Origin: a virus
IMG/VR virus record: IMGVR_UViG_3300035670_000632
Coordinates: 1 to 37,798 of that record
Length of the DNA: 37,798 nt
Strand: one strand, 5' to 3'
The position numbers and the translations under genes were made by a program. The notes below the pieces were generated by a model. The model was not told the DNA's origin. It searched no databases and was given only the letters and a program-made list of their open reading frames with translations. Position 1 is the first letter of the stretch, and each line of letters opens with the position of its first letter. Positions 1 to 37,798 of this stretch are shown here, one piece after another.

Positions 1-238
1 TTTTGCCAGTTGTGACCTGAAGGCCAAGCGTTGCCGAATAGCTTGGCATGTTGAGTACAGTAGGCTGCGTTGCATGCCGCCCGTTACCGCTTTTATCACG
101 CCACTCGCTCACATTGTTCGACCCGTCCAGCGTCACGGTCGATGCGTCGGCAGCGTCCAGCCAGAGAGCGAGGCCGGGGATGCTCGTTGGCGAAAATGAC
201 GTTGACTGAAGGATGAGATCGCGAAGTGCAGGGTTCAT
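1..238 (-). CDS. LamG/concanavalin-like phage protein, N-terminal part (runs off left edge)
   Basis: This is a partial gene: 79 codons are present and the reading frame is open to the left edge. Residues about 20-55 (PGLALWLDAADAS, then EWRDKSGNGRHATQ) match the opening of LamG/concanavalin-like lectin-fold domains found in many phage tail or virion surface proteins. Its ATG overlaps the stop of the preceding small gene (ATGA), so it is translated in the same operon as the head connectors. A binding role on the virion surface is inferred from the family only. The C-terminus is probably the fragment at the right edge of the window. Confidence 0.75.
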   Translation of the reverse strand, partial: MNPALRDLILQSTSFSPTSIPGLALWLDAADASTVTLDGSNNVSEWRDKSGNGRHATQPTVLNMPSYSATLGLQVTTGK

Positions 239-462
239 TCGATGATGTTCAGCGTCGTGTTGGTTGCGTTGGCTTTTGCGTACGTGGCCTTACCGACGGG
301 CAAGTATATTGCCGTTCCGCTGGCGACGTTGGCTGTCACATTCGCGCTGGCAGGGCTTGGCACGTCGGCTAGGATGATATCGACGGCTGGCGTGCAGCGA
401 GCCAGCGACTCGCCTGCGTGAATTTCGGTGTATGTGGCGTTGTTAATGGCTACCTGTTTCAT
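235..462 (-). CDS. small hypothetical virion-module protein (75 aa)
   Basis: I do not recognise this 75-residue protein. It is rich in Ala, Thr, Val and Asn, with no Cys-pair motif or membrane segment, and looks like a small beta-rich structural piece. It sits between the gp10-like gene (4-base overlap at its start) and the LamG-type gene (4-base overlap at its end). That tight coupling makes it a likely minor virion or neck component, but only its position supports this. Confidence 0.7.
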   Translation of the reverse strand: MKQVAINNATYTEIHAGESLARCTPAVDIILADVPSPASANVTANVASGTAIYLPVGKATYAKANATNTTLNIIE

Positions 463-872
463 GGCCCGGATAGGATCCTTTTCACGTCGGCGATTTTGTT
501 CGTGAGGCTAAGCTTGATGTGCGGCCTGTTCATACCGAGTTCAAGGTAGGCCCCGTACTTGACGCCCGGCCCGATCCGCGCGGTAAGCGTTGCCGGGTTG
601 CGCTCCACGGCGATGGACTGCGACAATTGCCCCGTTTGCTTATAGGGACTTTCGCCCGGCTTGGATCGCCGTACACCGTATTTAAGCCGCTTCGCACGCT
701 TGCCCGTCGCACGGTTGCGGATGCTGGCCATCGACGCGCCATCGACTAACGTCGTCAGGCGGATCATTTCCTGCTGCACGGTGATCGCAGCCGCATCGAC
801 GCGACGCATGAAGACGTCACGTTCAAGCCGCTTCACCTCCGCTTGGTTAATGACGACGCGATCGAGCCTCAT
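459..872 (-). CDS. HK97 gp10-like head-tail connector protein
   Basis: The protein resembles the HK97 gp10 / minor tail-connector family. It has a basic central part (SIRNRATGKRAKRLKYG), a conserved GQLSQSIAVERN stretch, and the characteristic RIGPGVKYGAYLELG segment near residue 110. Family members help complete the neck after DNA packaging. I chose the ATG at 872 (MRLDRVV) because a GGGAGGT ribosome-binding site lies 6 bases upstream and the ATG overlaps the stop of the preceding gene (ATGA). A longer form from 890 is possible but has no such support. Length (137 aa) is typical. Confidence 0.8.
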   Translation of the reverse strand: MRLDRVVINQAEVKRLERDVFMRRVDAAAITVQQEMIRLTTLVDGASMASIRNRATGKRAKRLKYGVRRSKPGESPYKQTGQLSQSIAVERNPATLTARIGPGVKYGAYLELGMNRPHIKLSLTNKIADVKRILSGP

Positions 873-1204
873 GCCTGCACCTCCCTGCACAGGATGCGCA
901 CCACACGACCAAATCCGGCCGAATCTAGCTCGCTGTCCACGTCGAACCGTCGGCCATCGATCCGCACTTGCCAGCCCGGACCAAGCCCAAGGCGTGGCCC
1001 TTCGATCTGGATCGCATGGGTTAGAATCAGCCCATCGCGGCCAAGCGTTTCGCCCCGGTCAGGCGATAACGGCACGGGTTGCGAGCATGAAACCGTGAAC
1101 ACGGCTGCCCCGAAGATATCGCCTGCAACGGCAGCCCCGGCCCCGCGCGTTTCGTCGGCCTGGTGGATCGTGCAAGATGCTGTGAGGAAGTCGGTGTATG
1201 CCAC
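869..1204 (-). CDS. putative head closure / head-tail joining protein
   Basis: This is a small beta-rich protein between the gp6-like connector and the gp10-like protein, the usual place for a head-closure (SPP1 gp16-like) component. The C-terminal RIDGRRFDVDSELD and RVVRILCRE strands fit that family, but the match is weak. I prefer the GTG start at 1204 (VAYTDFLTASC), 4 bases after the upstream stop. An ATG at 1267 would add about 21 residues inside the end of the upstream gene. Confidence 0.6.
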   Translation of the reverse strand: MAYTDFLTASCTIHQADETRGAGAAVAGDIFGAAVFTVSCSQPVPLSPDRGETLGRDGLILTHAIQIEGPRLGLGPGWQVRIDGRRFDVDSELDSAGFGRVVRILCREVQA

Positions 1205-1208
1205 TGTT

Positions 1209-1793
1209 TCACCCGATGACGTGTTTGCCGGGTCTTCGGTAGGGTGCAAGCAAAGCCAGCCCCGCACGACCGAAGCACGCGAACCGCCCGCCCGTCACTA
1301 TATCACGATTGCCCCGCGTGTAGCTGTATTGGCCCGCGAATGACTCAGATTGCATTGTCGGGTCACTATCAAACTCACGGGCCATGTTGACGACACCCGT
1401 CACGACCGCTTGCTTGATGTCGTCAGGGATCGTGAGATAGCCGCCCGTGTAAGTCACGACGATATTTCCGGCCCCTTCCGGGAACCACGGCGCAAAGTTG
1501 GGGCTTCCTTGCCCCGTGCCACGACGCACACGTCCTGTACCGCTGTCATGGACGAAATCCGTGATCTCGTAGCCGTTGACGAAAATGGAGTCAATCTGGA
1601 CAACCGGCGTGCATTGAAGGAAAATTTCAGGCCACGCCCCGCCGTCGTGGTACTCAACACGTCCGACCTGAATTGACAGCGGCCTGCGGCAGTAGCTTTC
1701 CGCCAATGCCGAGGCCGATGTAATGAGCCGAGCCGCGTCGCTCCGAGTCTGAAGCGCGGTGGGCAGGTCCGTGATTTCGATGAGATCGGCCAC
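1209..1793 (-). CDS. phage gp6-like head-tail connector (adaptor)
   Basis: This 194-residue protein matches the HK97 gp6 / SPP1 gp15 adaptor family that docks below the portal. The helical N-terminus (ITDLPTALQTRSDAAR, then ASALAESYCRRPL) is followed by beta strands and the family signature VVTYTGGYLTIPDDIKQAV near residues 112-130. It starts at a GTG (1793) with an AAAGGGG ribosome-binding site 7 bases upstream. It is the first gene after the capsid and the small decoration-like gene, matching the canonical order capsid, adaptor, closure, gp10. Confidence 0.82.
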   Translation of the reverse strand: MADLIEITDLPTALQTRSDAARLITSASALAESYCRRPLSIQVGRVEYHDGGAWPEIFLQCTPVVQIDSIFVNGYEITDFVHDSGTGRVRRGTGQGSPNFAPWFPEGAGNIVVTYTGGYLTIPDDIKQAVVTGVVNMAREFDSDPTMQSESFAGQYSYTRGNRDIVTGGRFACFGRAGLALLAPYRRPGKHVIG

Positions 1794-1813
1794 GGGCCTG
1801 CCCCTTTGCTTAC

Positions 1814-2275
1814 TTAGATCCGAGCGTAGTCACCCTTGGCCGCAGCCGCTTGCGTGGTGTCCGCCGTATAGGCCAGCGGGTTTCGCAAGATTAGCTGTGC
1901 CAGAATGCCATCGACCACGGCGTTTGCCGTGCCCCGATTGATGACTGCCCTTACGTAGCGGACTTTGGGCTTGTACACCTCCACAACCGCGACTTTGTTC
2001 GTGTCGGTGTCGGCAAGGTTGGCCGTCTGAATGACAGCGTTCGTGCTGCTATCTTTCAGGTCTGCAACGTCGGCCTGGTTGGCCAGGCACGCGCCTTGCA
2101 GCTTTACCGACGTGACTTGGTTTGCCGTGAGCGTCCCAAACATGGCGATAAAACGCACCCCATCGGCGTTCGTTACATCAACCCATGCGGAGTTGACGGC
2201 AGTCGTGCCAGCCGAGACCGCGTTAGATACGCGGACTGGCTTTACACTGGTCGCTAACTGATATCCGGTAGGCAT
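1814..2275 (-). CDS. putative head decoration or minor capsid protein
   Basis: This 153-residue protein has no motif I can name with confidence. It is Ala/Thr/Val rich and predicted all-beta, with short repeats of small residues (VRFIAMFGTLTANQVTSVKL). It resembles the small virion proteins often encoded directly after major capsid genes. It follows the capsid gene by 18 bases and has an AAAGGA ribosome-binding site. A head-decoration or cement role is an inference from position and composition. Confidence 0.55.
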   Translation of the reverse strand: MPTGYQLATSVKPVRVSNAVSAGTTAVNSAWVDVTNADGVRFIAMFGTLTANQVTSVKLQGACLANQADVADLKDSSTNAVIQTANLADTDTNKVAVVEVYKPKVRYVRAVINRGTANAVVDGILAQLILRNPLAYTADTTQAAAAKGDYARI

Positions 2276-2293
2276 CGCAAACAGTCCTTTCTA

Positions 2294-3715
2294 TCAGCTA
2301 GAGACCTTTTGAGCGCGGAACTTGTACGGCTCCACCAAGTCGCCACCGTAGCGAAGCTTGGCCACAACTTCCGTCATGTTTTCCTTGGCGCGCGTTTGGT
2401 CAAGAATCTGAATCGAAATGTTCGAGCGGGTCAGGCTGACGTAGCCCGAAAAATCGCCGAACAGGATTGGGAAGTTGCTTGAACCGACCGAAGGCATCCA
2501 CTCCGACCAAACAACCGGGAAGCCTTCAAGGGTAGCACCCGATGGTCCGACCAGCGAGCCGCCGTTAGGACTGCCCGGATTTCCGAACACGCGGTCCCCG
2601 TTGGCCGTTCTCAGGCTGGCAATGGTTTTGCCCGCCTTGGTTCGCCCCATCAGGATCGTTGCCGGTTCGATGTACTGTTCCGGGAGACTCCAGAGAAGGT
2701 TCGACAGGCCCGTGTCCGTGAGCGTGGAAGCCGCCCCGGAGTTGACTGAGCTAATCTTGAAGTTGCCATACGACGTCGCGTCGATGTAGTTCAAGATGCC
2801 CACCGGACAGCCGATTCCATCGCCGTTCAGGATGTCGTTGTCCCGGTCCACCTGAGCGGATTTGGACAACTCATCTTGGAACCATCCCATCAGGTCGAAG
2901 GAGGCGTCCTCAAGAAGGTCATTCTCAATTTGGCCTACCATCATCATAGTGTGGACCTGGATTTTAACCGGCGCGAAGTAGCTGTCGCCCGTCGCCATGA
3001 CATCGGCTTCGGTGCTGCTAATCGGCTTCGATCCGGTCTTGATCCGGCGGAATTTGTTACTGTACAGGTCATCCGTATCGTAAGCGTTTCTGTACATCTG
3101 GATCGAATCGCGTGAGGTGTTGATCTCACGAACAATCCCGGCTACCCGCGTCGGCGTGGTCAGCCGCCCCACGATTTCGTTGAGGATGTCCACGGGAGCC
3201 AAAATGGCGCCGCGTTCGTCCGCCCCGGAATCGATGGCCCGCCGCTCCATGTCGTTAAGAGCCGATCGGCCATAACGCAGGGCTTTTTCGGCCGCGTTTC
3301 GGTATTCACGCAGCTTTTTTTGATCGTAGCCGCCGATGGCTTCAAACTTGCGTTCGCCAAACTCGCGTTCGAACGAACTGTAACGACGCAAGGCCGCCAC
3401 ATCGACGATTTCCTCCTCGGTCTGCACCGCACCGATGCGGGTCAGGCCACGGCTTGATGGCGTAGCAATCGCGGGGTTGCGTTCCGAGCGTGCCGCGACG
3501 GCTTCCATTTGTCGAAACTCATCGACGGATTGAGCCGTGCGGAAAGCTTCGATCTTCTTTGCGATTCCGGCGATTTCCGGCGTGATTTTGCGCAGCTCGG
3601 CCCGATCGGAGGCAGAGCTACGCCCTGAATCAATTTTGTCCACAAGGTCACGCGCGCGGGCTTGCTTTTCCGTAAGGTCAGCGACCCATCGGGCATATTC
3701 GCGGTTAGGTTCCAT
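2294..3715 (-). CDS. HK97-fold major capsid protein
   Basis: The 473-residue product has the layout of an HK97-type major capsid protein. Residues 1-110 form a charged coiled-coil delta domain (RARDLVDKIDSG, KKIEAFRTAQ). The fold itself begins near residue 155 with DERGAILAPVDILNEIVG, and the A-domain and last strands carry LEGFPVVWSEWMP, FGDFSGYVSLTR and VVAKLRYGGDLVEPYKF. The delta domain would serve as an internal scaffold removed by the prohead protease encoded just upstream. The ATG shares its first base with the protease stop codon, and AAAGGAGG precedes it. The gene is longer than HK97 gp5 mainly because of the N-terminal domain. Confidence 0.93.
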   Translation of the reverse strand: MEPNREYARWVADLTEKQARARDLVDKIDSGRSSASDRAELRKITPEIAGIAKKIEAFRTAQSVDEFRQMEAVAARSERNPAIATPSSRGLTRIGAVQTEEEIVDVAALRRYSSFEREFGERKFEAIGGYDQKKLREYRNAAEKALRYGRSALNDMERRAIDSGADERGAILAPVDILNEIVGRLTTPTRVAGIVREINTSRDSIQMYRNAYDTDDLYSNKFRRIKTGSKPISSTEADVMATGDSYFAPVKIQVHTMMMVGQIENDLLEDASFDLMGWFQDELSKSAQVDRDNDILNGDGIGCPVGILNYIDATSYGNFKISSVNSGAASTLTDTGLSNLLWSLPEQYIEPATILMGRTKAGKTIASLRTANGDRVFGNPGSPNGGSLVGPSGATLEGFPVVWSEWMPSVGSSNFPILFGDFSGYVSLTRSNISIQILDQTRAKENMTEVVAKLRYGGDLVEPYKFRAQKVSS

Positions 3716-4635
3716 TAACGCCCCTCCTTTAGGGCCGCTTCAAGTTCAAGGTCCGTGAGCAGGTGTTCGGCCATGAGCAGCGCGCTCATTGCTTCCGCCT
3801 CCTCGTCATCTTCCATGCCCTCATCGGGCTTGGTTTCATCGGGCATCGTGGTTTTTTTGGGCTTGCCGCAAGCCTTTTTTTCCTTTGCCATTTCCTTTAC
3901 GACGCCCTTGATAGCATCGGCAAAACGACTAACGATGGCGTCGATATCGGCTTCGTCCACCGTGTCTTCGTTTTCATCGTCTGGCGTGCCTTCTGGCATT
4001 TCGCCAGGCACCATTTTTTCGGCGTCTTTCGGCTTGTCATCGCCGTAGTCATCGCCGCGAGTCGCAAAGCCGAAAATGTTTCGAAGCATCGATCGAACTC
4101 CAGAAATCCGGGCGGCCGGGTTGGCCCCCCTCATGCAAATTGCGGCTTCTTCAACCGTGACATCGGTCAGGACTCTTGCACCGTCACGGGCACGAGCCAT
4201 GTCAGCATCCGTTGGCTGATAGCCGTTGGCTTGCCAGTACGCAGCCAGTTCGTCCGGTCCTAGCTGCTTTTCTTCGTTCACGTAGAAGCCGATCGACATC
4301 TGTTTGATGACGCCCCGCCGCATGCCAGCCAGCACGGATGCACCGTCGAACATGTCTTCATAGATTTCGCCTTCAACCATCAGCCCTTCCGGCGTGATCG
4401 TGGCTTTCGTGGGCTTGCCGATCGGCCTGTCCCAGCGGTGTTCGTAGGTTAGAAAGCCTTCGCTGAGGAAGTGGTCAAGCGAGCGGTCGAAAGCTTTCGG
4501 ATCGATCAGGCTGCCGTAACTGTCCACGTTGAGGAAATTCGACGCCAAACCAACAAACGTGCCGCCGCTCTTGCCGACGGATCGGACTTCGAATCGGCAG
4601 TCGCGGTGAATCAGCTTGCGTTCGGTCGTCGGCAT
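3715..4635 (-). CDS. prohead protease (HK97 U35 family) with acidic C-terminal tail
   Basis: The first ~180 residues match the HK97 prohead protease family. The catalytic histidine is likely H66 in YEHRWDRPIGK and the serine S114 in KQMSIGFYV, followed by the conserved VTVEEAAICMRGANP segment. The last ~110 residues are highly charged (Asp/Glu, then Lys clusters) and probably helical, which resembles a scaffold segment fused to the protease; that role is inferred. An AAGGGG ribosome-binding site precedes the ATG. A copy of the TTCGATAGT element lies 25 bases upstream, inside the end of the glycosyltransferase gene. Confidence 0.88.
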   Translation of the reverse strand: MPTTERKLIHRDCRFEVRSVGKSGGTFVGLASNFLNVDSYGSLIDPKAFDRSLDHFLSEGFLTYEHRWDRPIGKPTKATITPEGLMVEGEIYEDMFDGASVLAGMRRGVIKQMSIGFYVNEEKQLGPDELAAYWQANGYQPTDADMARARDGARVLTDVTVEEAAICMRGANPAARISGVRSMLRNIFGFATRGDDYGDDKPKDAEKMVPGEMPEGTPDDENEDTVDEADIDAIVSRFADAIKGVVKEMAKEKKACGKPKKTTMPDETKPDEGMEDDEEAEAMSALLMAEHLLTDLELEAALKEGR

Positions 4636-4636
4636 A

Positions 4637-6283
4637 TCAGGCCCCTTGCTTCTCCTTCTGGACTATCGAACGCACGGAGTTTTTGACTTTTTCGCGGTAT
4701 TGAGCGTAGAGCGTCAGCAGGTTGCCAGTGCCGCGAATGCGGTTCTGCCACTTGGTAACGCTTTCGATATCGTCGAAGTCGATTTGGCTGTAGTGGAAGA
4801 GTCGCAGCGGCACGCCATCGATAAGCCATCGGCCAGAAACTTGCTCAATCTGCTCCGGCGTGTCCAGACGCCACCAGGCCGCGTTAATGCCCGGATCGCG
4901 GCAGATATGCACCTTGTCAACAAAGTCGGCTACGAAGCGAAGCCAGCCTTGCTCAGCGTAGCGGCCTTCATTGGGTGCTTGCTCGGGTGCGTCAACGGAA
5001 ATTTCAAGCCACCAGTCCACAAAATTACGCGCGGCTTTGCGGTTCGACCACCCGTTAAATCCGGCGTTGTAATTGCCAAACAAAGCGAAGTTTTCCATCG
5101 CCATCCATTTTCCATCGCGTGGCGTTGGCGTGAGCCGGTGCGGCGTCACGATGGCGTCATGCGTGGCCAGTGTGTCGAAAAGGTCGTCTAGCGGTGCGAA
5201 GACTTCCATATCGGCATCGAACATGAGGATTTGCTCATGCCCGATTTCCTGCATGCGTTGAATCAGCATGCAGCGGTTGAAGCCCGTCATCACGCCATTT
5301 TTGAGAAATTGCTTCGTTCGGTACTTTGGGTCGAAATCGTCCCACGTTAGGATTCGCAAACCGACGGGAATCGTCACCTCTGCCAGCCTTGCCGGATCGC
5401 TTAGAAAAAACAGATAGCACGCGATATCGCTTTCGTGATGCCGTTGGAATGATTCCAGCGACACGAGGAATTGATCCCACCGTTCAACCGACGATGCCCA
5501 CCCGGCTGCCTTAATCGTTGGGTTCCACGCTTTGGCAGGCTCCCAAGGCAACCGGCCGCCAAGCCGCTCCCGCATGCGTTGATTGCCCGTCAAGAAAAAC
5601 TCCGGTTTCGGCGTTAGCTCGCGTGATCCGAGAGCGTAGTTGACCGTAGGTTTCGCAATTAGAGCGTGTTTCGGCGCGTCTCCCATCAGGGCAGTCGCGA
5701 CGATGGTGTCCGGCGTTGGCCCGTCGTTTGCGTTTTCGACGTTGTGCGGCCTATGCCACATCGGCCCAAGCTGCACGGCCACTTGCCGCGATAGGCAGAA
5801 GCACGAGGTGTCAACGTGGTGATGTGGCCCGAACCACGTCGGCACTACGGCTAAGGACTCGCACTCATCCACGCAAACGAATGAGCCGTCCGCGTCGTAG
5901 ATGTTTCGCATCGTCGCGCACCAGTCCAAGCCATGCTCTACGCATGCTTCGATGCACTCGGTTACGTGATCGGGTTCGTACCAGTTGTCATCGTCAAGAT
6001 AGAAAATCCAGTCCTGATTCAGCAGCAGCGGAACGGAGCCGTAAACGCGGTGTCCGTTGAAGCCACCCGCTCCCGTGTTCTGAGGCAACGGCAAAATCTG
6101 GATACGCGGATCGGGAAGTAAGCCATCAAGCGTATTGAGCACGTCTGGCCCGTATTGCGGACCATCCACCACCACGATAGCTACGGTGTGCGGGTGCGTC
6201 TGGGCGAGCACGCTTTCGACGGCTTGGCGTAGCGTTGCCCGCCCCGTCGTGGGAATGATCACGGCTGCGGTCTGGTCGCTCAT
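4637..6283 (-). CDS. two-domain glycosyltransferase (GT-A/GT2 N-terminus, second GT-A-like C-terminus)
   Basis: Residues 1-230 are a family 2 glycosyltransferase: AAVIIPTTGRATLRQAVESV opens the Rossmann-like fold, and FYLDDDNWYEPDHV carries the metal-binding acidic motif. Residues ~250-500 form a second nucleotide-sugar fold with a DxD-like ILMFDADMEVFAPLDDLF and the segment YNAGFNGWSNRKAARNFVDWW. The second half resembles uncharacterised sugar transferase domains. I start at the ATG at 6283, which has GGAAGG 7 bases upstream and overlaps the previous stop (TAATG); an ATG at 6298 is less likely. It lies between the Mu F-like and protease genes, suggesting modification of virion proteins or of the host surface (inferred). 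Confidence 0.85.
   Translation of the reverse strand: MSDQTAAVIIPTTGRATLRQAVESVLAQTHPHTVAIVVVDGPQYGPDVLNTLDGLLPDPRIQILPLPQNTGAGGFNGHRVYGSVPLLLNQDWIFYLDDDNWYEPDHVTECIEACVEHGLDWCATMRNIYDADGSFVCVDECESLAVVPTWFGPHHHVDTSCFCLSRQVAVQLGPMWHRPHNVENANDGPTPDTIVATALMGDAPKHALIAKPTVNYALGSRELTPKPEFFLTGNQRMRERLGGRLPWEPAKAWNPTIKAAGWASSVERWDQFLVSLESFQRHHESDIACYLFFLSDPARLAEVTIPVGLRILTWDDFDPKYRTKQFLKNGVMTGFNRCMLIQRMQEIGHEQILMFDADMEVFAPLDDLFDTLATHDAIVTPHRLTPTPRDGKWMAMENFALFGNYNAGFNGWSNRKAARNFVDWWLEISVDAPEQAPNEGRYAEQGWLRFVADFVDKVHICRDPGINAAWWRLDTPEQIEQVSGRWLIDGVPLRLFHYSQIDFDDIESVTKWQNRIRGTGNLLTLYAQYREKVKNSVRSIVQKEKQGA
4660..4669 (-). promoter_or_regulatory. TTCGATAGT element, copy 1 (candidate late promoter core)
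   Basis: On the minus strand this reads TTCGATAGTC, about 25 bases before the prohead protease start. It lies inside the last codons of the glycosyltransferase gene, where it encodes part of Ser-Ile-Val, so chance is possible. Three further copies stand directly before late genes outside coding sequence or at a gene end. Confidence 0.35.
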
Positions 6284-6492
6284 TAGTTTGCCTTCCATTT
6301 GTTCATTTGTCGTGCGGCCTCAAAGTCTATGGCAGTCGTGAACTTCCATGCAGACCACGTAATTCCTACGACGCCAACAGCGAGCCAGAGTCCGCCGTTG
6401 CATGTTGCCGCAATGATTGCGACGGATGCAATCCACCCCAGCATCCCGTAACTGGCTTCCCGAATGACACAATCTGGCGTGTCCGAAGTCAT
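6283..6492 (-). CDS. small membrane protein between two glycosyltransferases
   Basis: This 69-residue protein has two hydrophobic stretches, MLGWIASVAIIAA (about residues 17-29) and GLWLAVGVVGITWSAW (about 34-49), so it should be a small integral membrane protein with a charged C-terminus. Its ATG overlaps the stop of the upstream glycosyltransferase, and its TAA overlaps the ATG of the downstream one. The three genes are therefore translationally coupled. It could help position the enzymes at the membrane, but no family is recognised. Confidence 0.72.
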   Translation of the reverse strand: MTSDTPDCVIREASYGMLGWIASVAIIAATCNGGLWLAVGVVGITWSAWKFTTAIDFEAARQMNKWKAN

Positions 6493-8300
6493 TGTTCGCC
6501 TCCTAAGTAAACGGGTTTCACGCCCGCGTAATAACCCGATTCGCGTGCGACATCGGCCACGAACTGAGCGAAAATTTCGGCGTCCGAGTGGTCGTAAATA
6601 GGTGCCAGACGCACGCCTGCAAAATGCCTGCGCACGGCTTCCCGATAACCGTCATCGTTTGCCATGCGGGCAACTTCTCGCACATATTCGTATTTGTCGA
6701 TATAAGGACTCGCTTCGATGGCTCTACACATCGCTCCGCCGATGGCCGAAAACCACCGGCCCGCGTGACACTCAGGCACGGGCACGACCGGCACGCGGCA
6801 GTGCAGCGCATCGGAGATCGTGTTCGAACCGCCAAACGGCCAACAGTCCACAACAAAGTCGCATTCCGCAAGTTTGGCCATGTACTGTTCATAGCTAAGA
6901 TGAGCGACCAGCTCAACGTGAGCCGGTGCAAGTGCTTCACCCAGCGTATCGGCAAAAACTGCCAGGCCCTTGTAGCTCATCGGAGCGTGGCCCGTGAACA
7001 TTCGGACGCGGATTTTGCGTTGGCATTTGCGGATAGCCTGGCCCATCGCTGCAAGCCATTCATGGTTGATTTTTTGGCCGTAGGCTGCACAGCCAATAAG
7101 GATGTCATCGCTTGGCTGCTTTTCAGGCTTAGGCTCGGTCGTAATCGGCTCATGCACGCAACCGAAGCCCGGCAGGATGGCGAGCCGCTCGGTATAGTTG
7201 TCCTCGTTGGTGTCCGTAAGCTCGCCTGAAACAAACCAGTCCATTTCGCCGCCAAACGTAGATACCGGATGGCCCGTTAGCAGGATTTGCGTTGGTGCGA
7301 TTCGCAGGTTCGACATAAGAATTGACGGCATGGTCATTCCCACATCCGGAAAGATCACGGCTGACCATGGGTTATTTTGAAGCGGTTCAACGTCCAATTG
7401 CAGCCCGGTTGACTTAAGCCGGATCACTCGGTCAAAGCCTGTAGTGTCTAATTCTTCCGTTTTCTTGACTGCATGGATTAGCGTGATTTCGTCAAAGTGA
7501 GGCCGCAAGGCGCGAATGTAGCCCGCCAACGTCCGGTGTACAGAATGACCTTCGTTCCAGTATTCCGAGAATACCGCGATCTTCCGAGGGTCCGGCTTGT
7601 TTCGGATCGTCTCAGTTACCTGACGCTTGATCGCTGCGTTAATAAGCCCCTTGACCCGTCGCTCGGTATCGATGTTGCCTAAATAGGAAACAAGAAAGTA
7701 GGTTTCCTGCAGGTCCAGCGTCGGTTCTAGCCGATCGTCCAGTTGATGCAAAATCCGCAAGGCATGAGCGTGGACCGCCGCATCGGCGTTGCCTTGATAA
7801 AGCGTCTTTATGGCCTGATTAAGCCACGTGCTCGCCATCATCGGGTTTGCCGTGAGCATTTGCCCAACGTCAATTACGGTCGTGTTTCGCGGTGAATAAA
7901 GAACCGCCGACTTGAAGGCCGCCTGCTTCTGCCCCGCAACCAGCCGCAGGTAAACGTCCGTCGTCATGCCGACGCCCGCAAACACGTTGGCGATGATCGG
8001 GTTGGTCCGCAACATGCCGATACCTAGGGATTCCGGTATCGTAAACCGCTCATCACAGAACACGCCCAAAGCTGCCGTGATTTTTTGGGCGAACTCGCAC
8101 CGCGTCGGCTCGTCATGACCGATACGCGGATCGTCGGCTATAGACTGAATCAGCCTGACGAATGATTCTGCCGCCTGTTGTCTCCGTCCGCTGGCGTGGT
8201 GTGCCAGCAGGTCTCCGAGGTGATCGGCCCCGGCTTTGGTCGCTTCTGTGTTAGTGGGAAAAACAATCCGCGCGCCGCTTCGTGTGGTCTTCGTGTGCAT
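6489..8300 (-). CDS. GT41/HMW1C-like glycosyltransferase (O-GlcNAc-transferase-type catalytic half)
   Basis: The roughly 600-residue protein has a helical N-terminal half (about residues 1-240) and a C-terminal GT-B half. The latter resembles SPINDLY/OGT and HMW1C enzymes: IAVFSEYWNEGHSVHRTL opens the first Rossmann domain, QILLTGHPVSTFGGEMDW matches the GYPG-like segment, and DFVVDCWPFGGSNTISDAL plus VPVVPVPECHAGRW match the donor-binding end. Such enzymes transfer a sugar to Ser/Thr or Asn of proteins. The ATG at 8300 is chosen because upstream in-frame codons lie within the previous gene. A TATAAT and a TTCGATAGT element lie 35-50 bases upstream. The target (virion or host protein) is unknown. 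Confidence 0.82.
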   Translation of the reverse strand: MHTKTTRSGARIVFPTNTEATKAGADHLGDLLAHHASGRRQQAAESFVRLIQSIADDPRIGHDEPTRCEFAQKITAALGVFCDERFTIPESLGIGMLRTNPIIANVFAGVGMTTDVYLRLVAGQKQAAFKSAVLYSPRNTTVIDVGQMLTANPMMASTWLNQAIKTLYQGNADAAVHAHALRILHQLDDRLEPTLDLQETYFLVSYLGNIDTERRVKGLINAAIKRQVTETIRNKPDPRKIAVFSEYWNEGHSVHRTLAGYIRALRPHFDEITLIHAVKKTEELDTTGFDRVIRLKSTGLQLDVEPLQNNPWSAVIFPDVGMTMPSILMSNLRIAPTQILLTGHPVSTFGGEMDWFVSGELTDTNEDNYTERLAILPGFGCVHEPITTEPKPEKQPSDDILIGCAAYGQKINHEWLAAMGQAIRKCQRKIRVRMFTGHAPMSYKGLAVFADTLGEALAPAHVELVAHLSYEQYMAKLAECDFVVDCWPFGGSNTISDALHCRVPVVPVPECHAGRWFSAIGGAMCRAIEASPYIDKYEYVREVARMANDDGYREAVRRHFAGVRLAPIYDHSDAEIFAQFVADVARESGYYAGVKPVYLGGEQ

Positions 8301-8333
8301 CGTGTTATTCCGTGTGCGTTGTTCGTGGCAACG

Positions 8334-8348
8334 TATTATACTATCGAA
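8334..8348 (-). promoter_or_regulatory. TTCGATAGT element, copy 2, joined to a TATAAT hexamer
   Basis: The minus strand reads TTCGATAGTATAAT, 34 bases before the ATG of the large glycosyltransferase and overlapping the stop codon of the Mu F-like gene. The TATAAT hexamer is a good -10 box; no clear -35 box is seen. It is a candidate internal late promoter separating the head-assembly genes from the glycosyltransferase genes. Confidence 0.45.
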
Positions 8349-9171
8349 CGAGAGGTTTTGACCAATAGATCGGCTTAGGATCGCCTGAATAAACCGCGTC
8401 CAGAATCGGAATTGTCGTGCATCGGCAGTGTGGATGAGCGGGCGGAAAGTTGATCGTTCTGTATGACAAATTTTTCCCAATAAACGCAAACGGCTGCCCA
8501 ATCTTCACCCGCCGCATTCCGTCAGGGCTGGTCGAATCCGCCGCGATGGCATCGCAGACCGGGCAAGATGCCGACGTAGCGCGCCATTCCCAGCCCACCA
8601 CGACCCCGGCGTCCTTTGCGGACCGTTCCCGTGCGAGGTGATGAGCGCGGGTTGCTTCCGTCTGAGCGATCCGGCGTGCCCGTGCTCGGTTCGTGTCGCG
8701 GAAGTACTTCATGAGCCGCTTTGTCAGTTCTGGCATCGTCTCGCCAGCTTGCAGCCGCCCCTCGTCGATATCTTTGCGGATGGCCGCCTTCAGGTCGTCA
8801 TACGTGGCAAAAAGATCGTCTCTAAATGTGGCTTGCGTTGATTCTGCAAAATCTAGCACGCTATCGCGGATCGCAGCGCGTAGGGCTTCTGACACTACCC
8901 GCCACCGTTCCGGGTCCAAGCCAATCTCGAGGTATAGCCGCTTGCCAGACTTTTCCCAAATACCCGTGATTTCGGGAATGAACGCATCGGCCTCGTCCAC
9001 AAGTTGCGGGTCCGATGGCCGCAAAAGCTCCGCCGGTGCATAGAACACGTCGGCGCGCTTTTCGCCCCGTGCCCGCTCAATTACAAGCCGCCCCTGTTCG
9101 TTGAAACTGGCCAGCAGCTTCCGATACAGGCCAGAGCCTAGCGGCAGGTTGAAATCATTTGGCTCGGTCAT
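8341..9171 (-). CDS. phage Mu F-like head morphogenesis protein (minor capsid)
   Basis: The 276-residue protein matches the Mu gpF / SPP1 gp7 minor head family. A helical N-terminal region is followed by RARRIAQTEATRAHHLARER (about residues 175-195) and the paired Cys motifs CPVCDAIAADS and HPHCRCTTIP that end the domain. Family members bind the portal and travel with DNA. It directly follows the portal gene with a 4-base overlap, the standard arrangement. Confidence 0.9.
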   Translation of the reverse strand: MTEPNDFNLPLGSGLYRKLLASFNEQGRLVIERARGEKRADVFYAPAELLRPSDPQLVDEADAFIPEITGIWEKSGKRLYLEIGLDPERWRVVSEALRAAIRDSVLDFAESTQATFRDDLFATYDDLKAAIRKDIDEGRLQAGETMPELTKRLMKYFRDTNRARARRIAQTEATRAHHLARERSAKDAGVVVGWEWRATSASCPVCDAIAADSTSPDGMRRVKIGQPFAFIGKNLSYRTINFPPAHPHCRCTTIPILDAVYSGDPKPIYWSKPLVR

Positions 9172-10427
9172 CCGAACAGGTTCCCGCCCGGCAGAGGCTG
9201 CCCAATGCCATTTTCACGATCGATCTCCCACTTGTATCGATCGCCCATCACGACATCGCCTGTGCGACCAGTTTCTTCGAGGAACATGTTAAGCGTGATC
9301 GTTCCCGCCAGGTACGCATCTAGTGCACGCTTGTGAACCGCGTCCATGTTTTCTTGCAGATCCTGCACACCCGAAAGGTCGTGCTCTAACCGATACCGTT
9401 GCGGATCAAGCCCAAACTCTGGCATGAGCTTCCGCGTGATCGTCGATCGGATCAGCTTAAGCAAGGGTAGGACGCCCGATTCCCACGCGGATCGTTTTGC
9501 CGTCGCGTAGTTGTCATAGGTCTTCGTCGCCGATGGCAAGCCCAAAACCTCAGGCGGCACACCCACAGCCCCACAAACCAGCGGCATGGCGTTATGCGGC
9601 AGTTTGTCGAGGGCCATTTGCTCAGGGCTAAATCCGACGGTTTCTAGCTTAATCCGCCGATTGACGGCGATTGTGCTTCCGCGCATGTCACCGCGCGTCA
9701 TTTTGTTCAGCGATGACTTGATAGCCAGCCCGTCGTCATCCGTCAGTTCATCGTCGGCTTCCTCAGGTGTCACCACCATGCCTGGTACGCCAGAATTTTT
9801 CAGGATCGAAACGGAATAGCCCGCCGCCTCGTTTAGCAGGCAGATTTGCCGCAAAACGGATTTGAGCTTGGATAGACCAAGCCGCGTGTTTATCGGGTCG
9901 ATACCCCATCGGAAATGCAGCACGTCTTCCTTGGGAAACTCGTCAACCTGCCCGTCGATGCGATAACGCCACGAATCAAGGTATCTTGATCCGTCCGTCG
10001 GATAGAGCGGGTACATATACCGCTCATCCAGCCAGTAAAGCCCGATCGGCAACCGCCCGATTCCGCCCCGCTGGATGTACAGAAAAGCATTGCCCGAGGT
10101 AATTAGGCTCATGCCGATGGCCAGATCGCGCGTAAAAGCGTCGTAATCCGCGTTGTTTATCGCCCAAAGTTCGGCTAAAGGCGTGTCGTAGATCGGCGAC
10201 CAAGTATCGTCCGGCTGCCGCTCTTGAACCACCATCGGCAACATGTTGATTTTGTCGCCGACCCAGTTTACGGCCAGCGAAACTACGTCATTTAAATAGA
10301 TGTCACCGGCTTCGTTTTCCCAGTCGTAACGAGCACCAGGCAACAGGCCAATGCGACGCGATCCGCCGTTGCCACCGTAGCCGGTGAAGATTTTCAAGTC
10401 CGGGCGATTCGAGCGGATTCGGGCCAT
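9168..10427 (-). CDS. portal protein (HK97 family)
   Basis: The 419-residue protein has the HK97-type portal pattern. Examples are VSLAVNWVGDKINMLPMVV near residue 50, DLAIGMSLITSGNAFLYI, the long central helix region SVLRQICLLNEAAGYSVSIL, and CGAVGVPPEVLGLP with TYDNYATAKRSAWE towards the C-terminus. The portal forms the dodecameric channel for DNA. I chose the ATG at 10427 (MARIRSNRP), 2 bases past the terminase stop; an in-frame ATG at 10472 would overlap the terminase by 43 bases. Confidence 0.92.
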   Translation of the reverse strand: MARIRSNRPDLKIFTGYGGNGGSRRIGLLPGARYDWENEAGDIYLNDVVSLAVNWVGDKINMLPMVVQERQPDDTWSPIYDTPLAELWAINNADYDAFTRDLAIGMSLITSGNAFLYIQRGGIGRLPIGLYWLDERYMYPLYPTDGSRYLDSWRYRIDGQVDEFPKEDVLHFRWGIDPINTRLGLSKLKSVLRQICLLNEAAGYSVSILKNSGVPGMVVTPEEADDELTDDDGLAIKSSLNKMTRGDMRGSTIAVNRRIKLETVGFSPEQMALDKLPHNAMPLVCGAVGVPPEVLGLPSATKTYDNYATAKRSAWESGVLPLLKLIRSTITRKLMPEFGLDPQRYRLEHDLSGVQDLQENMDAVHKRALDAYLAGTITLNMFLEETGRTGDVVMGDRYKWEIDRENGIGQPLPGGNLFG

Positions 10428-10429
10428 CG

Positions 10430-12115
10430 TTAGAGCATCCTGATCTTGCGTTTCGCTGCCAGTTTCCGGCACGCCCCCGCTGCCGCGTCAACCATGTCAT
10501 CGTGCCTCCCGTTGGGGAATTGGCACAGTTGCTCTATGAACTTTCGATTCCAAGCCGCTTTCACGAGGACAAGGTTCCCGGCCTCGGCCTGCGACGCAAG
10601 CGATTCTGCCCGCGACCACTTCGGCCCCGTCGGATGCTCCCAGTGGACGGCAAACCCGGATAGTGCCTTGGCCTCCTCCTCCGCCGCGTCGGCTCCTGAC
10701 GAACCGCCTTCGTGCTCGATCCATATCACGGTCCCGCTCGGGTCATTTTCGGCGCATGCCCGTTGCAGGTCCCGCCGCCCCTTCGGCGTCACTTTCTTTT
10801 CCACGACGTCGCAGACGGTGAACACGCCATCGCGAACGGCCATGAGCACGCCCGCCGTAAAATCGGCGTCTTTGTCCAAACTGCTGGCTTTGTCCCAGTA
10901 GCGAACAAACCGCACGTCCCCGCCCGCTGGCATGGTTTCCGTGTACTTGCTAAACCACTCCCGCTGGAACATCCCGCCCGTGCGTGGCGTTGGCCGCTGC
11001 TGATACAGGGCCGCGAACTTCCATTCGCCGCGACGCTTGATCCGTTCCAATGCATCTATCGGCCAGCGTGACGGCCAAAGAGCCGCCCCCTCGGGCCGCC
11101 CAAGCGGATCGCCTTCACCCTCGCTAATGCCCGGAATTCGGACGTATTCCCAGTGCTCCGGTTGATCCTGTTCCACCGGCGCGTCCTCATCGGTCTCCGT
11201 TTCGCCTGATTCCGCGTCGCGGCCTTCCACGAGCGAACCGATTAAGTCGGCTTCATGCCGCCTTGTCATGATGACGATCGCCGCGCCCTTGGGGCTTAGG
11301 CGGGTCAGGGCTTCGCTCACGAACCAGTCCCATATCTTTTCCCGGATTAGAGGCGAAGACGCCTCCTGAACGTTTTTAACCGGGTCGTCGATGATCAGGA
11401 CGTCGGCACCGTGGCCCGCGATGCCACCGCCAACGCCCACGGCGTACATCCGTCCGCCGCCGCTTGTCTCCCATTCCGAAGCCTGAGCGACTTTCGGATT
11501 GAGTGACAGGCCCATCTTTTCGGCTAGTTTGCGAGCTTTGCGGCTAAACTTGCGGGCCAGACTGACGGCGTAACCGGCCGCGATGATTTCCCGCGTTGGG
11601 TCCCGTTCAAGGAACCAGACGGGCGCGTGAATCGACAGAAGTTCGCTCTTTCCGTGCCGTGGCGGCATGGACACGATAAGCCGCTTTAGCTCGCCCCGGT
11701 CGATCGCCTCTAGCTTCTCTTGCAGAAGCAGCAGGTGCGGTGCGTCCCAGTCGTGGCCCGGCGTGGCGCGTTTCAGCCATGCGTTAATCGGTTCTCGCTG
11801 AACTTCTGGTTGTGCTTCGCTTAGTTCGTCTGTTTTGTCCGGCTCGCTGGCTTTTCCGTCGGTGACATCGATGAGTATTTTTGCCCATTCCGCCGAATCA
11901 CATCGTTTTTCTTGCATCAAGTTGTCGTAGATTTTTAAGATAACGCTATCAACTCGCTGTATTCCACCCTCGGAAACGGCTTGCATCAATCGCTTTGCGG
12001 CGTCACGGAACATTTTCGTTTTCGGCCTGCCTGGTGAAGCGCAATTTCCGGGTTTGAATCGCGTTAGTTCTCCGATTTTGTGCCCTGGCGTAAAGTGTCC
12101 GTTTGGTTGTCGCAT
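10430..12115 (-). CDS. terminase large subunit with a DUF5681-like N-terminal extension
   Basis: The 561-residue packaging motor has a Walker A motif PPRHGKSELLS (about 151-161), Walker B DVLIIDDPVKN (about 238-248), the coupling segment AAIVIMTRRHEADL, and a C-terminal nuclease with RYWDKASSLDKDADF and a final HDDMVDAAAGAC. The first ~95 residues are unlike a normal large subunit. They carry RFKPGNCASPGRPK followed by helices, the pattern I recall from small DUF5681 proteins that often accompany terminases. No separate small-terminase gene is seen next to it, so this extension may do that job (inference). The gene follows the split sigma pair by 39 bases. Confidence 0.93.
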   Translation of the reverse strand: MRQPNGHFTPGHKIGELTRFKPGNCASPGRPKTKMFRDAAKRLMQAVSEGGIQRVDSVILKIYDNLMQEKRCDSAEWAKILIDVTDGKASEPDKTDELSEAQPEVQREPINAWLKRATPGHDWDAPHLLLLQEKLEAIDRGELKRLIVSMPPRHGKSELLSIHAPVWFLERDPTREIIAAGYAVSLARKFSRKARKLAEKMGLSLNPKVAQASEWETSGGGRMYAVGVGGGIAGHGADVLIIDDPVKNVQEASSPLIREKIWDWFVSEALTRLSPKGAAIVIMTRRHEADLIGSLVEGRDAESGETETDEDAPVEQDQPEHWEYVRIPGISEGEGDPLGRPEGAALWPSRWPIDALERIKRRGEWKFAALYQQRPTPRTGGMFQREWFSKYTETMPAGGDVRFVRYWDKASSLDKDADFTAGVLMAVRDGVFTVCDVVEKKVTPKGRRDLQRACAENDPSGTVIWIEHEGGSSGADAAEEEAKALSGFAVHWEHPTGPKWSRAESLASQAEAGNLVLVKAAWNRKFIEQLCQFPNGRHDDMVDAAAGACRKLAAKRKIRML

Positions 12116-12154
12116 TTCATGCTCAACGCCCGTTTGTCGCCCGTTTTGGCGAGT

Positions 12155-12448
12155 TTACACATCTTCCGCCATCAGGTCCGTGAACGTCTTCGCGTTGGCC
12201 ACCTTGCTCTTACGCGGCTTCCCGGCGTCGAGGATGGCCCATTTGATCTTCCGCCACAGGAACGTCGAGAACGAGGCTCCCTTGGAACTGTCGTAGTTGA
12301 GCACCGCCGCGATCAAGGCGTCCTCCACGATCGTCCGCCGCCGCTCACGCTGCTGTGGTGTTAGGCTGGCCCCGCCGTAGATCGACATTCCCATGTTCAT
12401 AGCGTCTGGCAACCATTTCAGCATCGTGGCTTGGTGCCTTTTTGTCAT
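12155..12448 (-). CDS. sigma-70 region 2-like protein (half of a split sigma factor)
   Basis: The 97-residue protein has a core, IVEDALIAAVLNYDSSKG then FSTFLWRKIKWAILDA (about 42-76). It corresponds closely to sigma-70 regions 2.1-2.2 (pattern: ...ai..yDp.kG..FstflwrkIrgaIlD), the part that binds RNA polymerase core and contacts the -10 element. No region 3 or 4 follows; the protein ends about 20 residues later. Its ATG overlaps the stop of the upstream gene, which encodes a region 4-like protein (ATGA), so the two are made together. I take the start at 12448: a longer reading to 12760 uses the frame of the overlapping gene and is low-complexity. The arrangement recalls the two-subunit sigma SigO/RsoA of Bacillus. 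Confidence 0.78.
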   Translation of the reverse strand: MTKRHQATMLKWLPDAMNMGMSIYGGASLTPQQRERRRTIVEDALIAAVLNYDSSKGASFSTFLWRKIKWAILDAGKPRKSKVANAKTFTDLMAEDV

Positions 12449-12738
12449 TCGCTTGGGCTTCGGTCGATGTGGTTTCGCATCCGCTGCAAGGCCGCTTCCA
12501 ACGTCGTTTCCGCGTCTTCCTGTTTGATCCTGAGAATCTTGGCGATGAACGTGATCGACCGCGGCCGATGCCCTGCCAGGCCGAACCGCATCGTCACGAT
12601 CTGCAGCTCCACATCGGCCAGGACATCGAGAGCAGCCGTCAGCCGTTGCCGCGTCTCGCTGGCAAGCGCGGCTTCGACGGGACCGGGCCGATGGTCCCGG
12701 CATGCTTCGTTCAGGCCGAGCGGCTTGTGCGGTGGCAT
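12445..12738 (-). CDS. sigma-70 region 4-like protein (other half of a split sigma factor)
   Basis: The 97-residue protein carries LTAALDVLADVELQIVTMRF and then GLAGHRPRSITFIAKIL, with DAETTLEAALQRMRNHI at its end (about residues 33-90). This is the order seen in sigma-70 regions 4.1-4.2: loop, conserved RFGL, then a helix-turn-helix and a final helix. A short acidic GPVEAALASETRQRL precedes it, as in primary sigmas. It has no region 2. It sits first in a putative transcription unit with a TTGACA box about 75 bases upstream, and the region 2-like gene follows with a 4-base overlap. Region 4 alone could also act like the RinA/ArpU late activators that precede terminase genes in Gram-positive phages. 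Confidence 0.78.
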   Translation of the reverse strand: MPPHKPLGLNEACRDHRPGPVEAALASETRQRLTAALDVLADVELQIVTMRFGLAGHRPRSITFIAKILRIKQEDAETTLEAALQRMRNHIDRSPSE

Positions 12739-12783
12739 CCATCGTTCTCGCCTGCATCACGAGCCATCGGAGCCATGAGTGAT

Positions 12784-12814
12784 ACTATCTCAATCATGCT
12801 ACCAATTCTGTCAA
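12784..12814 (-). promoter_or_regulatory. candidate promoter for the split-sigma / terminase unit
   Basis: The minus strand has a perfect TTGACA at 12809-12814. The best -10 candidate is GATAGT (12784-12789) at a long 19-base spacing, so the pair is only moderately convincing. It lies in the 125-base gap between the ThyX and region 4-like genes, which holds no gene. The GATAGTATCA sequence here recurs at 18247-18256, where it overlaps the stop of a small gene. Confidence 0.4.
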
Positions 12815-12863
12815 GTCTTTGGGCAAATTGCAAGATTTTTTTTCGCGGCTGCTGTTTGCCACG

Positions 12864-13601
12864 TCACACTTTTTTCCATTTGAGCCGTATGGATTCGTGC
12901 GAATCCTCGTCGGTGAACACTTCCATGTCCTGAAACACGTTGGGAGCGTATTCGGCAAGCCCGGGCAAAAGTGCCACCGCCAACCGCCGGATTTCCAAGT
13001 CTGCATGAATGTTCCCCCTCTGTTCCAGAATGTTCCGCCAGGCACGCAGGTTACCCGTGAATGCGATGTGGGTCTCGGTGCAGTTTGGAAGAACGGACCG
13101 TGCGGCCTCCCGAATTCGCTTGCGAGACAACGTGTCGGTAGCTTCTTCGTCGCACAGAAGGCGATAGAAATCGAGCGATTCCTGCATAGCCTTGGACCAC
13201 GTTTTGACCGTCAAGTCGCGTCCGATGTATCTCGGAGGCACCACGAACCCAATATCAGACACGTCCACGTATCTTTAAGAAAGCTCGCTCACGGCAGTCC
13301 CGGCCCTGTGCCTGATCAGTTCGTGCGTCAACGACCTCGAAACACCGTGGATGATAAAGCCCACCGTAGCGTGCTCAAGAACGCTCCCATGCCCTTCGGA
13401 GAGGATTCGCTCCATGTAAGCGCGGTTGCCGCCCGGCCTGGGCCTCGAAAACGATTGATAGCAGACGCGGCCAGCAATTTCGGGAATCGCCTGAACTGAA
13501 TCCCAGTCTTCAGGCTCGAACGGCGAAATGTACTGTGCAATCTCGGTGCATGGCGTTGTCGCCCAGGACGCGATAATCGTGGGCTGGTAAATCAGGTTCA
13601 T
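12864..13601 (-). pseudogene. thyX: flavin-dependent thymidylate synthase ThyX, interrupted by an in-frame TAA
   Basis: ThyX makes dTMP from dUMP using FAD and methylene-tetrahydrofolate. The first 108 codons carry AGRVCYQSF, GHGSVLEHATVGFI and the signature HELIRHRAGTAVSELS. A TAA at 13275-13277 follows, and the same frame then continues RYVDVSDIGFVVPP with VLPNCTETHIAF, LRAWRNILEQR and HADLEIRRLA, the normal second half. The stop replaces one residue in the S-x-R-Y part of the RHRx7S motif region, where Gln or Leu often stands; one base change (CAA or TTA to TAA) explains it. No frameshift is needed and about 245 codons are otherwise intact. Either the gene died recently, the stop is read through or suppressed, or the base is a sequencing error. 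TAA is a true stop in other genes here. Confidence 0.85.
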
Positions 13602-14107
13602 TCTTCGCCCTCTAGCGGGTATGGCAAAAGGTCTGGCCAGCCGCCAAGATCAATATCGGGCCTGAACTTAAGATGCATTGCAGTTCTGTGGACCCGCTTC
13701 GGGTCCAGCGGCGGGACCGGCATTTTCTCAAGCTCGATCGCATGTTGCCGAAGTTCCTCATGTCGTCGCAAAACATGGCTCGGCAGCGGTGGCGAATCGT
13801 GGCCCGGAAGGATCTTCCACGCGACTATGTCCCACTCGTCAAGAGCCTCCTTCATCGCCGCGTTTCGGTCTTCAAGGTGGCGGACGTAGCGAGCAACTCT
13901 GTCCAAGTGCTCGCTTTTTTCTTTTCGCTCCCATCGATCAATTGTTTGCTTTGCCTCCCGGTGCGGGTCCGCCGCCTCGGCTTTGAGCTTGGCAAGTTTT
14001 GTCTCTAATACGTCGATCAACGTGGAAATCTCCCATTCCGGCTGATCATGGCTGCTGAACTTGCAAAGCACTGACAAATCGGCCTTCAGTTGTTCTAGCT
14101 CAGTCAT
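13598..14107 (-). CDS. hypothetical coiled-coil protein (169 aa)
   Basis: No family is recognised. The protein is charged and helical, with a likely coiled coil over residues about 35-95 (ETKLAKLKAEAAD, DRVARYVRHLEDRNAAMK). The Pro-rich C-terminus contains HLKFRPDIDLGGWPDLLPY. Its stop overlaps the ThyX start (ATGA) and its own start overlaps the end of the next gene upstream, so it belongs to the same accessory operon. Confidence 0.7.
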   Translation of the reverse strand: MTELEQLKADLSVLCKFSSHDQPEWEISTLIDVLETKLAKLKAEAADPHREAKQTIDRWERKEKSEHLDRVARYVRHLEDRNAAMKEALDEWDIVAWKILPGHDSPPLPSHVLRRHEELRQHAIELEKMPVPPLDPKRVHRTAMHLKFRPDIDLGGWPDLLPYPLEGEE

Positions 14108-14498
14108 TCTTCACCTCTTCAATGCTCAAGACAATTTCGCGAACATGTCGCATCTTGATGTCTCGAATGTTGTAGTGCGGCTTTGCCTCTAGATGTTGCC
14201 GAATAAAGTCACGCGCGGATTGTTGAGTTTTGAACCTGTTTCTCGCTTTTCCGTGGATGTCCACGTGCGTCACTAGCCAAGCTTCCCACTCTTCTACCGG
14301 CTCGGGCAGGATGCGACATACCAGCGATGCGGGGTGATGCTCGTACGAAGGCCCCGGTCGATCGCAACGAAAGATCAGCCAGCCACGCAAGATGGCTGAT
14401 TCATGAGTGGTAACCACGGTTTGCACCGTTGCCGTTTGCCAGTCGTAAATCCGGTCACCGGCCTTGATCTTATCCGCACGCACGATTTCAGCCTTCAT
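14100..14498 (-). CDS. hypothetical protein, IKAGDRI paralog 1
   Basis: The 132-residue protein opens with MKAEIVRADKIKAGDRIYDW. That opening is clearly related to the neighbouring gene at 14488-14706 (MKAEIIKASDIKPGDRVLL), so the two arose by tandem duplication. The I-K-x-G-D-R pattern followed by beta strands suggests a small SH3-like or Hint-like barrel. The rest (SARDFIRQHLEAKPHYN, then HVREIVLSIEEV) is unique to this copy. I start at 14498, where the paralogy begins; an ATG at 14540 overlaps the upstream gene by 53 bases. Confidence 0.68.
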   Translation of the reverse strand: MKAEIVRADKIKAGDRIYDWQTATVQTVVTTHESAILRGWLIFRCDRPGPSYEHHPASLVCRILPEPVEEWEAWLVTHVDIHGKARNRFKTQQSARDFIRQHLEAKPHYNIRDIKMRHVREIVLSIEEVKND

Positions 14499-14706
14499 GC
14501 CCGCCCCCATCGTCTTGAATAATTCTTGCCACAACGCCAATGTCGTACACGTCCATTCGATAGCCTTCGCAGCTCGTCAAGCTAACCACGGGCCGTTCGT
14601 TTTCGTCAGTGTATGACCGCACGCTTTCAATCTGATAAACCGCAGCTCCTAGAAGAACACGATCTCCGGGTTTGATGTCCGACGCCTTGATAATTTCAGC
14701 CTTCAT
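14488..14706 (-). CDS. hypothetical protein, IKPGDRV paralog 2
   Basis: This 72-residue protein has the same MKAEI..(A/S)..IK.GDR start as its downstream neighbour, then short strands (AVYQIESVRSYTDE) and an Asp/Gly-rich tail. The ATG at 14706 has an AAAGGGGG ribosome-binding site 5 bases upstream, which decides it over an ATG at 14763. It overlaps the neighbours on both sides by about 11 bases. Function unknown; a small beta barrel is likely. Confidence 0.68.
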   Translation of the reverse strand: MKAEIIKASDIKPGDRVLLGAAVYQIESVRSYTDENERPVVSLTSCEGYRMDVYDIGVVARIIQDDGGGHEG

Positions 14707-15196
14707 TTCTGCCCCCTTTCGGTAACCGGAATTCCACGCCATGCCGCAGGATCGACAAAACAAACGATATCGGCAGTTTTATCGACTCGTCGCCGTTGAT
14801 CTGCATGACATCGACCGTTCCGTCGTGTTCGCCCCAAAGCCGAAAGCCTGTAATTCTCCACTCGCCAATTCTTTGACCGATGTACAGGTCCTGCACTCTA
14901 AGTGCGGGTTTGACCGGCAACGTCTCGATCGGCCCCTCGAAACCGTCCACGCCAGACCAACCACACGCCACGCGGGCTTGGTGCCAAAATGTATAGTTTG
15001 CGATCTCATATTCGAAGTCAGAGACTTGCGAACATGCTTCACGGCACCTGTCAAGCTCGACGGCCATGGCATGATATTTTCGATCTAGTCGATTTTGCTC
15101 TGCATTAAGCAGCTCCCTTGCCCGCTCCCGGTCGCCGTCGCGAATCGCTTCAATCACTGGATCCAGACGTCCCACCTGATTCGGTATCACGCTCAT
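14696..15196 (-). CDS. hypothetical protein, MSVIPN-family copy A
   Basis: The 166-residue protein has an N-terminal helical part, MSVIPNQVGRLDPVIEAI, continuing RARELLNAEQNRLDRKYHAM and DRCREACSQVSDFE. This is duplicated in the next gene upstream (15193-15738). The C-terminal half (LRVQDLYIGQRIGEWRITGF, then FRLPKG) is unrelated to that copy. The start at 15196 has AAGGGGGCGG upstream and overlaps the preceding stop (ATGA). Function unknown. Confidence 0.7.
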   Translation of the reverse strand: MSVIPNQVGRLDPVIEAIRDGDRERARELLNAEQNRLDRKYHAMAVELDRCREACSQVSDFEYEIANYTFWHQARVACGWSGVDGFEGPIETLPVKPALRVQDLYIGQRIGEWRITGFRLWGEHDGTVDVMQINGDESIKLPISFVLSILRHGVEFRLPKGGRNEG

Positions 15197-15738
15197 TTTC
15201 CGCCCCCTTCTTTTTGCATCTCTTCCCACAGTTCCGCCGCGTCGGCGACGATCGGCAAAATGTCGATTGTGTCATCTTTGTGCACGTGCCACTCCGCCAG
15301 CCGCCGCACAATATCGGCAAGGCAAGCATGGTAGTTAGCGGCGTGGACGATGAAATCGGCCATTTCGAGACTGTAAATCACAGGCGCGACAGTCACGCCA
15401 GCCGCGTCTATCACCTCGGCAGGAACACCCTTTGCACCGAGATGCCTTAGCGGAAGTTTGAAAGACTGCCCAGGCACCGCTACCCCGTTCTCGTCCCGTC
15501 TCATCGCCCTGCCCTCCGTTTCAATTCGTGGCCATTCGCGTCGTATCGCAACCTCGAAGTCCGAAACCTGCGAACACGCCTCTCTGCACTTGTCAAGCTC
15601 GGCAGCAATGGCATGGTATTTCTCGGCAAGCCGCTTCTGCTCAACATCGAGCAACTCAATCGCCCGATCCCAATCCCCGTTGCGAATCGCGTCCACCACG
15701 TCATCCAGCCGCCCCACCGAATTGGGAATCACGCTCAT
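15193..15738 (-). CDS. hypothetical protein, MSVIPN-family copy B (mosaic)
   Basis: This 181-residue protein is a mosaic. Its N-terminal ~65 residues match copy A (MSVIPNSVGRLDDVVDAI, then EACSQVSDFE). Its C-terminal ~105 residues, from MRRDENGVAVPG to the end, match the whole of the next upstream gene (15735-16040), including HAANYHACLADIVRRLAEWH and DTIDILPIVADAAELWEEMQ. The DNA behind the last ~40 codons is identical to that gene. It reads as a product of unequal recombination between tandem copies. Function unknown. Confidence 0.7.
   Translation of the reverse strand: MSVIPNSVGRLDDVVDAIRNGDWDRAIELLDVEQKRLAEKYHAIAAELDKCREACSQVSDFEVAIRREWPRIETEGRAMRRDENGVAVPGQSFKLPLRHLGAKGVPAEVIDAAGVTVAPVIYSLEMADFIVHAANYHACLADIVRRLAEWHVHKDDTIDILPIVADAAELWEEMQKEGGGK
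15201..15321. repeat. 121-bp perfect direct repeat, copy 1 (542-bp period)
   Basis: This segment is identical to 15743-15863. Beyond it, similarity at the same 542-base offset continues rightwards to about 15351/15893 and, less well conserved, leftwards to about 15013/15555. It encodes the C-terminus of the mosaic gene and the start of its downstream neighbour's ribosome-binding region. Confidence 0.9.
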
Positions 15739-16040
15739 TCCTCGCCCCCTTCTTTTTGCATCTCTTCCCACAGTTCCGCCGCGTCGGCGACGATCGGCAA
15801 AATGTCGATTGTGTCATCTTTGTGCACGTGCCACTCCGCCAGCCGCCGCACAATATCGGCAAGCCGCGCATGGTAGTTAGCGGCGTGGACGGAAAATTCG
15901 GCGGTGTCCTTTTCATAGCCTAGCGGAGCTTGCTTTGCGTCAGCTATCGCAATCCATGTTTCGATACGTTCAGGGTTGCATTGCCACGGAAGCGGATCAG
16001 CAGGCCCCGGCATCGCTACCCCGTTTTCATTGCGTCTCAT
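15735..16040 (-). CDS. hypothetical protein, MRRNENG family (101 aa)
   Basis: The 101-residue protein is the free-standing form of the C-terminal module of the adjacent gene: MRRNENGVAMPGPADPLPW, then HAANYHARLADIVRRLAEWH and ILPIVADAAELWEEMQKEGG. The middle 30 residues differ. It is probably a small helical protein. The ATG lies within the end of the 54-residue gene upstream (14-base overlap). Function unknown. Confidence 0.68.
   Translation of the reverse strand: MRRNENGVAMPGPADPLPWQCNPERIETWIAIADAKQAPLGYEKDTAEFSVHAANYHARLADIVRRLAEWHVHKDDTIDILPIVADAAELWEEMQKEGGEE
15743..15863. repeat. 121-bp perfect direct repeat, copy 2
   Basis: This copy is identical to 15201-15321. The perfect identity over 121 bases, flanked by diverged sequence at the same offset, points to recent gene conversion or recombination within an older duplication. 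Confidence 0.9.
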
Positions 16041-16191
16041 TTTTTCTTTGCTCCTCTATCTTAAGCCATTGAGACCAAGCCTCTTCCTTGCCGATCTTTC
16101 CGCTTGCAACTTGCCGCAGGATTTCTGCAAATTCTGGGTCAACTTCTTTGACTGGCTCTATCCTTCTCAAGACTTCTTTTGACCACGCCAT
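16027..16191 (-). CDS. small hypothetical protein (54 aa)
   Basis: This short gene encodes MAWSKEVLRRIEPVKEVD and onwards, ending GKEEAWSQWLKIEEQRKNE. The ATG at 16191 has a GGAGGG ribosome-binding site 3-8 bases upstream, inside the 32-residue gene before it. The stop overlaps the start of the next gene. The protein is charged and helical, with no recognised family. Its support is the ribosome-binding site, the chain of overlaps and plausible composition. Confidence 0.55.
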   Translation of the reverse strand: MAWSKEVLRRIEPVKEVDPEFAEILRQVASGKIGKEEAWSQWLKIEEQRKNETQ

Positions 16192-16265
16192 CCCGCCCTC
16201 CAGTCTTCAATTCCCGCCACAGCAAACGCAAATAGCGTCAGACCGAACCACGCCCAGCCTGTCAT
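16167..16265 (-). CDS. tiny single-span membrane protein (32 aa)
   Basis: The 32-residue product is one hydrophobic segment, MTGWAWFGLTLFAFAVAG, followed by a basic tail (DWRAGWRGQKKS). The ATG overlaps the stop of the preceding gene (ATGA), and GGGGTGGG lies upstream. Such tiny membrane proteins are common in phage accessory operons; function unknown. It overlaps the next gene by 25 bases. Confidence 0.5.
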   Translation of the reverse strand: MTGWAWFGLTLFAFAVAGIEDWRAGWRGQKKS

Positions 16266-16468
16266 TTCCCACCCCCTGGCGGCAGCACGCCCGCCGCCCT
16301 GAGTTGCTTAATGGCCACGATTCGCAAGTCCTTCGAGTGCCTAACAACGTGCATTTCCTGATACGACAGTGGATGCCCGCTGCGAGCCTGTAGCGACTCG
16401 ATCACGTCGATCAGCGACCCGAGCGCGTTAGCCATTTCAATGTGCGTTGATTCGTCAATGTGATTCAT
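16262..16468 (-). CDS. small hypothetical protein (68 aa)
   Basis: The 68-residue helical protein (MNHIDESTHIEMANALGS, LSYQEMHVVRHSKDLRIVA) has an AGGAG ribosome-binding site. It overlaps the preceding gene by 14 bases and the following one by 4. No family is recognised. Confidence 0.62.
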   Translation of the reverse strand: MNHIDESTHIEMANALGSLIDVIESLQARSGHPLSYQEMHVVRHSKDLRIVAIKQLRAAGVLPPGGGK

Positions 16469-16658
16469 GCAACCTTTTCTCCTCTACAATGACCGTTTTC
16501 AGTTCAAGATCAGAATCGGCATTTCTTGAGCATTTCGGGCACATTGTTACGTGTCCTTTTTTGCTCAGTGCCTTTTCTTCTGCCTTGCTTTCGCTTTCCG
16601 CCATCACTTGAACGTGTCGCGTAAAAGCGAATTCGAGATAAACGTCATAGGGTTTCAT
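16455..16658 (-). CDS. small protein with CxxC motif (67 aa)
   Basis: The 67-residue protein begins MKPYDVYLEFAFTRHVQVMA and has one CPKC pair at its middle, without a second Cys pair for a complete zinc finger. The strand pattern YDVYLEF...HVQVMAESESKAEEKAL resembles small phage proteins that carry a helix after two strands. The ATG at 16658 has AAGGGGCGGG upstream. A longer start at 16736 lies inside the next gene and is unlikely. Confidence 0.62.
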   Translation of the reverse strand: MKPYDVYLEFAFTRHVQVMAESESKAEEKALSKKGHVTMCPKCSRNADSDLELKTVIVEEKRLHESH

Positions 16659-17085
16659 GCTCCCGCCCCTTTTTGTGCTTCCCACACTTGCAGCCCCATC
16701 GTTCCCACGCCGCGCCGAGGTCACACTTAAACTCATCCATCCCCGGATACTTTTTCTCAGCCGCCGCGTTTCGGATCAACGCCCCTGCTATAGGGCATTT
16801 CACACGCTGCCGACGGCCGCCCGGATGGCTTACGACGTACGATGAAGAGGCATCCGTACACACGCCAATGATTCCCCCGTTTTTTGCTTTCATGTTGCGT
16901 GCCTGGCGTGCTTTGCCTTCGCTCGTGAATTTCGCTTCCGCTTTCTTGCCGTCCTTATCGTGAAAGAACCCCGGTCCAATCTCGCCTTTCCCGCATGTTT
17001 CGGCCTTGTACGCTGCGGCTCGCTTGATGCGCCGTTGCAGCCACTTCCGCCACTCTGCCTCGGTCTTGAACTTTGGCACACTCAC
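16645..17085 (-). CDS. hypothetical basic protein with C-terminal Cys motif (146 aa)
   Basis: The protein is Lys/Arg-rich, with FHDKDGKKAEAKFTSEGKAR in the middle and a C-terminal CDLGAAWERWGCKCGKHKKG that could bind metal or nucleic acid. No family is recognised. It begins at a GTG at 17085 that overlaps the RusA stop (GTGA). A second GTG at 17079 is better placed behind GAGGG, so the true start could be two codons later. Confidence 0.65.
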   Translation of the reverse strand: MSVPKFKTEAEWRKWLQRRIKRAAAYKAETCGKGEIGPGFFHDKDGKKAEAKFTSEGKARQARNMKAKNGGIIGVCTDASSSYVVSHPGGRRQRVKCPIAGALIRNAAAEKKYPGMDEFKCDLGAAWERWGCKCGKHKKGREHETL

Positions 17086-17516
17086 GCCCTCAGTTTTTCT
17101 ACCGTGACTTCAACCGCGTCACGCTCTGACCAGAATTTCGCGGCGTCGATCTCAGCAACCTGCGAATCATCACGCCACACAATGCCGGTAAGCGCGTCTT
17201 CGAGGCATTTCAGCAGATTGACAAGATCAGGCCGTTGAGCATGGTAAGCCGGTGCCGATGCTTTAAGCGTCGCAGCGTTTTTGCCCGTGCCGTAGTGGCT
17301 CAGCGGCCTGGCAAAAAAGAACCGATACGAGACCGCTACCGGCCCTTCGCACGGCTCCCAGCCAAACTCTTCAGCTCGCGCATTGGCGTACAACCGGGCC
17401 TGTGCCACAAACCCGGCTTTGCCCTTGGCAACGTCGATAATGCGGCCGTTGACGACGATTTTTCGATTTGATCCGGGCACAGCCCTGATCGGGATGGTCA
17501 TAGAGAAGGTGCTCAC
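17082..17516 (-). CDS. rusA: RusA-family Holliday junction resolvase
   Basis: The 144-residue protein fits RusA in length and motifs. It has an N-terminal strand MTIPIRAVPGSNRK, a basic region, and the diagnostic QRPDLVNLLKCLEDALTGI followed by VWRDDSQVAEIDAAKFW near residues 94-130. These carry the catalytic acidic residues (D of RPDL and DD of WRDDSQ). RusA cuts four-way junctions during phage recombination and before packaging. It starts at a GTG with GGAGGG upstream and a 4-base overlap with the previous gene. Confidence 0.92.
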   Translation of the reverse strand: MSTFSMTIPIRAVPGSNRKIVVNGRIIDVAKGKAGFVAQARLYANARAEEFGWEPCEGPVAVSYRFFFARPLSHYGTGKNAATLKASAPAYHAQRPDLVNLLKCLEDALTGIVWRDDSQVAEIDAAKFWSERDAVEVTVEKLRA

Positions 17517-17797
17517 TTCACCCTCCGCGTTTCTGCGCCAATTTCCGCCACCGGCAACGCAGCTTCAAGCTCTAGGATCTGCTCATCAATCGCCAGCTCT
17601 TCTATCGCCCGAATTTCCGGCGTTAAGTGACTCAGCCGCGCACGTGCATGCTCAAGCTGCGCCAGCCGCGCGGCTCGGTAGGCTTCCTGCCCGCCTACGC
17701 CCGCAAAACGATTCACGTTGTACGCGTCGTACCAATGCACGCCAATAAGCGACAGGACCACCGCGTTTGCCAGCCAAAACAGCGTCTTACGAATCAT
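17513..17797 (-). CDS. small membrane-anchored protein (94 aa)
   Basis: An N-terminal transmembrane segment, TLFWLANAVVLSLIGVHW (residues about 4-21), is followed by a charged helical domain (ARLAQLEHARARLSHLTPEI, ELAIDEQILELEAALP). The layout is a single-pass protein with a coiled-coil tail. The ATG at 17797 overlaps the preceding stop (ATGA), which decides the start. A spanin-like or membrane-associated role cannot be told from sequence. Confidence 0.68.
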   Translation of the reverse strand: MIRKTLFWLANAVVLSLIGVHWYDAYNVNRFAGVGGQEAYRAARLAQLEHARARLSHLTPEIRAIEELAIDEQILELEAALPVAEIGAETRRVK

Positions 17798-18204
17798 GAT
17801 TCCGTCTCCACCGGCCCCCAGGCCGTCTTCGTTGTTTCGTACTTCGTTATCGGCCCCACTTCGGCCCATTCGCCGATCTTCTGAAGCCGCCTCAGTTCTA
17901 CGAGTGCTAAGACGGGTGTGACAGTTTTTTCGATGAGATCGCAGTAATCCGCGAACTCAAAACCGGAATCATCCGGCTGGAATGCCGTAATGCACAGACT
18001 CAGCCACCACCGGAACTTGGTGATGTCCTGCGTTTCGTCGTCCTTCAAGCCACGACGAAACAGGTGTTCGCAAGCCGATTGCAAAGCGTGCTTTTCGCTG
18101 TCATTGAGTTTGTCACGCACCAGTGGCGCGCATTCTTCGTGGTAGAATTCGTAGAACTCGCGTCCGTCGCTTGGGTTTAGTCGGTAGTAATCAGGGCAGG
18201 TCAT
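17794..18204 (-). CDS. hypothetical protein, weakly DUF3310-like (136 aa)
   Basis: The segment SACEHLFRRGLKDDETQDIT then KFRWWL (about residues 43-68) resembles the pattern of DUF3310 proteins, small phage proteins of unclear nucleotide-related function. The match is weak. The rest is acidic and helical. A GGGGA ribosome-binding site precedes the ATG. It appears to be the first gene after a 49-base gap that contains a GATAGTATCA sequence also seen upstream of the split-sigma genes. Confidence 0.62.
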   Translation of the reverse strand: MTCPDYYRLNPSDGREFYEFYHEECAPLVRDKLNDSEKHALQSACEHLFRRGLKDDETQDITKFRWWLSLCITAFQPDDSGFEFADYCDLIEKTVTPVLALVELRRLQKIGEWAEVGPITKYETTKTAWGPVETES

Positions 18205-18253
18205 TTTGGTCCCCGTGCGTTTGGGTTGCGGCGTCGGTCACGTTGCGTTGATA

Positions 18254-18481
18254 CTATCTCGTCTCAAGCTCTTTTTTGATTGCCTTTTTTCCGGTTGCCG
18301 TTTCGATTTGTTCGATGACTTGATCGGCCGTCCCTTTAACCGTCAAAGTCGCGCCACCTGAGGTGTGAATCTCTACCGCGTCAGGCCCCGTCTCCAATTG
18401 GCTCACGGCTGCCACGGTGTCTAGTTTCACGTGCACCTTGGCTCCGGTCCAGTGATTTTCGAAGATTGCCCACCCGTTCAT
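18254..18481 (-). CDS. small hypothetical beta-rich protein (75 aa)
   Basis: The 75-residue protein has alternating strands (WTGAKVHVKLDTVAAVSQ, DAVEIHTSGGATLTVKGTA) and a C-terminal helix. This is faintly reminiscent of FlbD-like or small PH-like folds, without a firm match. A GAAGG ribosome-binding site lies 9 bases upstream. The TAG stop lies inside the GATAGTATCA sequence. Function unknown. Confidence 0.6.
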   Translation of the reverse strand: MNGWAIFENHWTGAKVHVKLDTVAAVSQLETGPDAVEIHTSGGATLTVKGTADQVIEQIETATGKKAIKKELETR

Positions 18482-18523
18482 TTGCTTGACCCTTCAAAAC
18501 AGCGTTTTAGGCGTGGAAGAAAT

Positions 18524-18550
18524 CCGTGGGGCGGAACGCCCGCCCCACGG
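18524..18550. other. perfect 11-bp stem-loop before a small gene
   Basis: CCGTGGGGCGG (18524-18534) pairs with CCGCCCCACGG (18540-18550) around a 5-base loop. No run of T follows on either strand, so it is not a typical intrinsic terminator. A second hairpin, CCCGGTC/GACCGGG, lies at 18631-18650, and a third, ATGCGTG/CACGCAT, at 18596-18621. They stand upstream of the 75-residue gene on the minus strand. Confidence 0.6.
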
Positions 18551-18565
18551 CCGGGATGGGAAACG

Positions 18566-18784
18566 TCACAGGAACGCCCCGTAACTCTCCCTGTCATGCG
18601 TGGGGAATTCATGGCACGCATAAATGACCGCCCGGTCTGCGATGACCGGGAAACGAGGGTTTTTCTGCTTGCGGACATCGCCCCAGGAAAAGGTGTCGTC
18701 GCCACGTAAAACCCCCGTCTTTTCGCTTTCGGCCATAGCCGCGGCCCCGCTGAGTTTCGGTTGCTTGTGTGAGCCGCGCGGCAT
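18566..18784 (-). CDS. uncertain small open frame (72 aa)
   Basis: A minus-strand frame from an ATG at 18784 gives a 72-residue protein beginning MPRGSHKQPKLSG, then basic and mixed sequence without a known motif. The ribosome-binding site is weak (AGGG 11 bases upstream). It lies in a hairpin-rich stretch, and an overlapping minus-strand frame ending at 18478 is equally open. I list it because the 500-base stretch 18482-18979 otherwise lacks a gene. Confidence 0.3.
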   Translation of the reverse strand: MPRGSHKQPKLSGAAAMAESEKTGVLRGDDTFSWGDVRKQKNPRFPVIADRAVIYACHEFPTHDRESYGAFL

Positions 18785-18830
18785 CTTCGAGTTTACCCTG
18801 ATTGTCTAGTACGTGTCATCGTGTTCACCG

Positions 18831-18967
18831 CTTCCCTTGCTGACCGCTCAAGCTTCGTTTGGCTTGGGTAAGAAGCCCGCAAGCTCGATTCCGTTTCGTT
18901 TCGTGGCGGGGAATACAGTACGCCCGGCACGGTCAGCACCGCAGTCGTAAGCCTGCGGCATGGGAAG
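18831..18967 (-). ncRNA. possible structured RNA element, with an alternative 37-aa frame
   Basis: On the minus strand CTTCCC (18962-18967) can pair with GGGAAG (18831-18836), and TGCTGACCG (18930-18938) pairs perfectly with CGGTCAGCA (18838-18846). Between them are a CCGCAG/CTGCGG hairpin (18939-18958) and smaller stems CCCGC/GCGGG and CAAGC/GCTTG. This nested arrangement looks like a multi-branched RNA of about 137 bases. A 37-codon frame (18848-18961, starting MPQAYDCGADRAG) covers the same bases but has no ribosome-binding site. I cannot decide between them and match neither to a known riboswitch. Confidence 0.3.
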
Positions 18968-18979
18968 TGGCTGGCAGTG

Positions 18980-19414
18980 TCACCGCCCGATTTTAGCGGG
19001 TGTCACCATTGCTTCGGGGTTTGCTTTTGCTTGCGTGATTGCTAAATATTGAGCCGCGATCTTCCGGTTGACAAGTTCAAATTCGTCTCGGTCCTGCGTC
19101 GTGAATTTTCGCGTGTCCACGCCCTTCATGCCATCCAAAGCACGCCGAAACTTTCGGATTCCGGATCGATGCCTACGTCGGTTGTGATGGTATGCGTCGT
19201 GGTCCGTTAGCACGGTCACGCATCCGGCACGCGCGCTGACCGTCCAGAACTTCCCGAGCCGGTGCAGCTCCCGTTCGATTTTTCCTGCCAGCCGAACTTC
19301 AGGCGGGATCCCGCCCGGCTCAACGTCCTCGGGCAGAATGCCCAAATGCGTCAGTATGTCAGTGCCTTCAATTGCGTCGCCCTTGCGAAGCGAACTTACG
19401 AATCCCGTGTCCAT
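18980..19414 (-). CDS. hypothetical protein (144 aa)
   Basis: The product begins MDTGFVSSLRKGDAIEGTDI and ends in a basic helical region (DAYHHNRRRHRSGIRKFRR, DEFELVNRKIAAQYLAITQA). The first part could form a small alpha/beta domain; the basic half suggests nucleic-acid contact. No family is recognised. The ATG at 19414 has GGAGG 8 bases upstream, which excludes the longer frame running into the repeat tract. The gene lies directly after that tract. Confidence 0.65.
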   Translation of the reverse strand: MDTGFVSSLRKGDAIEGTDILTHLGILPEDVEPGGIPPEVRLAGKIERELHRLGKFWTVSARAGCVTVLTDHDAYHHNRRRHRSGIRKFRRALDGMKGVDTRKFTTQDRDEFELVNRKIAAQYLAITQAKANPEAMVTPAKIGR

Positions 19415-19429
19415 TGTCGATGCCTCCAA

Positions 19430-19622
19430 AGTGAATAGATCCCTGCCCAGCCTCGCCATGCCTTGCCATGTGCTGCCACGCCAATTCCAGCCAAACCCCA
19501 CACAAATCCTCCGACACAGATATTTCGCCATGCCGGAAGCTCCATACCCAGCCTTGCCTTGCCAAGACTCGCGGTGTCTTGCCATACCATGCCGTACCTA
19601 GCCAGACCATGCACTGCCTGAC
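19430..19622. repeat. degenerate pentanucleotide-periodic tract 1 (GGCNN on the minus strand)
   Basis: On the minus strand this stretch is largely a string of 5-base units such as GGCAA GGCAT GGCGA GGCTG GGCAG, with a less regular middle. It separates two genes and contains no ribosome-binding site that would make it coding, although open frames rich in Gly, Ala, Trp and Arg run through it. A similar tract lies at 20300-20410, on the other side of the 196-residue gene. Confidence 0.7.
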
Positions 19623-19625
19623 TTA

Positions 19626-20216
19626 TCACGCACCCTTGATCGAAACGACTTCAAACAGCCCGAACTTAGGCCGAAAGTCGCCAAGGCCGACAAACCGCCC
19701 CGCGTTTTCGAGGATCGTTTGGAATGCCGACACATCAAGCTCGGTCAACATCACGTCGAATGTGGCCTCCCAAACGCTGAAGATCGGCCGATAACGCATG
19801 ATTCGCGCCCGGTTGACCATCACGCCGCGAACGTCACGATATCGCGAGTTCTCCCAGAAGTCGTCGATCGTAGCCTTCTGGCCCTTGGGGTGATCGTGCT
19901 GAATCTCGGGGTTCTCGTTGACCAAAATTGAGGCCTTGGCAACCTGGCCTTGCTTTGTTCGCTTAGCTCCGCCAATGCAGCATGCCTCGAGCATGGTTCC
20001 GAGAATAACCGGCCTCCGGGAATCGTTTGCGTAGAAGCTCGAGTACCAGTCAAGCTTAGCCAGTTGCATGTGAATCTCTTCCGTTTTTTGGCGAATCTTG
20101 CTGATCTTCGATCGCTCTTTCGCCCAATCCGAAAGCGGATCCGCTCCGGCTGCTGAGTGCATCAGCAGCGGCCTTACGCCGCGAATCGTGGTTTTAACGT
20201 TGAGGAAGTCGCTCAT
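19626..20216 (-). CDS. conserved phage protein with RAMP-like C-terminal glycine motif (196 aa)
   Basis: The protein starts with strands VKTTIRGVRPLLMH and has a central KSI-like basic region. It then runs RPVILGTMLEACCIGGAKR (about 68-86), VMVNRARIMRYRPIFSVWEA (about 132-151) and AGRFVGLGDFRPKFGLFEV (about 172-190). I recall similar proteins in other phages, without a known function. The G-L-G-D-x-R-P-x-F-G-x-F ending looks like the glycine-rich loop of RAMP-fold RNA-binding proteins; this is only a resemblance. The ATG at 20216 has GAGGT 5 bases upstream. It is isolated between two repeat tracts. Confidence 0.7.
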   Translation of the reverse strand: MSDFLNVKTTIRGVRPLLMHSAAGADPLSDWAKERSKISKIRQKTEEIHMQLAKLDWYSSFYANDSRRPVILGTMLEACCIGGAKRTKQGQVAKASILVNENPEIQHDHPKGQKATIDDFWENSRYRDVRGVMVNRARIMRYRPIFSVWEATFDVMLTELDVSAFQTILENAGRFVGLGDFRPKFGLFEVVSIKGA

Positions 20217-20299
20217 GCCGTACCTCGTGACACTGTGAAAACCGTCGCGGCCGATTCCGCTTCGGTAAGCCATACATGCAGTTGTTTCGCCGCATGCAT

Positions 20300-20410
20300 G
20301 GCGTGATTGCCTAGCCTCGCCCTGCCCAACCCCGCCCGACCAAGACCCGCCTCGCCGAGCCTTACACTGCCCCGACTCGCCTCAACCATCCCTACCATGC
20401 CCAGACCAGT
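20300..20410. repeat. degenerate pentanucleotide-periodic tract 2 (GGCNN on the minus strand)
   Basis: The minus strand reads in 5-base steps GGCAT GGTAG GGATG GTTGA GGCGA, continuing with GGCTC GGCGA GGCGG and ending GGCAG GGCGA GGCTA GGCAA. About 20 consecutive units keep the phase with few interruptions. It lies just upstream of the 196-residue gene. A translated frame gives only low-complexity Gly/Arg/Leu sequence, so I treat it as non-coding. Confidence 0.75.
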
Positions 20411-20451
20411 AACTCCACCCTATCACACCCGTCAACATAGTGGACACAATA

Positions 20452-20592
20452 TCACGCCCACTCATTCCGGTCATCGCCGTTGCCATATACGGCCAGGGCC
20501 AGCCGATCCGGGTTGAGCGGTTCCGGCGGCTCCACCTTGCGGCCACGATTGGCCAACATGGCTTTCGCTTTGCCAACCGTTTGCGGCAACAT
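20452..20592 (-). CDS. possible small protein (46 aa)
   Basis: A minus-strand frame from ATG 20592 encodes MLPQTVGKAKAMLANRGRKV and then EPPEPLNPDRLALAVYGNGD, ending NEWA. Its composition looks protein-like, and the frame is open for another 23 codons upstream (to a TAA). However, there is no good ribosome-binding site, and a TTG start further up is possible. It sits in the 445-base gap between the repeat tract and the CsrA-like gene. An AAGGGGGC sequence in that gap stands before a different frame. Confidence 0.35.
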   Translation of the reverse strand: MLPQTVGKAKAMLANRGRKVEPPEPLNPDRLALAVYGNGDDRNEWA

Positions 20593-20719
20593 TGGCCGAA
20601 AGGCTTGACGTTGTTTCGTCAAACTGGATGTAAGCCCCGCGTGCCATGCTGCCCTGCCCCCTTAGGTTTTGCCCATCATCCCAAATGACGCGCGAGATTC
20701 AATCACGCTAGACACGCGC

Positions 20720-20932
20720 TCACGCATTGCGAAACGTCAGATTCGCTCTGAGGTCTTCGCTCTTCTCGATCACTTTGTGACGGTAGATTTTGACTTCTGG
20801 CACGCAGTCAAAAACCAGCCGAACGGCGTTGGGATTTGATCGATCGGGTCGATCGAAGCCAACTTCGCCGACTTCTTTGTTGTCGTAGAACAGCTTGACC
20901 CGTTCGCCTTTTTGGATTTTCAGTACCAGCAT
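20720..20932 (-). CDS. CsrA/RsmA-like RNA-binding regulator
   Basis: The 70-residue protein begins MLVLKIQKGERVKLFYDN and continues NAVRLVFDCVPEVKIYRHKV, which aligns with CsrA (MLILTRRxGE ... VRIGIxAPxEVxVHREEI). Strand order, the GE at residues 9-10 and the arginine matching CsrA R44 (R51 here) are kept. The basic pair at CsrA positions 6-7 is replaced by Ile-Gln, and a C-terminal tail of about 15 residues is added. CsrA binds GGA motifs in mRNA leaders and controls translation. The start has a perfect GGAGGT 6 bases upstream, itself a GGA-type target, so autoregulation is possible. Confidence 0.72.
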   Translation of the reverse strand: MLVLKIQKGERVKLFYDNKEVGEVGFDRPDRSNPNAVRLVFDCVPEVKIYRHKVIEKSEDLRANLTFRNA

Positions 20933-21012
20933 CGAAGCACCTCCATTGCGTTGAAAGCTGAGGGCTTCCATGCCCACGTCGAGCTTCCATGCTCGAGTCG
21001 GACCACCGTGGT

Positions 21013-21213
21013 TCAGTCAATTTTGGCTGGCGCGGGAGTCGCTTCGATGTCCTCGCGCAACTCTTTCATAGATCGTGTCACGTCAAGCGAATGCCGACGG
21101 ATCAACTTTAGATCCGCTTCCGTCAAGCCGCCTGCTTTGACCACGGCCAGATACCCTTCTGTCCGGCTAATAAACCGCTTTGCGTCTTCGATTGCGTATT
21201 CGAGTGACTTCAT
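21013..21213 (-). CDS. small helical protein (66 aa)
   Basis: The 66-residue protein (MKSLEYAIEDAKRFISRTEG, LTEADLKLIRRHSLDVTRSM) is predicted entirely helical and probably a small coiled coil. The ATG at 21213 has GAGGGG 7 bases upstream. It is the first gene after an AT-rich gap with a candidate promoter, so it likely heads the CsrA-like unit. No family recognised. Confidence 0.65.
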   Translation of the reverse strand: MKSLEYAIEDAKRFISRTEGYLAVVKAGGLTEADLKLIRRHSLDVTRSMKELREDIEATPAPAKID

Positions 21214-21251
21214 GTTGCACCCCTCGTGACTTGGTTGACTCAACAGAATCC

Positions 21252-21280
21252 ATTATGACCTTTTAGAATCAGGCTCCAAA
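21252..21280 (-). promoter_or_regulatory. candidate sigma-70 promoter before the CsrA-like unit
   Basis: On the minus strand CATAAT (21252-21257) lies 17 bases after TTTGGA (21275-21280). The -10 matches 5 of 6 positions and the -35 is weak. The surrounding 70 bases are much more AT-rich than the genes, as promoters here tend to be. The next gene starts 39 bases downstream. Confidence 0.4.
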
Positions 21281-21717
21281 TTTATTTTGAAATTTTTCGG
21301 ATTTGCGCGCACCGAGGGCTTTCCCTATGTGATTTAGGGTTTGACCGGTTTTGATTGACTGGACAGATCAGGCTATTTCAGCTTCCCGGGATCGACTTAC
21401 TGGCGAGCGTTTTTGCACGTTTCCGCGTTATCACATACAGACCAGGACGTAAGCCCATTGCCGGATCGATTACCGGCCCGTTGCCTGGGTAAACCGCCGA
21501 AGCGGAACGCTCTTTCGCTGATCCCGACAAACACCGCGCGAGGTTCTAAGCGCGTGCCTTGCCCATGCGGGCCAACCCTGACCGTTTTTCGCGGGGAACG
21601 GGGCTTGAGCCTCAACCCGATGGCGTTTCCGCCAAGTGTGTCCAGTCATCCTCACCGCACGCCAACGGCGCACGCATCGGCCCCCTGCTGGCTGGCAAGG
21701 GGCGTGTGCGTAGGTCG
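21281..21717. other. intergenic stretch without a convincing gene
   Basis: Between the helicase stop and the promoter above, all three minus-strand frames are open for long stretches, but none combines a ribosome-binding site with protein-like composition throughout. A short frame ending YPGNGPVIDPAMGLRPGLYV then ITRKRAK (stop near 21382) looks protein-like over 40 codons and could be the end of a decayed gene. GGGGGCC with an ATG 2 bases later near 21670 would give only 21 residues. Confidence 0.4.
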
Positions 21718-23358
21718 TCAGGATCGCTTCTGCCATCCGTTGCGCTGCGAAAGCTCATCGAGTATCTTGCTTGCCTCCTGAAACGACAGGCCGCGTATTT
21801 CGTCCCGTGAGAGGTGCGGACAATACCTGTGTATTGCCTTCATTTGAGGAATTGTTGCCAAGTTTTTTTCCCTTCTCTCAAATGCCGCCTTGAGAAGATT
21901 TGATGCGTGATTGATCGTCATTCCTGCGGGTGCGTCGATCTTCATTCGCTGCAGTGCCGCTATTTGTTTGTCCGTTGCCGTCCTGATCCACTTGGATGGC
22001 TTTGCTGGCATCGTCACCCCAAGCCAGTCTGCACAGCTCACGAATTCGACCTTGTAGCGTTTGCAGTCAAAGTTCCGTTCCTCAACCTGCAGCTTGAGCC
22101 GCCGTTTCTCTTCCCGCTCTACGTCCTCCCTTTCTTTTAGCTCTTTGGCCGTCTTGACCGCTTCCATTATGTCGATTTCGGTGTGTGTCGCAAACTGTTC
22201 CGTGAAAATCTCCCGTTCGCGCTCATCCATGACATCCGGCGCAACCAGATCGGCCGCCCGTACTAGGTCGTGTTTGCGTGTCAACCAGCCGAAATCGATG
22301 ATCAAGCAATCGGTTTTTCCGACGTCGAGCCGCGTTCCTCGTCCCACCATTTGCGAATACAGCGCACGGCTTTTCGTCGGTCGCATAAGCACGACTGCGG
22401 ATGTGTGTGGCGCGTCGAATCCTTCGGTCAGCAGGGCGCAGTTGCAGATGACTTGAATCTCACGAGCTTGATACGCTGCAATCTTTTCGTCTCGCTTCGG
22501 GTCTCCCCCGTGAACGTACTCCGCCTTCAAACCCAAGGACGCAAGAGCAGACGCGACCGCCTGAGCCGATCCGACATCCGGCGTGAAAACGATCGCAGGC
22601 CGGTCCCCGATCGCTTTTTTGGTTTCGTTTGCCAGGACTTCAATATATGGCCGGATTGCCTCCTCGAGATCGGCCTGGTTAAAATCTCCCGCCGTAGTCC
22701 GGATCGATCGCAAGTCAATTTGCGTATCGATCTGAATAGCCGACAGCTTCGAGAGCATCGGCTCGACCTGGTTTGTTTCCGGGTTTTGGTAAAAGATCGC
22801 ATCCCAGAGAAGCATTTCATAGGCGACGGACTCAAAGACGCCCCCGAGGTTTGTCTTGTCGCCCCGGTCAGCCGTTGCCGTGACACCGACGTGCTTTGCT
22901 TTCCAGAAATGGTCATAGATGCGCTGGTATGTGCCCGCCGTTGCGTGGTGTGCCTCATCGGTAATGATCAGGTCAAAATGATCCGCAGGCCAGCGTGTGA
23001 GACGCTTGCGTTGAAGCGTCTGAACAGTCGCAATGACCGCGTGGCAATCCGGCTCGACAAAAGCGTCTTTGTCCCCCATTTCAATGCCGCAAACCAGGCC
23101 TATGGGGTCAAGCTTCTTTCGTGCCTGTTCGATCAGTTCTTTCCTGTGGGCAAGAACCAAGGTCTTAAGGCCGCGCTCTGCGTACTCGCGGGCAAGCCAC
23201 CCGAAGGTGACGGTCTTGCCCGTTCCTGTTGGTAGAATGATCAGCGTTGACCGCTTGTCTTCAAGTTGAGCGTGTGCCGCTGCAACGGCCTCGCGTTGGT
23301 ACGGGCGAAGCTCGATCTCGGAGCCCCTGACGGGTGGCAAACTGAGTAGATAGGACAT
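21718..23358 (-). CDS. superfamily 2 DEAD/DEAH helicase
   Basis: The 546-residue helicase has the full motif set. RPYQREAVAAAH comes before the Walker A LPTGTGKT (42-49), followed by VLAHRKELIEQA, DEAHH (134-138), VTATADR (159-165), then in the second RecA domain IVFTPDVGSAQAV, CALLTEGFDAP and YSQMVGRGTRLD. The C-terminal 150 residues are helical with a charged coiled coil (KELKEREDVEREEKRRL). It resembles phage and restriction-type helicases that open DNA for replication. It follows the ParB-like gene by 3 bases with AAGGGG upstream, in the same early operon as the primase and ERF protein. Confidence 0.92.
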   Translation of the reverse strand: MSYLLSLPPVRGSEIELRPYQREAVAAAHAQLEDKRSTLIILPTGTGKTVTFGWLAREYAERGLKTLVLAHRKELIEQARKKLDPIGLVCGIEMGDKDAFVEPDCHAVIATVQTLQRKRLTRWPADHFDLIITDEAHHATAGTYQRIYDHFWKAKHVGVTATADRGDKTNLGGVFESVAYEMLLWDAIFYQNPETNQVEPMLSKLSAIQIDTQIDLRSIRTTAGDFNQADLEEAIRPYIEVLANETKKAIGDRPAIVFTPDVGSAQAVASALASLGLKAEYVHGGDPKRDEKIAAYQAREIQVICNCALLTEGFDAPHTSAVVLMRPTKSRALYSQMVGRGTRLDVGKTDCLIIDFGWLTRKHDLVRAADLVAPDVMDEREREIFTEQFATHTEIDIMEAVKTAKELKEREDVEREEKRRLKLQVEERNFDCKRYKVEFVSCADWLGVTMPAKPSKWIRTATDKQIAALQRMKIDAPAGMTINHASNLLKAAFERREKNLATIPQMKAIHRYCPHLSRDEIRGLSFQEASKILDELSQRNGWQKRS

Positions 23359-23361
23359 GCT

Positions 23362-24198
23362 TCATTTCCCCTTGTAGGAAGATGCGTGAAAACCATCACC
23401 GCTACACGATGAACAATTCCCGATGCGTGGCACCTGGCCGGTACCGTTGCATTCCTTACATAGCAACCAGTGCTGTGGCGCGTCAATGACGAATGAGGAA
23501 AGCTGACGCAAGAAAAAACGGCTCTTCAGGTGTGAAGGCACGTCTTTATGAGCCGATCGAATCTGCGCAGCCAATAGCTTGAAAGGTGCTTCAAAAATTC
23601 GCCACATTTCGGCCGCCTCGTCAAACTTGCGTTTTGGTGTGCCTTGCAGCTGTGCACGTAAAGGCAAAGTTTCAAGCCAGTCTTCCCCGGCCTCATCTAC
23701 CAATGTCGGCACCGGCTCATCTACGGAAAGCGGTTCCGCGTCCGGCTCGGGCGGCAGTTCCTCAATCTTCGTTTCTATCTTGTAAACTTTGGCTTTGGCT
23801 TCCTTAACGTCCCGGCTGTTGATCGTGTCGCGGCCTTTTTCTTTGGCCACTTCCTTAGCCACTTCGGCAACTTTGGGACGGTCTTCTTTAGGTACGGAAA
23901 CAAATTCGCGGGCAGTCCTTTCGTTTGGATTGTCAACCATGGTTGACAGTTCCTTTGCAACTTGCGCGGACTGAATCTGCAAGCTTGCAAACTGACGGGT
24001 AAAGCCCCAACGCTCGACGCAATAGCTCTCAAAGCTCGAATGCGTTGCCCGATAAAGCTTTGCCCGCCTTATTTCCATCAAAGCCGTGCCAACGTCGATA
24101 AACGTCTGTTTACCTCGTTCGATTACGGCTTCAAGGGATTGAAGCCTACCCGATTCGTCAAGCGTCAAGGTTGTCTCGGTCTTTTGCACGATGCTCAC
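23362..24198 (-). CDS. ParB/DUF3102-like DNA-binding protein with DnaJ-type zinc ribbon
   Basis: The N-terminal part, AVIERGKQTFIDVGTALMEI then RRAKLYRATHSSFESYCVER (about 24-63), is the pattern of phage and plasmid proteins with a helical DUF3102/ParB-like DNA-binding module. A Lys/Glu-rich linker and an acidic Pro-rich stretch follow. The C-terminus ends in CKECNGTGQ and CSSCSGDGF, a DnaJ-type CxxCxGxG zinc ribbon. The gene body contains a perfect 18-bp palindrome (23931-23948) that recurs at 35891, so the protein could recognise that sequence (speculative). Its stop lies 3 bases before the helicase start. Confidence 0.7.
   Translation of the reverse strand: MSIVQKTETTLTLDESGRLQSLEAVIERGKQTFIDVGTALMEIRRAKLYRATHSSFESYCVERWGFTRQFASLQIQSAQVAKELSTMVDNPNERTAREFVSVPKEDRPKVAEVAKEVAKEKGRDTINSRDVKEAKAKVYKIETKIEELPPEPDAEPLSVDEPVPTLVDEAGEDWLETLPLRAQLQGTPKRKFDEAAEMWRIFEAPFKLLAAQIRSAHKDVPSHLKSRFFLRQLSSFVIDAPQHWLLCKECNGTGQVPRIGNCSSCSGDGFHASSYKGK
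23931..23948. repeat. palindrome TGTCAACCATGGTTGACA
   Basis: This is a perfect 18-bp inverted repeat with no spacer, inside the ParB/DUF3102-like gene. The same half-site TGTCAACCA occurs in a 27-bp palindrome with a 1-base spacer at 35891-35917. It resembles a binding site for a dimeric DNA-binding protein. Confidence 0.7.
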
Positions 24199-24383
24199 TT
24201 GGTAGCCTCTTTCTCGATTCTACGAATGCGTCTTGCCGCGTCTTCCGCAACGGCTGGGAAATAGTCGTTGAGGTAGTCCTCTAGTTTAGCGTACCGCTTG
24301 TTATGTCCGGCACGCCAGCCGTGAACGGCCTGAGCAATCTGCCGCTCGCACCATTCGTCATTGAGTCCGAGTCCGTGCTTCAT
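24195..24383 (-). CDS. small hypothetical protein (62 aa)
   Basis: The 62-residue helical, basic protein (NDEWCERQIAQAVHGWRAGH, RYAKLEDYLNDYFPAV) overlaps its neighbours by 4 bases on both sides. It belongs to the early operon between the primase and the ParB-like gene. No family is recognised. Confidence 0.68.
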   Translation of the reverse strand: MKHGLGLNDEWCERQIAQAVHGWRAGHNKRYAKLEDYLNDYFPAVAEDAARRIRRIEKEATK

Positions 24384-24613
24384 TTCGTTCCCTTTCGTTT
24401 CTTGGCTGCTAGTGCCCTTGCGTTCATTCTAAGAACGTACAAGTTGTGGTTGTGCATCCATTTGTCCGCCATTGGCCGCGCCATGGCCTCAGCGGTTTTG
24501 CGGTCAAACCCGGCTTGAAATTCCAAGATCGCGGCCCGCTCCTCGAAAGCTTCCGCTTCGGACACTTCAGGATCGTGAGCTGCTGCGTACTCTTCCGGCG
24601 TTATGAACTTCAT
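24380..24613 (-). CDS. small hypothetical protein (77 aa)
   Basis: The 77-residue protein begins MKFITPEEYAAAHDPEVSEA and ends basic (LRMNARALAAKKRKGTK). It is predicted helical. Its start overlaps the primase stop and its stop overlaps the next ATG, so it is translationally coupled to the replication genes. Function unknown. Confidence 0.68.
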   Translation of the reverse strand: MKFITPEEYAAAHDPEVSEAEAFEERAAILEFQAGFDRKTAEAMARPMADKWMHNHNLYVLRMNARALAAKKRKGTK

Positions 24614-25551
24614 CCGACAAACTCGCTTCCAAGTGTGTTGATTGCGTCCGAGACAGACGCGAATGCCCCAAGGTAAACCAGCAACTGAAAAAAAGACAGT
24701 CGCTGTTCTCCGCCGCCTCCGCGTAAGATCGTGAACCCGGTTTGCCGGTTGAACGTGGCCGATGGTGTGCGGTCTTGATCGTCACGATACACCGGTATCC
24801 AGTCCGAGTTCGACGGAATCCGGCTCGGGACTCGCAAGCCGTAATACTGGGCGATTGACAGTTTATCCGGTATGGCTTCAGACACTTCCTGCCAGCCGTA
24901 TTGACGTTTGCCGTCGTAACGTTTGGCGTTAAAGTTTGGCCGAATGATTGTCGGTATCGGCTTCTGAACCTTGGCTGGCTTGAAGCTGAGCAACCAATCT
25001 GGCGCGATTGCGGGAGGCCTGCCGTTGACCGGGTTCCACCGCTCGCCATGCCACTGGTAGCGGGAGCGACGTTCAACATGGTGTGACGGTGGCGCGACGA
25101 TCAATGAGCGATCCGCCTTCCGAGCAACTTCGGAGTGTTTCCCCTCGCCGTCATAAATCACACACGAATCAAGCGGACCTGACCAGTCGGATGGAAGCCT
25201 GTACCAGCAGTGAAAGCCGTTTTCGTTGTTGCTGACTTGCCACGTCGGCGGCATCGATTTTCTGGTTCGTTTCAACCAATCCATCGCGGCCGGCCCGTCA
25301 ACGTCCAAAACGACCAGGTTCCAAAAGGTCCCGCACATCACCTGGATATTCTCAGGTGCGAACCTGGCAAATTCTTCTGCCGGGTAAGTCTTTTCCCAGT
25401 ATTCCGCGTACCGAACGAACGGTCTTTTCGCATCAGTTCGGCTGGGAAGTGGGTTGTATCCCCAGGCCCGGTAAACTTCCGCCCAATAGGCGCATAGCTC
25501 GACATCTTTTGCGGCTACAGATGCAAGGGCTTTGTCAATGATGCTCGACAT
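24610..25551 (-). CDS. PrimPol-type DNA primase/polymerase with degenerate C-terminal CHC2-like domain
   Basis: The 313-residue protein opens with a bifunctional primase-polymerase domain. CAYWAEVYRAWGYNPLP leads to the catalytic-type LVVLDVDGPAAMDWL (D83, D85), NGFHCWYRLP (H114) and SEVARKADRSLIVAPPS (about 140-156). The last ~90 residues follow the layout of a DnaG-type zinc-binding domain: SIAQYYGL, DDQDRTPSATFNRQTGFTIL, then LSFFQLLVYLGAFASVSDAI. The usual Cys and His ligands are all absent. The ATG at 25551 follows GAAGG. An upstream frame to 25734 would overlap the ERF gene and a hairpin and is rejected. It would prime DNA replication together with the downstream helicase. Confidence 0.87.
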   Translation of the reverse strand: MSSIIDKALASVAAKDVELCAYWAEVYRAWGYNPLPSRTDAKRPFVRYAEYWEKTYPAEEFARFAPENIQVMCGTFWNLVVLDVDGPAAMDWLKRTRKSMPPTWQVSNNENGFHCWYRLPSDWSGPLDSCVIYDGEGKHSEVARKADRSLIVAPPSHHVERRSRYQWHGERWNPVNGRPPAIAPDWLLSFKPAKVQKPIPTIIRPNFNAKRYDGKRQYGWQEVSEAIPDKLSIAQYYGLRVPSRIPSNSDWIPVYRDDQDRTPSATFNRQTGFTILRGGGGEQRLSFFQLLVYLGAFASVSDAINTLGSEFVG

Positions 25552-25588
25552 GCTATAATACCTTCGATCTCTTGCGACTGGGTAGATG

Positions 25589-25623
25589 GGGGCAGCCGCT
25601 GCTAACGGCTGCCCCTGTTTTTT
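25589..25623 (+). terminator. intrinsic-terminator-like hairpin oriented on the plus strand
   Basis: GGGGCAGCCG (25589-25598) pairs perfectly with CGGCTGCCCC (25606-25615) around a 7-base loop, followed on the plus strand by TGTTTTTT. Read on the minus strand the stem is followed by CATCTACCC, so there it would not terminate. It sits between the ERF and primase genes, both on the minus strand, so the plus-strand polarity is unexpected. Confidence 0.65.
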
Positions 25624-26210
25624 CAATACTCCCGCCCGTTTCCAGCTGGTGCCGCCTGTTTCCAGCATAGATCGCCACAATACCACTTGCCAGACTTCTG
25701 CGAGAACTTCATCGGCGCGCCGCAATCCTTGCACTCGCCTCCATCGTCTTCTCGTGGCTTTTGCGGCTGGCGTTGTGTTGGTTGCTGCTGCTGACGTGTC
25801 GCGGGTTGTGCGTTGGAGTCTTCCCGGCCCGAAACGTCAAGCGGCTCGACGCGCTCAATACCAAGCAACCCTAGCATGAGGTAACCACGCATCTCGGTTA
25901 GGCTGGCAAGTGCCGCCTTGTCATCAGGCCGCCCCTGCTGAGCAACGTATGGAAGCTCGCACGACAGTTCCATCTTTTCGTCGGTCTCGGTGTCATAAAG
26001 CCAAAACGTTCCCGCGATCGTCGCGCTTTCCGGTTTGGCGTGCCACCCAGTGTTCACGAGGACCAGCCCCGCGACCTGCAAAGCCGTTTTGCCGATAGCG
26101 TAAACCGCGTCGGCTCTGGCGTAGCTGTAGCCATGATGCCCATTGCGAGCGTCCTTGGTTGCGTCGGCTACCGCCTGTTGGGCCTGGTATAGTTTCGCTG
26201 CAATGGACAT
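25623..26210 (-). CDS. ERF-family single-strand annealing recombinase with C-terminal zinc finger
   Basis: The 195-residue protein matches ERF proteins: MSIAAKLYQAQQAVADATKD, then GYSYARADAVYAIGKTALQV at residues 26-45, VNTGWHAKP and the late ALASLTEMRGYLMLGLLGIE. A Gln-rich linker leads to CKDCGAPMKFSQ and WYCGDLCWKQ, a four-Cys zinc finger often found at the end of such proteins. ERF anneals complementary strands during phage recombination and works with RusA. The start at 26210 has GGAGGT 6 bases upstream and overlaps the previous stop (TGATG). Confidence 0.87.
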   Translation of the reverse strand: MSIAAKLYQAQQAVADATKDARNGHHGYSYARADAVYAIGKTALQVAGLVLVNTGWHAKPESATIAGTFWLYDTETDEKMELSCELPYVAQQGRPDDKAALASLTEMRGYLMLGLLGIERVEPLDVSGREDSNAQPATRQQQQPTQRQPQKPREDDGGECKDCGAPMKFSQKSGKWYCGDLCWKQAAPAGNGREY

Positions 26211-26533
26211 CAAAGCACCTCCAAAACTTGCATGATTTCCGTTTCGCTGGGCAGGTGACGCGGCATGGTGCCAAGGACTCTCAACGTGCCGTTGACATGA
26301 TCGGCACGGTAAATTGTGTGGTCGTGCGTAAGAACCAGCACGTCCGGCAGGGCGTCTTCTGGGTAGAATAGCTCGACCTGCTTCAGGATCCGGCTTTTCA
26401 CGCTTGCGATTTCGTCGCGGTGTCGCCAGCCGTTGGCCCATCCCGGATGATCTTCCGAGCACAGGGCCTCAAGCCGGTAGAACAGGCCCTGCAAAACCTG
26501 TTTCATCATTTTGATCATTCGTTCGTCTGTCAT
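26210..26533 (-). CDS. hypothetical early protein (107 aa)
   Basis: This 107-residue protein is helical at the start (MTDERMIKMMKQVLQGLFYR) and mixed later (LVLTHDHTIYRADHVNGTL). It is encoded between the ribbon-helix-helix gene and the ERF gene and shares a base with the ERF start. No family is recognised; its position suggests an early function. Confidence 0.68.
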   Translation of the reverse strand: MTDERMIKMMKQVLQGLFYRLEALCSEDHPGWANGWRHRDEIASVKSRILKQVELFYPEDALPDVLVLTHDHTIYRADHVNGTLRVLGTMPRHLPSETEIMQVLEVL

Positions 26534-26557
26534 AGCTGATCCCTTGCGTAACGGGCA

Positions 26558-26752
26558 TCATGCCCCGGTTTGCGATCCGTCTTTGCTGCTGAAACGAGCA
26601 TTCTGCTCTACCCACAAAACTAGAGCCTCGTTCAGCAAATGCGCGATCGGCACGCCACGAAGTGCGGCCTCTGCTTTGATCTTGCGATAGGATGCCGCGT
26701 CGATCTTCGCAGTTATAGTGGTGACTTCTCTTAACTCAACTGCTTGTGTCAT
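26558..26752 (-). CDS. ribbon-helix-helix (RHH) regulator heading the early operon
   Basis: The 64-residue protein has the RHH layout: a basic N-terminal strand REVTTITAKID, then two helices DAASYRKIKAEAALRG and PIAHLLNEALVLWVEQ. Such proteins bind DNA as dimers through the paired strand. It directly follows a strong promoter that carries an inverted repeat, which fits autoregulation of the whole ERF-primase-helicase operon (inference). The ATG is preceded by AAGGGG. Confidence 0.75.
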   Translation of the reverse strand: MTQAVELREVTTITAKIDAASYRKIKAEAALRGVPIAHLLNEALVLWVEQNARFSSKDGSQTGA

Positions 26753-26785
26753 CTTGTCCCCTTTCTGGTTAGTGGCAACGCAATT

Positions 26786-26813
26786 AATATATCAAAAATT
26801 TATTGACGGTCAA
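26786..26813 (-). promoter_or_regulatory. sigma-70 promoter of the early operon with operator-like palindrome
   Basis: The minus strand has TTGACC (26808-26813), 16 bases of AT-rich spacer, and TATATT (26786-26791), about 34 bases before the RHH start. The -35 box lies within the inverted repeat TTGAC-C-GTCAA (26803-26813), a plausible operator for the RHH protein. It is among the best promoters in the window. Confidence 0.7.
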
Positions 26814-26821
26814 GCGGATTG

Positions 26822-26861
26822 CCAAAAAAATCACCCGCAGGCCGAATCGGCGACCTGCGGG
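26822..26861 (-). terminator. intrinsic terminator after the stand-alone virion-like gene
   Basis: On the minus strand CCCGCAGG (26854-26861) pairs with CCTGCGGG (26834-26841) around a 12-base loop, followed by TGATTTTTTT. It ends the transcript of the gene at 26888-27340, just before the early promoter. Confidence 0.85.
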
Positions 26862-26887
26862 CAAGGCGCAACGGAGACATGCACGGT

Positions 26888-27340
26888 TTAAGCGAGCACG
26901 AGAACGACTCGCAATGTGTCAGAAGCCGTTCCATTAGAGCGGATCGTGGTTGTCCCCGCAACGGTTATTCCGTTAGCCGTGGGGATGGTGTGCACGAGCG
27001 AGCCGCCCGGTTGGATGGTCACGTTGTTTGGCGCGCCTACAGCGTTACAGAAAAAGGTCGTCACGTTGGCCGTTGATGGATTGACGAGCGTGATGGCTTT
27101 GAGCCGCGTGAGCGAGCCGAAAGCATCGCCCAACGTGTCCGTAAGTGTGGACAGGGCCACGTTCGTGGAGTTGCTCGTCACGTTGGCATCAACAACGGTC
27201 AAAGCCTGGCTGGCTCCGGTCCCGTTGGCGAAAGTGATCGTGAGATCCGTGTTTGTCCGGCCCTGAGTGGTTGAGCCGCCTACAGGCTTGGTTGTAATAG
27301 CCGAGATGGCCGTTCCGATCGATGCGCTTCCGAGTGGCAT
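26888..27340 (-). CDS. putative virion protein in its own transcription unit (150 aa)
   Basis: The 150-residue protein is made of small and beta-branched residues (TDLTITFANGTGASQALTVV, NNVTIQPGGSLVHTIPTANG) and ends in TASDTLRVVLVLA. It resembles all-beta phage surface or decoration proteins but belongs to no family I can name. It is flanked by a terminator on each side, with a TTCGATAGTTCA element and AAAGGAG before its ATG, so it is transcribed alone. That suggests high or separately timed expression, as for an abundant virion component (inferred). Confidence 0.6.
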   Translation of the reverse strand: MPLGSASIGTAISAITTKPVGGSTTQGRTNTDLTITFANGTGASQALTVVDANVTSNSTNVALSTLTDTLGDAFGSLTRLKAITLVNPSTANVTTFFCNAVGAPNNVTIQPGGSLVHTIPTANGITVAGTTTIRSNGTASDTLRVVLVLA

Positions 27341-27359
27341 GGTGCGTTGCTCCTTTCTT

Positions 27360-27371
27360 TGAACTATCGAA
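27360..27371 (-). promoter_or_regulatory. TTCGATAGTTCA element, copy 3 (candidate late promoter core)
   Basis: The minus strand reads TTCGATAGTTCA between the upstream terminator (ending 27374) and the ATG at 27340. With a terminator directly before it, the downstream gene needs a start signal in these ~30 bases, and this is the only notable sequence there. The same 12 bases recur at 33687-33698 before the tail operon. Confidence 0.55.
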
Positions 27372-27373
27372 AC

Positions 27374-27398
27374 AAAAAAAGCCCCGCCGAAGCGGGGC
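27374..27398 (-). terminator. intrinsic terminator with TTCG tetraloop
   Basis: On the minus strand GCCCCGC (27392-27398) pairs with GCGGGGC (27381-27387) around a TTCG tetraloop, followed by TTTTTTT (27374-27380). It closes the unit containing the 27405-27755 gene. Confidence 0.92.
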
Positions 27399-27404
27399 AG
27401 GAAC

Positions 27405-27755
27405 TTAGCGTCTATTGATAATTTCGAGTGCCCTATCTCTCAGGTTTTCGCAATAGTACCGATAAAGCCACATGCACCTCCGATCCATCGTCATTCCGTG
27501 CACGTAATCATCCATCGCGTTAACTTGTTCGCGTGTCATTCGCGCGAAGTCTTCGATGGTCATGTCGATAATGAACTCGATCTTTTTGCGGTTGCTTTCC
27601 CAGTCAAACGGCTTGCGATCATTTTTCTTGACCGTCACCTTGCCGCTGCCATTGCAAGCAAAGCAAATGCCATTTTCAACGTGAGCGAAGCCGCGAAGCT
27701 TCCTTTGGCCGTTGCACTTGCCGCACAGGTACGTCTTTTTTTTCGTTGCGTTCAT
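27405..27755 (-). CDS. DnaJ-type zinc-finger protein (116 aa)
   Basis: After a basic start, the protein has CGKCNGQRKLRG and CFACNGSGKVTV (residues about 11-38), the paired CxxCxG repeats of a DnaJ-type zinc finger. A charged helical part follows (FIIDMTIEDFARMTREQVNA). Such fingers mediate protein or nucleic-acid binding. The start at 27755 (MNATKKKTYLCG) has AGGGGA upstream; a start at 27815 would sit on top of the promoter. The gene forms a single-gene unit with its own promoter and terminator. The same finger type occurs in the ParB-like protein. Confidence 0.75.
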   Translation of the reverse strand: MNATKKKTYLCGKCNGQRKLRGFAHVENGICFACNGSGKVTVKKNDRKPFDWESNRKKIEFIIDMTIEDFARMTREQVNAMDDYVHGMTMDRRCMWLYRYYCENLRDRALEIINRR

Positions 27756-27803
27756 GGCTTGATTCCCCTGAGTTCGAGTGACGTTTGTTTGCCTTACACT
27801 ATT

Positions 27804-27832
27804 ACTATATGGCACTAACCCGGATTAGTCAA
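27804..27832 (-). promoter_or_regulatory. sigma-70 promoter, twin A
   Basis: The minus strand has TTGACT (27827-27832), a 17-base spacer and TATAGT (27804-27809). Around it, CTAATCCGGGTTAG forms an almost perfect inverted repeat in the spacer. The 14 bases ACACTATTACTATA (plus strand, 27796-27809) are shared exactly with twin B at 28433-28446. Confidence 0.75.
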
Positions 27833-27853
27833 AAAGAATTCTGGAATTATTCA

Positions 27854-27885
27854 GAAAAAAACAACCCGCCATTTCTGACGGGTTG
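27854..27885 (-). terminator. intrinsic terminator after the second RHH gene
   Basis: On the minus strand CAACCCG (27879-27885) pairs with CGGGTTG (27862-27868) around a 10-base loop, followed by a run of T (27855-27861). It ends the unit of 28391-27892, only about 20 bases before promoter twin A. Confidence 0.85.
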
Positions 27886-27891
27886 CTTGGG

Positions 27892-28083
27892 TCATTCAAC
27901 AGGGCTTTCGATTTCAATCCACCACCGCACGGCCGCCGATCGGCTGGGATGGTTTCCCGCCTCGACAATCTTGTCAAGGCGGCGTAGGTGGTTTTCGGTC
28001 AGCGACAGTTCAATCCGTTGCGGCTTGTCCAATGCCTTGGGGCGACGCGTCGCGCGTGTGCCGCGCTTAGGTTTGCTGGTCAT
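27892..28083 (-). CDS. second ribbon-helix-helix type regulator (63 aa)
   Basis: After a basic arm (MTSKPKRGTRATRRPKAL), the protein has the RHH-type strand QRIELSLTENHL and helices RRLDKIVEAGNH and SRSAAVRWWIEIE. The ATG at 28083 overlaps the previous stop (ATGA). It probably controls its own promoter and the similar twin promoter next to it (inference from the shared promoter sequence). Confidence 0.7.
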   Translation of the reverse strand: MTSKPKRGTRATRRPKALDKPQRIELSLTENHLRRLDKIVEAGNHPSRSAAVRWWIEIESPVE

Positions 28084-28391
28084 TGGTAGCACAGTCGCAC
28101 GTCGCCAAAATCGACGACCAAAATGGTCGTTTTGGGCTGCCCCTTTATAGCCTGACAGTCTTCAATCTTGATGTATGGCAAGCCGCCCATCTCGGTCGTG
28201 CCTTCCTCAAGATATCCAGGCTTATTCCATTGCGTTTTGCGAGCCGTCTTAAACTGGTCGATCGTGTCGTTAGTAAAGCTCACTCCACTGGCTTCGCTGA
28301 CCTTCCATATGTCAAGGTCAAAGATGCTGCGAAATTCGTCGGCGAAAATGGCGTCGATTTCGTCGTTCGTCATTTTGATTGCGGGATGCAT
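28080..28391 (-). CDS. hypothetical protein (103 aa), first gene of the twin-B unit
   Basis: The protein starts MHPAIKMTNDEIDAIFADEF and contains GLPYIKIEDCQAIKGQPKTT near its C-terminus. It is acidic, mixed alpha/beta, and not recognised. An AGGAGA ribosome-binding site supports the start at 28391. It is co-transcribed with the RHH gene, a layout seen in toxin-antitoxin-like or regulator pairs, though nothing in the sequence shows toxin activity. Confidence 0.62.
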   Translation of the reverse strand: MHPAIKMTNDEIDAIFADEFRSIFDLDIWKVSEASGVSFTNDTIDQFKTARKTQWNKPGYLEEGTTEMGGLPYIKIEDCQAIKGQPKTTILVVDFGDVRLCYQ

Positions 28392-28440
28392 TGTACCAGT
28401 CTCCTGCGTTTGGGTTGCGTTGCGTATCACTGACACTATT

Positions 28441-28469
28441 ACTATACGCCACTAATACGGCCTAATCAA
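28441..28469 (-). promoter_or_regulatory. sigma-70 promoter, twin B
   Basis: The minus strand has TTGATT (28464-28469), a 17-base spacer and TATAGT (28441-28446), 50 bases before the gene start. The -10 region and part of the spacer are the same as in twin A. A further TTGACA lies about 40 bases upstream. Confidence 0.7.
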
Positions 28470-28577
28470 CAACTATTCCAAAAATTTCTAAAAAAATTTC
28501 CCGATTGTCAAGCCGGTTGGAAGTCGTCGCATCGCGCGGCTTTGTCACACCGCACCGGTCCGCCCGTCTTGCCGCAT

Positions 28578-28599
28578 GTCACCCACCGGGTGACGGTCT
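28578..28599 (+). terminator. hairpin with plus-strand terminator polarity
   Basis: GTCACCC (28578-28584) pairs with GGGTGAC (28588-28594) around a 3-base loop; on the plus strand GGTCTTTTT follows. On the minus strand no T-run follows. It lies just after the tail operon's last gene, in the 140-base gap before promoter twin B. Confidence 0.45.
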
Positions 28600-28609
28600 T
28601 TTTGCCGCC

Positions 28610-28795
28610 TCACCCGTAAGACGTGGCTCCGATCGGCTGGCCGTCAGGCCCGTTGAGCACAGGTCCGGCGTGAGTGCAGCCAAGGCAGGATCGCACCGTT
28701 GCGACTGGCTGGCCGTGTCGGCACGTCTGGATGTCTGCCCACCTGACTCGCCGTTGGCATGTGTCGCAATGGCCTGGTGTTGATGGGCATGTCAT
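28610..28795 (-). CDS. small zinc-ribbon-like protein (61 aa)
   Basis: The 61-residue protein has six cysteines: MTCPSTPGHCDTCQRRVRW gives C3, C10 and C13, then C25, and SCLGCTHAGP gives C37 and C40. The pairs C10/C13 and C37/C40 suit a zinc ribbon. Its ATG overlaps the stop of the Cys-rich tail protein (ATGA), so it is the last gene of the tail operon. Small zinc proteins at this position could be assembly factors; function unknown. Confidence 0.66.
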   Translation of the reverse strand: MTCPSTPGHCDTCQRRVRWADIQTCRHGQPVATVRSCLGCTHAGPVLNGPDGQPIGATSYG

Positions 28796-30129
28796 GGCGC
28801 GTCGCAACAATCGATTTCTACGGAGCCGCCATCGACAAAGTAGAAAATAGGCGGAATGTTGTTTCCGCAACCGTCGCAAAGCGTGTATTCAAGCGGCCCG
28901 ACCGGCCCTGAGCAGTCACACAACATTTCGCACAATTCGCGGACCTTAAATTCGCCCCGCCAATGGCCCGCTCCGCCGCAATTTTCGTTAGCTCCGCCGC
29001 TTGCAATGTAGATTTTGACTTCCAGCCGCCCCCAGTGTTCGCACGGGTCGCACGGATCGAACACGTTTGGCCCCCAGTCGCAACCGAACGAGGACCCGTC
29101 GTAATACGTGGTTTCGACTTCAAAAAGCCCATCCGCCGTAAATGCATTTCCACTACAAGGCGTGTTAATTTCAACTTCGTAGGTCTGGCCCCATGCGCCT
29201 GCGTTGTCAAAGTCTGTTTTTGTCGAGCCGCATTCATTGACCGAGCCGGGATCAGGTGGCACCGTCCAGCGAATCTTGATGCACTTCGTACTAAGGCAGT
29301 CCGGGCATGAGCACGTCAAAGCCGAGCCTGTGCCAGTGCCTAGAAACGCGACCCCGATACAGTCGTCGTCAGGATTAGGCAGCCCTGTGGCGTTAGCCGT
29401 GCCGCCCCAGCGCGGAATAACGAACCGACGCCATGCCGAAAAAGATTGCCCGTTCATCTCATTAGCCCAAACTTGATAAGTTCGGGTGTCACCGATTTTA
29501 TTCCACACGTACCCGCATCGTTGATAGACTGAATAGGCGTAAGCAGGTACGCAAAGCGTGTTACTTCGTGTCTCATTACAGGGAAAATTGACATATGTAG
29601 TCGGTGGCCTTGGCGGGACATTTGGGCAGTCTTTGTAGGTTTCGTAATCTCCTAGTATCATCAAGACGGTTTCCGAGCTGTTAGCCGTAAAGTTTCCAGT
29701 TGCGCCCCCCTTGCCCTGATAGAACGTCACTCGCCCCGATTGCGGGTTTCGGCGAGCTGGGAAACGGTCGCCAGTGCCGGGCGATATGTTTTGGTTGTTT
29801 AGCTCAGTTGCCCAGTCGTCTGTCGTGTTTCCCGTGCGTGGCGAGTTTTCCCATGTGCCGTTTTCGCGGTCCTGCACGACGGCAACCCATGAGTATTTGT
29901 GAGGCGCGCCGCCGCCGCCGTGCGTGCGGTTTGTGAGGCGAATGTAGAAGATATCTTCCCCGATGACGGAAAAAGACATGCGGCGGCCGTCGCGCGAGGT
30001 GGCTGCGCCTTCGCTCACGTTCTCGGTAGGCATGGCCGCAAATGCGTCGTTTATCGGCTTGCGAATCTTACGCACATCGATGCCAGCCGGGATGACCTCG
30101 CGGCCTGTCGTGGGTTGATTGCCGCTCAT
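28792..30129 (-). CDS. cysteine-rich putative minor tail protein (445 aa)
   Basis: The first ~160 residues are mixed and hydrophilic without cysteine. The remaining ~280 hold 22 cysteines, many in pairs such as CSCPDC, CDPCEHWG, CDGCG and a final CC. Such density suggests disulfide or metal-stabilised beta domains on a virion surface. It follows the tape measure and one other tail gene, where distal tail and baseplate genes normally lie, so a tail-tip or receptor-contact role is likely (inferred). A GGAG ribosome-binding site precedes it. No family recognised. Confidence 0.65.
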   Translation of the reverse strand: MSGNQPTTGREVIPAGIDVRKIRKPINDAFAAMPTENVSEGAATSRDGRRMSFSVIGEDIFYIRLTNRTHGGGGAPHKYSWVAVVQDRENGTWENSPRTGNTTDDWATELNNQNISPGTGDRFPARRNPQSGRVTFYQGKGGATGNFTANSSETVLMILGDYETYKDCPNVPPRPPTTYVNFPCNETRSNTLCVPAYAYSVYQRCGYVWNKIGDTRTYQVWANEMNGQSFSAWRRFVIPRWGGTANATGLPNPDDDCIGVAFLGTGTGSALTCSCPDCLSTKCIKIRWTVPPDPGSVNECGSTKTDFDNAGAWGQTYEVEINTPCSGNAFTADGLFEVETTYYDGSSFGCDWGPNVFDPCDPCEHWGRLEVKIYIASGGANENCGGAGHWRGEFKVRELCEMLCDCSGPVGPLEYTLCDGCGNNIPPIFYFVDGGSVEIDCCDAP

Positions 30130-30131
30130 GC

Positions 30132-30959
30132 TCAGCTCCAGATTGCGGCAAGATTAGCCGTTGGGTAAAGCTTTGCGCCAGTGCCTTTAATTTGCACGTT
30201 GTACAGGTTTCCATCGGCGGCTATTTGCTTGTTCCATCCAGTGGAGTTGTACGAAAGACGCAAAACACAGCTCGTCTTGTTTGTTCCGTTGCTCATTGTT
30301 TCTTGACGCAAAGACACCCCAAGAAATGCTATCGTTTCTGCAGGCTTGCCAAATAGTGTGCGGTCGTTTGTTTTGCCGATATATGGTTCCAAGTAGTTCC
30401 AGGGCACATAAGGCACGAACGGAAAATTCAGGACAATTTCGCTTGTGATTTCAACTTGAAAAACGGGACCAACGGGCACAACGCCAGCGGGCGCGCCTGT
30501 ATATTCAAGCTTGTAGCCTTCGCGTACCAAGGTCCGCCCGGTAAACTCGATAGACTGCTCGCAAAAAAGTATTGGGTTTGCTATGTCGATCTGGTTTTGT
30601 GGCGATCCCGTTACCAAATCATATCGCGGCCTCTCAAAACCTATCTGCACATGAGCATACGTAAAATGCCCCGCTACGGTGTTATCCGTTGGGCTTATTG
30701 AGTCTTTGACTGTGTGCGGCGTTAATGAAAACGAAGAAGCAAACAGGCCAGAGTTAGGCTGAAATGGACAGTCCCAGGGTATTTGAGGCAGCGGCCATCC
30801 CGAACTGCCCGAGGCTAGACCGAGAGCTTCGTTGATAAACGTCTCGCGATCTGCCCAGAGCACCTCAAACGTAGCCGATGCCGAAAGCGTGCCGCCTTGG
30901 CCTGAAAAGGTTGGAGGCGGTTGAAACAGAATGCGATAGGGAACAGTTGGAGTTGGCAT
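30132..30959 (-). CDS. putative distal tail / minor tail protein (275 aa)
   Basis: The product is Pro/Gly/aromatic-rich and beta-rich (PYRILFQPPPTFSGQGGTLS, VEITSEIVLNFPFVPYVPWN) with a C-terminal GTGAKLYPTANLAAIWS. It follows the tape measure by 1 base, the usual place for a distal tail protein, but I cannot match it to a named family. A structural role is inferred from position. Confidence 0.65.
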   Translation of the reverse strand: MPTPTVPYRILFQPPPTFSGQGGTLSASATFEVLWADRETFINEALGLASGSSGWPLPQIPWDCPFQPNSGLFASSFSLTPHTVKDSISPTDNTVAGHFTYAHVQIGFERPRYDLVTGSPQNQIDIANPILFCEQSIEFTGRTLVREGYKLEYTGAPAGVVPVGPVFQVEITSEIVLNFPFVPYVPWNYLEPYIGKTNDRTLFGKPAETIAFLGVSLRQETMSNGTNKTSCVLRLSYNSTGWNKQIAADGNLYNVQIKGTGAKLYPTANLAAIWS

Positions 30960-30960
30960 G

Positions 30961-32175
30961 TCAGGACACCATGTTCCACTTCATTTGCAGATTGTCCAAA
31001 GCCTTGACGACCTTATCGATTTCGTCCTGCATTTTAGATGCGGTCAGCTCATCTTTCTTGGCGTCTTGTGCGGCCATGAACAAACGGTCGCGTGCTTCAG
31101 CCAAGCCAGAGAACTGAAAAGATCGGTTAAGCTGCTCAGTCCGGTCAGCCTGAAATTGGGCAAGTCTTTCGGTCATGCTTGCCTGTTGCTCTTCAAGCTT
31201 GATCATGTCTTTTGCGGCTTGCTCCGTTTCGCGTTGCTGACGCGATATTCGGGCCTTGACGAATTCCTCCTCTTTTTTTCGTCGCTCCTCTTCCAGCTTG
31301 GCTAGCTCATTTGTGGCCGGAATGGCTTTCATCCACTCCTCTACAGCGATCTTGGCTTTTTGGCCTGCAACGTCAAACAAGTCTCCAAAATTGCGAACAG
31401 CTTCAATATCGCCTAGTTCCAAAGCACCAGCAACTCTTTGAGCTTCCGCCATTGGAGCCACGCCAGCCGGAACCATGGCCGGGTTTTTGCGCAGCCGCTC
31501 AAGAACCTGTTCCGCCACTCTTGCGCCGCCCTGCTCGTCTAACACTCGCTTCATGGCCTCAGCGTTGCGTTTTTGTTCTTCCTGCTGTGCAGCCGTCAGA
31601 CGCAACCCGGCAAACATTGCGGCCCCGCCCTTGGCTTGTGCCTGCTCACGTCCTGCAATAGCCGCGCGGACCATGTTGTCTGCGAAAAGCTTCGAGGCCG
31701 TCACGGCGTTTGCCATGTTGCGGGCAATTTGGCTCGTCATCGATTCGATGCCAATTACGCGCTCTCCTAGAGCCTTCCATGACGACAGTGAAAACCACCC
31801 GCCGTTGCCGCCCGTGGCGTCTCGGCTCATGATATCTTGAATTTGCTTATCCGTGTTTTTGATTTCTTCAGCCAAACCGCGAAATCCGCCGGTTAAACCT
31901 GCGACAGAATCGGCAAATTTTTGGTCATCGGATCGGCTGTAAATTGCATCAAGCGCAAGAGCCGCCGCACCAACGGCTGCCGCAAACCCGCCGACAACTA
32001 GTAGAGCCTTTCCGAAGCCGCTCGCAAGCAACGAAGTTAAGAGTTCCGCCGATCCGCTGACGCCCGTAATTGAATCGAGCAAACCGCCAAGTTGGCTTTT
32101 TAGGCCTCCGAGAGCGTTGGCAAATCCGGTTGTTTTTGCCCCGATTTCAACCCAAGCATCAGCGATCTTTCCCAT
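30961..32175 (-). CDS. tail tape measure protein
   Basis: The 404-residue protein is short for a tape measure but has the expected layout. A Gly-rich N-terminus has hydrophobic helices (LLTSLLASGFGKALLVVGGF, AAAVGAAALALDAIY). A long charged coiled-coil region follows, rich in Gln, Glu and Lys (EEERRKKEEEFVKARISRQQ, KMQDEIDKVVKALDNL). It directly follows the tail chaperone pair with a 17-base overlap and has a GGGAAG ribosome-binding site. At about 0.15 nm per residue the tail would be roughly 60 nm, a short siphovirus tail. Confidence 0.82.
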   Translation of the reverse strand: MGKIADAWVEIGAKTTGFANALGGLKSQLGGLLDSITGVSGSAELLTSLLASGFGKALLVVGGFAAAVGAAALALDAIYSRSDDQKFADSVAGLTGGFRGLAEEIKNTDKQIQDIMSRDATGGNGGWFSLSSWKALGERVIGIESMTSQIARNMANAVTASKLFADNMVRAAIAGREQAQAKGGAAMFAGLRLTAAQQEEQKRNAEAMKRVLDEQGGARVAEQVLERLRKNPAMVPAGVAPMAEAQRVAGALELGDIEAVRNFGDLFDVAGQKAKIAVEEWMKAIPATNELAKLEEERRKKEEEFVKARISRQQRETEQAAKDMIKLEEQQASMTERLAQFQADRTEQLNRSFQFSGLAEARDRLFMAAQDAKKDELTASKMQDEIDKVVKALDNLQMKWNMVS

Positions 32176-32374
32176 GTTTCGCTTCCCAGTCTGCCTTCTG
32201 TCGCTGTATTTCGGCTAAGTTCTCGGCCCACGTTTTCTTTGGATCGAGCTTTACGCTCACGGCGTTGGTTGATGGCTTGGCCGCTGTGCTCTTGCCGCTT
32301 GAGTACCAGAACAGAAGTTGATCATCGTTCATGTCCCCGATCTGTTCAAGCGTAAACCGCGTTTGCCGCTGCAC
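32159..32374 (-). CDS. tail assembly chaperone, frameshift (GT-like) extension
   Basis: From a GTG at 32374 this frame encodes 71 residues (QRQTRFTLEQIGDMNDDQLL, then KTWAENLAEIQRQKADWE). The frame is open upstream (GVELGEIIATV), as far as the CCCAAAA site in the preceding gene. A -1 slip there would join 137 residues of the first chaperone to 88 residues of this frame, a protein of about 225 residues. This is the known G/GT arrangement of siphovirus tail chaperones. I see no good ribosome-binding site for a separate product, which favours the fusion. Confidence 0.8.
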   Translation of the reverse strand: MQRQTRFTLEQIGDMNDDQLLFWYSSGKSTAAKPSTNAVSVKLDPKKTWAENLAEIQRQKADWEAKHGKDR

Positions 32375-32391
32375 GGTCGCGATGATCTCGC

Positions 32392-32835
32392 CTAGTTCAA
32401 CGCCCTTACGGCCTCCGCGTCGTCTTTTGGGTCAGGGTTTGCCGCCTTGTCCTTCGCTGGATCGTGGCCGTAGGCCGCCATCATGATGGCAATAAGCTCC
32501 GCATCGTCTTGGGACTCGCCCGCAAGCCGCTCAATTTCTTCCGCCGTCAGGCCCGGATTGAACGGCTCAAGAGCGATCCGCAAGAATTCAAAACGAGCCT
32601 CGTACGACGCATCCAGCAAGAACGGCAAGGACTCAACCCCGATAGGCCAGCCCTTCACGCCCGCTTTTTCAAGCGATGCGATGACGCGCTGGTTAGGCTC
32701 GGGCAGGCCGTCAAGCCAGTTTTGGAGAGCCGCTTTTTGCCGTAGTTTGAGCTTGCCGACAGAAACAGGAGAACCCGCCAAGGTTAACTGGCGGGTCACG
32801 GGAAACAGTGTCGTGAGTGCAGGGTTTCCGCTCAT
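32392..32835 (-). CDS. tail assembly chaperone (lambda G-like)
   Basis: The 147-residue protein lies between the tail tube and the tape measure, as chaperones do. It is helical, with VGKLKLRQKAALQNWLDGLP early and FEFLRIALEPFNPGLTAEEI near residue 82, then an acidic C-terminus (PDPKDDAEAVRALN). The PDPK codons contain the heptamer CCCAAAA. These proteins guide tube assembly around the tape measure. Confidence 0.82.
   Translation of the reverse strand: MSGNPALTTLFPVTRQLTLAGSPVSVGKLKLRQKAALQNWLDGLPEPNQRVIASLEKAGVKGWPIGVESLPFLLDASYEARFEFLRIALEPFNPGLTAEEIERLAGESQDDAELIAIMMAAYGHDPAKDKAANPDPKDDAEAVRALN
32425..32431 (-). promoter_or_regulatory. -1 ribosomal frameshift heptamer CCCAAAA
   Basis: In the zero frame the codons read GAC CCA AAA GAC, so C CCA AAA is a canonical X XXY YYZ slippery heptamer. 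After a -1 slip the next codons (AGA CGA CGC GGA GGC CGT) lead without a stop into the frame of the downstream chaperone extension. The zero-frame stop is 33 bases further on. Confidence 0.85.
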
Positions 32836-32864
32836 AGCGTCGTGGTGCCTTTAGTCATGCGGGG

Positions 32865-33254
32865 TTAGCCGGGAAGGGTTGAGATTGCATCAGCGTTGCC
32901 GAATGTGAAGCTGATTTTTGCAGGCTGGTTTGGGTCCCAGTTGAACGTGGCTTCACCGATCACGAAGTTGCCGACAAACTGTTCGCCGGATTCAGCGATA
33001 AGCGACAGATTGACGGTGTTTGCCGGAACTGGTCCGTTGCCTGTCAGTGTGTCCACGTTGGATTCGTAAACGACGGTAGCCGATCCGGTCATCCTTTTCA
33101 TTCCGCGACGGTGGACAGCCCACCCGCCGTTTTTGGAGGCCGCCACCTCAGTCATGCCGCCCGAAAGCGTAGCCGACCAGGTTTCGACCGAGAATTCGGT
33201 GGTGCCGACTTTCATCGTTCCGTTGTAGCCATCGACGTATTGAAGTATCGGCAT
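32865..33254 (-). CDS. tail tube (major tail) protein
   Basis: The 129-residue beta-rich protein fits a small phage tail tube protein: MKVGTTEFSVETWSATLSGG, a conserved-looking GWAVHRRGMKRMTGSATVVY with alternating strands, and ATFNWDPNQPAKISFTFG near the end. It lies between the tail completion gene and the chaperones, the canonical place. It is shorter than lambda gpV, comparable to other small tubes. Confidence 0.75.
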   Translation of the reverse strand: MPILQYVDGYNGTMKVGTTEFSVETWSATLSGGMTEVAASKNGGWAVHRRGMKRMTGSATVVYESNVDTLTGNGPVPANTVNLSLIAESGEQFVGNFVIGEATFNWDPNQPAKISFTFGNADAISTLPG

Positions 33255-33257
33255 GTG

Positions 33258-33683
33258 TTAGTCCTTCGCTCCTGTTCGGACTGATAGCGTGATGACACGG
33301 GAGAACGCCCTACCGCCTCCTAGTGGCGGGTCCGGCTCGGCTCGCGGCAGTCCGGCTTCGCGGATCTGCGACGTGGCCTTGATCGTCGTGTCGCCGATGT
33401 CCAGCCGGTGAAATCCTGTTGGTACTATCGACCGCAACCCGCAAGCGACAAAGACGCTTTCGATGGTTCGCTCATTGGCGGCGTACACAGTCACGCGCAC
33501 GTCGTTTTCAGCCATCCATCGGCCCTTGCCCAACGGCACGGATCGGCCGACAAACTCGGCCACCGCATAGGGCAGACTCAGGTTAGAGGCCGCCTCCGCC
33601 GTGTATAACGGCACGCCTAGCGGCCCCTCAATTTCGGATTGCCACTGCCGATAAACGAGCTGTTGGATGTCTGTAGCCGCCAT
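33258..33683 (-). CDS. tail completion / tail terminator protein (DUF3168-like)
   Basis: The 141-residue protein resembles the tail-terminator/DUF3168 group: an N-terminal helix LVYRQWQSEIEGPLG, strand SLPYAVAEFVGRSVPLGK, VRVTVYAANERTIESVFVA, and C-terminal AFSRVITLSVRTG. It caps the tail tube and precedes the tube gene. No ribosome-binding site is visible; the ATG lies 3 bases after the TTCGATAGTTCA element. If that element is a -10 box the message would be nearly leaderless. Confidence 0.72.
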   Translation of the reverse strand: MAATDIQQLVYRQWQSEIEGPLGVPLYTAEAASNLSLPYAVAEFVGRSVPLGKGRWMAENDVRVTVYAANERTIESVFVACGLRSIVPTGFHRLDIGDTTIKATSQIREAGLPRAEPDPPLGGGRAFSRVITLSVRTGAKD

Positions 33684-33686
33684 GCA

Positions 33687-33698
33687 TGAACTATCGAA
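33687..33698 (-). promoter_or_regulatory. TTCGATAGTTCA element, copy 4, before the tail operon
   Basis: The minus strand reads TTCGATAGTTCA in the 21-base gap between the papain-like protease gene and the tail completion gene. All 12 bases are the same as at 27360-27371. TTTTTGACG lies 7 bases upstream, too close to be a normal -35 box for it. Confidence 0.5.
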
Positions 33699-33704
33699 TT
33701 TGCG

Positions 33705-34595
33705 TCAAAAATTAAGGCGAGACCAGTTTAACCCGGCTTTCGGTGCGAACGTCTCATGATCGCTTAACGCCCAAGAATCACCTTCACGCAGCATCCGTTC
33801 CGCCGTCGTCTTGCGTACCTTCATCACAGCCGGACACCAGCCATCCGGCCCGCCCGTGTAACAGGCCCCCCAAGAGTTGGCCACCCACAGGCACGGAGTT
33901 GGCGTCAGCTCATAGCCTACGATGCACTGCTGGTGATTCCACGTGCCGCTTGCCGTTCCAAATCCATTCGCATCTAGCCGCATCCGAAAACCTTGAGCCG
34001 ATGCAATCGTGACCGGATAGCCCGCCGCCAGTGCCGCCACCGCTTCATCGAAGCTAGTGACCTGTGCGTATCGTCGAACCGGATACTGACGTGCAATCGG
34101 TTCGAGTGCGTCGGGCACGCCCTTGTAGCTGTTGGAGCCACAGCAGACCGAGGGATTGTACTTGCTCAGGTCGAAGGCCTCGTGCCGCCGCTGCTCGATT
34201 GTCCCGTAATTCTGAAGGTACTTCGCGGCCCACACTCCCACCGAGCCTTCTGAGCGACCGAGCCGCCCGCCGCCGATCTCGACTCTCGACCCCCAATAGA
34301 TCGTCATCGGGTCCGTTCGGCCTTGGGGCTTGCGTCTTCGGTTGCTTACGATTTCGATGGCCGTCAAAACGTCGCACGCCAGAGCCGCACCGAAAGCCAC
34401 GCATGAGCCACACTCCCCTTGGTTCAAGTACCAGGCAGGCCCCCAAACTTTCTCTAGTGCTTTCGTCAGGTCCACCGCATCAGGTGCCCCCATGGGCACC
34501 AAAAACGAAGCCAGCGGCCTAAGATGGTCACGCTGGATTGCTTTCGGCACTTCCGTTGCCGCGATGTCTGGACGCCATCCGGTTGATTGGCTCAA
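33705..34595 (-). CDS. papain-family (C1) cysteine protease
   Basis: The 296-residue protein has the C1 peptidase triad in order. NQGECGSCVAFGAAL (about residues 58-72) carries the oxyanion Gln and the nucleophile Cys. GTWNHQQCIVGYEL (about 217-230) carries the active-site His. LWVANSWGACYTGGPDGW (about 235-252) carries the Asn-Ser-Trp motif. No signal peptide or long inhibitory propeptide is seen. It starts at a TTG with GGAGG 7 bases upstream, overlapping the preceding stop. It stands between small membrane genes and the tail operon. Possible roles are virion maturation, lysis or attack on host proteins; all are inferences. Confidence 0.88.
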   Translation of the reverse strand: MSQSTGWRPDIAATEVPKAIQRDHLRPLASFLVPMGAPDAVDLTKALEKVWGPAWYLNQGECGSCVAFGAALACDVLTAIEIVSNRRRKPQGRTDPMTIYWGSRVEIGGGRLGRSEGSVGVWAAKYLQNYGTIEQRRHEAFDLSKYNPSVCCGSNSYKGVPDALEPIARQYPVRRYAQVTSFDEAVAALAAGYPVTIASAQGFRMRLDANGFGTASGTWNHQQCIVGYELTPTPCLWVANSWGACYTGGPDGWCPAVMKVRKTTAERMLREGDSWALSDHETFAPKAGLNWSRLNF

Positions 34596-35203
34596 CGAAC
34601 CGCCTCCAGTCCCTTTTTCGCATCCCGCAACGCGGGCAGAATCTTTGCCGGGTCATCCCCCGCCGTCAGTTGCAACGCTTCGCCCAACGGGAACCCGGCA
34701 AGCTTGGCACGCAGGCCCGGTATGGCGTCAATACCGTCGGCAAGATCGTCGATGACTTCCTGGCCCCTCAAGCCTAGGCCGCCTGCCTTGGCCAGCGTAA
34801 CCTCGATAGCCCCGGCTAGTTGCCGCGCCGTGGCCGCCCGGTCAGGTGCGGTCACCTTGGACGTAAACCACTCGCGGACACGCAACGCCAGCCCGTCAAG
34901 CTGCACGCCCGGCTCCGGCGTTGGTTGCGGCTCGGGTGCGTTTGCGTCGGTGTAAGAAACCCGCCCGGTCTCAAGATCGACTCTATACGTGCGGTTCCGG
35001 TCGCTGAATTCGACGACCTTGATGAGCCGGGACGGGAGTTCGGTAGGCATCGCCTGCCCAGCCGCCGGGAGGCTAACGACGGCTGGCAGGACGGCCGCAA
35101 CGAATGGCGCGAGCTTGATGAGCGTAATGGCGACAATTCCAACGATGATGACGTTAGAAGATCCCGAGACGGCTTTTGATCGCCGCGATAGTCGCGGCCT
35201 CAC
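34592..35203 (-). CDS. membrane-anchored protein upstream of the protease (203 aa)
   Basis: An N-terminal membrane segment, VIIVGIVAITLIKLAPFV then AAVLPAVVSLPAAG (about 18-50), is followed by a soluble part with a strand-rich stretch (VVEFSDRNRTYRVDLETG) and helices (TARQLAGAIEVTLAKAG). The only start that keeps the membrane segment is a GTG at 35203, which overlaps the previous gene by 50 bases and has a poor ribosome-binding site. It ends in a TTGA overlap with the protease. Unknown family; perhaps a membrane partner of the protease. Confidence 0.6.
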   Translation of the reverse strand: MRPRLSRRSKAVSGSSNVIIVGIVAITLIKLAPFVAAVLPAVVSLPAAGQAMPTELPSRLIKVVEFSDRNRTYRVDLETGRVSYTDANAPEPQPTPEPGVQLDGLALRVREWFTSKVTAPDRAATARQLAGAIEVTLAKAGGLGLRGQEVIDDLADGIDAIPGLRAKLAGFPLGEALQLTAGDDPAKILPALRDAKKGLEAVR

Positions 35204-35354
35204 CTTCGTTTTTCGCCGCTTCGGCCTGTTCTTTGGCCTCGTCTAGTTGCGTGTTCAAAGTGTCGATCTCGGCTTGTTTTTCGGCAAGCTTCCGATCGAT
35301 TTCGGCTGCAATAGCCTCGATCTCGGCTTTCGTCTGCTCACTCATTTCGGCCAT
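35154..35354 (-). CDS. small coiled-coil protein (66 aa)
   Basis: MAEMSEQTKAEIEAIAAEID then RKLAEKQAEIDTLNTQLDEA is an almost continuous heptad-type helix, ending AIKSRLGIF. The ATG at 35354 has AAGGGGGC 5 bases upstream, which decides the start. It overlaps the next gene by 50 bases. A short coiled coil next to membrane proteins would suit a spanin-like or scaffold role, but this is speculative. Confidence 0.66.
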   Translation of the reverse strand: MAEMSEQTKAEIEAIAAEIDRKLAEKQAEIDTLNTQLDEAKEQAEAAKNEGEAATIAAIKSRLGIF

Positions 35355-35550
35355 GGGTTGCCCCCTTGTAAGCTCGGCGAATGACTTCTTTGCGGGCCAA
35401 CAGTTGCCCCTTGATATCAAGGCTTTCCATTGTCGGAGTTCGCCCTGCTCGCACGTCCGACGTGATTTGCTCGATTAGCCACGGCATCAAGGCTTCGATT
35501 GCGGACTTGAGCAGCGGCCACAGCAGTGGCCACAAAATCCCAAACGGCAC
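35338..35550 (-). CDS. small hydrophobic-start protein (70 aa)
   Basis: The first 27 residues (PFGILWPLLWPLLKSAIEAL, then MPWLIEQI) are amphipathic or membrane-embedded; the rest is basic (KGQLLARKEVIRRAYKGA). It begins at a GTG with GGGGG 6 bases upstream. Together with the three genes after it, it forms a tightly overlapping group ending in the protease. No family is recognised. Confidence 0.6.
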   Translation of the reverse strand: MPFGILWPLLWPLLKSAIEALMPWLIEQITSDVRAGRTPTMESLDIKGQLLARKEVIRRAYKGATHGRNE

Positions 35551-35659
35551 TGATCACCCCCTCTCCCGTCTTACCTTCCCCGCCGCAGCAGGGAGCACTC
35601 ACGGCTAGTGTACGTTAGATCTCAAAACGGATTTTGAAAGCATCGCGGCTGAATGACCA

Positions 35660-35863
35660 TTACGTCAACCACTTTGACAGCACCTCAAATTCGCCCTCAA
35701 TGTAGTTTGTGAGGTCATCAGGAAGTCGTGTATCCGCTTTGAATGGCACGCACTTTTCGCCCGTTTTTGCGTATGTCAAGGCAGATTCACGGCTTGTGAA
35801 AACGCCCATGACGCTCCATCCGTTGTCGTCAAATCGGAAAATCACCCACAATTCGGCAGGCAA
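35660..35863 (-). CDS. small hypothetical protein (67 aa)
   Basis: The protein starts at a TTG with a strong GGAAGGAGGG 7 bases upstream. It has an aromatic strand PAELWVIFRFDDNGWSVMGV and a helix SRESALTYAKTGEKC, a pattern of small phage alpha/beta proteins. It lies alone between two gaps (35551-35659 and 35864-36004). Function unknown. Confidence 0.58.
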   Translation of the reverse strand: MPAELWVIFRFDDNGWSVMGVFTSRESALTYAKTGEKCVPFKADTRLPDDLTNYIEGEFEVLSKWLT

Positions 35864-35890
35864 AAGACTACCCTCCTTCCCGTCTCACCT

Positions 35891-35917
35891 CAACTGTCAA
35901 CCAGTGGTTGACAGTTG
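35891..35917. repeat. 27-bp perfect palindrome (13-bp arms)
   Basis: CAACTGTCAACCA and TGGTTGACAGTTG flank a single G. The inner TGTCAACCA half-site is shared with the palindrome at 23931-23948 inside the ParB/DUF3102-like gene. It lies 30 bases upstream of the 67-residue gene on the minus strand, in a 141-base gap with no gene, so it may be an operator or partition-type site. Confidence 0.75.
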
Positions 35918-36004
35918 GCAATCACCGTTCCCCAGCCTTGCAAGAGCCGCGACCGTCACGGCTCAAGACCCCCGTCTACACCTGGCAGCGGGGACTCGCC
36001 CGCT

Positions 36005-36121
36005 TCATCCGTCTTCCCAGTCTCCATAGAGGAATGATAGAGCGTACAGGCCTGCCAGAAACGACAGAGCTGCAAAAATGGCCAGAGTTTTGATGATGTC
36101 GTCTTGGTAGAAAGCAAACAT
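36005..36121 (-). CDS. tiny membrane protein (38 aa)
   Basis: The 38-residue product MFAFYQDDIIKTLAIFAALS continues FLAGLYALSFLYGDWE, giving one membrane span of about 22 residues with an acidic end. Its ATG shares a base with the stop of the 103-residue gene (TGATG). It is the third hydrophobic gene in a row here. The layout resembles phage holin or accessory lysis genes, unproven. Confidence 0.55.
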   Translation of the reverse strand: MFAFYQDDIIKTLAIFAALSFLAGLYALSFLYGDWEDG

Positions 36122-36432
36122 CAGGGCAGGTCCACGGTGTCATCGGATGGTTTCGCCGCCGCTGGGTTAGGTTCGAAGTCCGGAAACTTTGCGGGTTTGG
36201 CCTGCCGCAACTTTTCCATTCTCAGCTCGTGCGCCCGCTCCATGGATCGATGCGCAACCCAAATTCCGAGCATCGGCGGGATGATTTGAATCACGGCTTG
36301 CACGAGGCCCGTAGGAGGTTGATTCACCACCGCGACTATCCATGACGACAAGCCGAATGAAAGCACACCGAGCCGCTCGATTGGGTCCTCGGCAAGAAAA
36401 TCGGCGATGGGGTCAAAATGATCGAAGTTCAT
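36121..36432 (-). CDS. membrane protein (103 aa)
   Basis: After an acidic N-terminus it has two hydrophobic stretches (LGVLSFGLSSWIVAVVN and LVQAVIQIIPPMLGIWVA, about 21-60) and a basic then Pro-rich soluble C-terminus (ERAHELRMEKLRQAKPAKF). A 4-base overlap joins it to the preceding membrane gene. Two spans and a charged tail fit a holin, but no family is recognised. Confidence 0.62.
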   Translation of the reverse strand: MNFDHFDPIADFLAEDPIERLGVLSFGLSSWIVAVVNQPPTGLVQAVIQIIPPMLGIWVAHRSMERAHELRMEKLRQAKPAKFPDFEPNPAAAKPSDDTVDLP

Positions 36433-36728
36433 TTTAGCTCTTCGCCCTCATCCATGAGCTTTGCCGCGATCTTTTGTGTCCTCAGGTAGCCCACGAGGCA
36501 TGTTACCAAGGCTACGATCGTCGGCGCAAGAGGCCCCGTGTACCAGAGGTGCACCGAGTCACCGAGAGCCAGCAGCACAGCCAGCCCAAGGCCGCTGAAC
36601 GAAGTCCATCCCGTACCGCGTGATAGTGCTCTCATAAACTCCTCGGCATTCAGGTATCCATGGATACTCTGATTACCGGAATTTACGACAGGACGCGACA
36701 TTATCGGACGTTCTTTTTCATCATTCAT
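36429..36728 (-). CDS. membrane protein (99 aa)
   Basis: The N-terminal 45 residues are soluble (IHGYLNAEEFMRALSRGTGW); two spans follow (SFSGLGLAVLLALGDSVHL and PTIVALVTCLVGYLRTQ, about 44-87) with a charged C-terminus. It overlaps the 55-residue gene at its start and the next membrane gene at its end by 4 bases. Holin-like topology; function unproven. Confidence 0.62.
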   Translation of the reverse strand: MNDEKERPIMSRPVVNSGNQSIHGYLNAEEFMRALSRGTGWTSFSGLGLAVLLALGDSVHLWYTGPLAPTIVALVTCLVGYLRTQKIAAKLMDEGEELK

Positions 36729-36892
36729 CCGAAATACCCCCTCGGAAAGTAGCGTGGCTGTTGCTCTAAAGGACTTTCGACTTTGCCCATTGCCGCTTTG
36801 ATCGCTTCCGTGTCCCGCTTGATTTCCGCGATGCGTTCGAACAGCTTGGGGTCCGTTACGGTGATCGTGACTCCGGGCTTTATGTTGCTCAT
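36725..36892 (-). CDS. small hypothetical protein (55 aa)
   Basis: This short gene encodes MSNIKPGVTITVTDPKLFER then IAEIKRDTEAIKAAMG, ending in an aromatic PRYFPRGYFG. Both ends overlap the neighbouring genes as ATGA: the sigma stop at its start and the next ATG at its end. That chain of overlaps supports it. Unknown function. Confidence 0.6.
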   Translation of the reverse strand: MSNIKPGVTITVTDPKLFERIAEIKRDTEAIKAAMGKVESPLEQQPRYFPRGYFG

Positions 36893-37353
36893 GCGGATAG
36901 CACCTCCCGAACGTGGTTGAGGCCGCGTTTATGGTGATTTCGCACCGTGCCTTCGTTCATATCGAGAGCACGTCCGATGTCCTGCCATCCCGCGTCGGCT
37001 TCGTAGGTCATGCGGATCACCGCCGTTTGCATTTTGCTGCATCTTGCCAAGTACCAGGCCGGAATTGGGCGGACCCGTTTCGGCGTTCTGGCGGCTGGCT
37101 CAATCGTCAGGTCCGCAATCTTTCGCGTCTCATAGGCGACTTCTGGCCAGAATTCCCGCCGTGCTGCTTTGCAAGCCCACGCGGTGGACTCCCCTTGATG
37201 CATGGACTCGAGAGACACCGTTACGGCGATCGACATCAGGTCGTCAGCGTGCCGCCTGTATCTTGGGGCGATGATTGTGCGGCGAAAATACCGCATGACC
37301 GACGAAACACGGTTGCTCAATTCCGATCCTGAGGCGTGTGGGATGGTTTTCAC
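36889..37353 (-). CDS. ECF-like RNA polymerase sigma factor
   Basis: The 154-residue protein has both sigma modules in the normal order. A region 2-like helical part is VMRYFRRTIIAPRYRRHADD, LMSIAVTVSLESM, then AWACKAARREFW (about 19-68). A region 4-like helix-turn-helix near the C-terminus is CSKMQTAVIRMTYEADAGWQ and DIGRALDMNEGTVRNHHKRG, then LNHVREVL (about 107-152). The linker is short, as in ECF sigmas. The region 2 match is weaker than region 4. It would redirect host RNA polymerase; the TTCGATAGT elements are possible targets (inference). It overlaps its neighbours by 4 bases on both sides. Confidence 0.75.
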   Translation of the reverse strand: MKTIPHASGSELSNRVSSVMRYFRRTIIAPRYRRHADDLMSIAVTVSLESMHQGESTAWACKAARREFWPEVAYETRKIADLTIEPAARTPKRVRPIPAWYLARCSKMQTAVIRMTYEADAGWQDIGRALDMNEGTVRNHHKRGLNHVREVLSA

Positions 37354-37730
37354 GGGGACGGCTCCCCCGGAACCATGGCCAGCCCCGCCGCCGTCAGGAA
37401 TGCAGCGAAAGACGCATCAGCAGGCGGTGTCGGCAAGTTGTGGTCGATCAAGGTCCCATCGGTTTCGAAACGTGCGGCAAACCAGCTCTCCGTTCCCAGC
37501 ATGTAGCCGGATGTCATCATGGTTTGGGCAATGGCGGTTTCAAGGTGCTGAGACGCCCCCCACCAAACTCCGGTATAGCCTTGTTGCGCGTCCCAAGCCG
37601 CTGACGGGCCTCCCGCGATGGCCGATAGCTCCACCGAATGTTCGGTAATCAAGCCCGATAGGCCGGTCATCGTCGCCGCGATGGCTCGCGTGGCGTCAGG
37701 CACTGCCAAATGGACGAGGACGCGGATCAT
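37350..37730 (-). CDS. hypothetical protein (126 aa)
   Basis: The protein MIRVLVHLAVPDATRAIAAT continues with small-residue-rich sequence (QGYTGVWWGASQHLETAIAQ) and ends ASFAAFLTAAGLAMVPGEPS. No family is recognised. The ATG at 37730 has GGGGG 5 bases upstream and overlaps the stop of the LamG-like fragment. It may be a virion accessory protein judged by its neighbour. Confidence 0.6.
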   Translation of the reverse strand: MIRVLVHLAVPDATRAIAATMTGLSGLITEHSVELSAIAGGPSAAWDAQQGYTGVWWGASQHLETAIAQTMMTSGYMLGTESWFAARFETDGTLIDHNLPTPPADASFAAFLTAAGLAMVPGEPSP

Positions 37731-37798
37731 GGCGTCCCCCATTTGACTTTAAGATACTCATAGATTGACGTGATATCTGCGTCCGCAAGAGATCGAGC
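37727..37798 (-). CDS. LamG-like protein, C-terminal end (runs off right edge)
   Basis: Only the last 23 codons are present: ARSLADADITSIYEYLKVKW then GTP and TGA. Endings of the form L(S/A)DADI..I..YL..KWG close LamG/concanavalin-like domains in phage proteins. The head module at the left edge ends in the N-terminus of such a protein, so both fragments probably belong to one gene interrupted by the window boundary. Confidence 0.65.
   Translation of the reverse strand, partial: ARSLADADITSIYEYLKVKWGTP

Follow-up and report, generated by a model that had tools for sequence, protein, structure and literature searches.

The window analysed here, that is, the whole stretch of DNA, comprises 37,798 bases of a virus record, and its larger annotated genes all lie on the minus strand. 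At the locus under study, two overlapping genes each encode a protein of 97 residues: P0001, which resembles region 4 of sigma factors together with the preceding linker, and P0002, which resembles region 2 (Table 1). Both frames and both lengths are as the first-pass annotation had described them, and so is the overlap of a stop and a start codon in ATGA just before the terminase gene; the gene for the terminase large subunit (TerL) starts on the same strand, 39 nt beyond the P0002 gene. Upstream of the pair lie the genes for ThyX, RusA, a helicase, a primase and an Erf-like annealing protein, and downstream those for the terminase, the portal, a head morphogenesis protein, a protease and the capsid protein. 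The pair occupies the junction between the replication and packaging modules, which, judging from position, is a usual place for a late regulator.

Table 1. Features of the window, in order of position.
Feature	Position	Strand	Remarks
Family-2 glycosyltransferase-like protein	4637..6298	-	Between head genes
TerL, 561 aa	10430..12115	-	Family matches
TerL N-terminus, first ~110 aa	11786..12115	-	Terminase-small-subunit-type sequence; suggests a fusion
P0002, 97 aa, sigma region 2 protein	12155..12448	-	FliA/WhiG type by profile matches
ATGA, stop/start codon overlap of the P0001 and P0002 genes	12445..12448	-	Read from sequence
P0001, 97 aa, sigma region 4 protein with preceding linker	12445..12738	-	RpoD/SigA type by profile matches
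125-nt gap upstream of the pair	12739..12863	-	TTGACA at 12814-12809; candidate promoter only
ThyX gene	12864..13601	-	One in-frame TAA
300-nt stretch, first copy	15003..15302		Function-unknown genes
300-nt stretch, second copy	15545..15844		82% identical to the first, 542 nt apart; function-unknown genes
Papain-like cysteine protease	33705..34595	-	
P0003, 154 aa, second region-4-like protein	36889..37353	-	Pfam Sigma70_r4 3.6e-7, residues 109-150

Both frames of the pair have a coding composition. GC by codon position was 0.68/0.47/0.76 for P0001 and 0.50/0.45/0.82 for P0002, both resembling the terminase gene (0.65/0.47/0.67), and third-position GC is high in both frames, as in the other genes of this phage. 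The P0002 frame can be extended upstream to an ORF of 201 aa (12155-12760). This longer ORF was rejected as the P0002 gene, since the extension has a non-coding composition (0.75/0.67/0.50), and the ATG at 12448 was therefore taken as the start of P0002. The overlap of the two genes suggests that they share a transcript. However, 4-nt overlaps also occur at about 14 other gene junctions in the window, with genes chosen mechanically; because such overlaps are common in this genome, the ATGA carries little weight for joint function. No well-placed -10 element for the TTGACA was found in the gap upstream of the pair, and the intergenic gaps of the window displayed no shared or repeated late-promoter motif. 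The FliA-type -10 word GCCGATAA, with at most one mismatch, occurs 57 times in the window against about 30 expected in shuffles; these occurrences are scattered over both strands and may be due to codon usage.

The relationship of each protein to sigma factors was assayed with profile libraries. P0001 matched Pfam Sigma70_r4 at 1.7e-4, under Pfam's curated cut-off, NCBIfam RpoD/SigA at 6.7e-8 and SigA chains in the PDB at 5e-4. Every sigma family or chain listed for this protein belonged to the RpoD, SigA, RpoS, sporulation or ECF kinds, the best being RpoD/SigA. P0002 matched Pfam Sigma70_r2 at 5e-3, also under the curated cut-off, FliA_WhiG at 5e-5, the PHROG sigma factor family at 5.3e-5 and WhiG in the PDB at 4.5e-4, FliA and WhiG coming first among its matches. 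Because the Pfam scores were under the curated cut-offs, we built region 2 and region 4 HMMs from other sigma factors only, with the query left out, and used 2000 shuffles as control. P0001 scored 16.1 bits against the region 4 HMM (best shuffle, 7.6) and did not match the region 2 HMM. P0002 scored 36.1 bits against the region 2 HMM (best shuffle, 7.9) and did not match the region 4 HMM. In the libraries as with these HMMs, each protein matches its own region only, in agreement with the regions first assigned to them. Neither protein matched PF25742, the Pfam family of SPO1 gp33.

The alignment-free AlphaFold model of P0002 (pLDDT 69) contains helices at residues 3-24, 31-50 and 60-75. The 50 PDB matches listed for this model were in effect sigma proteins only, matched over the region-2 fold. 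Top Foldseek probabilities were 0.96-0.99, with a best E-value of 0.17 and none below 0.1; this result corroborates a region-2 fold in the predicted model but does not prove it. The single-sequence model of P0001 was poor, and no fold-search match was obtained from it.

The possible roles of the two proteins were approached through residue patterns, from one sequence each. In P0001, IVTMRFGL aligns with VLRMRFGI of RpoD; this conserved stretch belongs to the side of region 4 that we take to face the beta flap. The recognition helix is acidic (QEDAETTLEA, against RERIRQIEAK in RpoD), and only two of the nine RpoD positions that we take to be the sigma70 -35 contacts are kept, namely R562 and E585. 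By these positions, P0001 lacks the -35 recognition residues of a primary sigma. P0001 thus seems suited to anchoring on the flap rather than to reading a -35 element, a view that could be wrong, and an altered -35 specificity would fit its helix just as well. In P0002, the aromatic and basic residues of segment 2.3-2.4 are kept (FSTFLWRKIKWAILD), and the 10-mer NYDSSKGASF is common, letter for letter, to P0002 and flagellar FliA proteins. The DLIQxG of region 2.2, which faces the beta' clamp helices, is absent and ERRRTIV is found there instead. P0002 may then read the -10 element but contact the clamp in an altered way, and this too could be mistaken. With canonical contact residues partly missing in both halves, binding of core polymerase is certain for neither.

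The same residues could be read in another way. The acidic helix of P0001 and the absence of DLIQxG from P0002 would be in keeping with proteins that fill their sites but do not read promoters in the normal way. The pair might thus be decoys, small region 2 and region 4 proteins that vie with the sigma of the host for clamp and flap and shut off host transcription; T4 gp33 on the flap does repress basal transcription (PMC2988020). We consider decoys improbable, since P0002 keeps the aromatic and basic residues that face the -10 element and the pair is located at the early/late junction, not in the early region.

Being encoded directly upstream of TerL, P0002 might be the small subunit of the terminase, with a chance likeness to region 2. 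However, the first ~110 aa of TerL resemble a separate small gene found upstream of the terminase in L040 and in relatives that include L091 and L116. As TerL carries this small-subunit-like sequence at its own N-terminus, there is no need for P0002 to be the small terminase. In addition, the region 2 match of P0002 is far above the shuffles and the fold search gives sigma factors. A small terminase is thus hardly credible, and this assignment was rejected.

Elsewhere in the window, P0003 is a second protein resembling region 4; it gave no match to region 2 models, its N-terminal part included. The related contig L034 connects position 66 of the window with ~37,715, a short stretch that does not match lying between them, and the map is therefore probably circular or circularly permuted. 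Stand-alone region 4-like phage regulators are of a known kind (RinA/ArpU type), and P0003 is another region-4-only match in the same genome. P0001 and P0002 might then be two independent regulators, P0001 being a region 4-like late activator or flap binder that acts with the host sigma and P0002 an unrelated small regulator that adjoins it by chance. The routine 4-nt overlaps of this genome are compatible with such independence, as is the resemblance of the two proteins to different sigma groups. On the other hand, it would be an unlikely coincidence for complementary halves of one fold to adjoin with nothing between them, and P0002 would be a very incomplete sigma if it had no region 4 partner. 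Independent regulators thus appear rather unlikely.

The gene next to the pair, for the thymidylate synthase ThyX, has its in-frame TAA inside the signature motif (RHRAGTAVSELS*RY). Among relatives, those ThyX copies in which this motif was read have no stop at that site. Contig 3300034073_001963 displays the same in-frame stop, but its sequence is that of the window. In L082, near position 4001, the residues just ahead of SQLSQRY in a ThyX relative resemble an intein C-terminus (VANGLVTHN followed by S).

Relatives of the pair were searched for in several collections. A second phage, contig 3300042542_001893 (L032), has a terminase 79% identical to that of the window. This contig begins inside a P0002 homologue, of which ~28 C-terminal residues are visible (73% identical), followed by the terminase gene; the P0001 homologue falls past the end of the contig. 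Over the visible tail, 7 synonymous and 8 non-synonymous codon differences separate the two phages, the replacements being mostly conservative. Contig 3300034073_001963 is identical to positions 1-13914 of the window and was rejected as a second case of the pair, being the same sequence and not independent. There is thus one complete instance, the sole real relative being cut off inside P0002. No further split pair emerged from six-pattern IMG/VR scans, for which P0001, P0002 and P0002 aligned to the L032 fragment served as queries.

A GTDB scan with P0002 recovered flagellar FliA genes only, matching over the 2.3-2.4 segment. Phage and plasmid sequences gave nothing when searched with P0002 by tblastn, and 399 genomes from a single bacterial phylum yielded no P0002 relative. 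Region 4 and compact-sigma matches in human-faecal 'phage' records came from bacterial-looking contigs, with sigA and flagellar operons. The INPHARED 'Bacteriophage sp.' faecal scaffolds L071, L072 and L074 (MT835847, MT835480 and MT836790) resemble pieces of bacterial chromosome. Terminase relatives at 30-42% have different small genes upstream of the terminase, and their contigs gave no match to Pfam region 2. Among 56 ThyX loci, a sigma gene was found nearby in L115 only, as a continuous gene.

Continuous compact sigmas, with region 2 followed by region 4 in one gene, are present in the phage sequences L037 and L038 (both 173 aa) and L115 (230 aa). The region 2 of L037 is of FliA/WhiG type, as in P0002, and the L115 gene comes directly after ThyX, as the pair does here. 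The first-pass annotation had considered that the lack of a significant region 2 or region 4 match, or homologous phages with one continuous gene, would refute the split; neither was seen, both profile matches being real and the closest relative keeping the region 2 tail by the terminase, although compact sigmas do exist in other phages. Non-functional remains of a continuous gene, broken or rearranged, would be in line with these compact genes, above all that of L115, and with the in-frame stop in the ThyX gene beside the pair. However, the order of region 4 before region 2 cannot arise from a simple break, and one protein is RpoD/SigA-like and the other FliA/WhiG-like. Coding composition in both frames, and the conservation of the P0002 tail in L032 through synonymous changes and mostly conservative replacements, also argue against such remains. 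They are very improbable, and a broken single sigma gene was rejected because of the reversed order, the different group affinities and the coding frames.

Two-protein sigma systems have been described in bacteria and phages. In Bacillus subtilis, SigO and RsoA (yvrI-yvrHa) carry region 4 and region 2 on separate proteins encoded in one operon, and both are required (PMC8103513, PMC10028694). According to published descriptions, the present pair is similar in this division and in having the region 4 gene first, as initially pointed out, yvrI being named before yvrHa. It differs in that SigO-RsoA is a bacterial acid-stress system, and in size, SigO being 22.5 kDa and RsoA 9.0 kDa (PMC10141391) whereas P0001 and P0002 have 97 aa each. 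SigO-RsoA had been presented as the only well-known parallel, which is not the case: T4 gp55 and gp33 are called a split sigma for late genes in a review (PMC2988020), and SPO1 gp34 and gp33 together drive late transcription (PMC3601020).

The T4 system consists of a sigma-2 equivalent bound to the beta' coiled coil and a second protein that sits on the beta flap, replacing sigma 4 (PMC2988020). The pair studied here is phage-borne like gp55/gp33, its own late-gene role being a proposal. P0001 may, like the T4 flap protein, anchor without reading a -35 element, but gp33 has no recognisable sigma sequence similarity (PMC2988020) whereas P0001 does. T4 late transcription requires the sliding clamp gp45; among the protein families matched in the present window, no clamp gene stood out. 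SPO1 genes 33 and 34 are two phage genes that overlap by ATGA, as those of the pair do, and the small partner comes first (overlap checked in NC_011421). Unlike the pair, they are not a region 2/region 4 split: gp33 matches its own Pfam family PF25742 and no region 4, and gp34 contains region 2 and a weak region 4. A two-protein phage late sigma is thus not new in kind, contrary to the original suggestion, as both phage systems precede it. The present pair is distinct in that each half can be recognised as sigma and is confined to one region, the two being of about equal size and resembling different sigma groups.

Altogether, we favour, with some reserve, the interpretation that P0001 and P0002 are halves of a phage-made sigma, which would act on the RNA polymerase of the host in the form of two separate chains. 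It draws on the region-4-only and region-2-only matches in separate adjoining proteins, the region-2 fold modelled for P0002, the coding signature in both frames and the P0002 tail kept beside the terminase in L032. The location after the replication genes and directly before the terminase, portal, protease and capsid genes, and the precedents for two-protein sigmas, also argue for it. It is weakened by the single complete instance, the routine 4-nt overlaps, the missing contact residues, the lack of a repeated promoter motif in the gaps and the presence of region 4-like P0003 in the same genome. Joint action of the two proteins, which we infer, is reasonably probable.

In such a two-polypeptide sigma, P0001 would dock on the beta flap like sigma domain 4, P0002 would read and open the -10 element, and the two would keep each other, or the core, in position. 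Together they would switch on the downstream genes for packaging and structural proteins. If P0001 is anchor-like and the clamp contact of P0002 is altered, each would need the other. More tentatively, the pair could be a late sigma of mixed ancestry, combining an RpoD-type region 4 that no longer reads the -35 element with a FliA-type region 2, and functioning as an AND gate. The region 4 protein would then be an anchor on the beta flap, the region 2 protein would read the -10 element and depend on its partner for core binding, and both co-translated proteins would be required for late transcription.

If both proteins are needed, the pair would represent a phage equivalent of SigO-RsoA, each half still being identifiable as sigma. 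It would link SigO-RsoA with the split sigma of T4, whose flap partner is no longer recognisable. Two proteins of 97 residues would then provide a minimal system for study of the contacts required by a sigma whose DNA-reading and core-anchoring ends lie on separate chains, and for asking how such a split arises.
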